64,000 bases of DNA. Source: Pseudanabaena yagii GIHE-NHR1. Its GTDB lineage: Bacteria > Cyanobacteriota > Cyanobacteriia > Pseudanabaenales > Pseudanabaenaceae. The stretch is taken from positions 2,042,001 through 2,106,000 of the forward strand of contig NZ_JAAVJL010000001.1 in NCBI RefSeq assembly GCF_012863495.1, read 5' to 3'. Positions 1 through 64,000 of the stretch are shown here, piece by piece (positions within the stretch are counted from its first letter, which is position 1; each line of letters starts with the position of its first letter). The notes beneath the pieces were generated by a model. The model ran no database searches, had not been told where the DNA came from, and saw only the letters and a list, made by a program, of their open reading frames with translations. The position numbers were made by a program, and so were the translations under genes.

Positions 1-147
1 CCTAAATCGTCTAAACCTAAGCGATCACAAAAAAATTAATCGCCATCATCTTGAATGGTGGCAAGTTATCAAGACTACCATTGAGCTAAGTCTACAAATA
101 GTTCATACATTTGTGTTATTTGGGGAGAAAAAACTATTGGAATAGAC

Positions 148-2469
148 ATGTCACCAACCAATTGGCATATTTTAGAAACCGTTGAACCACCAACTTGGTT
201 AGTTGCTAAAGTTGGCAAATTTGCGGCACGGTTACTTTCGCAAAGAGGCATATTTGAGCCTGAGCAAGTAGACGCATTTTTATATACGGAAGCCTATCAA
301 CCGACGAGTGCTTTTGCTTTTCCTGAGATGCAACAGGCGATCGCCAGAATTCAAAAAGCCTATGAACAAGGTGAAACGATCGCGATTTGGGGAGATTTTG
401 ATGCGGATGGGATTACGGCGACATCGGTATTATGGGAAGGATTAGGGCAGTTTTTTACACAAGGTGATCGCTTAGTTTTTTATATCCCCGATCGTCTCAA
501 GGAATCTCATGGCATCTCGATCAGGGGATTAGATGATCTGCAATCGCAATGTGAATCCATAGGAAAATCTGTCAATTTAATTATTACCTGTGATACGGGC
601 AGCACTAGTTTAGAGGCAATTAATTACGCTAACGAACTAGGAATTGATGTGATTGTCACCGATCATCACACTTTGCACGATGAACGTCCCCATGTCGTCG
701 CAATTATCAATCCGCGTTATTTAAATAGTGAGCATCCCTTGTTCCATTTGTCAGGTGTGGCGGTTGCCTATAAATTAATGGAAGCACTCTATGAAACACT
801 GCCTGAAATTCCCCAACAGCCCCTAGAGGATTTATTAGATTTAGTGGCGATCGGGCTAGTTGCGGATTTAGTGCAATTGACAGGCGATTGTCGCTATCTT
901 GCCCAAAAGGGAATTGAGGTCTTGCGACAAAAGAAACGCCTCGGTGTACGGATGCTCCTAGAACAATGTAAGCGCGTTGGCGATCGCCCGATTGATATCA
1001 GCTTTGGCATTGCGCCACGAATTAATGCCGTCAGCCGCATCTGGGGCGATGTCCGCAAATGTGTGGAACTGCTCACCACCCGTGATGAGAAGGTTTGCAA
1101 GTCTTTAATCGATCAAACGGAATTGGCAAATACCCAGCGCAAAGCTTTGCAAAAGAGGGTATTTAAGCAGGTACAAGGAAAAATTGAACAACTTGATTTA
1201 TCAACAACGGGAATTATTATTCTTGCCGATCCCCAATGGTCGGTGGGAGTTTTGGGATTAGTCGCAGGTCAAGTGGTTGCGGAATATGGTCGCCCGACGA
1301 TTCTCTGTACGGTTGAGGATGGTATCGCTAAAGGCAGTGCGCGATCGCTAGAAGGAATCAATCTCTATGAACTACTGAAGGGACAAGAGCATTTATTGCT
1401 GAGCTTTGGAGGTCATCCCCTCGCAGGTGGTTTGAGCTTTGCACTGGAGAATTTACAAGTACTTGCTGAGGCGATCGATCAGCGCTTTTGGAGCCAATAT
1501 GGACAGTTACAAAGCAAGGCGATAACTATTGATTTGGAAGTAAAAATTGCGGATTTAAATAAGGATTTATTTAATGAATTCAAGCAGTTAGAGCCCTTTG
1601 GCATGGGCAACCCTACGCCGAAGTTACTAGTGCGGAACTGTGAGTTTGTCGATATATCCAATGCTAATATTCGCACTCATAAAGGACAAAAAGTTGAATA
1701 TATCAAAACCGAATTTACCTTAAGCGATCGCCAAGGCAATCAAATTCATGGAGATTGGTGGGGACATTATAGCTATGAGTTGCCAGATACCGCCTGTGAT
1801 GTGGTGATTGAGCTAGTGGATAACGCTTTTCGCAAACGTTATGATGTACGTTTATTGGATATCTATGCTCAAAGCGCCCCACTAAAGTCCGAGGAATCTA
1901 CGCTTGCATCAAACTCCATCAAAAAGCACAATCCCAATCTGAAAATCATCGACCTGCGTGGGCATGGGCAATTAGAACAAGAATTAGAAGCTACAATCTG
2001 TGATCGCTGTCCTACGAGTTGGCATGATTTAAACATGCTCATCGAGCAAGCGGCGCAATCCGATCAAGCCCTAGCGCTAGTTTATCCCAATCCTGAAAAG
2101 ATTAACGGCGCGATCGCATGGCAAACCCTTGTGGGTATCGCTAAATACCTTAGTCGTACAGGCAAAGAGATTAAGCGATCGCAATTAATTGCTAAATTAG
2201 GCATCGAAGATCAAAGTGTCTTGCAGCTTGGCTTTGAGGAATTGCGACAATATGGCTATGTTGTGGAGATCGTTCATAATGAAAGTAATGATCAACTAGA
2301 TGATCCTCAAATAAGCATCAGTTCTGTTGCCGCCGATCATTTATCAACACAATCATCGACGCAATCATCAACTATCACTAAACAGTTTATCCAAGCTGCC
2401 AATGAAATCCTGTTTCAGCAACAGTTCTTCGATCGCCAATTAATTTCTTTGAATGAGCATGACCGCTAA
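148..2469 (+). CDS. recJ: Single-stranded-DNA-specific exonuclease RecJ
   Basis: A 773-aa DHH-superfamily nuclease, expected to degrade single-stranded DNA 5'-3' during recombination and mismatch repair in the cytoplasm. The N-terminal motif GDFDADG lies near residues 82-88 and the DHH motif (TDHHTLHD) near residues 171-178. The DHHA1-type motif SFGGHPLAGG lies near residue 419. These are the metal-binding and substrate motifs of RecJ. An OB-like section follows. A C-terminal extension of about 190 residues is longer than in E. coli RecJ (about 577 aa); cyanobacterial RecJ proteins commonly carry such a tail, whose role I do not know. The ATG is preceded by GGAATAGAC, a weak ribosome-binding site. 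The 3' end overlaps the next gene by 17 bp, so the two are probably co-transcribed and translationally coupled. Family assignment is secure. Confidence 0.93.
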   Translation: MSPTNWHILETVEPPTWLVAKVGKFAARLLSQRGIFEPEQVDAFLYTEAYQPTSAFAFPEMQQAIARIQKAYEQGETIAIWGDFDADGITATSVLWEGLGQFFTQGDRLVFYIPDRLKESHGISIRGLDDLQSQCESIGKSVNLIITCDTGSTSLEAINYANELGIDVIVTDHHTLHDERPHVVAIINPRYLNSEHPLFHLSGVAVAYKLMEALYETLPEIPQQPLEDLLDLVAIGLVADLVQLTGDCRYLAQKGIEVLRQKKRLGVRMLLEQCKRVGDRPIDISFGIAPRINAVSRIWGDVRKCVELLTTRDEKVCKSLIDQTELANTQRKALQKRVFKQVQGKIEQLDLSTTGIIILADPQWSVGVLGLVAGQVVAEYGRPTILCTVEDGIAKGSARSLEGINLYELLKGQEHLLLSFGGHPLAGGLSFALENLQVLAEAIDQRFWSQYGQLQSKAITIDLEVKIADLNKDLFNEFKQLEPFGMGNPTPKLLVRNCEFVDISNANIRTHKGQKVEYIKTEFTLSDRQGNQIHGDWWGHYSYELPDTACDVVIELVDNAFRKRYDVRLLDIYAQSAPLKSEESTLASNSIKKHNPNLKIIDLRGHGQLEQELEATICDRCPTSWHDLNMLIEQAAQSDQALALVYPNPEKINGAIAWQTLVGIAKYLSRTGKEIKRSQLIAKLGIEDQSVLQLGFEELRQYGYVVEIVHNESNDQLDDPQISISSVAADHLSTQSSTQSSTITKQFIQAANEILFQQQFFDRQLISLNEHDR

Positions 2470-4276
2470 CTTTTGGGACATTGTCCGTTATTTTAAACGC
2501 TATCGCAACACGGCAATCTGGAGCATTACAGGTTCTAGTCTATTTGAAATCATCGACCTCGCCGTTCCCTATACCGTTGGGCAAATCCTGAATGTGTTAT
2601 CAGGGCGATCTCTCGATCCTGAAATCAATAGCCTTGTCATCGCCATGGCGAGTATTTTTGGACAGTCTCCGAATCCCACCACAGCATTAATTATGTTATC
2701 AGGCTTAATTTTTGTGGTGACGGTTTTACGCGCACCGATTCAGGTCTGGATTGCCAATAACTTTCATTGGGAAATTGCCCTTAAATCGCGCCGCGATCAG
2801 ACTCAAAAAGCGATCGCCAAAATTTTGACTCTGCCCATCGAGTTTTACGATGAGAATAATGCGGGCAGGATTGCAGGACGTGTAGCGCGAGGTTTAGCCA
2901 ATCACATGTGGTCATATCCCGAAATCGCAGGGCAATTGATTCCTAAAGTCGTGCGAATCCTCGGAATTTTTGTGATCATCTGTGCGATCGCATGGTGGAT
3001 CTCAGCATTCTTTTTAGTGTCATTTATTTTGGTGCTATTAGGAAGTTTGCAAAAACTGAAGGGATTAGTCAAAACGGAAGAAAACCTCGACATCTATCAA
3101 GAGAATACTGAAAGTCGCACTTCCGAAATTATTACCAGCATCAAGACCGTCAAGGCTTTTGCCAATGAAGCAAAGGAATATAAACGCCAAAGCGAACGTC
3201 TCGAACGGGAAGCCAAAGTCTCTCTCTGGGGCATTCACATTGGCTATGTAAAATTAGGCATGGTGCGCGATACGGTACTGGAAGCTTGCCAATTTGTCGT
3301 ATTTGGAGCCGCCCTATTCGCTACCTTTGGTGGCAAGATGTCCATCGGACACTTCATCACCATTTCCACCTTGGCAAGTATGGCTTATTCGGAAATCAAA
3401 CCGATTTGTTTACTTGCCGAAGTCTTTGCCCGTCGCTATTCCTCAATGTTGCGCTTCCATGAGTTCATGAAACAAGCCAATGGACAAGATGCCGCGATCG
3501 CGCTATACCCCAACACCAAATATCCCCAATATCGCTTTGCAGGCAAAGTCGAATTCCGCAATCTCACCTTTGGATACGATCGCGATCGCCCTGTTCTCGA
3601 AAAAATCCAATTCATCATCGAACCCTACGAAACCGTTGCTCTAGTAGGGAAATCAGGTTCTGGCAAATCCACCTTAGTTAAATTGCTGTTCCGTTATTTC
3701 GAGCCATCAAGTGGCGGTATCTTGATTGATGGAACAAATATCACCGAACTCGATATCACGGGCTATCGTAAACGTCTAGCGATCGTCCATCAAGAGGTGG
3801 ATATCTTTAATGGAACCTTGATGGATAATCTCATGTATGGAAATCCTACGGCAACTTTTGCCCAAGTGCAAGAAGCCTGTGCGATCGCTAGTGTTGATGA
3901 ATTTCTCCATTTACTACCAAGGGGCTATAACACCATCGTCGGGGAACGGGGTGTGCGACTCTCTGGTGGTCAACGTCAAAGATTGGGCATTGCTAGAGCT
4001 TTGCTAGTCAATCCCGATATTCTCGTCTTTGATGAAGCCACTTCTAGCCTTGATTACGAATCTGAGCGATCAATTCAACTTGCCATGCGGCGCATTCAGG
4101 GAATCCGCACCACAATTGTGATTGCTCACCGTCTTAGCACCGTGCGTGAAGCCGATAAAATTGTCGTCTTAGATAAAGGTGCGATCGTCGAAATCGGCTC
4201 CCATCAGCAGCTTCTCGCTCAAGGTGGCATCTATCACCGCTTACATTCTTTACAAGAAACAGGAGAGTTGTTATAA
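2453..4276 (+). CDS. ABC transporter, fused permease-ATPase (type IV exporter half-transporter)
   Basis: A 607-aa half-transporter with an N-terminal six-helix membrane domain (about residues 15-330) and a C-terminal ATPase domain. Walker A (GKSGSGKST) lies near residue 398, the signature LSGGQRQRLGIARALL near 502, Walker B (ILVFDEATSSLD) near 522 and the switch histidine in IAHRLSTV near 562. This is the layout of MsbA/HlyB-like exporters that work as dimers in the inner membrane. The substrate cannot be read from the sequence. It starts inside recJ in another frame, so it probably shares that transcript. The first transmembrane segments are separated by a long loop around GRSLDPEINSL. It ends just upstream of the oppositely oriented toxin-antitoxin pair. 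Confidence 0.9.
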   Translation: MSMTANFWDIVRYFKRYRNTAIWSITGSSLFEIIDLAVPYTVGQILNVLSGRSLDPEINSLVIAMASIFGQSPNPTTALIMLSGLIFVVTVLRAPIQVWIANNFHWEIALKSRRDQTQKAIAKILTLPIEFYDENNAGRIAGRVARGLANHMWSYPEIAGQLIPKVVRILGIFVIICAIAWWISAFFLVSFILVLLGSLQKLKGLVKTEENLDIYQENTESRTSEIITSIKTVKAFANEAKEYKRQSERLEREAKVSLWGIHIGYVKLGMVRDTVLEACQFVVFGAALFATFGGKMSIGHFITISTLASMAYSEIKPICLLAEVFARRYSSMLRFHEFMKQANGQDAAIALYPNTKYPQYRFAGKVEFRNLTFGYDRDRPVLEKIQFIIEPYETVALVGKSGSGKSTLVKLLFRYFEPSSGGILIDGTNITELDITGYRKRLAIVHQEVDIFNGTLMDNLMYGNPTATFAQVQEACAIASVDEFLHLLPRGYNTIVGERGVRLSGGQRQRLGIARALLVNPDILVFDEATSSLDYESERSIQLAMRRIQGIRTTIVIAHRLSTVREADKIVVLDKGAIVEIGSHQQLLAQGGIYHRLHSLQETGELL

Positions 4277-4282
4277 GAATAA

Positions 4283-4334
4283 AGAGGTTCGGCTTCGCTG
4301 TACTTCCCTTGCGATTCGTAAAGTCCTGCGAGAT
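4283..4334 (-). repeat. Orphan 52-bp TPR-repeat fragment
   Basis: These 52 bases are identical to 5077-5128 inside the last TPR unit of the NTPase gene. Read on the minus strand they encode LAGLYESQGKYSEAEPL, one partial TPR helix pair. The fragment starts about 17 bases after the toxin stop codon and has no start codon of its own, so it is a relic rather than a gene. It implies that a TPR array once continued here, or that a repeat unit was copied by recombination when the toxin-antitoxin pair arrived. Confidence 0.85.
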
Positions 4335-4351
4335 CGCCGATTCAAGATATC

Positions 4352-4609
4352 TCATTCCCCGTAATGAGTTTTTGCTCTGATGATGAGAATTACTAAGTCT
4401 TCATTATAAATTTCGTAGACAATGCGATCTTTGAGACTCAATCGATAGGAATAGAGTCCCTTTAGATCGCCTTTTAAGGGTTTGCCAATGTAGGGATTAG
4501 GCAGAATAACGTTTTGTAATATGTCTTGCAGTTTTGCTTTTTGTTTGGGAGTGAGTTCGTCAATATCTTTTTTGGCTTGCTTTGAGAAAACAATTCGATA
4601 AGATTTCAT
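4352..4609 (-). CDS. RelE/ParE-family type II toxin
   Basis: An 85-aa basic protein beginning MKSYRIVFSKQAKKDIDEL, with central LKGDLKGLYSYRLSLKDRIVY and a C-terminal IIRAKTHYGE. This pattern (helical hairpin with K/R, then a beta-sheet with a terminal H-Y pair) is typical of RelE/YoeB-like ribosome-dependent mRNA interferases. The length is normal and no residue is obviously missing, so it looks functional. Its start overlaps the antitoxin stop by 4 bp, the usual coupling in these modules. It is the last intact gene of the minus-strand cluster that includes the NLR-like NTPase. Whether it cleaves RNA (RelE, YoeB) or poisons gyrase (ParE) is not settled by sequence alone, but the ending favours the RelE/YoeB side. 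Confidence 0.88.
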   Translation of the reverse strand: MKSYRIVFSKQAKKDIDELTPKQKAKLQDILQNVILPNPYIGKPLKGDLKGLYSYRLSLKDRIVYEIYNEDLVILIIRAKTHYGE

Positions 4610-4857
4610 CCGAAAATCTGCTCCATACTGAATGTTTCTCCTGCTTGATATTCTTGTCTAGCTATTTCTACTTGCTGAAGCAGATCGGGAACTTGCATGA
4701 GCATGGCTGTTTCCATTAATGATTCCCATTCCTCTTGGGTAATCAATCGATAAACCCGATCGCGATGCAGGATACCCACGCCCTCAGTTTCTTTGGTGGC
4801 AAGATCGCATAGTTCATCAAGGTTCTGTTTGGCATAATCAACGGTAACTTGATACAT
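4606..4857 (-). CDS. Phd/YefM-family antitoxin
   Basis: An 83-aa protein starting MYQVTVDYAKQNLDELCDLA, the characteristic N-terminal DNA-binding fold of Phd/YefM antitoxins, with ITQEEWESLMETAMLM before a disordered toxin-binding tail. It should neutralise the adjacent RelE/ParE-type toxin and repress the pair's promoter. The ATG is preceded by AGGA about 10 bases upstream. Only 22 bp separate it from the stop codon of the upstream NTPase gene on the same strand, so the toxin-antitoxin pair may be transcribed as the tail of that operon. Confidence 0.9.
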   Translation of the reverse strand: MYQVTVDYAKQNLDELCDLATKETEGVGILHRDRVYRLITQEEWESLMETAMLMQVPDLLQQVEIARQEYQAGETFSMEQIFG

Positions 4858-4879
4858 CTGATTTTTCCTATTTCTTGGC

Positions 4880-7147
4880 TTATGAGTTAGGATTCATGGC
4901 TTGCAGTAGTTGCATTATATCATCAGGATTATTGGCAATCATTTGTTGTAATGCTTCGGAACTCATACCTGTAGATATTTGTAATCGCAACATCATGAGA
5001 GAGACCATGACTGTTTGGGTATGGGGATGATCTTGTCCAAGAACTTTTATGAAAATTTCTAAGGATCGCAGAAAGAGAGGTTCGGCTTCGCTGTACTTCC
5101 CTTGCGATTCGTAAAGTCCTGCGAGATTGTTGAGACTGTTGGCGACAGAGGGATGGTCTGCTCCTAGTTGCTTTTCTTTGATCGAGAGCGATCGCAAATA
5201 GAGAGGTTCGGCTTCGCTGTACTTCCCTTGCGATTCGTAAAGGCTTGCGAGATTGTTGAGACTGGAAGCAACATAGGGATGGTCTGCTCCTAATTGCTTT
5301 TCCATGATCGAAAGCGATCGCACATAGAGTGGTTCAGCTTCGCTGTACTTCCCTTGCGATCGGTAAAGTTCTGCGAGATTGTTGAGATCGGTTGCAATTT
5401 CGGGATGGTCTTCTCCATAGATGCGTTTATCGATTTCGAGCGATCGCAGCAAGAGCGGTTCGGCTTCGCTGTACTTCCCTTGCGAATAGTAAAGTCCTGC
5501 GAGATTGTTGAGACTGGTGGCGACAGAGGGATGGTCTGCTCCTAGTTGCTTTTCTTTGATCGAGAGCGATCGCACATAGAGTGGTTCGGCTTCGCTGTAC
5601 TTCCCTTGCGAATCGTAAAGTTCTGCGAGATTGTTGAGACTGGTGGCGACATCGAGATGGTCTGCTCCTAAGCGTGATTCCGTTTCCTTGAGACAGGTTT
5701 CCAAAGGTGGAATTGACAGAGCATATAGTCCTTGACCTCTGTAATAGGAAGCAATTCCCAAAAATGCCCAAACTAAATCCTCTGCAGGATTAGGAATATG
5801 CTCCAACAGTTCCCGTCCGAGGATCTCTAAATGGGGAATTGTAGGTGCAATTTCTTTGACTTGATCAATGGTGATTGTTTGTCCGATGCCCTTAGAAATA
5901 TTCAGCAGCGATACCGCCACCTGTTGCCGCAGGGCTTGCCATTGGGGATGTTGTTGTAATTGAAATTGAAAATATTCTCGCAAAAGTTGATGCAGTGCAT
6001 ATTCCCCTTCTCCCGTCCGTTCCAACAAATGCAGATTTAATAACTCATCATCACGCCAAGCCTCTAAGTCCTCCTCATCCTCACCCATCGCATCCATAAC
6101 CCACCGCCAATCAATCGGCGCAAGCGCAAACAACGACAGCAAGCAGCCGAGCCGTTGCGCTCCCTCCGATAGGTCTTGCCAACTCAAATCAAACGCCGCG
6201 ATCACATTTAGCTTTGCAGTCATCTCTGTCAAAGCCCGTCTTTGCTTATCTGTCAGCGCATCCTGCTGTAACTTCTTCATTTCTAGGCGCTCCTGCATCT
6301 TCGCGATCGACAGATCAGGTTTCCTTGCCAAATACCGCCCCACCAACTCGATCGCCAAAGGCAACCGCCCCAACCACTCACAAAGCTGCTCAATTTCCGC
6401 TTCACTACCCCGACGCGGATCGGCTTCAGGCAAAAACGACCTCAACAAATCCACCGCCGCCGCCAACTCCAACACATCCAAAGTATATTGCTGCATCGCA
6501 TTCCCCAACCCCAGCCTTGTCGTTGCCAACACCCGAAAATTGCCATCAAGGGGCGGCAAAAACGGCTCCACCTTTGCATAGTCCTTCACATCATCCAAAA
6601 TCACCAACATCTGCCCCTTCAGAGATTTCCCTAGCCGCGCCCAGCAATACCCCGCCAACTTCTCACCACTATCCAACCCATCGGGCATCTTTTCCCCAAG
6701 CTGCACCACCACAAAATCCTGTAACTGCGTTGGCAAGTTCCCCTCATTTGCCCGTAACCAAAAGATCCCGCCACCATAGTCTTGCAAATGCCGCAGCCCA
6801 TATTGCAGCGCCAGTTCCGACTTACCGATCCCACCCATGCCTTTGACAAAAGCCGCCACCGCCACCCTATGATTTTGCTGCAAAAGTTTATGCACTTCTT
6901 GCAGGTCATCATCCCGTCCCGCAAAAAAAGTCACATTACTCTGCGGCAAATTAATCAAGCTCCCCGCCCGCTTCGCCTCCTGAATAATTTGGTTGAAATT
7001 TTCAATATTTACAACACTCTCTGCCTGAGCAACAATCCCCACCTTGTCAGCAACCTTATTTGGCTCATGATGAATCTCTTGGGAAACATTGATATCAGCG
7101 TCTCCTCCAACATTCACATGCTCCAGCCCTGTTCGTTTATTGGTCAT
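4880..7147 (-). CDS. NB-ARC/NLR-like P-loop NTPase with C-terminal TPR repeats
   Basis: A 755-aa STAND-type NTPase. Residues 1-60 form a short N-terminal region. The NTPase domain has a P-loop GMGGIGKS (103-110), Walker B LVILDD (181-186), sensor LATTR (207-211) and the GxP-type motif GRLPLAIEL (260-268), the ordered set seen in NB-ARC proteins. A winged-helix-like linker follows. From about residue 500 come five near-identical 42-residue TPR units of the kinesin-light-chain type (LNNLA.LY.SQGKYSEAEPL). Such proteins sense a ligand through repeats and oligomerise on nucleotide binding; many bacterial ones act in antiphage defence. There is no effector domain in the polypeptide. Residues 29-52 match the C-terminal tail of the small protein encoded two genes upstream, so the effector may be supplied in trans. 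The start is supported by AGAAGG 8 bp upstream. It lies 2 bp after the preceding gene. Confidence 0.88.
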   Translation of the reverse strand: MTNKRTGLEHVNVGGDADINVSQEIHHEPNKVADKVGIVAQAESVVNIENFNQIIQEAKRAGSLINLPQSNVTFFAGRDDDLQEVHKLLQQNHRVAVAAFVKGMGGIGKSELALQYGLRHLQDYGGGIFWLRANEGNLPTQLQDFVVVQLGEKMPDGLDSGEKLAGYCWARLGKSLKGQMLVILDDVKDYAKVEPFLPPLDGNFRVLATTRLGLGNAMQQYTLDVLELAAAVDLLRSFLPEADPRRGSEAEIEQLCEWLGRLPLAIELVGRYLARKPDLSIAKMQERLEMKKLQQDALTDKQRRALTEMTAKLNVIAAFDLSWQDLSEGAQRLGCLLSLFALAPIDWRWVMDAMGEDEEDLEAWRDDELLNLHLLERTGEGEYALHQLLREYFQFQLQQHPQWQALRQQVAVSLLNISKGIGQTITIDQVKEIAPTIPHLEILGRELLEHIPNPAEDLVWAFLGIASYYRGQGLYALSIPPLETCLKETESRLGADHLDVATSLNNLAELYDSQGKYSEAEPLYVRSLSIKEKQLGADHPSVATSLNNLAGLYYSQGKYSEAEPLLLRSLEIDKRIYGEDHPEIATDLNNLAELYRSQGKYSEAEPLYVRSLSIMEKQLGADHPYVASSLNNLASLYESQGKYSEAEPLYLRSLSIKEKQLGADHPSVANSLNNLAGLYESQGKYSEAEPLFLRSLEIFIKVLGQDHPHTQTVMVSLMMLRLQISTGMSSEALQQMIANNPDDIMQLLQAMNPNS
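5077..5690 (-). repeat. Five tandem 126-bp TPR-coding repeats
   Basis: The TPR part of the NTPase gene consists of 126-bp units sharing long identical blocks, such as cggcttcgctgtacttccct, which recurs in each unit. Identity is strongest around the loop between TPR helices (SQGKYSEAEPL), while the intervening residues vary. Such DNA-level identity points to recent unit duplication or gene conversion and allows copy-number change. Confidence 0.85.
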
Positions 7148-7149
7148 AG

Positions 7150-7341
7150 TTAGCCTTCTAGTAATGCAAAAATTTCACCCCGTCCCACATTTTCGCTATC
7201 CTTACCCTCAGCGATCGCCATAGCCATCGCTACATCCTCCATAACCTCATAAATCAACTCAGCTAACATATCGCGCTCCTGCGTAAACATTTCCCGCAGC
7301 AACTCCTTGAGCAAAGGTCGTAAATCTTGAGCTTCGAGCAT
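7150..7341 (-). CDS. Small acidic protein in NLR operon, antitoxin-like
   Basis: A 63-aa helical, acidic protein (MLEAQDLRPLLKELLREMF... ending GRGEIFALLEG). I chose the ATG at 7341 because AGGTGA sits 5 bp upstream. A GTG nine bases earlier (7350) directly abuts the previous gene's stop and is the alternative. The ending (EGKDSENVGRGEIFALLEG) resembles from memory small cyanobacterial antitoxins that pair with RelE or PIN toxins, but no such toxin follows. Instead the NLR-like NTPase starts 2 bp downstream. It may be an orphan antitoxin or a regulatory partner of the NTPase. Function is unknown. Confidence 0.7.
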   Translation of the reverse strand: MLEAQDLRPLLKELLREMFTQERDMLAELIYEVMEDVAMAMAIAEGKDSENVGRGEIFALLEG

Positions 7342-7350
7342 AGCGATCAC

Positions 7351-7767
7351 CTACATATTGAACGTTGTAATATCTGCCTTGCCGCCACTCTGAACCACAA
7401 TACCAATTTTTTCGGCTAACTTATTAGGATTCTGAGATTTTGACTGACTCAGTTGTGCTTGCAAAGTCTCAACCTTCGCTGCTAGTTCCTTGTTACTTGT
7501 CAAAAGCGATCGCACCTGATCCAATAACTTTGTCACTTCAGGATCATCCGCGATCGCCTCCACATCGATTACCGCTTGTCCCGCATCAAAATCCTCACCC
7601 GCACTAATCGCTTTTACCGTCTGTGTATTTGGAGCTTTACGACTGAGAACAGACCAAAGAGATCGCGCCAGTTTCACCGTCTCATCAGTAATATTTTCAC
7701 CAACCTTGGTTAACGAGCCTGTTCCTACAATTACTAACAACCCCACAAGCAGAGAAACTGGTTCCAT
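7351..7767 (-). CDS. Small membrane-anchored protein with C-terminal motif shared with NLR, putative effector
   Basis: A 138-aa protein of unrecognised family. Residues 4-16 (VSLLVGLLVIVGT) form one hydrophobic segment, followed by an amphipathic region (residues 25-45), a probable coiled coil (about 75-112) and a C-terminal tail (114-137). That tail aligns without gaps to residues 29-52 of the NTPase two genes downstream, with 12 of 24 identities (shared P, N, K, A, K, G-I-V, Q, I, F-N). A hydrophobic N-terminus, helical body and short beta-prone C-terminal motif echoed at the N-terminus of an adjacent NLR is the layout described for amyloid-motif signalling pairs in bacteria and fungi. The call as an effector is inference. 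It is the first intact gene of the operon. Confidence 0.65.
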   Translation of the reverse strand: MEPVSLLVGLLVIVGTGSLTKVGENITDETVKLARSLWSVLSRKAPNTQTVKAISAGEDFDAGQAVIDVEAIADDPEVTKLLDQVRSLLTSNKELAAKVETLQAQLSQSKSQNPNKLAEKIGIVVQSGGKADITTFNM

Positions 7768-7819
7768 ATTTACACCAATGATTTACCAATATTTTGATTT
7801 TATCTCAGCTATAGGAAAT

Positions 7820-8126
7820 CTAAGGAATTGGGCGATCGCTTATGGGATTACTACCAGAAACTAAAGCGATCGCTTGATTGATAATTGCTTCGCGATCAAC
7901 CATTGCTCCCAACTCATCTGCCTCATATCTACCCTCAAAAGCCTCACTCGCAGCAGCATCTATGGCAATCTCATAGGCTTCTTCTATGGTCTCGCGTAGT
8001 TCTGAAGGTTCGCAATAATTTCCTTTTGTCATCCTTGCTCATCTCCGTCATCTCCTCCACCAACAGCAACGCGTCAGAGATGTTGCCACCTACCAGCAAT
8101 TCCCTAAGTTCTAATAACTCTTCCAT
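7820..8126 (-). pseudogene. Broken DUF29-like gene (internal deletion plus frameshift)
   Basis: Reading leftward from ATG 8126, the first frame gives MEELLELRELLVGG...EEMTEMSKDD, which closely resembles the N-terminus of a common cyanobacterial family that I recall as annotated DUF29-like. After about 33 codons that frame runs into unrelated residues and a stop. A second frame, open from 8032, gives LRETIEEAYEIAIDAA...GRYEADELGAMVDREAIINQ, which resembles the C-terminus of the same family. The central section expected between them (about 70 residues, usually with IRSYAVVLLLHLIKQ) is absent. The gene therefore appears to have lost its middle and shifted frame near 8030. The 70-residue distal frame could still be translated, but a function is doubtful. 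Confidence 0.65.
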
Positions 8127-8398
8127 AACTATTGTTCTCCAGCCGCAACGTCCCAGATTTAGTTTGCTTGATTTTTAAAATCTGCATTGCTAGGTACTAC
8201 ATCAATATACGCCCTAGAATTCACAAACTTTAGAATTACCTGAATTTTGAAAGCACGGCATTGCAGCGCTTTTAAAAATTTCTCTGGGTTTCAACTCAGC
8301 ATAAAACCCTGTAGTTATCCGTAATAGTCGTAATTTCCCAACTTGAGTACAAGCCATAATAACATTATATTTTGAAGACAAGATTCACCCAGCCAATA

Positions 8399-9136
8399 AT
8401 GACCCTACAAACAGACATTGACACCGCCGCCGCACAGCTCAAGGGCAAAACTCCTCAAGAAGTCCTCACATGGGCACTCGGCAACTACAAAAATATCTCC
8501 CTCGCATCTAGCTTCGGAGCCGAAGATGTCACCTTGATTGACATGATCGCCAAAATCAAGCCCGATGCCCATGTCTTCACCCTCGATACAGGGCGACTCA
8601 ATAGCGAAACCTATGACGTAATCGCCAAAGTTCAACAAAAATATCCCCAATTGCAACTTCGCATCATGTTCCCTCAAGCGGAAGCAGTGGAGCAGATGGT
8701 AAGTGCTAAGGGCATTAATCTGTTTTATGACAGCGTGGAAAATCGCAAGCAATGCTGCTTCATTCGCAAGGTCGAGCCACTTGGTCGGGCAACAAAGGGT
8801 CTAGATGCTTGGATTACAGGACTACGTCGTGACCAAACTGCGAACCGTTCCACGATGGAAACCGTTGAACTAGATGGCGATCGCAATATTGCCAAAATCA
8901 ATCCATTGATCGATTGGACAAATGAACAGGTTTGGGATTACATTCGCGCCAATGACGTTCCCTACAACGCTCTCCATGATCAGAACTTCCCAAGCATTGG
9001 CTGTGCGCCCTGTACCAGAGCCATTCAAGCAGGTGAGGATCTGCGTGCTGGTCGTTGGTGGTGGGAAATGAGCAATCAAGAATGTGGATTGCACGTTACC
9101 AGTGACGGTCGCCTAGTTCGCGCCAAGGATGTTTAA
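8399..9136 (+). CDS. cysH: Phosphoadenylyl-sulfate/adenylyl-sulfate reductase (assimilatory)
   Basis: A 245-aa reductase for sulfate assimilation: thioredoxin- or glutaredoxin-dependent reduction of activated sulfate to sulfite. ASSFGAEDV (P-loop-like PP-motif) is near the N-terminus and the catalytic cysteine lies in QECGLHV at the C-terminus. Two cysteine pairs (KQCCFIRK and IGCAPC) would bind a 4Fe-4S cluster, which points to the APS-using subgroup rather than the cluster-free PAPS enzymes. I prefer the ATG at 8399 to a TTG at 8372, because homologues begin near MTLQTD-like sequence. The gene stands alone and ends next to a terminator arm split by a MITE. Confidence 0.92.
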   Translation: MTLQTDIDTAAAQLKGKTPQEVLTWALGNYKNISLASSFGAEDVTLIDMIAKIKPDAHVFTLDTGRLNSETYDVIAKVQQKYPQLQLRIMFPQAEAVEQMVSAKGINLFYDSVENRKQCCFIRKVEPLGRATKGLDAWITGLRRDQTANRSTMETVELDGDRNIAKINPLIDWTNEQVWDYIRANDVPYNALHDQNFPSIGCAPCTRAIQAGEDLRAGRWWWEMSNQECGLHVTSDGRLVRAKDV

Positions 9137-9154
9137 ACAATAAAGGCTCGCTAA

Positions 9155-9266
9155 GGGACTTGCGATTAATTAAAGTACCTACGGCTTCGACTTCGCTCAG
9201 CCAACGTTGGCTGAGCGAAGTCGAAGCCGTACAAACTCGGTGGTATCTTTTTTCTCATCAATTCCC
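9155..9266. mobile_element. MITE copy 1 (112 bp, single 21-bp core)
   Basis: Terminal sequences GGGACTTGC and, inverted, GGGAATTGA bound a 112-bp element whose centre is a perfect palindrome around AACGTT (9183-9228). TAA occurs on each side (9152-9154 and 9267-9269), read as a 3-bp target duplication. Flanking arms AATAAAGGCTCGCT and its complement lie immediately outside, so the element sits in the loop of what would be a cysH terminator. No coding capacity. Confidence 0.8.
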
Positions 9267-9311
9267 TAAGCGAGCCTTTATTATGGATTTGATTAGGAAT
9301 TATTGGTAATA

Positions 9312-10193
9312 ATGAATAGAACTATAGGGCTAGAATATGGCGATTGGGAATTTAGAGGATGGCGATCGCATTATGGCGTAAGGCGATCGCAGAATGTCGA
9401 TGCTAACAAGCCCCCAATTCTATTAATTCATGGATTTGGTGCAGCAATGGATCAATGGCGCGATAACATTCCCGCCCTCGCGGCAGAGCATACCGTCTAT
9501 GCCATTGACCTATTGGGATTTGGCGCATCCGAGAAACCACCGACTGACTATTCTATCTATTTGTGGGTAGAACAGGTGTTGAGCTTTTGGCAAAAATTTG
9601 TGGGCGTACCCATGATCATTATTGGTAACTCAATTGGTGCTCTCGTCGCCGCAATTGCCGCCAGTCATCATCCCGAAATCGCCGCAGGAGTCGTCACTAT
9701 CAGTCTGCCTGATATCGAAGCTTTTAAAGCCTTAGTTCCGAAATGGCTACAGCCATTAGAACGTGCAGTCAAAGCGATCGTTAATGCCATTTTCGTAAAA
9801 CCACTCTTTTATCTATTCCGTCAACCTTGGATGATTCGCTTCGTGTTAAAAGGAATTGTCTATTGCGATCGCGATCGCGTTGATGATCAACTAGTAGAAA
9901 TTATTGCCAAACCAGCACGCGATCGCCAAGCTGCTGAAGCCTTTGTGCGCCTCAATCGCAGTCTCAATCAGCCCAATTATTCACCAAGCCTGACACAAGC
10001 CCTTAGCAAATTACAGGTTCCATTATTGATTTTGTGGGGAAGTCGTGATCGCCTCATCCCTCCATCCGAAGGCAAACGCTTAGTCCAATATGCTCCCAAT
10101 GCCTCTTTAGTTTATTTAGAAAATGCAGGACATTGCGCCCATGATGACAATCCTGAGCGCGTCAACCATGAAATCTTAACTTGGCTGGCTTGA
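9312..10193 (+). CDS. Alpha/beta hydrolase
   Basis: A 293-aa alpha/beta-hydrolase fold protein. The oxyanion motif LLIHGFGAA lies near residue 38 and the nucleophile elbow is GNSIG, with Ser as nucleophile. The acid is in WGSRDRLIPP and the histidine in NAGHCAHDDNPE, so the triad appears complete. A cap domain lies between about residues 140 and 225. The substrate is unknown; similar cyanobacterial proteins are annotated as esterases, haloperoxidase-like or chlorophyll-related hydrolases, without proof. I take the ATG at 9312; an upstream TTG at 9303 is less likely. Single-gene unit followed by a strong terminator. Confidence 0.88.
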   Translation: MNRTIGLEYGDWEFRGWRSHYGVRRSQNVDANKPPILLIHGFGAAMDQWRDNIPALAAEHTVYAIDLLGFGASEKPPTDYSIYLWVEQVLSFWQKFVGVPMIIIGNSIGALVAAIAASHHPEIAAGVVTISLPDIEAFKALVPKWLQPLERAVKAIVNAIFVKPLFYLFRQPWMIRFVLKGIVYCDRDRVDDQLVEIIAKPARDRQAAEAFVRLNRSLNQPNYSPSLTQALSKLQVPLLILWGSRDRLIPPSEGKRLVQYAPNASLVYLENAGHCAHDDNPERVNHEILTWLA

Positions 10194-10208
10194 GCGATTA
10201 AGTAGCTC

Positions 10209-10261
10209 AAATCCAGATTGTGATGCCGCCCACTACGTGGGCGGCATCACAATCTGGGTTT
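10209..10261 (+). terminator. Hairpin terminator after hydrolase gene
   Basis: A 25-bp inverted repeat with one mismatch and a TAC loop, GC-rich in the middle (gatgccgcccac), starts 15 bases after the hydrolase stop. The same arm sequence, with a few changes, recurs at 16749-16803. Confidence 0.7.
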
Positions 10262-10331
10262 AAAGAAATATTTGCTAGCTACTGGAGAAGAATACGCTGA
10301 GAAGCGATAGCTACAGCAATTACCGAAGAAC

Positions 10332-10386
10332 ACCAAGAAGAATTTTGAAAGCGTTGCGAAGCAACGCTTTCAAAATTCTTCTTGGT
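10332..10386. repeat. 26-bp perfect palindromic hairpin
   Basis: Perfect 26-bp arms around a GAA loop, with core ttttgaaagcgttgc. Almost the same hairpin recurs at 25591-25643 and, with a variant core, at 34218-34266. It lies between the hydrolase and the oxygenase-like gene, which both run rightward, so it may terminate readthrough or be a REP-like element. Confidence 0.75.
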
Positions 10387-10507
10387 TTGGATTTGAGCAC
10401 AAATCGTTGTAAGTATATATGCTGGCAACTTTTTAGAGAATCATCGGTCTTTGAGACAATCCGAGACATGACTACAGACCTAAAAATACGGCACAGGATG
10501 TATTTGC

Positions 10508-11524
10508 GTGATTCAAATCGTCATATCTCAAATATTTCAGACTATTGATCAGCTATGGCAAAGATTAATTAGTATTCCCTCAGATATTGCACTATTTATT
10601 AGTAATTTAGAAATTATTGAGAAAGAGCTTCTTTATCCTCGCTACCAACAATTGCTACAAGAGCATCAATTGTTGCTCAGTAGCCTGAATCCTGATGAAG
10701 TCAAAATCGTCCAAGAATTAGAACAATATGGAGTTGCAGTCACACATCTAGATGATTTAGCAATTCCCTTCAGCGATCGCTTTTTGCTTGCAGCCCAACA
10801 AATATCTCAAGAACTAAGAGACAAAGCGAAGCTTCCCCTCCTCTATATGGGCAAACATACGCTGACGGCAAGCGCAGAGCAGATCATGCGTTATCCCGAA
10901 TTGTTTTTGTGGGGCGCGGATGCCAAACTTTTACGCATAATTGAAAACTATCTCAAGCTACCCGTTGCCTATGATGGACTGTCCTACTACTACAGCCCTG
11001 CTGATAGTAGAGAAGCAGGACCCCGTAAATGGCATCGGGACAAAGAAGACTGGCAAATGATCAAAATTGGTATCTATATCAATGATGTTGATGAGGATGG
11101 AGGACCTTTTGAGTGTGTTACACCAGCCGCCAATGAATTCATCAATATGGCTTTAAATTCTAAATCACTCCAGAAGTACAAAACCGCCTATCAACGAGAC
11201 CTTGAGGCGCTCTTGCCCGAACAAATGCTAGATAACTGGCGTAAAACCTGTATCGGTAAAGCGGGAACGGTAATTTTTGTGGATACGGCTAAGTATTACC
11301 ATCGGGGTAAACCACCGACTAAAGCTGACCGCTCAGCGATCTTTTTGGGCTATTGCGGTCGCCAACCCAGACATCCATTTTTTTGTGGACGATCACCATT
11401 GTCTCAAGCACAACTACGCTATATGGCAAGCCTGTTACCCGCAGAAGTTCGGGATTGCTTGACTTGGCGCGATCGCTTAAAGGGTCTGGGTAAATGGATT
11501 CCTAAAAACCGCTTAAAGGTCTAG
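10508..11524 (+). CDS. Putative 2-oxoglutarate/Fe(II) dioxygenase-like protein
   Basis: A 338-aa protein of no confidently recognised family. The central region contains WHRDKEDW (H176, D178), DEDGGPFECV, then FVDTAKYYHRG (H265) and an arginine at R275 before SAIFLGY. This HxD...H...R order and spacing fits the metal- and 2OG-binding facial triad of phytanoyl-CoA-dioxygenase-like enzymes. The N-terminal 110 residues are helical and unassigned. The start is a GTG; there is no clear ribosome-binding site, so a slightly later start is possible. Its stop codon shares CTAG with the converging fabH stop. Substrate unknown; the oxygenase call is inference from motifs. Confidence 0.65.
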   Translation: MIQIVISQIFQTIDQLWQRLISIPSDIALFISNLEIIEKELLYPRYQQLLQEHQLLLSSLNPDEVKIVQELEQYGVAVTHLDDLAIPFSDRFLLAAQQISQELRDKAKLPLLYMGKHTLTASAEQIMRYPELFLWGADAKLLRIIENYLKLPVAYDGLSYYYSPADSREAGPRKWHRDKEDWQMIKIGIYINDVDEDGGPFECVTPAANEFINMALNSKSLQKYKTAYQRDLEALLPEQMLDNWRKTCIGKAGTVIFVDTAKYYHRGKPPTKADRSAIFLGYCGRQPRHPFFCGRSPLSQAQLRYMASLLPAEVRDCLTWRDRLKGLGKWIPKNRLKV

Positions 11525-12504
11525 CCCCAACGGAATACTGCCGAGCCCCAACTTAAGCCTGCCCCAAAACCTGCGATCGCAATTAAATGATCTTTTTGAA
11601 TTTTGTCTGCTTTTACCCATTCATCCAGCGCGATCGGAATTGAAGCCGCCGAGGTATTGCCATATTTTCCCATATTGCTCACCGCCTTAGCAGGATCAAT
11701 CCCAAAACGATTGACGACCGCATCGATAATGCGCTGATTAGCTTGGTGCATGATCAACCAGTCAAGATCATTAACTTCCAAACTGGCATAGTGCAAAGAC
11801 TTTTCGATTACCTCTGGCACGCGACGCACCGCAAAACGATAAACCTCTTGCCCATTCATCGTAATCGGATGAAAGGTATTGCGTCCTAAATAATTGATAT
11901 TTAAGAACTCATTACCTTTGCCATCACTCCGCATCTCAAAGCCTAATAGGTTATTCTGGGGATGCTCTGGGCTACTAGCTTGCAAAACTAGCGCTCCTGC
12001 CCCATCACCAAACAAAATACAAGTGCGCCGATCTTGCCAATCGACCCAACGCGAGAGGACATCTGCCCCAATTAGCAAAACGTTTTTGTAAGCACCTGTA
12101 CGAATATATTGTGAAGCAGTAACTAAGCCAAACACAAATCCTGAACAGGCTGCCACCAGATCAAAAGCAACAGCTCGCTCTGCTCCTAGAATTTTTTGTA
12201 CTCGTGCTGCTGTACCAAACAGATCATCAGAGGTAGAAGTAGATAAAATAATCAGATCAATATCTTCGGGTTGCAAACCTGCGGCAGCGATCGCCTGTTG
12301 GGCAGCTTTAGCCGCTAAGTTAGCTACTGAATCATTCTCACCATCGGCAATATGACGCTCTCTGATACCTGTGCGCGAGGAGATCCACTCGTCATTGGTA
12401 TCTACCATTTGGGCAAGGTCTTGATTAGTCAATACGCGATCGGGAACGGCGGAACCGCTACCAATAAAACGTACTCCAAGGAGAGAAGATTCAGTATTAG
12501 TCAT
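11521..12504 (-). CDS. fabH: 3-oxoacyl-[acyl-carrier-protein] synthase III
   Basis: A 327-aa ketoacyl synthase III that condenses acetyl-CoA with malonyl-ACP to start type II fatty acid synthesis. The catalytic triad is visible: Cys in VAACSGFVFG, His in IMHQANQRI and Asn in YGNTSAAS. The N-terminus VRFIGSGSAVPDRVLTN is typical. It lies 66 bp downstream of plsX on the same strand, the classical plsX-fabH arrangement coupling phospholipid and fatty acid initiation. Length is normal. Confidence 0.96.
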   Translation of the reverse strand: MTNTESSLLGVRFIGSGSAVPDRVLTNQDLAQMVDTNDEWISSRTGIRERHIADGENDSVANLAAKAAQQAIAAAGLQPEDIDLIILSTSTSDDLFGTAARVQKILGAERAVAFDLVAACSGFVFGLVTASQYIRTGAYKNVLLIGADVLSRWVDWQDRRTCILFGDGAGALVLQASSPEHPQNNLLGFEMRSDGKGNEFLNINYLGRNTFHPITMNGQEVYRFAVRRVPEVIEKSLHYASLEVNDLDWLIMHQANQRIIDAVVNRFGIDPAKAVSNMGKYGNTSAASIPIALDEWVKADKIQKDHLIAIAGFGAGLSWGSAVFRWG

Positions 12505-12570
12505 GGGCTGTATTTGATCTGGATAAATAAAAAGCTATATTGCTGCCGCTCTGCGACAACAATATGAGTA

Positions 12571-13614
12571 TTAAGTGGGCGGATCGTCGGGGGTATCATC
12601 CGCAGGAACCGCTACTTTGGGCTTGATTTGACCACGGATACGCTCTAGGACTTCGTTATCTACTGCATCCTTAGCCACACGGATAGCATTGCGAATACTG
12701 ACGGCGTTAGAACTACCGTGACCAATTACACAGACACCTGCAACACCCAGCAATAAAGCGCCACCATACTCGTCGGCATCAATGCGTTCTTTGACCTTCT
12801 TGAGATTAGGTTTTAAGAGTAATGCCCCAAGCTTACCGCGCCAGCCTTTGGGCAATTCTTCCTTGAGGATTTGCATGACGGCATTACCGACACCCTCGGC
12901 AAATTTGAGGACGATATTACCCGCAAAGCCATCACAGACAATGACATCAAACTGACCTTTCAGAATGTCCCGACCTTCGGCATTGCCAGCAAATAAAATT
13001 TGCTGATTATCCTGTAAGGACTGGTGCACGCGAATCGCTAGCTCATTACCTTTACAGGCTTCTTCGCCAATATTTAGCAACCCGACCTTAGGCTCTTGAA
13101 TACCGATCGCATATTTACTGTAAAGCGAACCCATGATCGCAAATTGTTCTAGAAATTTAGGGCGACAATCCACGTTTGCCCCAACATCAAGTAGCAATAC
13201 AGGCTTATGGGGAACCTGTGTGGGAAATAATGCGCCGATCGCAGGTCGATCTACACCCGGTAAACGCCCCAATCGGAGCAGGGCGGCTGCCATTGCTGCG
13301 CCAGAATGTCCAGCCGAAACCACAGCATCTGCTTGCTTGCGCTTGACTAAATTCATGGCAACGGCGATCGAGGAGTTGGGCTTGCGGCGTAGCCCTTCGA
13401 GGGGTTCATCATCCATTTCGATGATGCCTTCCGATGGCACGATCTCTAGGCGATCGCTTTCCTTATAGTTATGTTGCTTGAGGTAGTTCGCGAGAATATC
13501 GCGATCGCCAACTAGCGCTATATCTACACCTAATTGAGTCTGAGCTAATATTGCTCCTTCAACCACTTCGCGTGGGGCAAAGTCCCCACCCATCGCATCT
13601 ACTGCAATTCTCAC
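12571..13614 (-). CDS. plsX: Phosphate acyltransferase PlsX
   Basis: A 347-aa enzyme converting acyl-ACP to acyl-phosphate for glycerophospholipid synthesis. The N-terminal MRIAVDAMGGDFAPREVVEG is diagnostic, as are SAGHSGAAMAAALLRLGRLPGVDRP-like and DVGANVDCRP sections and VCDGFAGNIVLKF. The ATG at 13614 has no strong Shine-Dalgarno sequence. It leads the plsX-fabH pair. A short, acidic proline-rich tail (PADDTPDDPPT) is unremarkable. Confidence 0.96.
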   Translation of the reverse strand: MRIAVDAMGGDFAPREVVEGAILAQTQLGVDIALVGDRDILANYLKQHNYKESDRLEIVPSEGIIEMDDEPLEGLRRKPNSSIAVAMNLVKRKQADAVVSAGHSGAAMAAALLRLGRLPGVDRPAIGALFPTQVPHKPVLLLDVGANVDCRPKFLEQFAIMGSLYSKYAIGIQEPKVGLLNIGEEACKGNELAIRVHQSLQDNQQILFAGNAEGRDILKGQFDVIVCDGFAGNIVLKFAEGVGNAVMQILKEELPKGWRGKLGALLLKPNLKKVKERIDADEYGGALLLGVAGVCVIGHGSSNAVSIRNAIRVAKDAVDNEVLERIRGQIKPKVAVPADDTPDDPPT

Positions 13615-13735
13615 GTTTTGCGATCCTGTCTGCGTTTTATAACTAAAACTGTAAAGAATTTTATTAAACCTTACAAAAATTTTAACAGTTTGAGTAACTT
13701 AACCTATCAGGATTGCTCAAAATATTTGAAATCAA

Positions 13736-15460
13736 ATGCGTGAACACAAAAAGATCAGCATTGTTAGATTGTTTAATCGTTGGTTTAAGTTTCTAGTAGT
13801 CTCCGCGATCTCCTTGATCATGATTTTGGTGGGATGTCAATCTAATTCTGCCATTCTGTCCAGCAATAAGGGGGCAATCTCCTTAGACAAGACCAAAGCA
13901 ACATCAGCGACCTCCGGCGCTCTCACCGTAGATTTAGGTTTCCGTCCAGCCGCCAATGGGTTCAGTTTTGAGAATTACGGCAAGGATAGTAGCATTAAAA
14001 ATCTCTCGCCTGTAGAAATGCAAAGGATGTTTGGGAATCGGGTTTGTGCTACCAGTGGGGAAAATTGTATCCTGACACCTCCCGCCCAGCAATGGATGGA
14101 AGAAGTCAATAAATCCATGAATGGTGGACATTGCGAAGGAATGGCGGTTCTTAGCATGATTCTCTATGCTGATAAAGACAAGGTGAGTGGATTTGGGAAT
14201 ACCCCAGATCTAGCCTTACAGGGGAATGAGAAGCTTCAGCGCGAAATTGCCTACTGGTTTGCCACCCAGTATGCTCAACCAACCGCAAAAAGCGAAATTA
14301 AAGACAAAACTCCTTCCGAATTGCTAGATATCCTTTTATCTACAATGAAACTGAACGCTCGCATTGATGAAACCTACACAATGGGAATTTATCAGGCTGG
14401 GTTTAAAGGCGGTCATGCGATTACCCCTTATGGAGTGGAAGATCTAGGCGATGGCAAATATGCAGTCATGGTCTATGACAATAACCATCCCAAAATAGAG
14501 AGAAAACTCGAAATAGATCGCAATGCAAATACATGGAAATATAACGCCGCCACTAATCCTGATGAGCCTGAATCAATTTATATCGGTGACGCTGAGACCA
14601 AAACCCTCACTTTGACACCCACCCCACCTCGCTACGAGCGTCAAGCCTGTAATTTCTGTGGCGACGAGACATCTGCTGAAAATAGTGCTGAGAAAACAGT
14701 AGCTCATAAGGGAAATACAGGAGATGCGATCGCTGCGAAATTTAATCAAATCTTTCTCGAAGGCGATGCTGACCTACTAATTACTAATGGCAATCAAAAA
14801 ATTGGCTATGAGAATGAAAAATTTGTAAACACGTTTTCTGGGGCAACATTCATTCCGATCAGGAGCAGTGAACTCTGGCAGGATGATGAGGAACCCGTCT
14901 ACAATATTCCTCTGAATGTCCCCTTCACAATTAACTTGCAAGGCAACAAAAAAAGTAATGGGAAAGAACTAACCGATGTCGCGATGATAGGACCTGGCTA
15001 CGATCTTGCCGTAGAAGGTATTAAGTTATTAGCAGGGCAAAAGGACAAGATCAAATTCGATGCTAGTGGGCAGAGCCTATCCTATCAACCCAGCAATGAG
15101 GAAGCTCCCAATATTATATTTGGAACTTCTGGCAAGAACGATGACTATGAGTTTGAGCTTGATGGAATAGAGATCGATGCGGGTGGTACGATTAGCGCCA
15201 ATCTAGATACTGCCAAAGGTCGCCTTGGTATCAAGATTAGTGAAAGCAAGCAGGAAGCAAAGTTTAATTTGCTCATCAGTCGGATCGATGACAAGACCGA
15301 ACAAAAATTTGAGGGTGAAGATCTGACGCTAGATTCAGGAGATACCCTCTATTTAAACTATGCCAAATGGACTGGCAAAGGAGGCAGCCTCACAATTGAG
15401 CTTGACAAGGGTAGTGATGGTGTCATTGATAGCACCACCACCTTAAAGAACAAGAAATAA
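13736..15460 (+). CDS. Lipoprotein with cysteine-peptidase/transglutaminase-like core
   Basis: A 574-aa exported protein of unrecognised family. A hydrophobic stretch at residues 18-33 ends in the lipobox LVGC (C34), so it should be a lipid-anchored envelope protein. Residues 130-250 carry GGHCEGMAVLS (C133), GGHAITPYG (H227) and MVYDNNHP (D248/N249), the order of a papain-like Cys-His-Asp/Asn catalytic site. C302 and C305 in ACNFCGDE could bind metal or form a disulfide. The C-terminal half (from about 330) is beta-rich and repetitive. It is transcribed divergently from plsX with a 121-bp gap. Peptidase activity is an inference from residue spacing. Confidence 0.65.
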   Translation: MREHKKISIVRLFNRWFKFLVVSAISLIMILVGCQSNSAILSSNKGAISLDKTKATSATSGALTVDLGFRPAANGFSFENYGKDSSIKNLSPVEMQRMFGNRVCATSGENCILTPPAQQWMEEVNKSMNGGHCEGMAVLSMILYADKDKVSGFGNTPDLALQGNEKLQREIAYWFATQYAQPTAKSEIKDKTPSELLDILLSTMKLNARIDETYTMGIYQAGFKGGHAITPYGVEDLGDGKYAVMVYDNNHPKIERKLEIDRNANTWKYNAATNPDEPESIYIGDAETKTLTLTPTPPRYERQACNFCGDETSAENSAEKTVAHKGNTGDAIAAKFNQIFLEGDADLLITNGNQKIGYENEKFVNTFSGATFIPIRSSELWQDDEEPVYNIPLNVPFTINLQGNKKSNGKELTDVAMIGPGYDLAVEGIKLLAGQKDKIKFDASGQSLSYQPSNEEAPNIIFGTSGKNDDYEFELDGIEIDAGGTISANLDTAKGRLGIKISESKQEAKFNLLISRIDDKTEQKFEGEDLTLDSGDTLYLNYAKWTGKGGSLTIELDKGSDGVIDSTTTLKNKK

Positions 15461-15462
15461 GT

Positions 15463-15501
15463 AAATGATGTGCCTCCCGCTACGCGGGAGGCACATCATT
15501 T
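15463..15501. terminator. Hairpin terminator (18-bp arms) after lipoprotein gene
   Basis: Perfect arms aaatgatgtgcctcccgc and complement around TAC, followed by TTTTT-like sequence, 2 bases after the lipoprotein stop. It probably acts with the next hairpin between two converging genes. Confidence 0.75.
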
Positions 15502-15525
15502 TTGGCTTTTTACAGCGCGTTGCGA

Positions 15526-15572
15526 GCAAATTAATTAAAGACAGCGCTTCGCGCTGTCTTTAATTAATTTGC
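15526..15572. terminator. Hairpin overlapping the band 7 gene stop codon
   Basis: Perfect 22-bp arms (gcaaattaattaaagacagc plus gc) around TTC. The leftward band 7 gene ends at 15564 inside the right arm, so the last codons (P-A-N-stop) are part of the hairpin. Confidence 0.7.
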
Positions 15573-16472
15573 TGGAACTGATTTGCTTACATCTCGCTCA
15601 ACTGGCAAAATTAAGGGTGTACCTTGACCATTACCCAGCACAATTACTTTAGAGTTAGGTGATTGGGCAAGTTTTTCGGTTGCCTCGATCGCCCTCAATT
15701 GCAAAACCGCAGGCGTTAAACCTTCCGCCAAGATTTTTTGAGCATCCGCATGACCTTTAGCTTCAATCCGCTTACGTTCAGCCTCTTGAGTCTCTTTTTC
15801 TAGTACAAATTTCATCTGCAAATTTTCCTGCTCCGCTTTGAGACGTTGCTGAATTGCCGCCTGCAAAGTATCAGGAACCTTGACATTGCGAAGCAAAGCC
15901 TCATCGACGATAAAGCCGAGGGGAGAAAGTTGCGATCGCAGTTTTTCGGCAATTTTCAAGCTGACTTCTTCGCGTTTAGTAGCATAGATCGCTTCCGCAG
16001 GATAGCCAGAGACGATTTCCCGCGAAATTGACCGAAATCGCGACACAATGATTTCGCGCTCCTCTAGACCAATATTTTGATAGACACTTGCTGCCTTAGC
16101 AGGATCGATGCGGTATTGAATACTGACATCAATTCCGATCGCTAAGCCTTCCTTGGAGGTTGCCCCAATTTCTTCCTTCACATCACGTATGCGGGTCGAG
16201 AACTGCACTACATCGGCAAAGGGATTAATAACATGAATGCCTGCGGGTAAGGTGCGATCGCTGACCTTACCCTGAAAATCTTCGACTCCAACACTGCCCG
16301 CAGGTATCACCACCAATAATCGACTTAAAGCACTAATAGCGGTCGCCAGAGCAATCAAACCTGCGATCGCTTTGATCACTAGTTGTGCTGTGCGATTGTC
16401 CACTAAGCGTTGGCTATTAAAAAACACAAGTACAGATATCAATGAAGCGATCGTCGAGACGATAAATGACAT
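15564..16472 (-). CDS. Band 7/SPFH (prohibitin-like) membrane protein
   Basis: A 302-aa stomatin/prohibitin-family protein. Residues 3-17 and 33-55 are hydrophobic, followed by the SPFH domain (AGSVGVEDFQGKVSDRTL ... INPFADVVQFSTR ... ISREIVSGYPAEAIYATKR) and a charged coiled coil (about 205-260, AEQENLQMKFVLEKETQEAE). Such proteins form ring or sheet scaffolds at membranes, and cyanobacterial relatives (Phb1-like) sit in cytoplasmic or thylakoid membranes and modulate proteases. Specific role unknown. It is a single-gene unit convergent with the lipoprotein gene. Confidence 0.88.
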   Translation of the reverse strand: MSFIVSTIASLISVLVFFNSQRLVDNRTAQLVIKAIAGLIALATAISALSRLLVVIPAGSVGVEDFQGKVSDRTLPAGIHVINPFADVVQFSTRIRDVKEEIGATSKEGLAIGIDVSIQYRIDPAKAASVYQNIGLEEREIIVSRFRSISREIVSGYPAEAIYATKREEVSLKIAEKLRSQLSPLGFIVDEALLRNVKVPDTLQAAIQQRLKAEQENLQMKFVLEKETQEAERKRIEAKGHADAQKILAEGLTPAVLQLRAIEATEKLAQSPNSKVIVLGNGQGTPLILPVERDVSKSVPAN

Positions 16473-16503
16473 TTTGGATATACCTGTTATGGGTCAGCCC
16501 TGA

Positions 16504-16594
16504 TATAGCAATCCTAAATTTTTTGTAGAAGCGCAACCCGAGGGGTTGCACTTCCACAAACCCAAAAATCTACAAATGATTTAGGACTGCTATA
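16504..16594. mobile_element. TATAGCA-type MITE, 91 bp
   Basis: Ends TATAGCAATCC and GGACTGCTATA are inverted repeats extended by atttagga and tctacaaa arms; the middle holds a second palindrome gcgcaacccgaggggttgca. Related ends occur at 26400-26466, around 38250-38272 and at 40561-40676. Noncoding. Confidence 0.65.
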
Positions 16595-16681
16595 GCTGAT
16601 TAATTTTCTAAATTATATCTACTGCCAATCTTGATGAAAGTGTGGCAAAACACGCTCTTTAAAGCTCTTTAAAAACAGGGC

Positions 16682-16720
16682 AAATCTTGAAAGTGCTGCT
16701 TCGCAGCACTTTCAAGATTT
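16682..16720. repeat. 18-bp hairpin upstream of ldpA
   Basis: Perfect arms aaatcttgaaagtgctgc around TTC. With the 16504 element and the hairpin at 16749 it fills the 447-bp gap between the divergent band 7 and ldpA genes, where no gene is seen. Confidence 0.65.
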
Positions 16721-16748
16721 TATGGCTGTAAGTAGCTAAGGTAAACTT

Positions 16749-16803
16749 AAAAACCAGATTGCCATGCCGCCCGCGTAGCGGGCGGCATGGCAATCTGGTT
16801 TTT
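16749..16803. repeat. 26-bp GC-rich hairpin, relative of 10209-10261
   Basis: Perfect 26-bp arms containing ccagattgccatgccgcc around GTA, with a T-run following. The arms match the hairpin at 10209-10261 apart from a few compensated changes, which shows a dispersed family. It lies 117 bp before the ldpA start and is flanked by diverging genes, so it does not terminate either in the obvious sense. Confidence 0.7.
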
Positions 16804-16919
16804 ATTTATAACTATGCTGAGCTACTTAAATAGCGACGATCGCAGTTACAATCGAGAATATTCAGCATTATTGAGGGTTTTCAGGGCGCAAATTACTATT
16901 GGTAACTTGTCCTGAAATT

Positions 16920-17915
16920 ATGGAAATCGAAGCTTTGCGATCGCGCCAGTGGTTTAAGCTCATTTGTGGTGCGAGTTATCAACATTTACCCGCCATTCGA
17001 CATTTGGCACAGATCTACACCTTAGCAGGAGCAGATTGCATTGATATGGCTCCCGATCCTGCAACGATCGCGGCGGCAAGGGAGGGAATTGCCGCCGCAC
17101 TCGATTTAGGCGCGACGCGATCGCCCTTAGTGATGGTCAGCTTTAACGATGGTGAAGACCCCCACTTTCGCAAGGCGATTTTTGATCCTGCCCTTTGCCC
17201 CAGCGATTGTCCAAGACCCTGCGAAAAGGTATGTCCCACCACAGCAATCCAGTTTAAGAATGATTACAATGGGGTTATATCAAATCTTTGTTATGGGTGC
17301 GGTCGTTGTTTGCCGCTATGTCCAGTGCAGATTATTCACACTCGCGAACAGGTTTATGTCCCTGAAGATATTTTTGATGAAGTACTTAACCAAAAAGTTG
17401 ATGCGATCGAAATTCATACACAGCCCAACCGCACTCAAGAATTTGCTGCATTTTGGCAACGCCTAAGTCCGATCATCCCCAAGCTCCAATTGATGGCGGT
17501 CAGTTTCCCCGATAGCGAAAATTTACGGGATTATCTCATATCGCTAATCGCAGGAATGCAACCTCAGCCGCGATCGCTAATCTGGCAAACCGATGGTAGA
17601 CCCATGAGTGGTGATATCGGTGATGGGGCAACGAGGGCAGCCCTACAACTGGGGCGAAAAGTATTGGACTTTCAGTTACCCCTTGGCTTTGTGCAACTCG
17701 CAGGGGGAACCAATGCCAGCACCGTTCCCAAACTACGCCAAGCGAATATTCCCGTCGCGGGAGTCGCCTATGGCAGCTATGCTCGGAAAATCGTGATGGA
17801 TTTTCTCGAAAGTCGTAGTGAAGAAATACCCGATCGCCTTGAGGAACATCCCTGCTTACTCTGGCAAGCCGTAGCGATCGCCAAACAATTAGTTTCCCAA
17901 ATCAAACAAAACTGA
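16920..17915 (+). CDS. ldpA: Light-dependent period protein LdpA, iron-sulfur protein
   Basis: A 331-aa iron-sulfur protein. Two cysteine clusters, CPSDCPRPCEKVCP and CYGCGRCLPLCP, can hold two 4Fe-4S centres, as in LdpA of Synechococcus, which relays cellular redox or light state to the circadian clock. The rest is a TIM-barrel-like section with a C-terminal VAGVAYGSYARK motif. The ATG at 16920 fits homologues better than a TTG 21 bases upstream. Downstream is a hairpin that includes its stop codon. Assignment to LdpA is by recall of the family and is fairly firm. Confidence 0.82.
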   Translation: MEIEALRSRQWFKLICGASYQHLPAIRHLAQIYTLAGADCIDMAPDPATIAAAREGIAAALDLGATRSPLVMVSFNDGEDPHFRKAIFDPALCPSDCPRPCEKVCPTTAIQFKNDYNGVISNLCYGCGRCLPLCPVQIIHTREQVYVPEDIFDEVLNQKVDAIEIHTQPNRTQEFAAFWQRLSPIIPKLQLMAVSFPDSENLRDYLISLIAGMQPQPRSLIWQTDGRPMSGDIGDGATRAALQLGRKVLDFQLPLGFVQLAGGTNASTVPKLRQANIPVAGVAYGSYARKIVMDFLESRSEEIPDRLEEHPCLLWQAVAIAKQLVSQIKQN

Positions 17916-17942
17916 AAGTACTGCTTCGCAGTACTTTCAGTT
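17910..17942 (+). terminator. Hairpin terminator of ldpA (includes stop codon)
   Basis: Arms aactgaaagtactgc around TTC; the TGA stop of ldpA (17913-17915) lies in the left arm. Followed by a short A/T-rich tract and then the start of the R3H gene 35 bp further on. Confidence 0.65.
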
Positions 17943-17976
17943 ATAAAACCTAACCGTAAAACCTTTAAAAAGCCTA

Positions 17977-19725
17977 ATGGACTCCATCCGCAAGCAAGTT
18001 ACAGACAACCTCGATCAACTCCTCGATATTCTGCCACCACGCATCAAAAACAGTCTTGAACTCTGCGGCGGGTTAGAACAACTTGTCGAAATTGTGATGG
18101 ACTTGGGCAGATTGCCAGAAGCAAGGTATTTTGACAGTACTAAATATTTAACCGATGACCCAATTACCAAAGAAGATTTAGCACATTGTGTCAAACAGGT
18201 TGGGGAATTTGGCGGTGATAATCGTGCAGGTATTGAGCGCACCCTCCACCGCATCAGCGCCATCCGCAACCGCAAAGGCGAAATTATCGGCTTAACCTGT
18301 CGCGTCGGTCGGGCAGTCTATGGCACGATCGCCATGATTCGCGACTTAGTGGAAACAGGCAAATCAATTTTACTGCTCGGCAAACCGGGGATGGGCAAAA
18401 CTACGGCTCTGCGCGAAATTGCCCGTGTCCTTGCCGATGACCTCAATAAGCGCGTCGTCATTATCGACTCATCCAATGAAATCGCAGGCGATGGCGATAT
18501 TCCCCATCCTGCGATCGGGCGCGCAAGAAGAATGCAAGTCTCCCAGCCCGAATTGCAGCATCAAGTGATGATCGAGGCAGTAGAAAACCATATGCCCGAA
18601 GTGATCGTCATCGATGAAATTGGCACAGAACTCGAAGCCCTCGCCGCCAGAACGATCGCCGAGCGGGGTGTGCAGTTAGTCGGCACAGCCCACGGCAATC
18701 AACTTGCTAATTTAATCAAAAATCCTACACTTTCGGACTTGATCGGCGGGATTCAGTCCGTCACCCTCGGTGATGAAGAAATGCGGCGGCGCGGTTTGCC
18801 CCAAAAGAGCATTCTCGAACGCAAGGCGCAACCCACCTTTGATATTGCTGTAGAAATGTGGGAGCGTTATCGTTGGGCAGTGCATAGTGATGTCGCGGGA
18901 ACCATTGATATGCTCCTGCGCGATCGCGACCCCGGGCGACAAATTCGCTCGGTTAGTGATGGGGGTGAAGTGACCACCACCGAGGAAAAGCCGAAAAACC
19001 CCGAAGTTGTCAAGAATCCTGTAGTTAAGGGTTGGCGCGCATCGGGCAGAATGAAGCCCATTCCCCTCGATCCACAGGTGCAACCCCATGTTGAAATTGC
19101 AGACTTAACAAGCAAGTTAACCAGTAGTCCTAGCAATATCAGTAGCCCCAATATCAATGAGGAAGAGGAAGAAGCTAACGATCTGGCAAATGTTTATGGA
19201 GCAATGCAAGAACGCTTCGGGACGCTCTATGTCTATCTCTATGGAGTCAGCCGCCATCAAACTGAGCAGGTAATTCAATCAATTAATTTACCGATCGAAG
19301 TCACCAAGGATCTCGATGAGGCGGATATTGTGTTGGCATTGCGATCGCAAATTCGTACTAGTTCCAAAGTGCGTCAAGTTGCCGAGGCACGTCAAATCCC
19401 GATTCACGCAATTAAAACCAGCACCCTACCTCAAATCAATCGTGCGCTCAGACGGATCTTGCATATCGATGAAAGCCCTGCCGATACAATTACTGACTTG
19501 AATATGTTTGCCTATGGCGACTCCGAAGACGAAATCGAAGCCCTCGAAGAAACTCGCCTCGCCGTTGAGCAAATCGTCATCCCTAAAGGTCAGCCCGTCG
19601 AGCTACTCCCCCGTTCATCGGTAATTCGCCGAATGCAACATGAACTTGTCGAACATTATCAACTGCGATCGGAAAGCTACGGCTCCGAACCCAATCGCCG
19701 TTTACGCATATTTCCAAATTCATAA
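17977..19725 (+). CDS. AAA-type ATPase with R3H domain (ycf45-like)
   Basis: A 582-aa protein. The ATPase domain (about residues 90-310) has Walker A LLLGKPGMGKTTALREIARV, Walker B VIVIDEIGTE and an AHG/NQL-type sensor section, similar to SpoIIIAA and the plastid-genome ycf45 product. The C-terminal 60 residues, with VIRRMQHELVEHYQLRSES, form an R3H single-stranded nucleic-acid-binding domain. Between them is a low-complexity linker (about 330-400) and a second domain. The role is unknown; RNA or ssDNA binding with ATP use is inferred. It is in the same direction as ldpA and ends in paired terminators before the convergent small secreted protein. Confidence 0.85.
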   Translation: MDSIRKQVTDNLDQLLDILPPRIKNSLELCGGLEQLVEIVMDLGRLPEARYFDSTKYLTDDPITKEDLAHCVKQVGEFGGDNRAGIERTLHRISAIRNRKGEIIGLTCRVGRAVYGTIAMIRDLVETGKSILLLGKPGMGKTTALREIARVLADDLNKRVVIIDSSNEIAGDGDIPHPAIGRARRMQVSQPELQHQVMIEAVENHMPEVIVIDEIGTELEALAARTIAERGVQLVGTAHGNQLANLIKNPTLSDLIGGIQSVTLGDEEMRRRGLPQKSILERKAQPTFDIAVEMWERYRWAVHSDVAGTIDMLLRDRDPGRQIRSVSDGGEVTTTEEKPKNPEVVKNPVVKGWRASGRMKPIPLDPQVQPHVEIADLTSKLTSSPSNISSPNINEEEEEANDLANVYGAMQERFGTLYVYLYGVSRHQTEQVIQSINLPIEVTKDLDEADIVLALRSQIRTSSKVRQVAEARQIPIHAIKTSTLPQINRALRRILHIDESPADTITDLNMFAYGDSEDEIEALEETRLAVEQIVIPKGQPVELLPRSSVIRRMQHELVEHYQLRSESYGSEPNRRLRIFPNS

Positions 19726-19737
19726 TGTCCATTCCCT

Positions 19738-19780
19738 TATGGGTTGAGAGTTGTTGCCATGCAGCAACTCTCAACCCATA
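19738..19780. terminator. Hairpin terminator between convergent genes
   Basis: Arms of 20 bp with one mismatch (tatgggttgagagttgttgc) around CAT, directly after the R3H gene. Confidence 0.7.
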
Positions 19781-19784
19781 AAAC

Positions 19785-19815
19785 TTTAGAGGCAGTGCTA
19801 AGCACTGCCTCTAAA
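19785..19815. terminator. Second hairpin terminator between convergent genes
   Basis: Perfect 14-bp arms tttagaggcagtgc around TAA with an A-run after it; likely serves the leftward small secreted protein gene. Confidence 0.65.
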
Positions 19816-19858
19816 AAATAGTCTCAACACAAAAAACTCTATTAGGGTAATTAACCGA

Positions 19859-20311
19859 TTACCACAAAGCGGGGACAGGCGCAGCAGGTACTGCGGCTGG
19901 AGTCTCTACTCTAGGAGCAGGAACAGCAGGGGCTGGCTCTTCAGGAGCAGCACAACCATTAAATCCTTCAGCAAGTAACGACGAGCAATAGGAAGATGGC
20001 AAATCACGGGTGCGAATCGTCGCATCACTAAGAGTTTGCAAATCCATCATTTCCCGATGAATTGCTCGCATCGCATTCGATTGACGTTCCATCCATTGAT
20101 CCCTAAATGTAGTTTGAAAATAGGCATCAGGTAAATTAGGATCAGAGGTCATATCCAAAACTTTGTTCTGTACCTGAGGATAGGTAGCAGGAAAGTTTCG
20201 AGGATATTCATCCTGATCGGTAAGTCGGGGATCGGCAAGAGCTGCACCACTAGCCAGCAGCGTTGATGCTACAACCAGTGACGGAGCAAGCCAAGAGAAC
20301 CGAGTACTCAT
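19859..20311 (-). CDS. Small exported protein, unknown
   Basis: A 150-aa protein with a signal peptide (hydrophobic WLAPSLVVASTLLASGAALA, predicted cleavage after ALA). I take the ATG at 20311; a GTG at 20329 would add MRMCIY ahead. The mature part has two cysteines (YCSSLLAEGFNGC) that may form a disulfide and an alanine/proline-rich tail (PAPAVPAPRVETPAAVPAAP). No family recognised. It is probably periplasmic. It faces the R3H gene, and its upstream region is shared with the divergent pyrE. Confidence 0.75.
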   Translation of the reverse strand: MSTRFSWLAPSLVVASTLLASGAALADPRLTDQDEYPRNFPATYPQVQNKVLDMTSDPNLPDAYFQTTFRDQWMERQSNAMRAIHREMMDLQTLSDATIRTRDLPSSYCSSLLAEGFNGCAAPEEPAPAVPAPRVETPAAVPAAPVPALW

Positions 20312-20567
20312 ATAAATACACATCCTCACAGTTGGACGCTGACTAATGTAGCAGATCCAGCCATAAATTGACGGGTTTCAAAAAAGAGAAACACCAAATT
20401 CCTGTTACGGAGGGATTCGCAACCTTATAAACTAAAAAAAAGGTATTGCTAAATTTAGACAAGGATGGACGGCGCAATGCACCGTCCATCCTTACCAAAA
20501 TATTTTAGGACTACCAAAACAAGCATCTAAAAAATCAAAATCTCAGTACAAAACCCAAGCAAAAATT

Positions 20568-21131
20568 GTGGAACATTCAAATCGCGAAAAGTTACTAGAC
20601 CTATTTTGTCGCCTTGCCTATAAAAGTGGTGACTTTACATTGTCTTCTGGGCAAAAAAGTACATATTACATCAATGGCAAGCTGGTAACATTGCATCCCT
20701 TTGGGGGACTATGGACAGGGCAAGTCCTGTTATCAATGTTGCCAGAAGGCACAGGGGCAGTGGCTGGTTTGACCCTAGGTGCTGATCCAATCGTGAGTGC
20801 AGTTAGCGTCGTTTCTGCTTACGAAAACAAGCCAATTCCTGCTTTGATCATCCGCAAACAGCCTAAAGGGCATGGGACAGGCGCATGGATTGAGGGACCA
20901 GAACTTGCGCCTAATACCAATGTGGTAGTGCTGGAGGATGTGGTGACAACAGGAAAATCAGCCTTGCTGGCTGTCGAGAAATTGCGTGATGCAGGCTATA
21001 AGGTGACCCATGTATTGACATTGGTCGATCGCCAACAGGGTGGTGCTGAGCTATACGCAAAGGAAGGTTTACAATTTGGTGCAGTATTTGATATTGGCGA
21101 AATTCAAAGCTATGCCAAGGGGATTAGTTAA
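20568..21131 (+). CDS. pyrE: Orotate phosphoribosyltransferase
   Basis: A 187-aa enzyme converting orotate and PRPP to OMP in pyrimidine synthesis. The PRPP-binding signature VVVLEDVVTTGKSAL is present, as are KSTYYINGKLVTLHP and the flexible-loop lysine region RKQPKGHGTGAWIEG. The start is GTG, the only in-frame start giving the standard N-terminus. It is a single-gene unit ending at a 12-bp hairpin. Confidence 0.94.
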   Translation: MEHSNREKLLDLFCRLAYKSGDFTLSSGQKSTYYINGKLVTLHPFGGLWTGQVLLSMLPEGTGAVAGLTLGADPIVSAVSVVSAYENKPIPALIIRKQPKGHGTGAWIEGPELAPNTNVVVLEDVVTTGKSALLAVEKLRDAGYKVTHVLTLVDRQQGGAELYAKEGLQFGAVFDIGEIQSYAKGIS

Positions 21132-21155
21132 TTACAGCGATTTGCACTGAAAAAC

Positions 21156-21187
21156 AAGCCAATAGTTATCCATGAAACTATTGGCTT
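21156..21187 (+). terminator. Terminator of pyrE
   Basis: Arms aagccaatagtt and complement with a short ATCCATGA loop, 24 bp past the stop. Confidence 0.65.
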
Positions 21188-21377
21188 ATAAACATTAGGG
21201 ACGCACAATAAAATAAGAAACCAATTTTTGTAGTGCAGCTTCACGCTACAAAATTAATACATCGCAGAACCCTTAAGTCTCAGTTAGTTTTTGAAATTTA
21301 TATTTTTGTCTGAGGCAAAATGTAAATTTATAGGTATTAGTTTTATAGCAGTAGCCAGTCATGTTAGGACAAAAACA

Positions 21378-21430
21378 AAAACCGAGAAGAGAGTTGCGGC
21401 GCTTCGCGCCGCAACTCTCTTCTCGGTTTT
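21378..21430. repeat. 25-bp perfect hairpin between pyrE and psb32-like gene
   Basis: Perfect 25-bp arms (aaaccgagaagagagttgcg...) around TTC, one of the longest in the window. It occupies the space just before the Psb32-like start. The 342-bp gap holds only this and the pyrE terminator; no gene is seen. Confidence 0.75.
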
Positions 21431-21473
21431 ATGTCTTACTTATTTAATAAAAAATTTAATTACAGGTTTAAAA

Positions 21474-22232
21474 ATGGTGATGAAAAATTTATTACAGCGT
21501 TTATGGTGCTTTGTCCAAGCATTACCAAAGATCAGCCAAGGATTACAAAGGCTAGGTTTTGGCGCGATCGCTTTATTAATTAGCTTTAATTTATTGATGG
21601 TTCCCGCCTTTGCACTACAGGTCTCTGACATTCCTGATCTTGCAGAGATTAAGACTTTAACAGATCAAACTTGGGTCATTGATGACTCAGAGGTACTGAG
21701 CGCTCTGACCAAAAGCACAATCGCAAACAAAGCAGTAAAACTCGCAGAACAAACTGGCATTGAAGTCCATGTGGTCGCAATTCAGCGCATTGATTTAGGA
21801 CAACCTGCATCCGAGTTCGCCGCCGAATTATTCGACAAATGGTTCCCCACAGAGGCTGAGAAAGCTAATCAAGTATTGCTATTGCTCGCAACGGAAGATC
21901 ATCGTACTGCCATCCAAACTGGCTCTAAGGTGAAGGAAGTCTTACCCGAAAGCATTGCCACCAGTATTGCCGATGAGACGATGCTCTATCCTGCACGCAA
22001 GGCAAATTACAACCAAGCTGTTAATGAAGGAATGTCGCGTTTAGAAGCTGTACTCAAAGGTAATCCTGACCCTGGTGCACCATTATTGGTGGTAGAAGAG
22101 TCAGAGACAAGTAATTACGCAACAAAGGAGGAAACGGAAGCGAGTTCTTCTAATGTAGTTGTCATTCTGCTATTAATTTTGGCGACACTATTACCGATGG
22201 CGACTTATTACTGGCTACAGGGTAAGCCATAA
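21474..22232 (+). CDS. TPM-domain protein, Psb32-like
   Basis: A 252-aa membrane-associated protein. A hydrophobic N-terminal segment (FGAIALLISFNLLMVPAFA) acts as a signal or anchor, followed by a TPM domain (about residues 45-190; VHVVAIQRIDLG, LFDKWFPTEAEKANQVLLLL), and a C-terminal helix VVVILLLILATLLPMATYYW. This matches Psb32 of cyanobacteria, a thylakoid lumen protein linked to photosystem II protection and repair. The reading frame is open further upstream to 21291, but that stretch runs through the hairpin at 21378-21430, so I start at the ATG at 21474 (AGG upstream); another ATG lies at 21480. Confidence 0.82.
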   Translation: MVMKNLLQRLWCFVQALPKISQGLQRLGFGAIALLISFNLLMVPAFALQVSDIPDLAEIKTLTDQTWVIDDSEVLSALTKSTIANKAVKLAEQTGIEVHVVAIQRIDLGQPASEFAAELFDKWFPTEAEKANQVLLLLATEDHRTAIQTGSKVKEVLPESIATSIADETMLYPARKANYNQAVNEGMSRLEAVLKGNPDPGAPLLVVEESETSNYATKEETEASSSNVVVILLLILATLLPMATYYWLQGKP

Positions 22233-22273
22233 GAATTTTGTAACTTAATTTGTGCGGCAAATCTACACCAAAC

Positions 22274-22311
22274 GAATAAAAAAGGAGCGCAAAGCGCTCC
22301 TTTTTTATTCG
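22274..22311. terminator. Bidirectional terminator, contains stop of leftward gene
   Basis: Arms cgaataaaaaaggagcgc and its near complement around AAA. The leftward 825-aa gene ends at 22305 inside the right arm. Confidence 0.75.
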
Positions 22312-24782
22312 TAGATATCCTGTGCCAAATTTGGAGGAGTTACAGCGCGAGTGACTCTAACTTTATGGCTTTCTCTTTGGGTTTGAGCTTCGATCGCGAT
22401 CGCTTCAAATGCGACATCGACACTGCTCAGGGGAATAGAAATATTTGTGCGGGTTTCGATGAACTCCGTATTAGGAACCACACTAAAATCCAATAACCAA
22501 CGGGGACCATCGATAATCGTGCGGGTCTGCAAGTCCTTAATCCAGAACTTAACAAAAAACTTAGGTGCGATCGCAGGTAGGCGTACAGTCACTATCATCG
22601 GTGTACCCGACACAATCTCACCCATAGGCACAATCAATTCAGGAATAGGAACTGTTTCCTGCTCGGAGAGTGGTTGGGGTGAAGATTCCTGAAGATTGCG
22701 GATAGTTTGGGCTGTCTCGGAAAGCGTCGAAGCGATCGCATTGCCAATCGGGAAGTTATTAGGATCAATATTTTCTTCCCAAACATATTCATTTAAAATA
22801 TGTTCAGGAATTTCTGGTTCTGGAGCGAGTAAGCGATCTAGTTCTAGATCAAGTTCGCGATCTAACTCAGCCAGACTTGATTCCTCCGCAATTGTTAGGG
22901 GTGGCTGATCAGGATTGTCAAGATCAATGGATAGCCCCGATAGGTTTTCAGACCCGCTTAAGGGGGCACTGGCAGGCAAGTGATCGAGTAATAATTCCTC
23001 GGTACGCTGACTAGCTTTTTGAGCAGCGATCGCTTCTGCCGATAAGGTTTGAAGTTTATTGAGAAAGCGATTATTGCGATGGCTATCGCGTGAGGATGCA
23101 GGTATATTCTTGAGAGGCGGTAAAGATTGACCTTGAGATTCTAGTTTGGGCTGTTCTAGCAATTCTTCGTAGTCTTGAGGAAGTTCCTCTTCAAAGCTAT
23201 ACAAAAGTTCTGGCTCGTCTCCCTTAGGAACAGAAGCATTATTGGCATTATCTGAAAAATCTGTACGCGCAAACTCCGCTTCGATTTGCTGAAGCTCGTT
23301 CATTTGCACCTGTGGAAAACTCTGCGAATAGTCCTCTGATATTGGAGGATTTTCCAAATTCAAATTTTGAGCAGTAGCTTTATTGGGTAATGGTTGTAAT
23401 GGGGGTAGTGAGACAGACGCTGGAGGATACTGATTCTCTTCTGGTGCTGCCACAGAGGGTTTGGGCTTATTAGATGGCAAAGGCGGCAGACTCAGAGAAG
23501 GAACTGGTTTTGCCTTGGGCTCTGGCTCAGTTGAGAAATTTTCCGTTACTCTAGCTACCTGTGGAAAACTCTGCGGAGATTGTGGATAACTAGAAGGATT
23601 ATCAATTCGAGAAGGAGTAGCAGAACTAGCAGAATCATTATCCTGAGACTGGTATTTCTGCGCTTCCTTAAGCATTTCAGGGAGAACTCGTGATGCAGGA
23701 TAGGAAACAGCGATCGCTTGCTGAGTGATGAATAAATCGCCATACTGCTGAAAGTCTTGCTGTGGATGAATTTGAACCTCTCCAATCAGGACTTGAACTT
23801 CTGATGGCGGAGGAACCACAATTGCATAGGCAAATGGAATCGCTCCTGTTGATGCATTGCGATTAACATTAGCGATCGCATAGCGCTCATGCACCAGCAC
23901 CTCAAGGGTCTGAGGATCTTTGAGACTAACTTCAATTTCACCATGAGTATAAGCATCACCAGTGAGATTAAAGCTATTGTCATCATTGATAATATATTGA
24001 GGCTGTTGCAGGCGCAGTAGGATACGTGGTTGCAGTGGTGATTCACTCTGAAGATCAGCCTGTACATCAGCTAGGGGATCTGGACTTACAAGTTCATCCA
24101 GATTGAGGCGATCGCTAGCAGTTTCGCTCGAAGGCTCTGACTCTTCATTCTCTTCCTCTAGTTCATCATTAAATAGAGCAAACTCCTCAAACATCGATTG
24201 CACGAGTTCGGTGGATCGTTGCTCAGCAATATCTAAAATTGGTGAACTATAACTTAGTGGTTTTGGCTCAGTTTGCTCAATCCCCAAAGCATTAGTGTGG
24301 ATATCATTAGGAAACTCTGAAGGAGTTTCAATATCTTCATCAATATCACTGTCAGGATCACTATATTGCCATTCCGAACCAAATTCGGAAGAAACAGGAA
24401 TTACATCAAACTTAACCGTTCTTTTCCATGGAGGAGTTTCATCCGCATTCCCCAATTCAGGCTCAGCTTGCGCTTCGGTTTGAGTAGGATTAGCCTGTAC
24501 TGAAAGACAGTCAATTTGCCATAGCCCTGGCACAAAATTTGTGTAGGGCATCACGATCAGCAAACCGTCATGACTGAGGCGTTTGACCAGTTTTTGCTGA
24601 AGGGGTTGATGCCTGACATCGGCAAGAGGACGATAGGCGATCGCAATGCCCACTGGCACGTTCGCTAAATTAGAGCGTGCAGCGAGTCTGTACTGCCCTT
24701 CCAAAATCTCAACGGTGGGAGATTCTAGGGGCAACCAGGACTTGTCACCTTTGCGTTGTAACAAAAACTCCCAGTTTTCCAT
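22305..24782 (-). CDS. Large acidic protein with folded ends, unknown
   Basis: An 825-aa protein I do not recognise by name. Residues 1-95 form a compact N-terminal domain (WEFLLQRKGDKSWLPLESPT). Residues 255-375 look like a beta-rich domain (NSFNLTGDAYTHGEIEVSLK), and the last 110 residues (PIPELIVPMGEIVSGTPMIV ... IEAQTQRESHKVRVT) resemble another. The linkers are long, acidic and rich in S, P, E and Q. A QSFPQV motif is repeated. No transmembrane segment is apparent. The two terminal domains look like a pair of related beta-sandwiches, so it may be an adhesive or scaffold protein; this is speculative. Confidence 0.75.
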   Translation of the reverse strand: MENWEFLLQRKGDKSWLPLESPTVEILEGQYRLAARSNLANVPVGIAIAYRPLADVRHQPLQQKLVKRLSHDGLLIVMPYTNFVPGLWQIDCLSVQANPTQTEAQAEPELGNADETPPWKRTVKFDVIPVSSEFGSEWQYSDPDSDIDEDIETPSEFPNDIHTNALGIEQTEPKPLSYSSPILDIAEQRSTELVQSMFEEFALFNDELEEENEESEPSSETASDRLNLDELVSPDPLADVQADLQSESPLQPRILLRLQQPQYIINDDNSFNLTGDAYTHGEIEVSLKDPQTLEVLVHERYAIANVNRNASTGAIPFAYAIVVPPPSEVQVLIGEVQIHPQQDFQQYGDLFITQQAIAVSYPASRVLPEMLKEAQKYQSQDNDSASSATPSRIDNPSSYPQSPQSFPQVARVTENFSTEPEPKAKPVPSLSLPPLPSNKPKPSVAAPEENQYPPASVSLPPLQPLPNKATAQNLNLENPPISEDYSQSFPQVQMNELQQIEAEFARTDFSDNANNASVPKGDEPELLYSFEEELPQDYEELLEQPKLESQGQSLPPLKNIPASSRDSHRNNRFLNKLQTLSAEAIAAQKASQRTEELLLDHLPASAPLSGSENLSGLSIDLDNPDQPPLTIAEESSLAELDRELDLELDRLLAPEPEIPEHILNEYVWEENIDPNNFPIGNAIASTLSETAQTIRNLQESSPQPLSEQETVPIPELIVPMGEIVSGTPMIVTVRLPAIAPKFFVKFWIKDLQTRTIIDGPRWLLDFSVVPNTEFIETRTNISIPLSSVDVAFEAIAIEAQTQRESHKVRVTRAVTPPNLAQDIYE

Positions 24783-24865
24783 GGCGGCGATCGCGAGTTA
24801 AATCGGTAAGGTGTGTTTAGATGCAAATACTAACCCATCTGGGCTGGTATAGCAATTAAACAAGG

Positions 24866-24910
24866 CTTTGAAATATGAGTTTTACCCACGGTAAAACTCA
24901 TATTTCAAAG
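24866..24910 (-). terminator. 20-bp hairpin after DUF4079 gene
   Basis: Perfect arms ctttgaaatatgagttttac around CCACG, starting 3 bases past the DUF4079 stop on the minus strand. Confidence 0.7.
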
Positions 24911-24913
24911 TGT

Positions 24914-25405
24914 CTAGATCGAAAGCCCTAATTTCAAACCTAAAGCCGCATGAACAAACAACAACAGCACGATCGCACTGCCTAGATAAGCATGGGCATT
25001 ACGCAAAAATGGCTTATTACCACCAAATCCAGTGAGGGAGATTGCACCATTGATGGCGAGCAAGGTCAGAACCACTGAGCCTGTGATGAAATGGGGACTC
25101 TCTAGTAGGGGCTTGCCTTGCATCACGAGGGAAAGCAGACCGCCACTGTAGCCCAGAGCGAGGAAAGTAGTCATTAAAGGGGCAACTTTACGATGATCGG
25201 CTTTGTTTTTAATCGCAACTTCGGTATCTGTGACCGTGCGCCCACGCCATCCTGAAATAGCGACAAATGATCCCATCGCAAAGATAACGATCGCCATGAA
25301 AAATGGATGTCCCCAGTGAGTCACTGGTGCAGGAATATTCAGAGCTTTGAATTGATCAGCAATAGGCTGAAGGGATTCAGCCATTTTAGTAGCAAATTCA
25401 GTCAT
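24914..25405 (-). CDS. DUF4079-family membrane protein
   Basis: A 163-aa protein with four hydrophobic segments: PFFMAIVIFAMGSFVAISGW (about 35-53), LMTTFLALGYSGGLLSLVM (about 77-95), HFITGSVVLTLLAINGAI (about 105-123) and AYLGSAIVLLLFVHAALGL (about 139-157). This four-helix form with conserved histidines (H30, H33, H138, H152) matches DUF4079, found in cyanobacteria and plastids, whose function is not settled. The histidines in helices could ligate haem, an inference only. Single-gene unit. Confidence 0.82.
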   Translation of the reverse strand: MTEFATKMAESLQPIADQFKALNIPAPVTHWGHPFFMAIVIFAMGSFVAISGWRGRTVTDTEVAIKNKADHRKVAPLMTTFLALGYSGGLLSLVMQGKPLLESPHFITGSVVLTLLAINGAISLTGFGGNKPFLRNAHAYLGSAIVLLLFVHAALGLKLGLSI

Positions 25406-25527
25406 AGGTTTGTGTATGGCTTGAAGAGACAGTACAAGTAAAAGTTATAAAAATCTTTACAATTTTTAATAATTGTAGCGGTTCTCTGCCATCTAGCTGT
25501 CACCAAACAACGACAAAAGTTTGCTGC

Positions 25528-25560
25528 TTGCAGTGGCGTGGCAAAGCCACGCCACTGCAA
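25528..25560. repeat. 15-bp GC-rich hairpin
   Basis: Perfect arms ttgcagtggcgtggc around AAA, upstream of the DUF4079 gene and downstream of carbonic anhydrase, plausibly a terminator of the latter. Confidence 0.6.
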
Positions 25561-25590
25561 GGCTCTTTACAGCACTTTGCACTCAAAAAA

Positions 25591-25643
25591 ACAAGAAGGA
25601 TTTTGAAAGCGTTGCAAAGCAACGCTTTCAAAATCCTTCTTGT
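25591..25643. repeat. 25-bp hairpin, relative of 10332-10386
   Basis: Perfect arms acaagaaggattttgaaagc plus gttgc around AAA. The core ttttgaaagcgttgc is identical to that at 10341-10357, with different flanks. It lies 31 bp past the carbonic anhydrase stop. Confidence 0.75.
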
Positions 25644-25673
25644 GGTTCGTTTGATCGGTAATTGCTGTATGCC

Positions 25674-26369
25674 CTAATTAATCACCATACTATCGAGGGG
25701 ATCGGATATATCTGTTGTATGCAAAGATGGTTCGGGCAGATCATCAACTAACTGATGCTGTGGCGGTACATAGGAATGGCTCACCGAATCGTAGGCAAGC
25801 ACTTCACCAGTTTCCAGATTGTAGACCCAGCCATAAATATTTAACCGTCCTTGATATAAACGCGATCGCACCAGTGGATAGGTCTTGAGATGATCGATTT
25901 GCGTTAAGACATTTTCCGCACTAGTGATTTCTAATAACTCCTTACTCCGCAAATGGCTATAGTTTTCTTTTACCAAGCGTCGTGTCCCTTCCGCAAGTTT
26001 TAGCCATTCATAGACAATCGGCATTTCTTCTCGCAAATGCTCCAGCTTTAATAAACCATTCATCGCACCGCAGTGGGTATGTCCACAGACAATCACCTGC
26101 TCAATTTCCAACGATTGAATCGCATATTCAATCGTTGCACCTTCCCCGCTCAAGCTACCATAGGGCGGAATAATATTGCCAGCATTCCGCATAATAAACA
26201 GTTCCCCCACATCAGCCTTAGTCAACAGGTTCGGATCAATCCGTGAATCCGAACAGGTAATAAATAAAACTCGCGGTTTCTGTCCCATTCCCAACTTTTC
26301 AAATAGTTCCAAATGGGATGGGAAATGGTTATCCTTAAATTCGCGCAAACCTCTGATTAGTTTTCGCAT
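25674..26369 (-). CDS. Beta-class carbonic anhydrase
   Basis: A 231-aa zinc enzyme interconverting CO2 and bicarbonate. The zinc ligands and catalytic dyad are visible: TCSDSRIDP (Cys, Asp, Arg) and CGHTHCGAMNG (His, Cys). The ATG at 26369 with GAG upstream is chosen. An earlier start at 26477 would translate a truncated repeat element and is improbable. Cyanobacterial beta-CAs act in carboxysomes or elsewhere; the short C-terminus lacks an obvious carboxysomal extension, so placement is not known. Confidence 0.9.
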   Translation of the reverse strand: MRKLIRGLREFKDNHFPSHLELFEKLGMGQKPRVLFITCSDSRIDPNLLTKADVGELFIMRNAGNIIPPYGSLSGEGATIEYAIQSLEIEQVIVCGHTHCGAMNGLLKLEHLREEMPIVYEWLKLAEGTRRLVKENYSHLRSKELLEITSAENVLTQIDHLKTYPLVRSRLYQGRLNIYGWVYNLETGEVLAYDSVSHSYVPPQHQLVDDLPEPSLHTTDISDPLDSMVIN

Positions 26370-26399
26370 AGAAGCTCTTTTACTTATTTTATTTATTAA

Positions 26400-26466
26400 A
26401 CACACAGGTTTGTGGAAGTACAACCCTTCAGGATGCACTTCTACAGACCCATTTAGGCTTGCTATA
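26400..26466. mobile_element. Truncated TATAGCA-type MITE
   Basis: The segment tttgtggaagtacaaccctt ... atttaggcttgctata aligns to the second half of the 16504-16594 element. The left end is missing. It lies upstream of carbonic anhydrase, in a 356-bp gap that also holds a full MITE copy. Confidence 0.55.
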
Positions 26467-26531
26467 GAAACTAGCATAATGCTAAGAACAAAATCTCAGT
26501 CTAGAAATGCTTCTTTGCAAAACTTACCTAA

Positions 26532-26685
26532 GGCTCTTGCGGGTAAAAAATGTCCCGCCAAAGTTATCTAGCTTCGACTTCGCTCAGCTAACGTTCGACT
26601 TCGCTCAGCTAACGTTCGACTTCGCTCAGCTAACGTTGGCTGAGCGGAGTCGAAGCCACAGGTACTTTAATTAATAGCAAGTCCC
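26532..26685. mobile_element. MITE copy 2 (154 bp, three 21-bp units)
   Basis: Ends GGCTCTTGC and inverted GGGACTTGC; TAA on both sides (26529-26531, 26686-26688). Between them are three 21-bp units of type ttcgacttcgctcagctaacg. The left arm (tgtcccgccaaagttatcta) matches copies 4 and 5, not 1 and 3. Confidence 0.8.
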
Positions 26686-26725
26686 TAAATGGTGCGCTTC
26701 CACAAACCATTTAAGTCTTTGGGAT

Positions 26726-29700
26726 TTATAGCCATTTTTGAATTAAAGTCGCTAGCTGCTTGAGCTTAATCGGTTTACTGAGATAGTCACTGGCTCCTGC
26801 GGCTAAACATTTATCGCGATCGCCTGTCATCGCTAGAGCCGTCAGTGCAATAATCGGCATCGTGAAATTATGACTACGAAGCCATTGCATCGCTTCAAGC
26901 CCATCCATTGTCGGCATTTGCACATCCATCAGCACTAAATCAGGTTGTTCAGCTTGCACCATCGCGATCGCCATTTGTCCATCCTTAGCAATAATAACGC
27001 GATAGCCCTTAGCCACCAGATAGTTAAAGACGGTGACAATATTCGCTTCGTTATCTTCGGCTAGTAAAATCAATGGTGAACATGGTGGAGCAATACAAGC
27101 ATCTATATGGCTCGATACTGCGGTACTTGTTCTTACCAAAGGTTGCGAAATAGTGACATCGAGTTGATTGTAGGGAAGAGCGATCGTAAAGCAACTACCG
27201 ACACCCACCGTACTCGTCGCCTTAACGTATCCACCATGCATTTCGACAATCCGTTTGACTAGAGATAAGCCCAAACCCGTACCCTCATATTGTCGATTGA
27301 GTGAACTATCCACTTGGACAAAGGGTTGAAATAGAGTCTTCAGAGGCTCAGGTGCAATCCCAATCCCTGTATCGATCACTGCGAAATTGACCCAGTGCGT
27401 AATATTGTTTTTAGACTTATCAGGGTTCGGATTGTTAGCGATCGCCTCTTGGACAGTTATTTCTAAGGTAACTCTCCCTCCCTCTGGCGTGAATTTCACC
27501 GCATTATTGAGCAGATTAATTAATGCTTGACGAATACGACGTTCATCGATAACTAATTGCGGCAGCGACTGCGCTACTTGAATTTGTAATTGAACCTTTT
27601 TTTGAGTTGCCTGTTGTCTGACAAATACAGCACTATCTTTACTAAGCTGCTCAATATTCGTCATTGCAAGTTCTAGGGTCAATTTACCTGCTTCAATTTT
27701 GGCAAGATCAAGGATGTCATTGATTAAATCCAGTAAATGGCTACCACTACTAGCTATGACTTGCAACATCCTCTCTTGCTGGTCATTGAGCGTTCCAAAA
27801 GTCCCCTCTTGAAAGCCTTCTGTAATCCCCAGAATTGCGTTGAGAGGAGTGCGAAGTTCATGACTCATATTAGCGAGAAATTCATCTTTGAGGCGGGTAG
27901 CCCGCTCAAGCTGATCATTAGATATCGCCAGTTTCTGATTCATCTCAAGGAGCAATTGCTGGGCTTTGTGGCTTTCAGTAATATCTTCCCCTAGTCCCTC
28001 AACAGCAATTAAATTGCCATCACTATCTCTAATAGGATGTGCCGAGACCCTAAGTATGCGTTCTGTCCCATCGGCATGGGTAAATCGGAGATCCAATTGA
28101 TTGAAATCGATCGCACCTGCCATCATTTGCTGCAAAATATCAGATGTCTTTTGCAGATCCTCCAAATTCCATTGGGCAATTTCCACCCAACACTTACCAA
28201 TGGCATCTTCGCATTTAATACCCAATATTGGAGCACTCCCAGCACTAATATAGTTCAGGATGCCCTCAGCACCAGAATGGCTAAAAAAGATGAATTGATC
28301 ACCGATATCGGTCACTAGTCGTTGGAATTGATCGCGGCTTTGCTGCAATTGCTGCTCAATTTGTTTGCGGCGCGTAATATCCTGAAAAGTCCCCAATACG
28401 CCAATGATATTACCGTCCACATCTTGCAGTGGCACTTTATTGGTTTCCAGCCAGCGCACCTCCCCCGTTGGCATCGTGAGCTTTTCTTCGATAAAATATT
28501 TGGGGATGCGAGATTGCATGACTTGGCGATCATCGGCTCGAAAACCTCTGACTTGCTCCAAAGTATAGGGAAAATCAAAATCATTTTTTCCCACAATTTC
28601 TGAAGTAGATGAGAATCCCGTAGTTTGCAAGAATATTTCATTACAACCGAGATATACAGAATTGAGATCTTTCCAGAATACGGCAAGGGGAAAACTATCG
28701 AAAACCGTTTGGATAAATTGTTGAGATTCTCTGAGGGCATTTTCTGATTTCTTAAGATCGCTAATATCCACGATCACAGCGACGCAATCTTGAGCAGAGA
28801 TCATCGTAGCTCCCACTAGCACATAAACATAATGTCCATCCTTGTGATAGTAGGCTTTTTCCCAAGGATCAATTGATTCATGAGTCGATAGATGGTTGAT
28901 CGCCACAAGATCCTGCGGTATATATTCGGGGGGAGTCATCTGTTGCCAATTAATTTGCCCAGACTCCAGTTCCTCTCTGGTATAGCCAAGCATTTCTAAA
29001 AAGCGATCATTTGCCCGATTGATCCGACCAGTAAAGTCCGTAAATATCATCCCCACTACATTAAACTCAAACACGCGACGGAAGATGATTTCACTTTGTT
29101 TGAGGGCAGCTTCGGCAAGTTGGCGATCGCGTTCGATCGCTTTCTGCTCGGTAATATCTCTGGCAATGCCGACAAAGCCAATCACTTGATCATTATTATC
29201 TTTGAGAGGTTTGATCGATATGATCGAGGGAAAACGTGAACCATCTTTGCGAATACTGATCCATTCCTCTTCTCGCTCTACACCTTTTGCTGTCATCGCC
29301 CCTAGCATTTCGTCATCAGTAATCTCTACGCCCAATTCCTGAGAGATGTCCGAGGTCCGATCGCTTAATTCCTGCTGATCATGCAGAGATAAAATGTTGG
29401 CAATATCAATCAGTTCGCTCGCCTGATAACCAGACATCCTTTCTGCGCCTGCGTTAAAGGTTTTCACAATGCCATTTAAGTCAGTGGAAACAATTGCATA
29501 ATCTGTACTATTGAGAATCGCCTGTTGCAAACTGTTGACTTGCAAGAGTTCTTGGGTTTGCGCTTGCACCCTCAACTCTAGCTCTTGATTAAGTTCCTGA
29601 AGTTGCAGTTCAGTTTCCTTGAGTTGCGTGATATCCTGCACGGTTCCTTGGGATACCATTGGCATACCGTCGAGATCATAGGTGGTTTCACATTGTTCTT

Positions 29701-31546
29701 GGACATATTTAATGCGCCCATCAGACATCAGCAAGCGATGCACAATTTTATAGGGGTGGCGATCGCTTAGGTGTTGCGTATAGGCATCATTAACCATTTC
29801 CCGATCATCGGGATGAATAGCATTGACAAAGGCTTCATAGGTTGCACCAAACTGCTGTTGATCAATCTCAAAGATCTGAAAGATTTCATCTGACCAGTAC
29901 AGATGATTTGTTCGTAGATCCAGTTCCCAATTTCCTAAACTAGCAATCCTTTGGGCTTCACGGAAAAGTTTTTCAGTCCTCCTCAACTCCAATTCGGATT
30001 TTTTTTGTTCATTAATTTCATTCTGGAGTTGCTGATAGGCATTGGATTGTTGAATAGCGATCGCTAATTGCACCGAGATATTCCGCAAGAGGCTAATATC
30101 ACTGGTTTGCCATTGACGAAACTCTTGGCATTGATGTCCGATTAGCAGTCCCCATAACTGCCCCGACACCCGAATCGGAACCACCAGATTTGCCTTGACT
30201 TGATATTGCTCTAGTAACTGCACATGACAATCGGCATAGCCTGCGGTGTAAATATTATTCACAAAGATCGGTTGATCGTCACTGTACAGATTCGTCGTTT
30301 GCTCTTGAAAGCAAGAATCTTGGATATGGTTGCCGAGGGATAATGACAAGCCCTGTGCTACCGACTCCGCAATAATGATCCCACTCCAATCGGGTTGAAA
30401 TTGATACACCAATACGCGATCGCATTGCAAAAAAGCGCGTACCTCACTCACACAAATATCTAAAATCTCTTGCAGATCTAGCGACACCCGAATGCGATCG
30501 GCGATTTCGGCGACTAGTTTTTCCCGTTCTGCGGCAATCCTTAACGAAGCTGTTCTTTCCTCTACCAATCTCTCTAATTCAGCAGTACGATCTGCCAAAA
30601 TATCTGCCTTCTCTGCCTCCAATTGGAGTACTCTTGCCTCTAGCATCTGCGCCAAACTATAGGCTTCTAGCGGGTTGAAAACCTTTAAGACATTACTTTG
30701 CGTCACAATTCCCAACAGTTCCCCCTGTGCCCCCGTCACCACCAACCGCCGAATTAATTTTTGTTCCATTCGCTGCTGCACCGCCCAAAGAGAATCATCA
30801 GGCTGAACCGTAAAGACGGGGCGGCTCATTCTCGTATTTGCTAGTTGCTGTTTGAGATTAATCCCCTCAGACTGCAACTGCACCAGATCCCTCTCAGTCA
30901 AGATTCCCACAGGCTTGAGTAAGGATGTCTGCGTTGCCAAGGGTTCGACAATAACCACACAACTTACCTGATATTCCGTCATTTGCTGCGCGATTTCCCA
31001 CATCGAAGCCTCAGGACTAGCACAAATAACATGGTTGGTCATCACCTCCCCCACAAGCCGCAGTCGCAATAGCTCAAAGGGTCGAAAGACTTGTCGGAGG
31101 CTTTCATGGGTGAGCATTCCCACTAAGTGATCTTGCTCATCGACGATGGGAAGATGCCGAATGTGATGTTGCTGAAAGATTTTAATTGCTGATAATACTT
31201 CAGAGAAATCAGACTCGCGTAAGGTGATGACAGGGTGTGTCATAACATCGCTGACAGTCAACTGCTCAATGGGAAGTGACTGAGTAATTAGACGCACGAC
31301 ATCGCGTTCTGTCAATATACCGATGACCTGACTCTCTTCAACAATCAGTACACAACTGATCCCCATCCGATGAAAATCGTTGTGAGCATCATAATCAACG
31401 GAACATTGCGATCGCCCAGCTACCATTTGCGCGATCGCCTCGGTAAGTGTTGCTTGAGGGCTAACCGTGAGAGGATTACGAACAATTGCTAGCTTTAGTT
31501 CAGAAAGTTGAAGCTTAGATGAGTTCAACAAGTTAACCCCCAACAA
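26726..31546 (-). CDS. Hybrid histidine kinase (CBS-GAF-PAS-HisKA-HATPase-REC)
   Basis: A 1606-aa soluble sensor kinase. Order: four CBS motifs in two pairs (about residues 20-290), coiled coil (295-335), GAF (about 345-500; ICVSEVRAFLQCDRVLVYQF), five PAS/PAC units (about 535-1185, repeatedly with IVGK or DITQ motifs), HisKA with the phosphoacceptor in MSHELRTPLNAI (about 1220), HATPase (NNAVKFTPEGG, DTGIGIAP, GTGLGLSL) and a C-terminal receiver (LLAEDNEANI ... LMDVQMPTMDG, ending KPIKLKQLA). No transmembrane helix appears, so the ligands are probably cytoplasmic; CBS pairs typically bind adenosyl nucleotides and the GAF may bind a bilin. The stated start is TTG at 31546; GGGGG lies about 8 bp before a later TTG at 31531, so the exact start is open. 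Confidence 0.9.
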   Translation of the reverse strand: MLGVNLLNSSKLQLSELKLAIVRNPLTVSPQATLTEAIAQMVAGRSQCSVDYDAHNDFHRMGISCVLIVEESQVIGILTERDVVRLITQSLPIEQLTVSDVMTHPVITLRESDFSEVLSAIKIFQQHHIRHLPIVDEQDHLVGMLTHESLRQVFRPFELLRLRLVGEVMTNHVICASPEASMWEIAQQMTEYQVSCVVIVEPLATQTSLLKPVGILTERDLVQLQSEGINLKQQLANTRMSRPVFTVQPDDSLWAVQQRMEQKLIRRLVVTGAQGELLGIVTQSNVLKVFNPLEAYSLAQMLEARVLQLEAEKADILADRTAELERLVEERTASLRIAAEREKLVAEIADRIRVSLDLQEILDICVSEVRAFLQCDRVLVYQFQPDWSGIIIAESVAQGLSLSLGNHIQDSCFQEQTTNLYSDDQPIFVNNIYTAGYADCHVQLLEQYQVKANLVVPIRVSGQLWGLLIGHQCQEFRQWQTSDISLLRNISVQLAIAIQQSNAYQQLQNEINEQKKSELELRRTEKLFREAQRIASLGNWELDLRTNHLYWSDEIFQIFEIDQQQFGATYEAFVNAIHPDDREMVNDAYTQHLSDRHPYKIVHRLLMSDGRIKYVQEQCETTYDLDGMPMVSQGTVQDITQLKETELQLQELNQELELRVQAQTQELLQVNSLQQAILNSTDYAIVSTDLNGIVKTFNAGAERMSGYQASELIDIANILSLHDQQELSDRTSDISQELGVEITDDEMLGAMTAKGVEREEEWISIRKDGSRFPSIISIKPLKDNNDQVIGFVGIARDITEQKAIERDRQLAEAALKQSEIIFRRVFEFNVVGMIFTDFTGRINRANDRFLEMLGYTREELESGQINWQQMTPPEYIPQDLVAINHLSTHESIDPWEKAYYHKDGHYVYVLVGATMISAQDCVAVIVDISDLKKSENALRESQQFIQTVFDSFPLAVFWKDLNSVYLGCNEIFLQTTGFSSTSEIVGKNDFDFPYTLEQVRGFRADDRQVMQSRIPKYFIEEKLTMPTGEVRWLETNKVPLQDVDGNIIGVLGTFQDITRRKQIEQQLQQSRDQFQRLVTDIGDQFIFFSHSGAEGILNYISAGSAPILGIKCEDAIGKCWVEIAQWNLEDLQKTSDILQQMMAGAIDFNQLDLRFTHADGTERILRVSAHPIRDSDGNLIAVEGLGEDITESHKAQQLLLEMNQKLAISNDQLERATRLKDEFLANMSHELRTPLNAILGITEGFQEGTFGTLNDQQERMLQVIASSGSHLLDLINDILDLAKIEAGKLTLELAMTNIEQLSKDSAVFVRQQATQKKVQLQIQVAQSLPQLVIDERRIRQALINLLNNAVKFTPEGGRVTLEITVQEAIANNPNPDKSKNNITHWVNFAVIDTGIGIAPEPLKTLFQPFVQVDSSLNRQYEGTGLGLSLVKRIVEMHGGYVKATSTVGVGSCFTIALPYNQLDVTISQPLVRTSTAVSSHIDACIAPPCSPLILLAEDNEANIVTVFNYLVAKGYRVIIAKDGQMAIAMVQAEQPDLVLMDVQMPTMDGLEAMQWLRSHNFTMPIIALTALAMTGDRDKCLAAGASDYLSKPIKLKQLATLIQKWL

Positions 31547-31683
31547 ATATGAAATAAATTAAATAAATATATAAAATTAGTATTTAAAAATATTTTTAAC
31601 AATCTCAAAAAAAACAACTATTATTATGTGTTGCCATATAATTCTAAAACAATAATTCTAAAATAAGCACAATCCTATGATTA

Positions 31684-31795
31684 GGGATTTGACGAGAAAA
31701 AAGGTGCCACCGAGTTTGTATGGCTTCGACTTTGCTCAGCCAAAGTTGGCTGAGCAAAGTCGAAGCCGTAGGTACTTTAATTAATCGCAAGTCCC
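31684..31795. mobile_element. MITE copy 3 (112 bp)
   Basis: Ends GGGATTTGA and inverted GGGACTTGC with TTA on each side (31681-31683, 31796-31798). It is the reverse-oriented sister of copy 1, with the same ccaccgagtttgta arm. It sits in the 501-bp gap upstream of the hybrid kinase start, which otherwise shows no gene. Confidence 0.8.
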
Positions 31796-32004
31796 TTAAC
31801 AGTGTATTTATTTCTTAACCCTACCCTACCTTAATAGAGCCTAGAGCATTTGTGGCAATTAAGTCATCTCAAAAAATATGTAAATGAACAGATCTACAAT
31901 TTTTTTAAGCAAGCAAAAGTGATTTCCTAGTTTACAAAAAATTAGGGGGTTTTCACCTGTATTTTTTAATTTTGATGATGTCCAGACAATTAAATTAAAG
32001 AAGG

Positions 32005-32045
32005 AGATTGTTTGTACCAAGGCTTCGACTTTCTCCAAACAATCT
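32005..32045 (-). terminator. Hairpin after sensor kinase gene
   Basis: Arms agattgtttg and caaacaatct with a 21-base loop; the sensor kinase gene ends at 32048, so this is a plausible terminator. Confidence 0.5.
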
Positions 32046-32047
32046 GC

Positions 32048-33328
32048 CTATGATTTAGTAATAGGTAAACGTACTTTAAAGCAACTACCCACTGCTAATT
32101 GACTAGTAACAGAAATTTTACCACAATGACTTTCAGCGATCGATTGAGCGATCGCTAGTCCTAAACCACTGCCTCCCGTCCATTGCGATCGCGAAGTATC
32201 CGCCCGCCAAAACCGATCAAAAATATGTTCTATCTGTTCAGGGGCAATTCCTATGCCTGTATCTTTGATACTGACAGCAATCCACTGACCTGATGTATTT
32301 ACCGAAATCGTAATTTGACCACTCGCAGGCGTATAGTGCATCGCATTCTCCATCAAGTTCGTGAACAATCGCAGGATTTGCTCAGAGTTCCCTTTGATCA
32401 TTTGCGAACTACTGGGGTGATAAATGAGCGTTAAGTCTTTCGCTACAGCTTGAGGCTGCAATTGATTAACCAAATGCTGAAGAAGTTCTGTTAAATTGAT
32501 GTTTTCCCATGTAACTTTTAATTTTTTATCCATTCTTGCCAACATCAGTAAATCCTCAGTCAGCCTCGTCATCCGTTCCGCCGATTGCGCGATCGCTCTA
32601 AATTCATCGGCATCGCTGGGGCGCATTCCTTCAGGATAGCGCATCGCCACTTGAGAGCTTGCCTTAATCGCCATCAGGGGACTCCGCAATTCATGGGACG
32701 CATCGGCAGTAAATTGCTGTAAGCGATCGAAGCTTTGTTCAATCGGTTGCATCGCTTGGCGCGTGAGAAAGATGCCCCCAAAACTGACTAATATCAAAGA
32801 AATTGCAGCTCCCCCGATTAATCCTAAATCTAATTGCCTAAAGGTTTCATTTAATTCCTCTAGCGACTGACTCACGCGCAAATAGCCCACTAAACTACGA
32901 TTATAGGTATCAACAATGGGAATATTGACGCTAATTAAAGCAGGTTTGCTTGGTTGAATTTGAATTGATTCGCGAATCGCTGCAGGTAAAGACAGAGTGC
33001 GATTGCCCTGTATATAAACCGTGTTCCCTTGGATATCAATCCATTGCAAAGACTGTCGCCGCACATCCAAACCCTGCACCGAGAGATTATCTGCAACCTG
33101 AATCCTGCCATTCTTAAATCCCGAACTGGCAGCTACCGTCTGTCCGAGCGTTGTGAGCTTATCCACAACTTGATTGGTCATCGTATGTACAAAGACGGTA
33201 CGAACAGCGATCGCAAAGATGCTCAGAATGGAGGCAAAAATCCCCAAGTAAGCCAACAGCAATCTTAATCGCGTTTTTTGAAACATCTCAATATGATTTG
33301 TAATTAAAGTTTTCCACAATAGTTTCAA
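32048..33328 (-). CDS. Membrane sensor histidine kinase of two-component system
   Basis: A 426-aa kinase with two transmembrane segments (YLGIFASILSIFAIAV, about residues 27-42; LIGGAAISLILVSFGGIFLT, about 169-188) and a periplasmic domain of about 120 residues. The HisKA phosphoacceptor is in DASHELRSPLMAIK, then NLMENAMHYTP, DTGIGIAPEQ and GGSGLGLAIAQ of the ATPase domain. It follows the OmpR-type regulator by 15 bp, so the two make one unit. Resemblance to the cyanobacterial RppB/NrsS kind is possible but not tested. The start is uncertain: TTG at 33328, or ATG at 33286 without a good ribosome-binding site. Confidence 0.9.
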   Translation of the reverse strand: MKLLWKTLITNHIEMFQKTRLRLLLAYLGIFASILSIFAIAVRTVFVHTMTNQVVDKLTTLGQTVAASSGFKNGRIQVADNLSVQGLDVRRQSLQWIDIQGNTVYIQGNRTLSLPAAIRESIQIQPSKPALISVNIPIVDTYNRSLVGYLRVSQSLEELNETFRQLDLGLIGGAAISLILVSFGGIFLTRQAMQPIEQSFDRLQQFTADASHELRSPLMAIKASSQVAMRYPEGMRPSDADEFRAIAQSAERMTRLTEDLLMLARMDKKLKVTWENINLTELLQHLVNQLQPQAVAKDLTLIYHPSSSQMIKGNSEQILRLFTNLMENAMHYTPASGQITISVNTSGQWIAVSIKDTGIGIAPEQIEHIFDRFWRADTSRSQWTGGSGLGLAIAQSIAESHCGKISVTSQLAVGSCFKVRLPITKS

Positions 33329-33341
33329 CAGTTGTGGAAAA
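33310..33341. promoter_or_regulatory. Inverted pair of DnaA boxes between regulator and kinase
   Basis: TTTTCCACA (33310-33318) and TGTGGAAAA (33333-33341) face each other; the arms agttttccacaa and ttgtggaaaact are perfect complements over 12 bp. The pair lies at the start of the kinase gene about 2.8 kb from the main DnaA-box cluster. Binding is not shown. Confidence 0.5.
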
Positions 33342-33343
33342 CT

Positions 33344-34030
33344 CTAGGATTTAGACAATTTGGAATTGAAACTATAGCCTACACCATAAACTGTTTGAAT
33401 TAAATCTTCAGAACCTCCTACAGCTTTAAGTTTGCGGCGAATATTCGTAATATGAGTTCTCACAGTTTCTTCACCAGAGAGTTTATCCAGATCCCAGAGT
33501 TTATCTAGTAAATTAGCTTTCGTAAATACTTGAGTAGGATTACGTAAAAAACATTCTAAAATAACATATTCCTTGGGGGTTAAGGCTAATGGCTGACCAT
33601 CATAGGTGATCGTATGTGACTGCAAATTCAATTCCAATAAGCCTTGCACAATCACCGTTTGCTGCATTTCCACAACTCGACGCGATAAAGCCCTGATTCG
33701 CGCCGCCAACTCCTCCAAATCAAAGGGTTTTACCAGATAGTCATCTGCGCCTGTATCTAAACCCAAAACTTTATCCGCGATCGTATCCTTAGCTGTGAGC
33801 ATCAAAATATGAGTCTTACATCCCGCTTCCCGCAAGCGCTTACATAGAGAAATTCCATCTAAACGCGGTAGCATTAAATCCAAAAGAATCAGATCATATT
33901 CCACAGCTTGAGCACATTCCCAGCCACTGATGCCATCGCTTGCTACATCGACAATATGCCCTTGATGCCTGATGTCCTTAGCAACAGGCTTGGCGATATA
34001 TTCATCATCTTCCACTAAAAGAATTCGCAT
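33344..34030 (-). CDS. OmpR-family response regulator
   Basis: A 228-aa regulator with receiver (MRILLVEDDEYIAKPVAKDI, D-D pair and phosphoacceptor LLDLMLP, KPF lysine) and a winged-helix DNA-binding domain (about 130-225; ALTPKEYVILECFLRNP, TVRTHITNIRRKLKAVGG). The ATG at 34030 has a TATAAT 7 bp upstream (34038-34043), so the message may have no leader if that is the -10. An inverted repeat at 34045-34083 lies just beyond and could be an operator for autoregulation. Paired with the kinase gene downstream. Confidence 0.92.
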   Translation of the reverse strand: MRILLVEDDEYIAKPVAKDIRHQGHIVDVASDGISGWECAQAVEYDLILLDLMLPRLDGISLCKRLREAGCKTHILMLTAKDTIADKVLGLDTGADDYLVKPFDLEELAARIRALSRRVVEMQQTVIVQGLLELNLQSHTITYDGQPLALTPKEYVILECFLRNPTQVFTKANLLDKLWDLDKLSGEETVRTHITNIRRKLKAVGGSEDLIQTVYGVGYSFNSKLSKS

Positions 34031-34044
34031 AATGCTTATTATAT

Positions 34045-34083
34045 AAACTTGCTAAGACTTGCGTCGCCAGCCTTAGCAAGTTT
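34045..34083. promoter_or_regulatory. 12-bp inverted repeat by the response regulator promoter
   Basis: Perfect arms aaacttgctaag and cttagcaagttt, 15-base loop, touching the putative TATAAT element of the regulator gene. Either an operator or a hairpin of unknown effect. Confidence 0.4.
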
Positions 34084-34136
34084 ATTACAGCCTGTTGAAG
34101 TTTGAAGTATAGTTGTTTTAAATAATTTGCAGAGGG

Positions 34137-34192
34137 GCTTCGACTCCGCTCAGCCATCGGTGTAAGCTAGCTGAGCGAAGTCGAAGCTGTAG
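34137..34192. repeat. Decayed MITE core
   Basis: gcttcgactccgctcagcc and its inverted partner gctgagcgaagtcgaagc flank a short spacer. It resembles the palindromic core of the MITE family but both terminal repeats are missing. Confidence 0.5.
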
Positions 34193-34217
34193 TTCTTATT
34201 TGAATTATCTATAGTAC

Positions 34218-34266
34218 AGAGAAATTTTTGAAAGCTCGGCTTCGCCGAGCTTTCAAAAATTTCTCT
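34218..34266. repeat. 23-bp hairpin near htrA end
   Basis: Perfect arms agagaaatttttgaaagctc plus ggc around TTC; the gene for HtrA ends 33 bp further right, so it can act as its terminator. Its right flank ttctctgggtttca recurs near 8277-8295. Confidence 0.65.
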
Positions 34267-34298
34267 GGGTTTCAATTCAGCGCTTTGCGCTGTAAGTT

Positions 34299-35474
34299 TT
34301 ATCCTGCGCGATTAGGTAAAGTTCCAACTTGGACAGTTACTTTGATCGGCTGCCCACTGCGATTAACTTCTAGTTGCAGATTACTACCTACGGAACTATC
34401 TTGAACAACCTGCTGCAAATTTTCTGGTTTTGTTACTTCCGTATTATTGAGTTTCGTCACCACATCACCAGCCTTTAGTCCCGCATTCGCCGCAGGTGAA
34501 TTATTCTGCACCGCCACAATCAAAACTCCGCGATCGCTATTCACCTTTAATCTCGCAGGCAATTTCTGTTTCACATCAGGAGTCAGCCCGACCATCTGTA
34601 CTCCCAAATAGGGATGATCAACTTTGCCTTGGCTAATTAGCTGCTGAGCGATGCTCTTAGCTTTGTTAATGGGAATTGCAAAACCTAATCCCTGCGTACC
34701 TTTGATGATGGCAGTATTCATACCGATGACTTCCCCGCGCTGATTGAGCAAAGGCCCCCCTGAGTTTCCTGGGTTAATCGCCGCATCAGTTTGGATAAAG
34801 CGCACCTGTTGATCGGGAATACCGACCTGAGAGCTAGAACGTCCCGTCGCGCTGACAATTCCCACTGTGACTGTGTTATCTAGTCCCAGTGGATTACCGA
34901 TCGCGATCGCCCATTCGCCTGCCTGCAAGCGATCGGAATCGCCCAAACTCACAACAGGCAGATCGGGAGCATCTATTTTCACCACTGCCACATCAGTCAC
35001 TTTATCAGCCCCTAAAACCTTGCCATTAAAGGATCTACCATCCTTGAGCGTCACAGTTACTTTATCCGCACCACTCACCACATGGGCATTGGTGAGAATT
35101 TCGCCATTCGCATTAAAAATAAATCCCGAACCCGTTCCTTGAACTACTTCTTTTCTTTGATTATCTGGATCAGCAAATTGATTGGAGAAAGGATCGTTAA
35201 AGATATCAGGAATCTCGCGAACTACGGTGCGCGAAGAATCAATTCGCACCACTGCACCACCATCTTTTTTCACGGTTTCCGTAATAAAATTGGCATCACT
35301 AGCGATCACTAATTTTCCTGATGACATATTTTCAGCGACAACAGGTGAAACTCCTTGAGCAATGGCTTTATTTTGAGTTAATAGCTGTTTTCCACCGATC
35401 GCCACCGAGGCTCCCATCAGAAAAATGGCGCTATAGAGAACGGGCTTTTGTAATTTACGATATTGAATCTTCAT
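34299..35474 (-). CDS. HtrA/Deg-family serine protease
   Basis: A 391-aa exported serine protease. The N-terminal hydrophobic stretch YSAIFLMGASVAIGGKQLLT is a signal or anchor. The catalytic triad is visible as His in TNAHVVSG, Asp in TDVAVVKID and Ser in GNSGGPLLN. One C-terminal PDZ domain follows (about 295-390; AGLKAGDVVTKLNN). It belongs with the cyanobacterial HhoA/HhoB/HtrA group for quality control of envelope or thylakoid lumen proteins. The ATG at 35474 with AGGAGTT 8 bp upstream is preferred over a start 30 bases earlier. It reads away from the probable origin. Confidence 0.93.
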   Translation of the reverse strand: MKIQYRKLQKPVLYSAIFLMGASVAIGGKQLLTQNKAIAQGVSPVVAENMSSGKLVIASDANFITETVKKDGGAVVRIDSSRTVVREIPDIFNDPFSNQFADPDNQRKEVVQGTGSGFIFNANGEILTNAHVVSGADKVTVTLKDGRSFNGKVLGADKVTDVAVVKIDAPDLPVVSLGDSDRLQAGEWAIAIGNPLGLDNTVTVGIVSATGRSSSQVGIPDQQVRFIQTDAAINPGNSGGPLLNQRGEVIGMNTAIIKGTQGLGFAIPINKAKSIAQQLISQGKVDHPYLGVQMVGLTPDVKQKLPARLKVNSDRGVLIVAVQNNSPAANAGLKAGDVVTKLNNTEVTKPENLQQVVQDSSVGSNLQLEVNRSGQPIKVTVQVGTLPNRAG

Positions 35475-35780
35475 AGGTAACTCCTGAATTTTTTGATACA
35501 TCAAACCTAAAGCAGGATTATCAAGAACTTAAAAAGATCAATGCCGCATTAACTGAAATTTTAACGACAATATTTTCACAACCATATTGTTGGAGATGAG
35601 TCTTAAATGAGACAAGAACTCAAAAAATTCACAGAATTCACACATCTAACTCGCCCAAAATTTCCCAACTTTTGCGTATATTTTTCAGATCAAGCTAAGC
35701 GATCGCAAAAATATCTGCTTACTAATTTGAGAGTCTTGATTATTGCAAAGATAAAGATTAAAAGATGGAGATCAACATTA

Positions 35781-35934
35781 GGCTCTTGCGGATAAAAAAT
35801 GTCCCACCAAAGTTATCTAGCTTCGACTCCGCTCAGCTAACATTCGACCTCGCTCAGCTAACATTCGACCTCGCTCAGCTAACTTTGGCTGAGCGAAGTC
35901 GAAGCCACAGGTACTTTAATTAATAGCAAGTCCC
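35781..35934. mobile_element. MITE copy 4 (154 bp, three 21-bp units)
   Basis: Ends GGCTCTTGC and inverted GGGACTTGC; TTA on each side (35778-35780, 35935-35937). It has the same length and arrangement as copy 2, with diverged units (ttcgacctcgctcagctaaca). It sits between htrA and the DnaA-box cluster. Confidence 0.8.
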
Positions 35935-36113
35935 TTATCATCGATTTCTGAATTTAAACTAAAGTCAAAATTATCTCCATTTGCATTTTGCCCCACCATT
36001 GTTTAGTGATATTTTAAGGAATAGATGGAAGCGATCGCCCAAACTTTTGATAACTTTTTTGATTATTTTTTGACGATTTATCCCCAGCATATTCCACCTA
36101 TAGTGTTTTTGCC

Positions 36114-36319
36114 TGTGGAAAACCTGTGGATAACTCCAAATCTTTTGTGGATAACTTGGCAAAATCTGTGGATAACTTAGGTGTAAATGTGGAAAACTTT
36201 TAATAGGTATTTATACCCTGTGGATAACTAGCCACTTTTTCCACAGAGTTTTCCACAGGTTGAAAACTCTAGGAGGCTTATTGTATATACTTTTTTCAAA
36301 GTTTTCCACATTTTCCACA
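36114..36319. other. Probable chromosomal origin (oriC): DnaA-box cluster
   Basis: Ten exact DnaA boxes. Six read TGTGGATAA or TGTGGAAAA, starting at 36114, 36125, 36146, 36167, 36188 and 36219; four read TTTTCCACA, starting at 36237, 36249, 36302 and 36311. The forward boxes are 11, 21, 21, 21 and 31 bp apart, close to multiples of the DNA helix turn, so they face one side. The site lies 450 bp upstream of dnaN, where cyanobacterial origins are known to be. Most genes to its left run leftward and most to its right run rightward. Confidence 0.8.
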
Positions 36320-36325
36320 GCCCCT

Positions 36326-36420
36326 ACTACTACTATTAATAAATTTATTTATTCTTGAATAGTAATAATTAGATCAAATGAAAAAATGACGAAAAATCGT
36401 AAAAAACTATTTTTTGTTTT
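36326..36420. other. AT-rich segment beside DnaA boxes, possible unwinding element
   Basis: Runs such as attaataaatttatttattc and aaaaaatgacgaaaaatcg with very few G or C follow the last box. A DnaA-box cluster with an AT-rich flank is the usual layout of a DNA unwinding element. Sequence composition alone supports the call. Confidence 0.5.
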
Positions 36421-36768
36421 CAGCGTATAAAAATTTCCAACGGTGTTATGATTAGCTTCCACAAATTAAAAACCTCAATCAAAAAAACTAAAGAGCTTTG
36501 GCTCAACACTTTGTTTTAAAGTTTTTTCTCAAATTTTGAATTGCTTAAACATACTTTTTTCGTTTTCCCATTTTTCAAACTTCTTCTAAAACTTCACAAG
36601 TCCTCGCAGTTTTGAAATTCTCTAGACTTTTCCACATGGGTTTTCTCCTCAAGTCTTACAGCCAATCTTAATCAACCAAAAAAAGGCAGAATGCTTTTAG
36701 TAGGTTAAAAAATTAGCCATAATCTCCAGTATTTCCCCACCAGTTTAGACAAATTTTACCCTCAAACT

Positions 36769-37923
36769 ATGCGACTAGTCTGTCCTCAAAACCAACTCGC
36801 TGCTAACCTTGCCCTTGTCGGTCGTGCTGTCGCTTCCCGTCCCACACACCCAATCTTGGCAAATATCCGACTCGATGCTGATAACTCTAGCCAAAGCCTT
36901 GGCATGACTGCCTTTGACCTCAATTTGGGGATTCAGGTGTCTTTCCCTGCCCAAGTGGTAGAAGCGGGATCGATTACCCTACCTGCAAAGTTACTCAATG
37001 ACATCGTTTCCCGCCTTCCCGATGAGGACATCACCATCAGCGTGGACAAGGACAACACGATGGTTTCAATCGTCTGTGGTTCGGGGCGTTACCAAATGCA
37101 TGGTCTGCCTGTGGAAGAATTTCCCGAATTGCCTCAAATTGGTGAAGATGGCGAAACTACCTACTTGCCTGTTGAGTCAATGCTCAGTGGTCTAGCTTCG
37201 ACGCTGTTTGCAACTTCAGCTGATGAGACCAAACGAATTCTTACGGGAGTGCATCTGACGGCTAGTGCCGATCGCCTTGAGTTTGCTGCAACTGATGGGC
37301 ATCGCTTGTCCGTAGTCCAGACAGGTTTCCTCGATGCCGATGAGCCACCTGTGACGGGTGATACTGTGTCCACCAGTTTGGAAGTGACAATCCCTGCAAG
37401 AGCGCTGCGTGAGCTAGAAAGAATGCTCAATCAACAAACTGAAGGTGCGATCGCGGTAAAGTTTGACCGAGCAAATATGATTTTCCAAAGTGCTAATCAA
37501 ATCTTGATTTCGCGCTTGCTAGATGGTACTTATCCCAACTATCGCCAGTTGATCCCCAATCGCTTTGAACGCCAAGTTACGGTCGAGCGTAAATTATTTT
37601 TGTCAGCTCTAGAACGGATTGCTGTACTCGCTGATCAAAAGAACAACATTGTCAAAATCACGATTGATTCAACGGGTCAGGAAATTTCTCTGTCCGTAGA
37701 AGCCCCAGATGTTGCCGCAGGGCGCGAGTCTTTACCAGCCCAAGTTTCGGGTGAAGATGTGGAGATAGCTTTTAATGTCAAATATTTGCTAGACGGCTTA
37801 AAAGCTTTGCCAAGCAATGAGATTCAAATCCAGCTTAATAACCCCACCAGTCCTGCTGTGCTTGTCCCGATTGGGGCAACCAAAATGACTTATCTGCTTA
37901 TGCCTGTACAAATTCGTAACTAA
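36769..37923 (+). CDS. dnaN: DNA polymerase III beta subunit (sliding clamp)
   Basis: A 384-aa sliding clamp that tethers DNA polymerase III. Typical clamp sequence includes MRLVCPQNQLAANLALVGRA, ATDGHRLSVVQ, LLDGTYPNYRQLIP and the C-terminal MPVQIRN. Three repeated clamp domains of about 125 residues are consistent with the length. It lies immediately right of the DnaA boxes and reads away from them, with a long AT-rich 5' region (36420-36768) without another gene. A MITE copy follows. Confidence 0.97.
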   Translation: MRLVCPQNQLAANLALVGRAVASRPTHPILANIRLDADNSSQSLGMTAFDLNLGIQVSFPAQVVEAGSITLPAKLLNDIVSRLPDEDITISVDKDNTMVSIVCGSGRYQMHGLPVEEFPELPQIGEDGETTYLPVESMLSGLASTLFATSADETKRILTGVHLTASADRLEFAATDGHRLSVVQTGFLDADEPPVTGDTVSTSLEVTIPARALRELERMLNQQTEGAIAVKFDRANMIFQSANQILISRLLDGTYPNYRQLIPNRFERQVTVERKLFLSALERIAVLADQKNNIVKITIDSTGQEISLSVEAPDVAAGRESLPAQVSGEDVEIAFNVKYLLDGLKALPSNEIQIQLNNPTSPAVLVPIGATKMTYLLMPVQIRN

Positions 37924-38011
37924 CTTGCTTAGAAAGACATGGAGACTATGGTTTTGCCATAGTCCCAATGATTTGTAGAAAGGCAAGGGGCTTGAGCCAT
38001 TTGTTCACTAA

Positions 38012-38228
38012 GGGACTTGCTATTAATTAAAGTACCTGTGGCTTCGACTTCGCTCAGCCAACGTTAGCCGAGCGAAGTCGAATGTTAGCTGAGCGGAGTC
38101 GAATGTTAGCTGAGCGGAGTCGAATGTTAGCTGAGCGGAGTCGAATGTTAGCTGAGCGAAGTCGAATGTTAGCTGAGCGAAGTCGAAGCTAGATAACGTT
38201 GGTGGGACATTTTTTATCCGCAAGAGCC
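38012..38228. mobile_element. MITE copy 5 (217 bp, six 21-bp units)
   Basis: Ends GGGACTTGC and inverted GGCTCTTGC; TAA on both sides (38009-38011, 38229-38231). Six tandem units of type ttagctgagcggagtcgaatg. It is 63 bp (three units) longer than copies 2 and 4. The 457-bp gap between dnaN and the next gene otherwise holds no gene. Confidence 0.85.
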
Positions 38229-38380
38229 TAAGATTGGTATTTCATAAATGATTTAGGATTGCTATAAATGGCTGGATTGTCATCTATAACCCACTATTAG
38301 TGATCTTTTATCGTTAGAATCGCCGCTAAGCGATCTACTTCTTTTCATCTCAGCGAAAAATCCTGTAGACTTAGTTGCGT

Positions 38381-40477
38381 ATGGACTTTTTACCACCGCC
38401 TTCAACACAACTGCCACCTCGCCCATATGCAGAGGTAAGACAGCAATCTCCGCAACCGTTGGGATCATCACCAGCGTTAAATAGTCATATCGCTACGAGA
38501 TTGAATGTCGAATTGCCTATTGAGGTGAGATCGCAGTTAGAGCTGTTTTTAGAAAGGTTGCCTGATCCCGATGCGATCGCCCGTAAACTAATTGCCCCAA
38601 CTTTAACGGCTCAAGTGGGGTCAGTAAAGCCCAATAGCTTGCCGAAGCCCAAGCCTACGGATAAGCCACTCCAAGTCTCACCTCCCAAAACTCCGCCTAC
38701 AGGTAACTCCCAAGACATTAAACCTGTGTTGCAGGATTTGGCTCCTTTGCTGCGTAATTTGCTCAAGGTCGTTAGCGATCGCCAAGAATATGACATTAAT
38801 ACACAGGTGTTTGTCGCGGAAGGCAATGTTTTAATCAGATACAAAAAATCTGAACTGAAAGCTGATCGTGTGCAATTGAATACCAAGACCCAAGAGGTAA
38901 TTGCCGAAGGTAAGGTCTTTTTTACCCGTGGTGATCAAAAAATTCGTGGCACAAAGTTAACCTATAACTACGGCAATGTAAAAGGCGAACTGATCAAGGC
39001 TTCGGGTTCCGTTGATCTTGGTAATTTAGTTAATTCAGAAGTATCGCGATCGCCTGCGGATACAGCAACTAATTCGATTACAATTTCGGCTACTGGTAAT
39101 AGTGATACCTCTGATGGTCAAGTACGCCGCTTTGGCTTTGTTGCCGATCGCCTAATTCTCGATGGTGATACTTGGACAGCCGAGAATTTGCGTGTGACGA
39201 ATGATCCTTTTAGTCCACCTGAATTAGAACTTGTTACAAGCAAAGCGACCTTAACACCGATTTCTCCCACACAAAACCGTCTCGATCTAGAATCTCCGAC
39301 CATTATTTTCGATCAGAGTTTTTCGCTACCTTTACCACTGAATAGCATTACCCTCGATCGCTTTCAGAGGTTTGCCCCTGCGTTAGTGGGCTTCGATAAA
39401 CGCGATCGCGATGGGGTGTTCTATCAACAAAGTTTTGATGTGGTTTCCCAACCGAACCTCAGCTTTCAAGTATCACCGCAATTGCTCATCCAACGTGCCT
39501 TTTCTTCGGGACAGAGTGGTGTATCAGCCTTTGACATTTTTGGGGTGGTGGCAACTTTAAATGGAGCCTTTGATGATGGTCAAAGACTATCCGCAAGGGC
39601 AAGTCTATCGGGCTTAAACTTTGGCAACCTTGATTCGATCCTCCGCCTCAATGCTACCCATTCCATGACAGTATTTGGCAATCATACTTTGCTATCACAA
39701 TATGCTTTTCGCGATCGCGTATTCAATGGCTCGCTAGGCTTTCAGGATGTCAACAATATTGTGGGATCGACTTTGATCTCTCCCAACTATGTACTTGGCG
39801 ATTCCAAAATTTCCTTTAACTATCAACTTGCTGCCCAATTAGTGGGGGCGGTTCGGGATGATGTTGGTCAGCCTAATACGGTTGGTACATTAGTGCGTTT
39901 ACAGAGTGCAGCCGTTCTAAGTCGAGCCTTTCCACTCTTTCGTGGCGAACCTGCACCTGCTGAAAAAGAAACAGGTTTGCGCTACTCTCCTAAGCCGATT
40001 GTACCGAAGCTAGATGCTGTTGTGTCATTACAGGGTGTCAATTCCAGCTATTCTAATGGTGCTAATCAAGCGGTACTTTATGGAACTGTGGGCTTGTCGG
40101 GAGAAGTTGGGAATTTTGCGAAGGATTTCTTGGACTATACAGGTTTCAATATTAGTTATACACAGGCTTTTTCCAGTGGGCGATCGCCTTTTATATTTGA
40201 TCGCGTAGCAGATACGAGATTACTGAGCGCAGGGATTGTGCAACAAATATATGGACCTCTACGCTTTGGTATCCAACAAAGCTGGAGTTTGGATAACGGC
40301 ACATTATTTGATTCTGTTTATTCCTTAGAATATGCAAGGCGTACCTATGCAGTCTTGATTCGCTACAACCCCAATCAAGGTTTGGGTGAACTTCTATTAC
40401 GAATTAGTGACTTTAATTGGACTCGTCCACCTTCTAACGTAACTAATGTCCAGAATGGAATTGAACAGCGTAATTAA
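38381..40477 (+). CDS. DUF3769-family outer-membrane-type protein with OstA/LptA-like region
   Basis: A 698-aa protein. Residues 1-110 are proline-rich. Residues 130-225 contain an LptA/OstA-like beta-helix pattern (QVFVAEGNVLIRYKKSELKA, AEGKVFFTRGDQKIRGTKL). The long C-terminal part is beta-rich with alternating hydrophobic residues and an aromatic-rich end (LLLRISDFNWTRPP), as expected of an outer-membrane barrel in the DUF3769 family. This suggests an LptD-like role in lipopolysaccharide export, an inference. I use ATG 38381; a TTG six bases upstream is the alternative. No signal peptide is obvious with this start, which leaves a question about its export. Confidence 0.8.
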   Translation: MDFLPPPSTQLPPRPYAEVRQQSPQPLGSSPALNSHIATRLNVELPIEVRSQLELFLERLPDPDAIARKLIAPTLTAQVGSVKPNSLPKPKPTDKPLQVSPPKTPPTGNSQDIKPVLQDLAPLLRNLLKVVSDRQEYDINTQVFVAEGNVLIRYKKSELKADRVQLNTKTQEVIAEGKVFFTRGDQKIRGTKLTYNYGNVKGELIKASGSVDLGNLVNSEVSRSPADTATNSITISATGNSDTSDGQVRRFGFVADRLILDGDTWTAENLRVTNDPFSPPELELVTSKATLTPISPTQNRLDLESPTIIFDQSFSLPLPLNSITLDRFQRFAPALVGFDKRDRDGVFYQQSFDVVSQPNLSFQVSPQLLIQRAFSSGQSGVSAFDIFGVVATLNGAFDDGQRLSARASLSGLNFGNLDSILRLNATHSMTVFGNHTLLSQYAFRDRVFNGSLGFQDVNNIVGSTLISPNYVLGDSKISFNYQLAAQLVGAVRDDVGQPNTVGTLVRLQSAAVLSRAFPLFRGEPAPAEKETGLRYSPKPIVPKLDAVVSLQGVNSSYSNGANQAVLYGTVGLSGEVGNFAKDFLDYTGFNISYTQAFSSGRSPFIFDRVADTRLLSAGIVQQIYGPLRFGIQQSWSLDNGTLFDSVYSLEYARRTYAVLIRYNPNQGLGELLLRISDFNWTRPPSNVTNVQNGIEQRN

Positions 40478-40480
40478 TCC

Positions 40481-40515
40481 AAAAGAAAAGCCTCGCATTG
40501 CGAGGCTTTTCTTTT
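40481..40515 (+). terminator. Terminator of DUF3769 gene
   Basis: Perfect 16-bp arms aaaagaaaagcctcgc around ATT, starting 4 bp past the stop, followed by T-rich sequence. Confidence 0.75.
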
Positions 40516-40549
40516 ATAGAGGCTTTAGCTAAGCAAAGCCTCTATAAAA
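40512..40549. terminator. Second hairpin in the convergent gap
   Basis: Arms ttttatagaggcttt and complement with an eight-base loop, directly adjoining the first. Confidence 0.55.
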
Positions 40550-40560
40550 AATGGGTTAAC

Positions 40561-40676
40561 TATAGCAACGTAAGTTTTGCTTAGGACATAAAACCCAAAT
40601 AAGTGAAGGTGGCACAAAGTGCCACCTTCACTTATTTGGGTTTTGCTTTGTCCTAGCTATCTCTTACATTGCTATA
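40561..40676. mobile_element. TATAGCA-ended element supplying the msrB stop
   Basis: Ends TATAGCAACGTAAG and CTTACATTGCTATA match in 13 of 14 positions as inverted repeats. Inside is a 26-bp perfect hairpin (aaacccaaataagtgaaggt...). The msrB stop and last three codons (I-A-M) lie in its right end. Confidence 0.65.
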
Positions 40677-41209
40677 GGAATAAATTTGAGGGATACGCCA
40701 TTCATGCAATAGCGCTGTCCAGTTGGTTTTGGTCCATCATTAAAGACATGACCTAAATGACCACCGCATCGACTGCAATGGACTTCAATACGCTTCATAA
40801 AGAAGGAATTATCAACCGTAGTTGCGATCGCCCCTTCGATAGGCTGAAAAAAGCTCGGCCAGCCCGTGCCACTATTGAATTTGGTATCCGATGTAAACAG
40901 AGGCAAATCGCACCCTGCACAGTTGTAAGTACCCTTGCCATATTCCTTGTCTAAGGGACTGGTAAAGGCTCGCTCAGTGCCATGTTTGCGTAAAACGCGA
41001 AACTGCTCTGGGGTGAGGATTTGTTTCCATTCATCTTCAGTTTTCATAATTGGATATTTCTTAGTTGCTTTAGTTGAGTCTATATCTAAGTCTAAGGCGA
41101 TCGCCGAATCTTTGGATATGGAATTGCTCGATGGCGATCGCCAAGCCTGCCAGAGCCATGCACCACCGATCAAGGCAGTTCCAGTTATTAATAAATCTCT
41201 TTTCTTCAT
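40664..41209 (-). CDS. msrB: Peptide-methionine (R)-S-oxide reductase MsrB
   Basis: A 181-aa methionine sulfoxide reductase B. Zinc-binding CxxC pairs are CAGCDLP and CSRCGGH, and the catalytic cysteine is in [19 protein letters not shown] is typical. A preceding hydrophobic segment ([18 protein letters not shown]) with two basic residues ahead suggests export to the periplasm or lumen, or an anchor. The end of the protein, PIAM, is encoded by an inverted-repeat element, so the native C-terminus may have been altered. Confidence 0.93.
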
Positions 41210-41497
41210 GGTTGATCTGATGGGCTAATCGCCTTGGACTTTTCATCGTTAATTAACTTACGAAAATCAATGACTGGTTGGATGTGAAATTTTGACAAGG
41301 ATTTGCATTTAAGAACTAACCGAGAGATTTAAAAAAATATCTCGATTGGAAATAGCTGGAAATAGCGATCGCTTTCTCAACTTTCATCCACAGCAAAAAT
41401 TCCTTTCCAATCCCAAATTAGTAACGCGAAGCTTACACAAAATGTCAGCAATTTTTGACGAGTGATTGGTGTATGGCAGATCACAAAAAAGTAACAG

Positions 41498-41526
41498 TTA
41501 CTACTATCTACCATTTCGATTATAAT
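41498..41526 (+). promoter_or_regulatory. Putative sodB promoter
   Basis: A -35-like TTACTA (41498-41503), a 17-bp spacer and a perfect -10 TATAAT (41521-41526), 55 bp before the sodB start. The palindrome gtaacagttac covers the -35 side; it fits GTAN8TAC by pattern, but is too close to the -10 for a standard NtcA promoter. Transcription would start near 41533. Confidence 0.45.
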
Positions 41527-41581
41527 TGTAACAATACTTAAAGCTGAGAAATCACTTCAAACTTTAACTGGTTAAACAAAA

Positions 41582-42184
41582 ATGGCATTTGAACTCCCAC
41601 CTTTACCCTATGCCCAAGATGCTCTAGCAGCTTCGGGTATGTCTGCTGAGACCCTATCATTTCACTATGGCAAACACCATAAAGCGTATGTTGATAACCT
41701 CAACAACCTGATTAAAGATACAGATCTTGCTGACAAATCCTTAGAAGAAATCATCAAGATTAGCTACAAAGAAGGCAAAGCAGGAATCTTCAATAATGCT
41801 GCTCAAGTATGGAATCATACCTTCTACTGGAATGGTATTAAGCCTGCTGGTGGTGGCGCTCCTACTGGTGCTTTGTTAGATGCCATCAATGCGAGCTTTG
41901 GTAGCTTAGATAACTTTAAGACCGAATTTAAAAATGCTGGTGCTACTCAATTTGGTAGCGGCTGGGCATGGTTGGTTGCTGAAGGCGGTGCTTTGAAGAT
42001 TACCAAAACACCTAACGCTGAAAATCCTCTAATTCACGAAGGTCAAGTTCCTTTGTTAACAATGGATGTTTGGGAACATGCTTACTATTTGGACTTCCAA
42101 AATAGCCGTCCTAACTTCATGGCTAACTTTGTTGAAAAGCTAATCAACTGGGATTTCGTTGCTGCTAACTTCGCAGCCGCCTAG
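41582..42184 (+). CDS. sodB: Superoxide dismutase, Fe type
   Basis: A 200-aa iron superoxide dismutase. Metal ligands are visible: His in LSFHYGKHHKAYVDNL and QVWNHTFYWN, Asp and His in DVWEHAYYLD. GATQFGSGWAWL, with Gln and Ala before it, is characteristic of Fe rather than Mn enzymes. No signal peptide; probably cytosolic. It has a promoter-like sequence upstream and two hairpins downstream. Length is standard. Confidence 0.96.
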   Translation: MAFELPPLPYAQDALAASGMSAETLSFHYGKHHKAYVDNLNNLIKDTDLADKSLEEIIKISYKEGKAGIFNNAAQVWNHTFYWNGIKPAGGGAPTGALLDAINASFGSLDNFKTEFKNAGATQFGSGWAWLVAEGGALKITKTPNAENPLIHEGQVPLLTMDVWEHAYYLDFQNSRPNFMANFVEKLINWDFVAANFAAA

Positions 42185-42187
42185 TTT

Positions 42188-42249
42188 TAAAAAGCGCTAT
42201 GCGCTTTATTTTCGAAGAGAAGCATTGCCAAGCAATGCTTCTCTTTTTG
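42188..42249 (+). terminator. Tandem terminators of sodB
   Basis: A small hairpin aaagcgc-tat-gcgcttt (42189-42205) and a larger one aagagaagcattgc-caa-gcaatgcttctctt (42217-42247) ending in TTTTT. Confidence 0.75.
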
Positions 42250-42305
42250 TTTGGGCTAAAATTAACAAATAAGCGATCGCCTATTTGCGCCTTTCGGTGA
42301 ATACA

Positions 42306-42947
42306 ATGCCCCTACTGCAAACCAAAACGCCTCTAGATACTTGGCTAGCTGTGCCTTGGGAAGAATTTGTGAATATTGCCGATGCCCCAGACTCCAACAA
42401 GCTTAAAAGCTACTATTACAACGGCAAGATGAGGTTGGAAAATATGTCCACAGGCTCCGATCATTCCAATGATCATGCATTGATTATGTTTGCTATTGCA
42501 TTTTTTTCGGCTCATCAGCGTATACCGATGACTGCAAAAGATGGTTGCTCTTATCGGAAAAGTGGGCATACAGAATTTCAGCCTGATGCATCGTACTACG
42601 TTGGTGATAAAGCCGATGTTATACCTTGGGGAACCAGAATCATTGATTTAGAGCAATACCCATTACCCGATCTAGTTATTGAAATATCGGATACTTCTAT
42701 CTCCGATGACTTAGGCACAAAGCGACTGCAATATGAGGAACTTGGTATTTCAGAATATTGGATTGTGAATGTTCAGACTATGCAAATTTTTGCTTTTACA
42801 ATTGCGATCGATGGCAGCACTAAGCGGATTCGGGAATCCTTAATATTGACAGGAATGAAGTTGGAAATTTTGGAACAAGCCCTGCAACGCAGTCGCCAAG
42901 AAAACCAGTCCGTCACAATGGCTTGGCTAATGGAGCAGTTTAAATAG
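42306..42947 (+). CDS. Uma2-family (DUF820) putative endonuclease
   Basis: A 213-aa protein of the Uma2 family, abundant in cyanobacteria, with a restriction-endonuclease-like fold. YYYNGKMRLENM, FQPDASYYVGD, PDLVIEISDTSI and KRLQYEELGISEYWIVN mark the conserved beta-strand core and catalytic acidic residues. The biological role of the family is unknown. The ATG at 42306 is chosen over upstream GTG or TTG codons. Its last codons lie within a 24-bp perfect inverted repeat that also separates it from the convergent frmA. Confidence 0.85.
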   Translation: MPLLQTKTPLDTWLAVPWEEFVNIADAPDSNKLKSYYYNGKMRLENMSTGSDHSNDHALIMFAIAFFSAHQRIPMTAKDGCSYRKSGHTEFQPDASYYVGDKADVIPWGTRIIDLEQYPLPDLVIEISDTSISDDLGTKRLQYEELGISEYWIVNVQTMQIFAFTIAIDGSTKRIRESLILTGMKLEILEQALQRSRQENQSVTMAWLMEQFK

Positions 42948-42983
42948 AAGATAGTGGCTTGCCACTATCTTCTATTTAAACTG
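42934..42983. terminator. 24-bp perfect hairpin over the end of the Uma2-like gene
   Basis: Perfect arms gcagtttaaatagaagatag plus tggc around TT, unusually long and fully paired, with the TAG stop inside the left arm. Possibly a bidirectional terminator for this gene and frmA. Confidence 0.7.
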
Positions 42984-43015
42984 CTATTTCCAAATGAATG
43001 AGATTTTGGAAATAG
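42982..43015. terminator. 12-bp hairpin before frmA stop
   Basis: Arms gctatttccaaa and tttggaaatagc with a 10-base loop, 5 bp from the frmA stop. Confidence 0.55.
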
Positions 43016-43020
43016 CAATA

Positions 43021-44130
43021 CTAAAAAGTCAGTACTGTGCGAATGGCATCGCCTCTGTGCATCATATCGAAAGCCTCATTGATCTGCTCAATTGGCATGA
43101 CATTCGTAATTAAACTATCGATATCGATTTTGCCTTCCATATACCAATCGACGATTTTGGGAACATCAGTTCTGCCCTTTGCGCCGCCAAAGGCAGTACC
43201 TTTCCAGACCCGACCTGTAACTAACTGAAATGGTCGGGTACTGATTTCTTGACCTGCACCTGCCACACCGATAATCACACTCACGCCCCAACCCTTGTGA
43301 CAGCATTCGAGTGCTTGGCGCATCGTCTCTGTTCTACCGATGCATTCAAAGCTATAGTCTGCGCCGCCTTTGGTTAAATCAACAAGATAGGGAACGAGAT
43401 CGCCTTCGACTTCCTTGGGATTGACGAAATGGGTCATACCCATCTTTTCTGCAAGCACACGTTTTTTAGGATTTATATCTACGCCGACGATCATATTTGC
43501 GCCGACCATGCGACTTGCTTGGATTACGTTTAAGCCGATGCCCCCTAAGCCAAAGACAACGACATTCGAGCCATATTCAACTTTTGCGGTATTAATTACC
43601 GCACCGATGCCAGTGGTCACACCACAACCGATGTAGCAGACCTTCTCGAAAGGTGCATCCTCACGAATCTTGGCTAACGCGATTTCAGGGAGAACAGTAT
43701 AGTTCGCAAAGGTAGAGGTTCCCATATAATGATGAATTTTTTCACCATTAATGGAAAATCGGCTAGTTCCATCGGGCATTAAGCCTTGACCTTGGGTGAC
43801 ACGGATTGCTTGGCAGAGGTTGGTTTTACCACTGAGGCAATAGGAGCAGTTACGACATTCGGGAGTGTAGAGAGGAATTACGCGATCGCCTGCCTTCAGA
43901 GAAGTCACCCCTGCGCCTACTTCGACGACGACACCTGCACCTTCATGTCCGAGGATCGTAGGAAATAATCCTTCTGGGTCGGCTCCTGAAAGGGTGAATG
44001 CGTCAGTGTGACAGACTCCTGTGGCTTTAATCTCGACGAGTACTTCTCCTGCTCTGGGGGGATCTAGTTGTACTGTCTCAATTTTAAGAGGTTGTCCTGC
44101 GGCGAAGGCGACTGCGGCTTTTACATCCAT
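43021..44130 (-). CDS. frmA: S-(hydroxymethyl)glutathione dehydrogenase / class III alcohol dehydrogenase
   Basis: A 369-aa zinc alcohol dehydrogenase, expected to oxidise the formaldehyde-glutathione adduct with NAD. Catalytic zinc ligands lie in [12 protein letters not shown] (Cys) and [12 protein letters not shown] (His) and at Cys174 equivalents near [13 protein letters not shown]. Structural zinc ligands are the four cysteines in [15 protein letters not shown]. The NAD fold has [15 protein letters not shown]. The arrangement matches class III rather than the other ADHs. Single gene between converging Uma2-like and the alr fragment. Confidence 0.92.
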
Positions 44131-44222
44131 GAATCTTATTTAATTCCCTGCGTTGATTACTGACAATTTACCCAAAATTATAGCGATCTTGGATCATTGC
44201 TGAGATTAAATGATTTGAGAGA

Positions 44223-44684
44223 AATCCCGCCTCCCATCTCAAAAAATTGGCGAATTTACATCCAGCACTTACCGTTAAAGCCCGCATCACCCAAGTCAAA
44301 CCAATCACCGCAGGTACAAGTGTGAGCTATGGTCGCTCATTTATTGCACCACAGGACATGACCATCGCAACTGTCGCGATCGGCTATGCCGATGGCATTC
44401 CCCGTGGTCTATCTAACCGTATTCGCGTAGCTGTCAATGGGCAGAAAGTTGCTCAGATTGGCACAATCACGATGGATCAATGTGCGATCGATGTGACCCA
44501 TGTCTCAAATGTAAATGTTGGCGATGTCGTAACCTTCCTAGGCGGCGATTCCGAAAACACTGCTGATTACTGGGCAAATCTCCTCGGTACTATTTCATGG
44601 GAAATTCTCTGTGGATTCAAACATCGCTTACCGCGTATTAACGTGATGAATGCGATGGGTATTGCAAGCTTTACTTCGCAATAA
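44223..44684 (+). pseudogene. 3' fragment of alanine racemase gene (inverted duplicate)
   Basis: A duplicate of the end of alr, in opposite orientation to the full gene at 50454-51611. In frame it gives NPASHLKKLANLHPALTVKAR and then the racemase C-terminal domain. It corresponds to about the last 150 residues of the racemase; the PLP-binding N-terminal half is absent. A TGA (44211-44213) stops the frame just upstream. Positions 44445-44563 are identical to the full gene across 119 bases, while both sides show scattered differences. After NVMNA the endings differ (MGIASFTSQ here). Could be translated from TTG 44247, but is unlikely to be active. Confidence 0.85.
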
Positions 44685-44786
44685 TCAATCACTGTTACTA
44701 TTCCTAAACTTTAGATTGCTACAACTTACTATTACTGATTAAATAAGTCCAAGCTTTTTAAAATAACGCTACTCAAATTAGTATTT

Positions 44787-46109
44787 ATGACTGATCCCCA
44801 ATCTAAATTATTAGACAAAATTCGTCAACAGTTTGACAGTAGTCCTTATCCTCGTATTCCACTAGATAAGTCTCCTAAAGATAGTCCTAATGAGTTATAC
44901 ATTCATAACTTAGTGACTTCTTTCTATTTGAGAGACCAGAAAGTTATTGATACAAAAGATAAATATATTTTAGATGCAGGATGTGGCTCTGGTTATAAAT
45001 CCTTGATTTTAGCTGAAGCAAATCCTGACGCAAAAATAGTAGGGGTGGATATATCCGCAGAGTCAATTAAATTAGCTGAACAGCGTTTAAAATATCATGG
45101 TTTCGATAACGCTGAGTTCCATGTTCTATCTATAGAAGATTTAGCTCAATTGAAATATCAATTTGACTACATAAACTGTGATGAAATGCTCTATCTTTTC
45201 CCTGAGCCTGCTGAAGCTCTTAGGGCTATGAAAACAGTATTAAAACCAGAGGGAATTATTCGTAGCAATTTGCATAGTATAGAGCAAAGGTCTAGCGTTT
45301 ATCGTGCTCAAAAGATGTTTAAGATGATGGGATTGATGGATGAAAATCCTGAAGATCTAGAAATCGAAGTTGTTGTTGAAACAATGCAAGCCCTAAAAGA
45401 TAATGTCCTTCTTAAGTTTCAAACTTGGAATTCAAACTACACAAGCAAGGAAAATAAAGAAGACATTTTAATGAATCATTTGTTCCAAGGAGATAAAGGC
45501 TATACAGTCTCGGATATGTTTAAATTTTTAGAACTAGCTGGTTTAGAGTTTATTAGCATGGTGAATTGGCGTGAATGGGACTTTAGGGACTTATTTAAAG
45601 AATCAGATAATTTACCTATATTTTGGTCTATGAGCTTACCAGATATATCTATTGAGGAACGATTGAAAATATACGAGTTGCTTAATCCAGTTCATCGATT
45701 ACTAGACTTTTGGTGTGGTCATCCCCAAGCATCGTCAACATTTATTCCTTTTTCGGAATATTCTGATACAGATTGGCAGAAAGTAAACGTTTATCTTCAT
45801 CCTCAATTACAGACTCTTAAATTTAAGGAAGATTTACTAGCTTGTGTGACAGAATGTAGAAGTTTTAACATAAGTCAACATCTATCAATAAATAATCAAT
45901 TTATTAGTATTGATAGTGCAATCGCTATGTGTTTATTACCTCTATTAGATGCACCACAGAATATGATATCTTTAATAGACTTTTGGATGCATTTAAGACC
46001 TGTTAATCCAGCAACTTTAAAGTTTACAGATCTGGAAAGCTCATTTCAACTTATAAAGAAAACATTATTATTTCTGGAAGCGCTTGACTATCTTATGTTA
46101 GAAATTTAA
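44787..46109 (+). CDS. Class I SAM-dependent methyltransferase with extra C-terminal domain
   Basis: A 440-aa protein. Residues about 50-170 are a Rossmann-type methyltransferase: DAGCGSGYKSLILAEA (motif I), VGVDISAESIKLAEQRL (motif II), LSIEDLAQLKYQFDYINCDE. Residues 180-440 are a longer, unassigned domain with no familiar motif. It could be a sugar or protein methyltransferase in glycan modification, given the neighbouring glycosyltransferases. Codon use is AT-rich, and no HIP1 site is seen in it. First gene of the island between the alr copies. Confidence 0.82.
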   Translation: MTDPQSKLLDKIRQQFDSSPYPRIPLDKSPKDSPNELYIHNLVTSFYLRDQKVIDTKDKYILDAGCGSGYKSLILAEANPDAKIVGVDISAESIKLAEQRLKYHGFDNAEFHVLSIEDLAQLKYQFDYINCDEMLYLFPEPAEALRAMKTVLKPEGIIRSNLHSIEQRSSVYRAQKMFKMMGLMDENPEDLEIEVVVETMQALKDNVLLKFQTWNSNYTSKENKEDILMNHLFQGDKGYTVSDMFKFLELAGLEFISMVNWREWDFRDLFKESDNLPIFWSMSLPDISIEERLKIYELLNPVHRLLDFWCGHPQASSTFIPFSEYSDTDWQKVNVYLHPQLQTLKFKEDLLACVTECRSFNISQHLSINNQFISIDSAIAMCLLPLLDAPQNMISLIDFWMHLRPVNPATLKFTDLESSFQLIKKTLLFLEALDYLMLEI

Positions 46110-46199
46110 TCTTGGCAAAATATAAATTTCTTCAATGTAGATACACTCAAAACATAACATAGCCTAAAATCCTGCCATATTTAGAAATATATAAAGCAT

Positions 46200-46721
46200 C
46201 TATTTTACTACAATTACATTAAGACTAATCAAATTACCAAATACCTGTACAGTACTACAATCGTTTTGAAATATATTAAACTCAGGTACTCTACGACATT
46301 CAGTAAATCCAGCTTCTGATAAGTAATAGCATAAAATGTCAAAATCCAATCCCACCTTATGAACATCATATTGATTAACTTGTCCACCAAATATCATTCT
46401 CATAATCGCTATGCGATCTTGAATAGTGATATCTGGTCTTGAATAGAGCCAACATAACCTTCTAAGATCGGGGACACTTATCATTAGCTCACCACCTTTC
46501 TTAAGTACTCGAAACCATTCTAACAAGGTAAACGATAATTCGTGATTGAGCGCATAATAAAAATGCTCAAGAACATGACTTGCATATATTGCTTCAATTG
46601 ATTCATCTTCAAATTGACTCAAATCCGAAGCATCTCCCACATAATCCACTTCCTCTCTTTCTTCAATGTCAAAGATTTTCCAGTCGGGATGTTGTTCTTG
46701 TCCACCAATATGCAGTTTCAT
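46200..46721 (-). CDS. SAM-dependent methyltransferase, Methyltransf_11-like
   Basis: A 173-aa protein starting MKLHIGGQEQHPDWKIFDIE, then DLSQFEDESIEAIYASHVLEHF and VLKKGGELMISVPD, the short form of class I methyltransferase often found with glycosyltransferases in cell-surface polysaccharide clusters. Motif I is reduced (LHIGG) as usual in that group. It is the only leftward gene in the island, so it is transcribed alone. Substrate unknown. Confidence 0.82.
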   Translation of the reverse strand: MKLHIGGQEQHPDWKIFDIEEREEVDYVGDASDLSQFEDESIEAIYASHVLEHFYYALNHELSFTLLEWFRVLKKGGELMISVPDLRRLCWLYSRPDITIQDRIAIMRMIFGGQVNQYDVHKVGLDFDILCYYLSEAGFTECRRVPEFNIFQNDCSTVQVFGNLISLNVIVVK

Positions 46722-46985
46722 TTGATTTCCTATTTATAAACTAAATCGTCCTATAAATTATACATGTCCTTTACATGTCCTTGATATTGTCATGACTAAG
46801 GAGGAGCTATAATGGTCAAGAGATGCTAAAACATCCATTGGCTAACAAATAAAAAAGACGCAAATACACTGACCTCGCTTTAACTGTTCAGAACCACAAC
46901 CATCTCCTAAGCTTTTAAGTCTTTGTATAAACTATTGAGAAAACATATACAATAAAACTCATTGTCAAAATATTAATATAATCCG

Positions 46986-48173
46986 ATGCATAGTCCATAT
47001 CTATCATTATGTATGATCGTTAAGAATGAATCAAAAAACTTAGCTAGATGTTTAGATAGTGTTCATAGCATAGTTGATGAAATTATTATAGTTGATACAG
47101 GATCAGAAGATAACACCAAAGAAATTGCTCTTTCATACGGTGCAAATGTTTATGAATATGAATGGTGTGATGATTTCGCATCTGCAAGGAACTTTGCTAT
47201 CAGTTATGCAAGAGGTGAATGGATATTATCTTTAGATGCTGACGAAGAAATTAATTTAACTACAGACTTAAGTATTTACCTGAAATCGCTAAGTCTTTCA
47301 ATTCTCTGTAATATGATTTATAGATATCAAGTTATTTCTGATTCTGATAAATTTATAGAAGAAGGATACTATTTTCGTTTGTTTCGACGCGATCAAAATT
47401 TGTCATTTAAGGGGAGGCTCCATGAACAACTTTTTTATAAAAATCGCCCAATATTTGAACAAGAGATTAATCATTCAATTAAAGAACAGATTTTTATCAA
47501 ACATTATGGAGATGCAGATGGTAATTCTTTAAGAAAATGTCGTGAATTTTATATTCCTATGCTAGAAAGAATCGCTAGCAAGGAACCACTAAGTTGGATG
47601 CTAATGTACTACTTATACGGATACTATAGGGATGTAGGAGAAATAGAAAAATCTTTACAGTGTAGCGAGCAAGTTATTGAAAGATTAATTCCTTACATCA
47701 TATCAGGGCAAAAACCATTAGATTTTGTTTTTGTTCCTACTTGGTTAATTACACTATGTCAAACCTATTTTAATAATGAAGATTTAGAAAGTCTTTTTGC
47801 AATTCTTCCAAGATCTTTACAATGGTGTGATAGATCTCCTCATATCCTCAATTTGGCTGGAAGAACGCTATCCTCGCTTGGATTTCATTTGGGAGCTATT
47901 GCCTATTTGCAAGTTTCTTTAGATTGTTATATACACAAAACTTATAACTCCAATTTATCTTGCCAATTTGAGACTTTTAGTACTTCTTTTGACTTTTTAG
48001 CTGCTGAAGCATTTTATTTGCAAGGATGCTGCTACATAGCCTTAAATAAATTAGATGAAGCAGTTATATCATTAGAACAGTGCTTATTAACTAATTGTGA
48101 GTTTTCTGATGCTAGAGAAAAAATTTTCAATGATGCTAGAGAGAAAATATTCTTGATCAAGAAAAATTATTGA
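46986..48173 (+). CDS. Family 2 glycosyltransferase with C-terminal TPR-like region
   Basis: A 395-aa protein with a GT2 domain at residues 1-230: SLCMIVKNESKNLARCLDSV, IIIVDTGSEDNTKEIA and LSLDADEEI, the last being a DxD-like nucleotide-sugar site. This resembles glycosyltransferases with trailing TPRs of unknown target. Residues 270-390 contain helical repeats (AEAFYLQGCCYIALNKLDEAVISL). The C-terminus carries a short tandem duplication, DAREKIFNDAREKIF. AT-rich and without HIP1 sites. Confidence 0.85.
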   Translation: MHSPYLSLCMIVKNESKNLARCLDSVHSIVDEIIIVDTGSEDNTKEIALSYGANVYEYEWCDDFASARNFAISYARGEWILSLDADEEINLTTDLSIYLKSLSLSILCNMIYRYQVISDSDKFIEEGYYFRLFRRDQNLSFKGRLHEQLFYKNRPIFEQEINHSIKEQIFIKHYGDADGNSLRKCREFYIPMLERIASKEPLSWMLMYYLYGYYRDVGEIEKSLQCSEQVIERLIPYIISGQKPLDFVFVPTWLITLCQTYFNNEDLESLFAILPRSLQWCDRSPHILNLAGRTLSSLGFHLGAIAYLQVSLDCYIHKTYNSNLSCQFETFSTSFDFLAAEAFYLQGCCYIALNKLDEAVISLEQCLLTNCEFSDAREKIFNDAREKIFLIKKNY

Positions 48174-48219
48174 TAGAAATTTAAATTTTAATTGTAATAT
48201 TGAATCTAAAAATAACATC

Positions 48220-50415
48220 ATGGCTTCTCAAAATATTATACAAATCACTGATAGTGAAGTTAAAGTTATCCAGCAATTTATCTCTTCTGGTGATGTTGTA
48301 TTTGATGTTGGAGCAAATGTTGGTAATTGGTCTTTTCAAGTTTTATCCAATCATAATAGTGTAGAAATACATATGTTTGAGGCTATTCCTCAAAATTACT
48401 ATACACTTATTAAAAATTATGCAGATATTCTAAGAGAAGGTAACATCTTTCCAAACAATATAGCTTTATCTAATTGCGAAAAGATTCAAGATTGCTATTT
48501 TTATTCTCAAGATCCTGCATTAAGTACTATGTATAGAAGATTAGGAGTAGAGCAGTTACTAAATTTGGCTCCTCCTACTAAATTCTCTTTACCTACGATA
48601 ACACTAGATACATATTGCCAACAAAGGAACATTCATCATATTAACTTTTTGAAAATTGATGTAGAAGGTGCTGAGCTAGACGTATTGATGGGAGCTATCC
48701 AATTTTTGAAAAAAGGCTCTATAGATATAATTCAATTTGAGTATGGGGGGACGTATCAGGATGCGGGTATAACCTTGCAACAAATTTATGAACTTTTAGA
48801 GGAAAATCATTATTTTGTATTCAAGATTGAAGACGAAGATATAGAATTTATCCCAGTTTTTTCTTCAGAATATGAAGATTATCAATATAGTAATTTCTTG
48901 GCTATTAGCGATCGCATTTGCTCTTTGCTAATGGGTGAAGATGGAATAATGCTTAATATAAATGAACTTTGTTCTAAATATAATGTAGAACCACATGGGG
49001 TAATCCATATTGGTGCCCATGAAGGTCAGGAAGTAGCTGACTATATAGCGATGAATGTCTCCAAAATGATATTGATTGAGGCTAATCCAGAAGTATATGA
49101 ACGGCTTCAAAATAATCTAGCCAATTATGAAATCCAAGATATCTATTCTATAAATTGCGCTGTTAGCAACTATGAAGGTGTAGCACAATTACATATTACT
49201 TCTTCTGATCAGAGTAGTTCACTTCTACCTTTAAAGATTCATAGCCAGATTTATCCTCAGATTACAGAAGAAAAGCTAATTGAAGTTCCATGTAAAACTT
49301 TAGATGTCCTATTACATGAGTTATCTATTGATTTGAGACAATATAATTTACTAAATATTGACATTCAGGGAGCCGAATTACTGGCTCTAGAGGGAGCTAA
49401 ACAAACTTTAAACTTTATTGATGCAATTAATATTGAAGTTAACTATGATGAACTATATGAAGGTTGTAGTTTAGTACATGAATTAGATAAACTTCTAGAT
49501 ACTTACGGATTTGAGAGAATTATAACAACCTCGCCTTATCATAGAAGCTGGGGAGATGCTTTTTATATCAAAAAACCTATTGTTGTAATGTCCACTATTG
49601 GGAATAATGGACGTTTTGCGAATCAACTTTTTCAATATGCTTTTCTGAGAATATATGCTAAAAATCACAATCTTAGAATAGCTACATCACCTTGGATTGG
49701 ACAGACAATTTTTGGACACGCTGAGACAAATGAGGTTTTCAAGCCTTATCAATTATCAGTAGTTAGAGATCTTGATAATAGTTATGAGGATCTGGCCAAA
49801 TCACTTTTGCCAAATGCTACTCCTTTGCATGTTAATGTTGATTTTATAGGTTATTTTCAATATCATACTAAGTATTATTCACCACACAAAGAACTATTCC
49901 GATCGCTATTTAAACCAGTTCCGATAATTGCCTCAGCTATGAATTTAGCTTTGGAACGTTTGCAGTCTTTTGGTAAAACTATTGTTGGACTGCATTTGCG
50001 AAGAGGAGACTATGGACATGGGATATTTTTTACAGCTCCTACCCAATGGTATCGAGACTGGCTAGAAGGATTTTGGGATACTTTAGAAGACCCAGTCTTA
50101 TTTATTGCTAGTGATGATATCAATAGTGTGATTTCAGACTTTAGTGACTACATGCCTATAACAAGTAAAGATTTAGATATAGATATAACTGATAAGCAAT
50201 TAGAAGATTTTTATCCTGATTTCTATTTGCTTAGTCATTGCAATGTAGTAGCTATATCTAATAGCTCTTTCTCATTTGCCGCCTGTATGCTCAATGAAGT
50301 TGGCAATATTTTTGTACGTCCTCATTTACCTAGCAAAAAGTTAATTTCCTTTGATCCTTGGAACAGTAATGTCTTATTAAATGACAGCGTAGATATAGAC
50401 AGTTTAACGCTTTAA
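48220..50415 (+). CDS. FkbM-FkbM-GT11 fusion, predicted glycan methyltransferase/fucosyltransferase
   Basis: A 731-aa three-domain protein. Residues 1-225 are an FkbM methyltransferase (FDVGANVGNWSFQV, FLKIDVEGAELDVLMGA). Residues 240-455 are a second FkbM unit (HGVIHIGAHEGQEVADY, LLNIDIQGAELLALEGA). Residues 460-715 resemble family 11 alpha-1,2-fucosyltransferases: NGRFANQLFQYAFLRIYAK and the GDP-binding HLRRGDYG near residue 594, then SNSSFSFAACML. One polypeptide therefore combines two O-methyltransferase modules and a fucosyltransferase, which suggests methylated fucose-containing surface glycan. AT-rich, with one HIP1 site near 48908. Last gene of the island, facing the full alr. Confidence 0.85.
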   Translation: MASQNIIQITDSEVKVIQQFISSGDVVFDVGANVGNWSFQVLSNHNSVEIHMFEAIPQNYYTLIKNYADILREGNIFPNNIALSNCEKIQDCYFYSQDPALSTMYRRLGVEQLLNLAPPTKFSLPTITLDTYCQQRNIHHINFLKIDVEGAELDVLMGAIQFLKKGSIDIIQFEYGGTYQDAGITLQQIYELLEENHYFVFKIEDEDIEFIPVFSSEYEDYQYSNFLAISDRICSLLMGEDGIMLNINELCSKYNVEPHGVIHIGAHEGQEVADYIAMNVSKMILIEANPEVYERLQNNLANYEIQDIYSINCAVSNYEGVAQLHITSSDQSSSLLPLKIHSQIYPQITEEKLIEVPCKTLDVLLHELSIDLRQYNLLNIDIQGAELLALEGAKQTLNFIDAINIEVNYDELYEGCSLVHELDKLLDTYGFERIITTSPYHRSWGDAFYIKKPIVVMSTIGNNGRFANQLFQYAFLRIYAKNHNLRIATSPWIGQTIFGHAETNEVFKPYQLSVVRDLDNSYEDLAKSLLPNATPLHVNVDFIGYFQYHTKYYSPHKELFRSLFKPVPIIASAMNLALERLQSFGKTIVGLHLRRGDYGHGIFFTAPTQWYRDWLEGFWDTLEDPVLFIASDDINSVISDFSDYMPITSKDLDIDITDKQLEDFYPDFYLLSHCNVVAISNSSFSFAACMLNEVGNIFVRPHLPSKKLISFDPWNSNVLLNDSVDIDSLTL

Positions 50416-50453
50416 AGTTCTTTGTTGCATATCACGTTTATAGTAAGTAAAAC

Positions 50454-51611
50454 TTAAATAAAGTTAGTTATTGATTTTATACTGATCGCATTCATCACGT
50501 TAATACGCGGTAAACGGTGCTTGAATCCGCAGAGAATTTCCCATGAAATAGTACCGAGGAGATTTGCCCAGTAATCGGCAGTGTTTTCGGAATCGCCGCC
50601 TAGGAAGGTTACGACATCGCCAACATTTACATTTGAGACATGGGTCACATCGATCGCACATTGATCCATCGTGATTGTGCCAATCTGAGCAACTTTTTGA
50701 CCATTAACCGCTACACGAATACGGTTGGATAGACCACGGGGAATGCCATCGGCATAGCCGATCGCTACGGTTGCGATGGTCATATCCTGCGGGGCAATGA
50801 ATGAGCGACCATAGCTCACACTTGTACCTGTGGTAATGGTTTTGACTTGGGAGATGCGAGCTTTCACGGTAAGGGCGGGCTGTAAATCCACCAGATTTTT
50901 GAGATGGGGTGCGGGATATAGTCCGTAAATACCCAGCCCTGTTCGGACAATGTCATAATGAATTTGGCGATCGCATAGCATAGCGGCTGTATTGCAAATG
51001 TGAATACGGGGTGGGCAGATACCTTCAGCCTTAAGAGATGCGATTACTTGCTGAAATCTTTGAGTTTGCAACTGCATAAAGGTCTGATCTTTGTCATCGG
51101 CAGTGGCAAAGTGTGAATACACACTCATGATCTCTAAATTGGGCAAGTGTTGGACTAACTGTACAAAGGCGATCGCCTCTTGCCAATTCACACCTAACCG
51201 AGACATACCTGTATCAATTTTTAAATGTACAGGAACCCGTTCTTCGGTTTGAGAGAGAACTTCGTGATAGATCAGGGCTTGCTTAGAATTAGAAATTGTT
51301 GGTTGTAATCGATACTCAGCGATCGCTTTAATTTCGTCAACACCATTGGTCGCCCCCAACACGACAATGGGAACAGTGATTCCCGCACAGCGCAACTGGA
51401 TGCCCTCAGGAATAGTAGCAACACCTAACCAAGTCGCCCCCGCCTCGATCGCTGCTTGACTAACATCGATCGCTCCATGTCCATAGGCATCTGCTTTGAC
51501 GATTGCCATTAACTCTGTTGGCGCAGTTAGCTTAGCCTTTAGTTGACGCACATTATGCTGAATCGCAGATAAATCGACTTCCACCCATGCTCGATGGTTT
51601 TGCTTAAGCAT
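50454..51611 (-). CDS. alr: Alanine racemase
   Basis: A 385-aa PLP enzyme making D-alanine for peptidoglycan. The PLP lysine is in MAIVKADAYGHGAI, and the C-terminal domain carries the catalytic tyrosine region (SVSYGRSFIA) and MDQCAIDVTH. Length and motifs are complete, so it is the functional copy. Its 3' 430 bp are duplicated in inverted orientation at 44223-44684. The C-terminus after NVMNA (ISIKSITNFI) lies next to the glycan island, so the original end may have been replaced. Confidence 0.95.
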   Translation of the reverse strand: MLKQNHRAWVEVDLSAIQHNVRQLKAKLTAPTELMAIVKADAYGHGAIDVSQAAIEAGATWLGVATIPEGIQLRCAGITVPIVVLGATNGVDEIKAIAEYRLQPTISNSKQALIYHEVLSQTEERVPVHLKIDTGMSRLGVNWQEAIAFVQLVQHLPNLEIMSVYSHFATADDKDQTFMQLQTQRFQQVIASLKAEGICPPRIHICNTAAMLCDRQIHYDIVRTGLGIYGLYPAPHLKNLVDLQPALTVKARISQVKTITTGTSVSYGRSFIAPQDMTIATVAIGYADGIPRGLSNRIRVAVNGQKVAQIGTITMDQCAIDVTHVSNVNVGDVVTFLGGDSENTADYWANLLGTISWEILCGFKHRLPRINVMNAISIKSITNFI

Positions 51612-51727
51612 GACAGCGCAATCCTCAATGGCTTACAAAAAGTTATATTAATGTAATTCGGCAAAAAGACGCTTGATGTTCAATCAGGTTCCGTCACAAA
51701 CTCAAGGTAACTCAATAATTTATATTT

Positions 51728-53092
51728 ATGCGACTAAAGCCTCTCATGAAACTAGCGCCACAGATTTTCATGTCTAAAATTTGTCATGAATATAGTTTCG
51801 GGAATGCTCTTTGGCATAGTCTCTGGCAAATTGTGCGATCGCGCAAGCATTTTTTGCCATTTCTTTTTACAATCGCTTTTGTTACTACTTTGATTTTACC
51901 TAGTCTGATCCCTTCTTTGGGATCGACGGCTCAAGTGATCGCCCAAACCAATCAACAAAAGCAGCAGCTCAATAAGCAATTAATAGTGCCAAATTCGCCA
52001 AGTCCAGCACCTGTGATATCAAGACAGGAAATTCGCGGCGTTTGGTTAACTAGTAATGACTTTACAGTGTTTAGCGATCGCAAACAGCTAGGGCAAGCAC
52101 TCCAACAACTCAAGCAACTGAACTTCAATACCATTTATCCTGTTGTTTGGGCTTCGGGCTATGTGATGTTTCCTAGCACGGTTGCTCAAAATGCAGGGAT
52201 TCAGCCCTTTATTTATCGAGGTTCTGAGGGGCAGGATATTGTTGCTGACATCATCACGCAGGCACACCAGCATAATTTATTAGTTATGCCTTGGTTTGAG
52301 TTTGGGTTTATGGCTCCTCCCACATCAGAACTTGCTACTACTCATCCTGACTGGCTCACCCAAGAGCGTGATGGTGATACTACTTCTGTGACTGCCGCAG
52401 GGGAAGTTGCATGGCTCAATCCCTTTCATCCTGAAGTCCAGAAATTTCTGACGGAGTTAGTCCTAGAAGCCGTTTCTAATTACGACCTAGATGGAATTCA
52501 GTTTGACGATCACACCAGCCTGCCTAAAACCTTTGGATACGATCGCTATACCCTCAATCTCTATCGTCAAGAAACGAAACGAGATGCACCTGCTGATCCC
52601 AATGATCCTGATTGGGTACGTTGGCGTGCTAATAAAATTACTGCATTCATGGCAAATTTGAATAAAGCTGTGAAGCAAAGAAAGCCCAATCTCGTTTTCT
52701 CAGTGTCTCCTAACTATTATGAATTTGCCTATAAGCAACAGTTGCAAGACTGGCTGGGCTGGGTACGTCAAGGGATTGTCGATGAGTTAATTGTGCAGGT
52801 CTATCGCAATGATCTAGAGGATTTCCGTGCTCAAATTAGTCGTCCTGAAATTGCTGAAGTCCAAAATAAAATTTCTACAGGTATCGGAATTCTGTCTGGA
52901 CTCCGTAACAACAATGTCCCCATGTCACAGATTTACTCACAGGCGATCGCAACTCAAGAGCGCGGTTTAGGCATCTCCTTCTTTTATTACAAGAGTCTCT
53001 GGGGTTATGGTCCTGAATCGGTTAGCGATCGGCAAAGGGATTTACAATATCTCTTCCGCAACCCTGCCCCCAGATTTATTGCAAGAAAATAA
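51728..53092 (+). CDS. Glycoside-hydrolase-like (GHL10/DUF187) exported protein
   Basis: A 454-aa protein with an N-terminal signal-anchor (FLFTIAFVTTLILPSLIPSLG, about residues 39-60). The catalytic-like domain starts IRGVWLTSNDFTVFSDRKQL and includes PVVWASGYVMFPS, YDLDGIQFDDHTSLP and a final section of SFFYYKSLWGYGPES, all typical of the GHL10 (formerly DUF187) family of putative sugar-cleaving TIM barrels. An acid pair appears in DGIQFDDH. Function uncertain; cell-wall or envelope glycan hydrolysis is inferred. It shares a bidirectional terminator with the cyclase gene. Confidence 0.85.
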   Translation: MRLKPLMKLAPQIFMSKICHEYSFGNALWHSLWQIVRSRKHFLPFLFTIAFVTTLILPSLIPSLGSTAQVIAQTNQQKQQLNKQLIVPNSPSPAPVISRQEIRGVWLTSNDFTVFSDRKQLGQALQQLKQLNFNTIYPVVWASGYVMFPSTVAQNAGIQPFIYRGSEGQDIVADIITQAHQHNLLVMPWFEFGFMAPPTSELATTHPDWLTQERDGDTTSVTAAGEVAWLNPFHPEVQKFLTELVLEAVSNYDLDGIQFDDHTSLPKTFGYDRYTLNLYRQETKRDAPADPNDPDWVRWRANKITAFMANLNKAVKQRKPNLVFSVSPNYYEFAYKQQLQDWLGWVRQGIVDELIVQVYRNDLEDFRAQISRPEIAEVQNKISTGIGILSGLRNNNVPMSQIYSQAIATQERGLGISFFYYKSLWGYGPESVSDRQRDLQYLFRNPAPRFIARK

Positions 53093-53147
53093 AGAGCCTA
53101 ATTTTTTGGGGAGTGGCGAAGCCACTCCCCAAAAAATTAGGCTCTTT
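53091..53147. terminator. 27-bp perfect hairpin shared by two gene ends
   Basis: Perfect 27-bp arms starting aaagagcctaattttttggg around GAA. The rightward gene stops at 53092 at its left edge and the leftward cyclase ends at 53137 inside the right arm. Confidence 0.8.
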
Positions 53148-55917
53148 TACTAATGAGCCAATAGGTTTGCATCATTCCTTTACCCTTGACTTCAATCACA
53201 CCACGTTCAACTAAATCAAATTTATGTTTGAGAAGTTGATAGGTTTCCGCAGTAACTTGAATTTTACCAACTTCACTATGGGATTCCATTCGACTCGCCA
53301 CATTTACGGTGTCGCCCCAAAGATCATAAATAAACTTTTGCGTCCCGATCACACCAGCAATTACTGCCCCTGTATGAATACCAACGCGGATTTGTAAGGG
53401 GCTACCTGTTAAGATACGGAGTTCATCTACTTTATCAAGCATATCTAAAGCCATACAGGCGATCGCCTCCGCATGGTTGGTTCTGGGAATTGGAATCCCT
53501 CCTGCCACCATATAGGCATCACCAATAGTTTTGATTTTCTCTAAGCCATAGATTTCACAGAACGTATCAAAATTAGAAAAAATTAGATTCAGGAGATCAA
53601 CTAAATCCTGAGGAGAGAGTTCTGAAGACATTCTTGTAAAATTAACGATATCTGCAAAGAGCACTGTAACCGACTCGAAACTATCAGCAATGACCCCATG
53701 CGATTGCTTCAGGCGATCTGCGATCGCTTTTGGCAAAATGTTTAACAACAAACGCTCTGATTTTTCCTGCTCAGCAAACAGGGCTTCTTCCGCAAGTTTC
53801 CGTTGTGTAATATCGTCTAATACGCCCAAAATGCCAATCGTCTTACCATCAGCATCAATGATTGGTAGTTTACTGATATCTAACCAAATCGATTGCCCTT
53901 GCTTATCAGGATTAATTTTGCGCTGAATTATATGCATCTCAGGCACATTTGATTCCATAATTTGCTGGTCATGTTTACGGAAATTATCAGCCAATTCAGG
54001 ATTATTGATCAGATCATAGTCAGTTTTGCCAATTACACTTTCAGGCGAATCAAGCTGAGCATACATCGCCCAGTTTTTATTACACCCGCGAAAGACTAAA
54101 TTGACATCCTTCCAGAAAATCTGTTGAGGAATACTATCGATAATTAATCGTAAATAAGCTTCCTGTTCCTTAAGGGCTTGCTCTGCTTTAATTCGTGCCG
54201 TAATATCCTGAAAACTCCAGACACGCCCAATAATCTGATCAGAGAGCTTTTGTGGGCGCGAATAACGCTCCAATATTCTGCCATCGATTAACTCCAGCAA
54301 ATCATAGCTTTCCATTTCAGGATGATGATAGAAATTATGCGATCGCTGCATAAAATCCTGAGGATCGACCATTTGTTCGGCGAGGAACTCTAATCGTAGG
54401 GAATAATCGGAAATAGCCAAAACCTCTAAAGATAGAGAAAACATATCCACAAACTGTTGATTGTAGGTGGTGATCTGCCCAACCCGATCCACTGCCAAAA
54501 TACCATCGGCGACCGACTCAAAGGTTGCTCTTTGCAAACTCACAAATTCTGCCAAGTCCGCAGTGCGCTGTTCGACTCTTTCTTCTAGCTCTTCTTTGTT
54601 TTTCGCAAGGGCAGTAAATGAAGCTTGCAATTGTTGCGCCATTTGATTAAAAGATTCTGCCAAAATCGATAATTCGCGGACATTTGCCGTGGCAATGGGA
54701 TGGTAGGGTTGCCCACTAGCAAGGTCGGCGGAAGCTGATAGAGTAGCAAGTAAATGAGATGCTTCGATAAGCTTCTCCACAGGCTTTGCAATCCATTTGG
54801 ATGTGTAAAAGCCCGTCAGGCTAGCAAAAACTAACGCTAAGGCACATAAAACAATGGTATTACGGGTATTGATATTAATGCGATCGCGAAAGTCTTGTTC
54901 CGATACCGTCACAATGAGCAACCAGTCTAATCCTTGAGCATTCCTTAACTTTGTAATCTGCACATACTGTGTTGCTCCTTCCCATTCCATTTGAATTTGC
55001 TGATGATTAGGAATATCTGCTAGATTAGGATATTTTTTTTGCAAATTTTGAAAAGCTAAACGCAGTAAAGAATTCTGACTTTGGAGAGCATGAATCCGCT
55101 TTTGCCCTTGCGGTGCATCAATGAAGGGATTTTCAGAAGTTGAAGTGGCAACTATTTCGCCTGACTGCTCGAGAATAAAAGCCTGTCCTGTTTTAGAGAT
55201 CTGGAGCTGTCGGAGAAAGTCGCCAATTTGCGAAAGTGTCAAGTCAATTGCTAAAACTCCGCGTAAATTTCCTGATTCACCATAGATGGGGACAGAAGCC
55301 GTAATCCCTAAAATAGGTCTTGCTACAAACAGATAAATTGGACTCCAAACCGCTTGTTTTGCTTTAATAGCTCCTTGATACCAAGGGCGATTGCGAGGAT
55401 TATAAATATCCGATTGAATTTGATTGAGAACTTTACCCTTGGCATCTAAACGATAGACAACTTTTTGTTCTGAGGTTGCCAATAAAAGCGATCGGTGTAA
55501 GACCAAATTACTTTCGCTTCTACGCTCAACCCCAATAAATTGACCTTGGGGATTAGCAGCATAGAAAAAATATAAATTTGGGGCTTGGCGCATTTGCTGC
55601 CAAAACAACTTATCTAACTTATCTAGGTTTTCTAAAGCTAGATGCCCGTCCCCTGCGGTCACAGCATGGGCTTGAAGGATTTCTAAAGGTGTATCAAAAT
55701 AGCCGCGTACATGGGTTTCAATGGTATTACTGACTTCTTGCCCAATCTGAGGTGCTAGCTCCTGTGTTGCCTCGCGCCCATTCTGCACTGATAACCATCC
55801 TGTAATCCCTACCGCAGCAATTACCTGTGTCACAAATGGAACAATCAGCAATATCTTCAGAGAAAGCTGATGGCGATTGCGTCGTGGTTGAGCATCATGA
55901 TGTAACGGGGCAGACAT
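53137..55917 (-). CDS. Membrane class III adenylate/guanylate cyclase with CACHE, HAMP and PAS domains
   Basis: A 926-aa receptor. An N-terminal transmembrane helix (about 22-42; LLIVPFVTQVIAAVGITGW) precedes a periplasmic CACHE-type domain of about 300 residues (SVQNGREATQEL ... YIQITKLRNAQGL). A second helix is near 353-370 (TIVLCALALVFASLTGFY), then HAMP (about 372-430), two PAS domains (about 465-590 and 600-715) and the cyclase domain (about 735-920; VTVLFADIVNFTRMSS, KTIGDAYMVAGGIP, LWGDTVNVASRM). The metal aspartates (ADIVNF, IKTIGDAY) are present. The substrate residues were not resolved, so ATP or GTP specificity is open. Confidence 0.9.
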   Translation of the reverse strand: MSAPLHHDAQPRRNRHQLSLKILLIVPFVTQVIAAVGITGWLSVQNGREATQELAPQIGQEVSNTIETHVRGYFDTPLEILQAHAVTAGDGHLALENLDKLDKLFWQQMRQAPNLYFFYAANPQGQFIGVERRSESNLVLHRSLLLATSEQKVVYRLDAKGKVLNQIQSDIYNPRNRPWYQGAIKAKQAVWSPIYLFVARPILGITASVPIYGESGNLRGVLAIDLTLSQIGDFLRQLQISKTGQAFILEQSGEIVATSTSENPFIDAPQGQKRIHALQSQNSLLRLAFQNLQKKYPNLADIPNHQQIQMEWEGATQYVQITKLRNAQGLDWLLIVTVSEQDFRDRININTRNTIVLCALALVFASLTGFYTSKWIAKPVEKLIEASHLLATLSASADLASGQPYHPIATANVRELSILAESFNQMAQQLQASFTALAKNKEELEERVEQRTADLAEFVSLQRATFESVADGILAVDRVGQITTYNQQFVDMFSLSLEVLAISDYSLRLEFLAEQMVDPQDFMQRSHNFYHHPEMESYDLLELIDGRILERYSRPQKLSDQIIGRVWSFQDITARIKAEQALKEQEAYLRLIIDSIPQQIFWKDVNLVFRGCNKNWAMYAQLDSPESVIGKTDYDLINNPELADNFRKHDQQIMESNVPEMHIIQRKINPDKQGQSIWLDISKLPIIDADGKTIGILGVLDDITQRKLAEEALFAEQEKSERLLLNILPKAIADRLKQSHGVIADSFESVTVLFADIVNFTRMSSELSPQDLVDLLNLIFSNFDTFCEIYGLEKIKTIGDAYMVAGGIPIPRTNHAEAIACMALDMLDKVDELRILTGSPLQIRVGIHTGAVIAGVIGTQKFIYDLWGDTVNVASRMESHSEVGKIQVTAETYQLLKHKFDLVERGVIEVKGKGMMQTYWLISKRA

Positions 55918-56059
55918 AAAAAAGCTGCACTAAAAAAATTTTATATTGCTTATAATAAGTTGCTCTTCGCTTAAATTTACAAATCTGCGACTATTTGCTC
56001 AGTAAACATTTTCTAGATATGATGGCATACACAATTTATTTTCCTGTTCATAGATTCTT

Positions 56060-57316
56060 TTGAAAGTTTTACTGCTTAGTACTTGTGATATTCGGGGAGG
56101 GGCTGCACGCGCAGCTTATCGATTGCATCAAGGGTTGCGATCGCTTTCTATCGATTCCAGAATGCTCGTACAGGAAAAGTCTAGCGATGATTGGACGGTG
56201 ATAGCGCCTCAGAGCCTCATCCAGATGGGAATTGCCAAAACCAGAGCCACAATTGATGCTTTACCTTTGCGCTTTTATCGTCAGTTTGATAACTATGGTG
56301 CTTTTTTCCCACAATGGCTCCCTGACAATCTACCGAATAATATTCAAGGTATCCAGCCCGATATTCTAAACCTACATTGGATTTCAGGTGGCTTTGTCCA
56401 GATAGAAACCCTCAAAAAGTTTAAGCAACCCATTGTGCTCACACTGCATGATATGTGGGCTTTTACAGGAGGTTGTCACTATAGTCAAGATTGCGATCGC
56501 TATACCGTTAGCTGTGGTAATTGTCCGCAACTGCATAGTCATCACGATCAGGATATTTCGCGCTGGGTCTGGAACCGTAAGGCTAAAGCTTGGAAAGACC
56601 TTGATTTAACAATTGTGACACCCAGTCAATGGTTAGCGAATATAGCAAAGACCAGTTCGCTTATAGGCGATCGCCCTATTCACGTAATTCCGAATGGTAT
56701 AGATACAGAGATTTATAGACCAATAGATCCGAAAATTGCTAGAGACTTATTGAAACTGCCACAGGATAAACATCTCCTTCTTTTTGGCGCAATGCGTGCA
56801 ACTAGTGATCCTCGTAAGGGCTGGCAATTTTTGCAACCCACTTTACAACTGCTCAAACAAACAGATTGGCATGACCGTATAGAATTAGTCATATTTGGAG
56901 CTTCGCAACCAGCGCAAGCAGTAGATTTGGGATTTCCCTGTCACTACTTAGGACAACTCCATGATCAGCTATCTCTATCAGTAATGTATGCCGCAGTTGA
57001 TCTATTATTAGTTCCTTCCACTCAAGATAATTTACCTAACACTGTTATGGAATCTATCAGTTGTGGTACACCCTGTGTGGCTTTTAAGATAGGCGGTATA
57101 CCTGAGATGATTCAACATCAGCAACAGGGATATTTAGCAAAACCATTAGATTGTCAAGATCTGGCAAATGGAATTGATTGGGTCTTGAATGATTCTCATC
57201 GATATCACAATCTGCGACTTGCTGCTAGAGCTAAAGCCGAGCAAGAGTTTACCCAATCTCTTCAAGCATCACGTTATCAAGATTTATTCCAGAAGATTTT
57301 GCGTTTACCCACCTAG
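56060..57316 (+). CDS. Family 4 glycosyltransferase
   Basis: A 418-aa GT4 enzyme (GT-B fold). MKVLLLSTCDIRGGAARAAY is the typical N-terminal, with LHDMWAFTGGCHYSQDC, IPNGIDTEIY and the C-terminal donor site (VPSTQDNLPNTVMESISCGTP). The start is TTG, the only codon giving this N-terminus. It resembles glycosyltransferases of surface-polysaccharide loci; substrate unknown. A downstream glycosyltransferase starts 7 bp after its stop, so the two are probably co-transcribed. Confidence 0.9.
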   Translation: MKVLLLSTCDIRGGAARAAYRLHQGLRSLSIDSRMLVQEKSSDDWTVIAPQSLIQMGIAKTRATIDALPLRFYRQFDNYGAFFPQWLPDNLPNNIQGIQPDILNLHWISGGFVQIETLKKFKQPIVLTLHDMWAFTGGCHYSQDCDRYTVSCGNCPQLHSHHDQDISRWVWNRKAKAWKDLDLTIVTPSQWLANIAKTSSLIGDRPIHVIPNGIDTEIYRPIDPKIARDLLKLPQDKHLLLFGAMRATSDPRKGWQFLQPTLQLLKQTDWHDRIELVIFGASQPAQAVDLGFPCHYLGQLHDQLSLSVMYAAVDLLLVPSTQDNLPNTVMESISCGTPCVAFKIGGIPEMIQHQQQGYLAKPLDCQDLANGIDWVLNDSHRYHNLRLAARAKAEQEFTQSLQASRYQDLFQKILRLPT

Positions 57317-57323
57317 ATTTTGT

Positions 57324-58220
57324 ATGCTTCCTCAAGATGTTTCTAATCTTCCTAAAGTTGCGGCGGTGATTCCTACTCGTAATCGCAAAGACAAGTTGTT
57401 TCGCTTTTTAGAAAAATTTTCATGCCAGACTTATCCTTATCTCCAGATGATTATTGTAGACTCGAATTCCACTGATGGGACAAGGGAAGAACTAGTTCAA
57501 CGTTTTCCAGAGATAACGCTGATCTGTGTAAGTGATCGCGAATATTGGACGGGTGCGACTAATGCTGGAGTTAAAGCAGCTCTGAGCGATTGCTATGAAT
57601 ATATTCTGACAATTAATGATGATTCAGTAGTTGAGCAAAATCATGTCGAGAGAATGGTAGAAATTGCTCAAAAGCATCAGGCTTTAATTTTAGGTAACTG
57701 TATCAACTATCTTAATAATCCTCATTTGATCTGGTCGCTAGGTACTTCTAATCAATGGGGAACTGCGAAATTTTTGAGTTTAAATTATCACGATACTAAT
57801 CTAGAAGCTTTGCCTATAGAAGTTAGAAATTCAGAAATTATGCAAGTAGATGCTTTAGCAGGTAATGGTGTTTTAATCTCCCGACAGGTATTTACGCAAA
57901 TTGGTCTATACAATGAGAATTTTTTGCCTCATTATCATGCTGACTCAGAAATAATGATGCGTGCTCATAGTCGAGGAATCAAGGTGTTTGTCAGCCCAGC
58001 AATTGTCCTATTGAATGATTTTCATGCTGATCAAAAGAGATTGGATTTAAAGAAATCGAAGGGGCTGATTTATGCTCTTTTTCATAAGAAGTCTCATTTG
58101 TTTATATTGCCTCTAATTTATCTTTTTGTCATGTATTGTCCTAATTCTCAAAAGTTAACAACCTTATGGACATTAATCCAAAGATTTTTGATGTTAAGGT
58201 CAAAAACACAAGTTGATTAA
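57324..58220 (+). CDS. Family 2 glycosyltransferase
   Basis: A 298-aa GT2 enzyme (GT-A fold). VAAVIPTRNRKDKLFRFLEK, IIVDSNSTDGTREELV and the DxD-like TINDDSVVEQNHV, plus EIMMRAHSRGIK, match rhamnosyltransferase-like GT2 proteins. The frame is open upstream to 57189 inside the preceding gene. I choose the ATG at 57324 because it directly follows the previous stop and gives the standard N-terminus. A hydrophobic segment (LFILPLIYLFVMYC) near the end suggests membrane association. Confidence 0.88.
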   Translation: MLPQDVSNLPKVAAVIPTRNRKDKLFRFLEKFSCQTYPYLQMIIVDSNSTDGTREELVQRFPEITLICVSDREYWTGATNAGVKAALSDCYEYILTINDDSVVEQNHVERMVEIAQKHQALILGNCINYLNNPHLIWSLGTSNQWGTAKFLSLNYHDTNLEALPIEVRNSEIMQVDALAGNGVLISRQVFTQIGLYNENFLPHYHADSEIMMRAHSRGIKVFVSPAIVLLNDFHADQKRLDLKKSKGLIYALFHKKSHLFILPLIYLFVMYCPNSQKLTTLWTLIQRFLMLRSKTQVD

Positions 58221-58404
58221 TCCTGTTAAGTCTCAAACTTCCCAATAATGAAGAGGATATATGGCAGCTATGCAATCTCTAAAATTATTGCGAAGGGATT
58301 TTATTGCGAAGGGATTAGCAATTAAAGCTTTGGGTGACTTAAGTAACTGGATACAGGCATAATATAAAACTATACAAAAATTGAAAGAGATTAACTCACC
58401 CATC

Positions 58405-59637
58405 ATGGCTACCGTTAACGACAACTATCTAAAACTTAAGGCAGGCTACCTATTTCCCGAAATTGCAAGACGGGTAAACGCCTTTATCGAGGCAAATCCT
58501 GAAGCTCAAGTGATCCGCCTTGGTATTGGCGATGTCACCGAACCTTTGCCCCAAGCATGTCGTGATGCCATGATCAAAGCGGTTGAAGATATGGGCGATC
58601 GCAGTTCATTTAAGGGCTATGGTCCCGAGCAGGGCTACGCATGGTTGCGTGAAAAGATTGCAGCACATGATTTCCAAGCGAGAGGCTGTGATATTGACGC
58701 TTCTGAGATATTTATTTCCGATGGCTCTAAGTGCGACTGTGGCAACATTCTCGACATTTTTGGCGACGATAATATTATTGCTGTCACCGATCCTGTCTAT
58801 CCCGTTTATGTGGATACGAACGTGATGGCAGGTCACACAGGCGATATCAACGAGAAAGGCGAATACGAAGGCTTAGTTTATTTGCCTGTAACTGCCGAAA
58901 ATAACTTTACCGCCGAGATTCCGACCCAAAAAGTTGATCTGATTTACCTCTGCTTCCCAAATAATCCCACAGGCGCAACCGCCACTAAGGAACATCTCAA
59001 AGCATGGGTCGATTATGCGCGTGCCAATGGTTCAATTATTTTCTTTGATGCCGCCTACGAAGCATTTATCACCGATCCTAGCCTTCCTCACTCGATCTAT
59101 GAAATTGAAGGCGCGAAGGAATGTGCGATCGAGTTCCGTTCTTTCTCGAAGAATGCAGGATTTACAGGTACTCGTTGCGCGTTAACCGTTGTGCCGAAGA
59201 ACTTGATTGGCAAGTCAAAAGATGGTTCTAATGTGGAATTATGGAAGCTCTGGAATCGTCGTCAATCCACTAAGTTTAATGGTGTCTCCTATATCGTCCA
59301 ACGTGGTGCAGAGGCAGTTTATTCTGAAGAAGGGCAAGCGCAAACTAAGGCTCTGATTAGCTTCTATCTTGAAAATGCCAAGATTATCCGTGAGAAATTG
59401 ACTGAAGCAGGTTTAGCTGTTTATGGCGGTGAAAATGCTCCCTATGTATGGGTGAAGACTTCCGCAGGGCTGACCAGTTGGGATTTCTTTGACAAGCTCT
59501 TGCAAACCTGTAATGTGGTGGGAACGCCCGGTTCTGGTTTTGGTGCAGCAGGGGAAGGTTACTTCCGTATTTCGGCTTTCAATAGTCGCGATAATGTGAA
59601 TGAAGCCATGCGCCGCATTCTCGACAAGTTTAAATAG
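58405..59637 (+). CDS. dapL: LL-diaminopimelate aminotransferase
   Basis: A 410-aa PLP aminotransferase that makes LL-diaminopimelate from tetrahydrodipicolinate in one step, the lysine/peptidoglycan route used by cyanobacteria and plants. The N-terminus [20 protein letters not shown] is characteristic; the PLP lysine lies in [16 protein letters not shown], with [11 protein letters not shown] and [18 protein letters not shown]. The ATG at 58405 is preferred over an in-frame start 24 bases earlier. A 16-bp direct repeat (ttattgcgaagggatt) lies upstream at about 58285-58318. Single-gene unit. Confidence 0.95.
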
Positions 59638-59646
59638 TAATTAGGA

Positions 59647-59707
59647 GCATAGCATTCCTGAATTGAGGCGATCGTAAATTTTATAAATTCTTACGGGAAT
59701 GCTATGC
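59647..59707 (+). terminator. Terminator of dapL
   Basis: Arms gcatagcattcc and ggaatgctatgc with a 37-base loop and T-rich sequence after it. The rest of the gap to 60026 (about 320 bp) shows nothing recognisable. Confidence 0.5.
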
Positions 59708-60447
59708 CCATACCAAATTTTTTTCTTTGTCCTTATTCAGAATAGGATTTTAAGCCTTCCTACTGAAAATGCCGATTATCTGTTAATACTTCATTCATGG
59801 TCATTTGTCGCATGACTATCATCAAATCATTTTCATGATTTGTGGTAGCGTTTAGGAGAAACATAAGGGAGGAAGGTATTGCACATATTCAGAATGATCA
59901 AAAGTCAGCTTACATGAAATTTATTCTAAAATGATTGCTGAGTAAAGATTTTAAATTGAAATATTTAAACGGCTTTGTTTCATGAATAAAAAGAATATAA
60001 TAGATAAAGGATATTAGGATAGATAATTAACGAGCAACAGGAGAGGAGAGAGGTTTAGAAAGTTGAATCATCTGATTAAGCACAGCACATTTGATGAACA
60101 ACTCAACCGCCTGATTGTCAAATTTACGAGAACATAAATTAGCACCAAAGATTTTTTGAAACGAAACATAGTGGTTTCTGCTAAATAACGTCGATGATAA
60201 TCTGAGTCACGTTTCCAGCTTTTACGTCCATGTTTTGTTTACAGATATAACGGAGATTTTGGTCACGGTGATGTGGTGTTGTACGTCATAGAAATAGCGA
60301 TGGTAATAGACTCCATCTACCGAAACTTGACCGATTTCAGTATCAATCCTATCAAGAATATCAGCAAGTACTTCACCATTGGGCGTTGCATAAATGAGGG
60401 ATGAATGAGTAAATATTAAAGATAACGAGTTTAAGCAATGAAAAACA

Positions 60448-60783
60448 ATGAAATGTCCAAAGTGTGGTTCAACACATATTCGTAAAAATGGGAAACGAGG
60501 AGACAAACAAAATCATATTTGCGCTGATTGCGGTCGTCAGTTCATTGATCATTACTCAGTGCTGGGATATTCCCAAGATGTCAAAAAAATATGCCTAAAA
60601 ATGTACTGCAACGGCATGGGATTTAGACAAATTGAGAGATGTACCGATGTTAGTCACAACTCAGTCATCAACTGGGTTAAGGAAGCAGCCAAGCAATTAC
60701 CAGAACATCCACCGATTGAGACTATTCCTGATGTTGGTGAACTGGATGAACTCCAGACTTTTGTTGGGTCAAAAAAAACTTGA
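60448..60783 (+). CDS. IS1-family transposase, first frame (InsA-like)
   Basis: A 111-aa protein with an N-terminal zinc ribbon (CPKCGSTHIRKNG ... CADCGRQF) and a helix-turn-helix (GMGFRQIERCTDVSHNSVINW), as in InsA of IS1. It binds the ends of the element and can repress it. The frame ends KKT-stop just after a run of eight A (60771-60778), the likely -1 frameshift site for making the full transposase with the next frame. Confidence 0.85.
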   Translation: MKCPKCGSTHIRKNGKRGDKQNHICADCGRQFIDHYSVLGYSQDVKKICLKMYCNGMGFRQIERCTDVSHNSVINWVKEAAKQLPEHPPIETIPDVGELDELQTFVGSKKT

Positions 60784-61136
60784 TTTGGCTATGGACTGCG
60801 GTGAATCATTTTAGCCAAGGTATCTTGGCTTGGGTATTAGGGGATAGGAGTAGCAAAACCTTTGAACCTCTATGGACATTGATTAAGGTTTGGCAATGCT
60901 ATTTCTGGGTTACCGATGGCTACTGTGTCTACAAAATGTTTATCAACTCGGAAGATCAAATTATTAGCAAAACCTACATGACCAGAGTTGAGGGTGAAAA
61001 TACGAGACTGAGACATTATCTTGCCAGATTGCATCGCAAAACTTTATGTTATTCAAAATCTGAACAAATGTTGCGGTATTCAATTCGTCTGTTAATTCAT
61101 TATCTCAAGTACAAATCGATTCCCACCTTTTCTTGA
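60780..61136 (+). CDS. IS1-family transposase, second frame (InsB part)
   Basis: A 118-aa open frame carrying the catalytic section: WLWTAVNHFSQGILAWVLGDRS, WVTDGYCVYKMF and EGENTRLRHYLARLHRKTLC (the DDE-type motif with final HLxRK-like residues). It has no good start of its own and should be made as an InsAB fusion by a -1 shift at AAAAAAAAC; the joined reading is GSKKNLIWLW. Length and motifs look intact, so the copy may still be active. Confidence 0.82.
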   Translation: MIWLWTAVNHFSQGILAWVLGDRSSKTFEPLWTLIKVWQCYFWVTDGYCVYKMFINSEDQIISKTYMTRVEGENTRLRHYLARLHRKTLCYSKSEQMLRYSIRLLIHYLKYKSIPTFS

Positions 61137-61382
61137 TTCATCCTTCATTTGTGCAACGCCCACCATTGTGACAATCATTCGTGGTGAAGACCACAGCCTT
61201 TCTAAAGAAAAGTTGCCTTTGTATTTGGGCTTTTTGAGTTTGTTCATAATGCTAAAATGAGGAGTAAAGCTTTGCTGAGTGCTTTTCTTCAATCTCTACT
61301 TGCCTTAAATTTTCGAATCACCCATTGAGTCTCAGTACTTATCCCAGATTAGATGACCAATGCCTCATTGTTATAACGCTGC

Positions 61383-64000
61383 TTAACTAGTCTTTGATGG
61401 AGCGTCGCTTTCTACTGCCACAGATTTTAGTCTTGTCGAAAAAAGGCAGATCGATCTCCATCCTTCCCTGTTTATCTTTTCTAAAACACTTATTACATCT
61501 AGAGATTCTACTAAATCCTTGCCATATATTACTATGACGATTTCCTTAAGGGATTGAGATTCCTGAGAGATAGCTTCTACGGCTTTTTGTAGGGTAATCT
61601 GCCATGCTAAGTCTATCGGGAATCCTCGACCAGTTGCTAGTAGAGGAAAGGCAATACTTGTGTATGACTTCTGTTTAACTCTAGTTATACAGTTGAGAAT
61701 TGTTTTCTCAAGGGAATCTACAGTTGTAACTGATGTATGAAATATTTTTTTCGCATGTAATATACCTGCATTTGTGACTGCAATCTGTCCAGATAATATT
61801 GGTGCTACATTTTTTGCTTCCTCTCGAATCGATTCCCCTCCAATATCTCTAATTCTTCTTGCTACACCACCTATCATTGACAAGTTATTAATATCAGAAC
61901 TGACAATAACATCAACTGAAAGATTTGTTATATCTCCTTGATATATTCTTACAAGTTTATCTTCAATATAGATTTCACCAATAACAACATTGTTGTCAAT
62001 ATTATCAGCGGACAAAAACAACTTTGTAGATACTTTTGCAACTGTGGCTTCAGGATTTTGTTTCGTCTGTAATTTACACTCTGCAATTTTCAAAGCAATA
62101 GAAGCACTTCCTCCACACCAGTCTCCGTCATAGCCTTCAAACTTTTTTCTCCATAGTAATGGAAGATGGGCAAAAGGAGAATTTAACGAAAATTCCATTT
62201 GAGAGTAGGATAACCACTCTTTATTTTTGTACCATCCAACCTGAGTGCCAAACTTATAATAAGTCTCAATACTCGTATCAGCCCTGTTAGAGCTACCTCC
62301 AATACTATGCCAGACTAAGGTTTGTGAGCGAAAGCCAAAACGACCTCCACTATAGTACGACCATAACCAATCCAAGATTTGAAAATCCTCACAAGGCAAT
62401 GATGTAACATCAGATCCACTTAACCATCCCCTTTCCTCATTCCCAGATAATTTGAGCAAAATAAATTTTGTTTCGCAATCTGCTCTTAACCAATTTTTAG
62501 ATGATAGCAAATCTTTTAGTGTTGTATAGTCAATACCACTATTTGAAATAAATTCCAGATCGCAAGATCCTTCATATCTATCTAAATTGGTAAAATGATA
62601 GTCATGCTTCCCAATATCCAGATAATTGTTAGCTTGATGCTGAACATTTATAGCTGTAATATATTGAGAAATTAACTCTTGAAATCTTAAATCAGAATAT
62701 AAAAATCCAAAAGCTGGATCTAAATATATTAACTCGCAATATTCTTTAGTATTGAGATTTATAGCAATTTCAAGGTTTTCAAATATTTTGTCATAATTGC
62801 ACTGAATAGCATAAATACTTGCTTTCTCATACCATGCAATATAGTAACGAGGATTAACTTCTATTGCTTTATTAAATGCAATAAGAGCTTCGTCATAGCG
62901 ACCACGTATTCTTAAAGCAGTACCTCTATTGACCCATGATTCTTCAAATCTACCTATTCTTCTTAAGGCAGCACTACGATATAGCCATATTGTAGAAGGA
63001 TGGTTTTCATTAACTTTGTTGTATCTATCAATCCAAGGGTGAGGCAATTTAGGATCTATGTCTAGTAATTTATCATATACAGAGATTTCTTCTTCATATT
63101 TGTTTAAATGTCGAAGTATTCTAGCAATTTCGTACCAACAATATTTTAAGTCTGGATCGATCTCAGTAACTTTTACATAAGACATATAAGCGTCTTCATA
63201 TTTGCCTATAAACTCAAATGCTTTTCCTTTGTTAAACCAAGCTTTAAAGTTTGCAGGATCAGATTCAATTACTCTCTCATACGCTACTATTGCTTCTTCA
63301 TATCTGCTCTCTTCCTGAAGACTCACTCCTAAGCTAAGCCACATGTTAGAACTAACACTTGTATCCAGTTTTTCTTGATTTAGGTTTATTTTATTTCGCT
63401 CACGGTTTATCTCTGATAAATCATTATCTTCAAAGAAAGAGATTGTTTCATCATTTTCATCTGATTCGACATTAATAGGGTGCACAAATCTTGTTTTTGA
63501 CTCCAGCCTTTTTGTGTCATTTCCTATCTGAATTTCTAATTCAGATAATAATTTTGATGATTCGATAGAAATTTGTTCTATTGAATCAATGTCAGATGTT
63601 CCAGTATTTTCAATATAAGAAGATTTATTGTTTTTTAAACTATTTGTAAGGAACTGAAAGTCATTACTACTTAGGGATTTGTCTTTTGCCCATTCTAGAG
63701 AAAACAGAAGATCTTCTCCATGAAGCAGATATGAGTCATCAAGTTTACCAGATGTAAGCCAAGCAGACATTTTTTCAGAATAAGGGCAAGTTGCTACTAA
63801 GGTTTGGTCTATATTTGAGGAGGAAGTAATTTGATTAACGTTAATATCTGATCGTTGTAACTGTTCTGGATTAATATCAAGATAGTCATCTAGCCATTCG
63901 TATCCTTTTGCTAGAAGAAAATCTAAGTTTTGATCGGCAAATAAATCTGTCTCATCTGGGTGAGGCAAATATTCATCAAGATCATGCTCGTAACTTGCAC
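61383..64000 (-). CDS. TPR-GUN4-macro-domain protein, 5' end outside window
   Basis: The frame is open to the window edge, so the start lies beyond 64000; the nearest possible start inside (TTG at 63968) is not convincing. Numbering from 63968 (861 residues): an acidic N-terminal region (1-205), about six TPR units (205-430; EEAIVAYERVIESDPANFKA, WFNKGKAFEFIGKYEDA), a GUN4 domain (about 480-620; LRADCETKFILLKLSG, LPCEDFQILDWLWSYYSGGR, WLSYSQMEF) and a macro domain (about 670-835; VRIYQGDITNLSVDVIV, GGVARRIRDIGG, FPLLATGRGFP). GUN4 binds tetrapyrroles, and macro domains bind or remove ADP-ribose. I know of no described protein joining the two. AT-rich and without HIP1 sites, unlike the left part of the window. 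Confidence 0.85.
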   Translation of the reverse strand, partial: ASYEHDLDEYLPHPDETDLFADQNLDFLLAKGYEWLDDYLDINPEQLQRSDINVNQITSSSNIDQTLVATCPYSEKMSAWLTSGKLDDSYLLHGEDLLFSLEWAKDKSLSSNDFQFLTNSLKNNKSSYIENTGTSDIDSIEQISIESSKLLSELEIQIGNDTKRLESKTRFVHPINVESDENDETISFFEDNDLSEINRERNKINLNQEKLDTSVSSNMWLSLGVSLQEESRYEEAIVAYERVIESDPANFKAWFNKGKAFEFIGKYEDAYMSYVKVTEIDPDLKYCWYEIARILRHLNKYEEEISVYDKLLDIDPKLPHPWIDRYNKVNENHPSTIWLYRSAALRRIGRFEESWVNRGTALRIRGRYDEALIAFNKAIEVNPRYYIAWYEKASIYAIQCNYDKIFENLEIAINLNTKEYCELIYLDPAFGFLYSDLRFQELISQYITAINVQHQANNYLDIGKHDYHFTNLDRYEGSCDLEFISNSGIDYTTLKDLLSSKNWLRADCETKFILLKLSGNEERGWLSGSDVTSLPCEDFQILDWLWSYYSGGRFGFRSQTLVWHSIGGSSNRADTSIETYYKFGTQVGWYKNKEWLSYSQMEFSLNSPFAHLPLLWRKKFEGYDGDWCGGSASIALKIAECKLQTKQNPEATVAKVSTKLFLSADNIDNNVVIGEIYIEDKLVRIYQGDITNLSVDVIVSSDINNLSMIGGVARRIRDIGGESIREEAKNVAPILSGQIAVTNAGILHAKKIFHTSVTTVDSLEKTILNCITRVKQKSYTSIAFPLLATGRGFPIDLAWQITLQKAVEAISQESQSLKEIVIVIYGKDLVESLDVISVLEKINREGWRSICLFSTRLKSVAVESDAPSKTS

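Follow-up and report, generated by a model that had tools for sequence, protein, structure and literature searches.

An inverted partial copy of alr beside a glycan gene block in Pseudanabaena yagii probably marks a past rearrangement

Here we describe a 64,000-nucleotide stretch of the Pseudanabaena yagii GIHE-NHR1 genome (G000:C1:2042001-2106000; hereafter the window), for which near matches in named records are mostly Pseudanabaena. In it, the 3′ end of the alanine racemase gene alr recurs in opposite orientation on the far side of a block of methyltransferase and glycosyltransferase genes. We read the inverted alr pair as the scar of a rearrangement, followed by exchange between two alleles of alr, and not as a switch built for inversion, and put the probability of this reading at roughly 0.62. 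The features discussed are the following.

43021-44130, minus strand: adhC, zinc alcohol dehydrogenase
44224-44662, plus strand: left arm, the 3′ part of alr cut at about codon 233 (PF00842 only)
44247-44684, plus strand: open reading frame of the left piece, TTG start, 145 aa, tail MGIASFTSQ
44445-44563, plus strand: tract of 119 bp free of differences from the right arm
44787-46109, plus strand: MT440, methyltransferase (Pfam)
46200-46721, minus strand: MT173, methyltransferase-like (Methyltransf_11, partial; Pfam)
46986-48173, plus strand: GT395, family 2 glycosyltransferase with TPR (Pfam)
48220-50415, plus strand: FkbM methyltransferase plus GT11-like protein (homology to G039 stops at 50407)
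50454-51611, minus strand: complete alr, 385 aa, tail ISIKSITNFI (PF01168 and PF00842)
50479-50917, minus strand: right arm, within the complete alr
51728-53092, plus strand: GHL10 glycosidase-like gene, the fixed upstream neighbour of alr in the genus

The inverted repeat (44224-44662 and 50479-50917) is 439 nt long and 92% complementary, with 5,816 nt separating its arms. It is the longest in the window; among the best 5 of 14 pairs, the other four have arms of 116-122 nt. Both arms match Ala_racemase_C (Pfam, profile positions 1-126 of 127), and they are the only two matches in the whole genome. The right copy combines the N-terminal barrel and the C-terminal domain of alanine racemase (PF01168 and PF00842), whereas the left copy has PF00842 alone and lacks the barrel. 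The right gene should be the source of the enzyme today, and the left piece an open yet incomplete fragment. The arms align without gaps and in an identical frame, the left open to ...NAMGIASFTSQ and the right to ...NAISIKSITNFI, so that a crossover anywhere within them would leave the racemase whole and alter its end only. The first-pass annotation had proposed both an inverted partial duplication of alr about 6 kb apart and a racemase that would survive inversion while exchanging the tails MGIASFTSQ and ISIKSITNFI; the arms, gapless and sharing a frame, uphold both. The interval that it had given, 44223-51611, contains a real repeat, but 51611 is the outer boundary of the complete alr gene, and the repeat itself stops at 50917. 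Inverted pairs of dispersed repeats of about 120 bases, 89-96% alike, also occur in the window (26516-26691, 35822-35937, 38006-38244, 9152-9269 and 31681-31798), and these repeats are perhaps small mobile elements.

A single alr match is present in each of 25 same-genus relatives (one genome per species, two of them 76% and 82% complete). GHL10 adjoins alr in 21 of the 23 same-genus loci read; the remaining two contigs end there, G009 with a partial GHL10 match and G013 with none. At L051, a locus outside this genome set, no GHL10 match was seen beside alr. The 3′ neighbour of alr differs clade by clade. On this side alr is linked to a locus of pilin and GT41 genes, 24 kb away in G008 and 36 kb away in G014; in both, MT440 has the same orientation to alr as in the window. 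In G003, an MT173, a GT41-group gene and a pilin gene lie directly 3′ of alr, in opposite orientation. MT440 is on the contig of alr in G017, on the other side of alr and 109 kb away, and G039 and G040 have the nadB region 3′ of alr instead. The end of alr in G003 overlaps the convergent end of MT173 by 24 bases (L154:11230-11253), so the alr tail is encoded there on the antisense strand of MT173. In all ten MT440 neighbourhoods read (drawn from 13 relatives with a match of at least 62% identity, two of them partial), GT41-group genes are found no more than about 7 kb from MT440, and pilin-group genes are nearby; these group labels denote clustering with this genome's own genes, matched by Pfam Glyco_transf_41 and Pilin_GH/N_methyl.

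The corresponding locus of this genome is spread across about 0.5 Mb, with pieces at 1952.5 kb (lnt), 2086.8-2092.4 kb (in the window), 2202-2207 kb, 2364-2390 kb (which holds pilins, GT41, GT383, MT193 and GT360) and 2482 kb. The piece in the window, MT440-MT173-GT395-FkbM, is flanked by the alr/GHL10 pair on one side and the adhC block on the other, with the 5′-truncated alr end at its far side from the complete gene. The adhC block (36769-44130) is located elsewhere in G002, G021 and G022. The geometry of the breaks fits an inversion of about 298 kb for FkbM/GT360 and one of about 134 kb for lnt/MT440. A neighbour predicted beside adhC was not found: when the lnt region here was compared with the adhC-side DNA of five relatives, nothing was common to them bar one weak match. 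A history of two inversions is not claimed, on account of this comparison. By the break behind GT360, more than 1 kb (L178:10018-11188, G000) has no open reading frame of 90 aa and is perhaps a decayed element. Beside GHL10 in G040 (L163:931-7200) are many open reading frames of recurring short peptides, CRISPR-array-like, following a short open reading frame that may be Cas2-like, judged by a motif. An element of about 600 bases 3′ of alr in G040 (L163:11205-11830) has more than 20 copies in G000, on the chromosome and on smaller contigs.

The arms differ at 33 of 433 aligned columns, and their longest clean run is the 119 bp at 44445-44563. Divergence is 12.6% over 44224-44445, nil over the tract except at its edge bases, and 4.3% over 44565-44656. 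At sites that vary in the genus, the arms differ at 0 of 45 inside the tract and at 29 of 144 outside it (Fisher p = 2.4e-4, for a tract chosen post hoc). Permutation of the longest clean run, which corrects for this choice, gives p = 0.002, compared with p = 0.37-0.63 for six control pairs. A chance origin of the tract is unlikely, and the permutation supports the earlier suggestion that it arose by conversion or recombination. An exchange between the alleles of alr that preceded their meeting in one chromosome would explain it as well as recombination between the arms would.

Changes were polarised using G039 and G040 as the reference. The left lineage carries 17 changes (11 synonymous and 6 non-synonymous) and the right 11 (8 and 3), with 5 undecided; the left excess is not significant (p = 0.34). 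From codon 259 onward, all eight left-lineage changes are synonymous, an outcome with P of about 3e-5 absent selection (1.3e-5 to 4.7e-5 across three transition weights). Six of these eight lie in codons 262-305, 5′ of the tract. The six non-synonymous left changes are confined to codons 235-258, clustering near the joint (Fisher p = 0.03, with 44303 taken as synonymous). The three non-synonymous changes of the right copy are likewise confined, to codons 244-261, where other alr genes vary too, so the left cluster may merely mark a variable stretch. We therefore do not take the non-synonymous changes by the left joint as evidence of flipping.

The left and right copies are sisters, with UFBoot support of 98 for the whole stretch, 53 for its 5′ part and 89 for the remainder. 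In the 5′ part, the left branch (0.146) is longer than the right (0.040), whereas in the remainder the two are equal. A D-to-Y change is common to both copies; the residue is aspartate in 24 of 24 other aligned alr proteins (G016 was omitted because its match stops early). Taken together, the synonymous-only changes from codon 259, the sister status and the shared D-to-Y change point to a recently working gene, and the left piece seems to stem from a complete sister-level alr that was working until recently. The likeness of the right tail to G039 and G040 (below), the single alr in 25 of 25 relatives, the constancy of GHL10 beside alr, and the MT440 locus, linked to alr in some relatives and scattered here, also favour the rearrangement scar.

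In the history that we favour, the left end would derive from a once-working, slightly diverged alr of a sister strain or haplotype, joined to MT440 in a junction that may be likened to the alr-MT173 junction of G003. This diverged end would have come to lie in one chromosome alongside the native alr, and the break that joined it to the adhC upstream region would have removed its front. Homologous exchange, either from arm to arm or between the alleles before they met, would have produced the 119-bp identical tract.

The DNA at the two joints differs in its affinities. The right tail and the first bases beyond it resemble G039 and G040 (75.6% over 41 bases, E = 0.01), whereas the left tail resembles none of the 24 compared. 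The left tail and the next 100 bases had no match at any other locus compared, and an exact search of viral contigs for the left tail gave 0 matches. No complete alr with the tail MGIASFTSQ ahead of MT440 turned up in a sister strain, which weighs against the favoured history. The left joint sits behind the adhC upstream region, where a TATAAT-like box is present in 12 of 20 relatives (counted by eye); similarity to some relatives extends 50-60 bases upstream of adhC, and once 84. Also upstream of adhC, 44179-44220 has a weak match (76%, 42 bases, E = 0.005) to DNA beyond GHL10 in G014. Two perfect hairpins, with arms of 25 and 27 bases, lie at gene ends in the window (42934-42985 and 53091-53147) and are terminator-like.

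The same arms could have arisen by an old inverted duplication in place, in which the alr end was copied by a template switch or a staggered break, its 5′ part then decaying while the working copy homogenised its 3′ part. We regard this as unlikely, though it is the strongest of the alternatives. Sister arms with a unique change in common, a divergence that drops from the 5′ to the 3′ segment, a longer left branch in the 5′ part and non-synonymous left changes gathered near the joint are all consistent with it. The last of these may reflect only the variable stretch in which the right copy's three changes also fall, and against it stands the purely synonymous record of the left lineage from codon 259. 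Homogenisation is a poor explanation of that record, as conversion would also remove synonymous differences, and an old duplicate that was never under selection is disfavoured by it. Some decay in place near the cut end of the left piece would nevertheless fit the six non-synonymous changes and the longer 5′ branch.

The rearrangement scar must also be weighed against an invertible segment, in which RecA-type homologous recombination between the arms would occasionally flip the 5.8-kb piece, which would exchange the end of the racemase and reorient the glycan genes relative to the DNA around them. The block has inverted repeats at both ends, their 439-bp arms include a perfect tract that chance is unlikely to have left, and the product of a flip would remain in frame; on this geometry, inversion from arm to arm by ordinary homologous recombination is possible. 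Because alr tails vary widely across the genus, such an inversion would probably spare racemase function. MT173 points one way relative to alr in G003 and the other way in the window, and a flip here would give an arrangement like that of G003. In Staphylococcus aureus, duplicated genes are reported to mediate an inversion that is reversible (PMC6778178). Yet the assembly shows one orientation, a second alr match occurs in none of the 25 same-genus relatives, and the native-looking tail is on the right copy. A Pfam scan of the nine open reading frames in 42285-53092 gave no recombinase, although RecA-type inversion needs none. Furthermore, left codons 262-305 would lie on the dead side after crossovers in the tract, but their six left-lineage changes are all synonymous. 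We consider this reading quite improbable. A bolder version is a shade less probable again: the inverted 3′ ends of a housekeeping gene would let a pilus-glycan block flip without a recombinase, leaving the racemase intact in both states, and the same hinge would have turned the pilin/glycosyltransferase locus around alr repeatedly in the genus (G003 versus G008 and G014). If the arms still recombine, a cyanobacterium would have a readily testable means of switching the orientation of glycan genes without a recombinase.

The block itself had been described as AT-rich and HIP1-poor, and that description stands: GC between the arms is 0.321, compared with 0.444 on the left and 0.398 on the right, and there is 1 HIP1 site against 9.8 expected from the remaining window (P = 6e-4). 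The same composition marks the pilin/GT41 locus elsewhere in the genus, where GC is 0.33-0.38 compared with 0.42-0.44 nearby and HIP1 is 0.27-1.13 per kb compared with 1.2-2.7, both lower in 7 of 7 loci. This contrast is weakest in G012 and G022, and the window block is the most extreme (0.321 and 0.17 per kb). G039 has a single cluster comprising MT173, GT395-like genes (one in two frames), FkbM-GT11, GT360, MT193, GT383 and a GT41-group gene. At the DNA level, MT173 of G039 is 86% identical to that of this genome and GT395-FkbM 89%, about the divergence of core stretches from G039 and G040 (87-91% identity), whereas the remainder of the G039 cluster, from GT360 to GT41, is 78-82% identical. 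G039 has no close MT440. It alone gives a strong DNA match to FkbM-GT11; together with the lower identity of the GT360-GT41 piece, this makes vertical descent less secure for the newer genes. Towards the GT395 end, 48107-48152 is a 24-base tandem duplication (an NDAREKIF-like unit, twice), of which G039 seemingly has a diverged form.

Since relatives of MT440 and MT173 form a genus-wide, AT-rich and HIP1-poor pilin/GT41 locus, the genes between the arms are probably native to the genus, less firmly so for FkbM-GT11, and the first-pass annotation's foreign glycan island gives way to a chromosomal locus of Pseudanabaena. From its gene content, we infer that this locus glycosylates pilins. A plasmid origin found no backing: when 72,556 plasmid records were searched for distant similarity, there were only five hits, all weak and about 200 bases long, four in Priestia and one in Niallia; annotated glycosyltransferase genes hold four of the five. 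No Rfam family reached its gathering score in 42000-54000. Islands brought in by an integrase leave direct copies, not inverted ones. Neither an integrase nor a transposase was found in the nine open reading frames scanned, and we set aside the integrase-island reading. Insertion of a foreign glycan island by an integrase or transposon is therefore very improbable despite the composition of the block and a precedent in Synechococcus elongatus, where HIP1 scarcity with unusual codon usage served as a sign of transfer in PMC3025956, which itself cautions that HIP1 scarcity can have other causes. The scar is instructive in that low GC and scarce HIP1 can characterise a locus that is native, not foreign, and in that a truncated gene copy can preserve a record of a lost allele and of a lost gene order.

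Partial gene duplicates occur at the breakpoints of chromosomal rearrangements. The alr pair resembles these in that, where synteny breaks, one copy is truncated and runs opposite to the intact gene. It differs from them in that this copy represents an allele that has diverged and was once under constraint, not an identical duplicate. Narrow literature searches, covering conversion or recombination at inverted repeats or duplications, gave no exact precedent; a search combining Pseudanabaena, genome and inversion gave nothing seemingly relevant, judged from listings, and no paper pairing Pseudanabaena with alanine racemase was found. As in the S. aureus hsdMS inversion (PMC6778178), inverted homologous gene parts could recombine here with the gene kept working; unlike there, one orientation is seen and the segment is 5.8 kb rather than half a chromosome. 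Large inversions are common in bacteria (PMC9584773). A further comparison is with the pilin/GT41 locus of Pseudanabaena itself, in which MT440 and MT173 adjoin pilin and GT41 genes in the relatives, whereas here the methyltransferase, glycosyltransferase and FkbM piece lies about 0.3 Mb from its pilin and GT41 genes.
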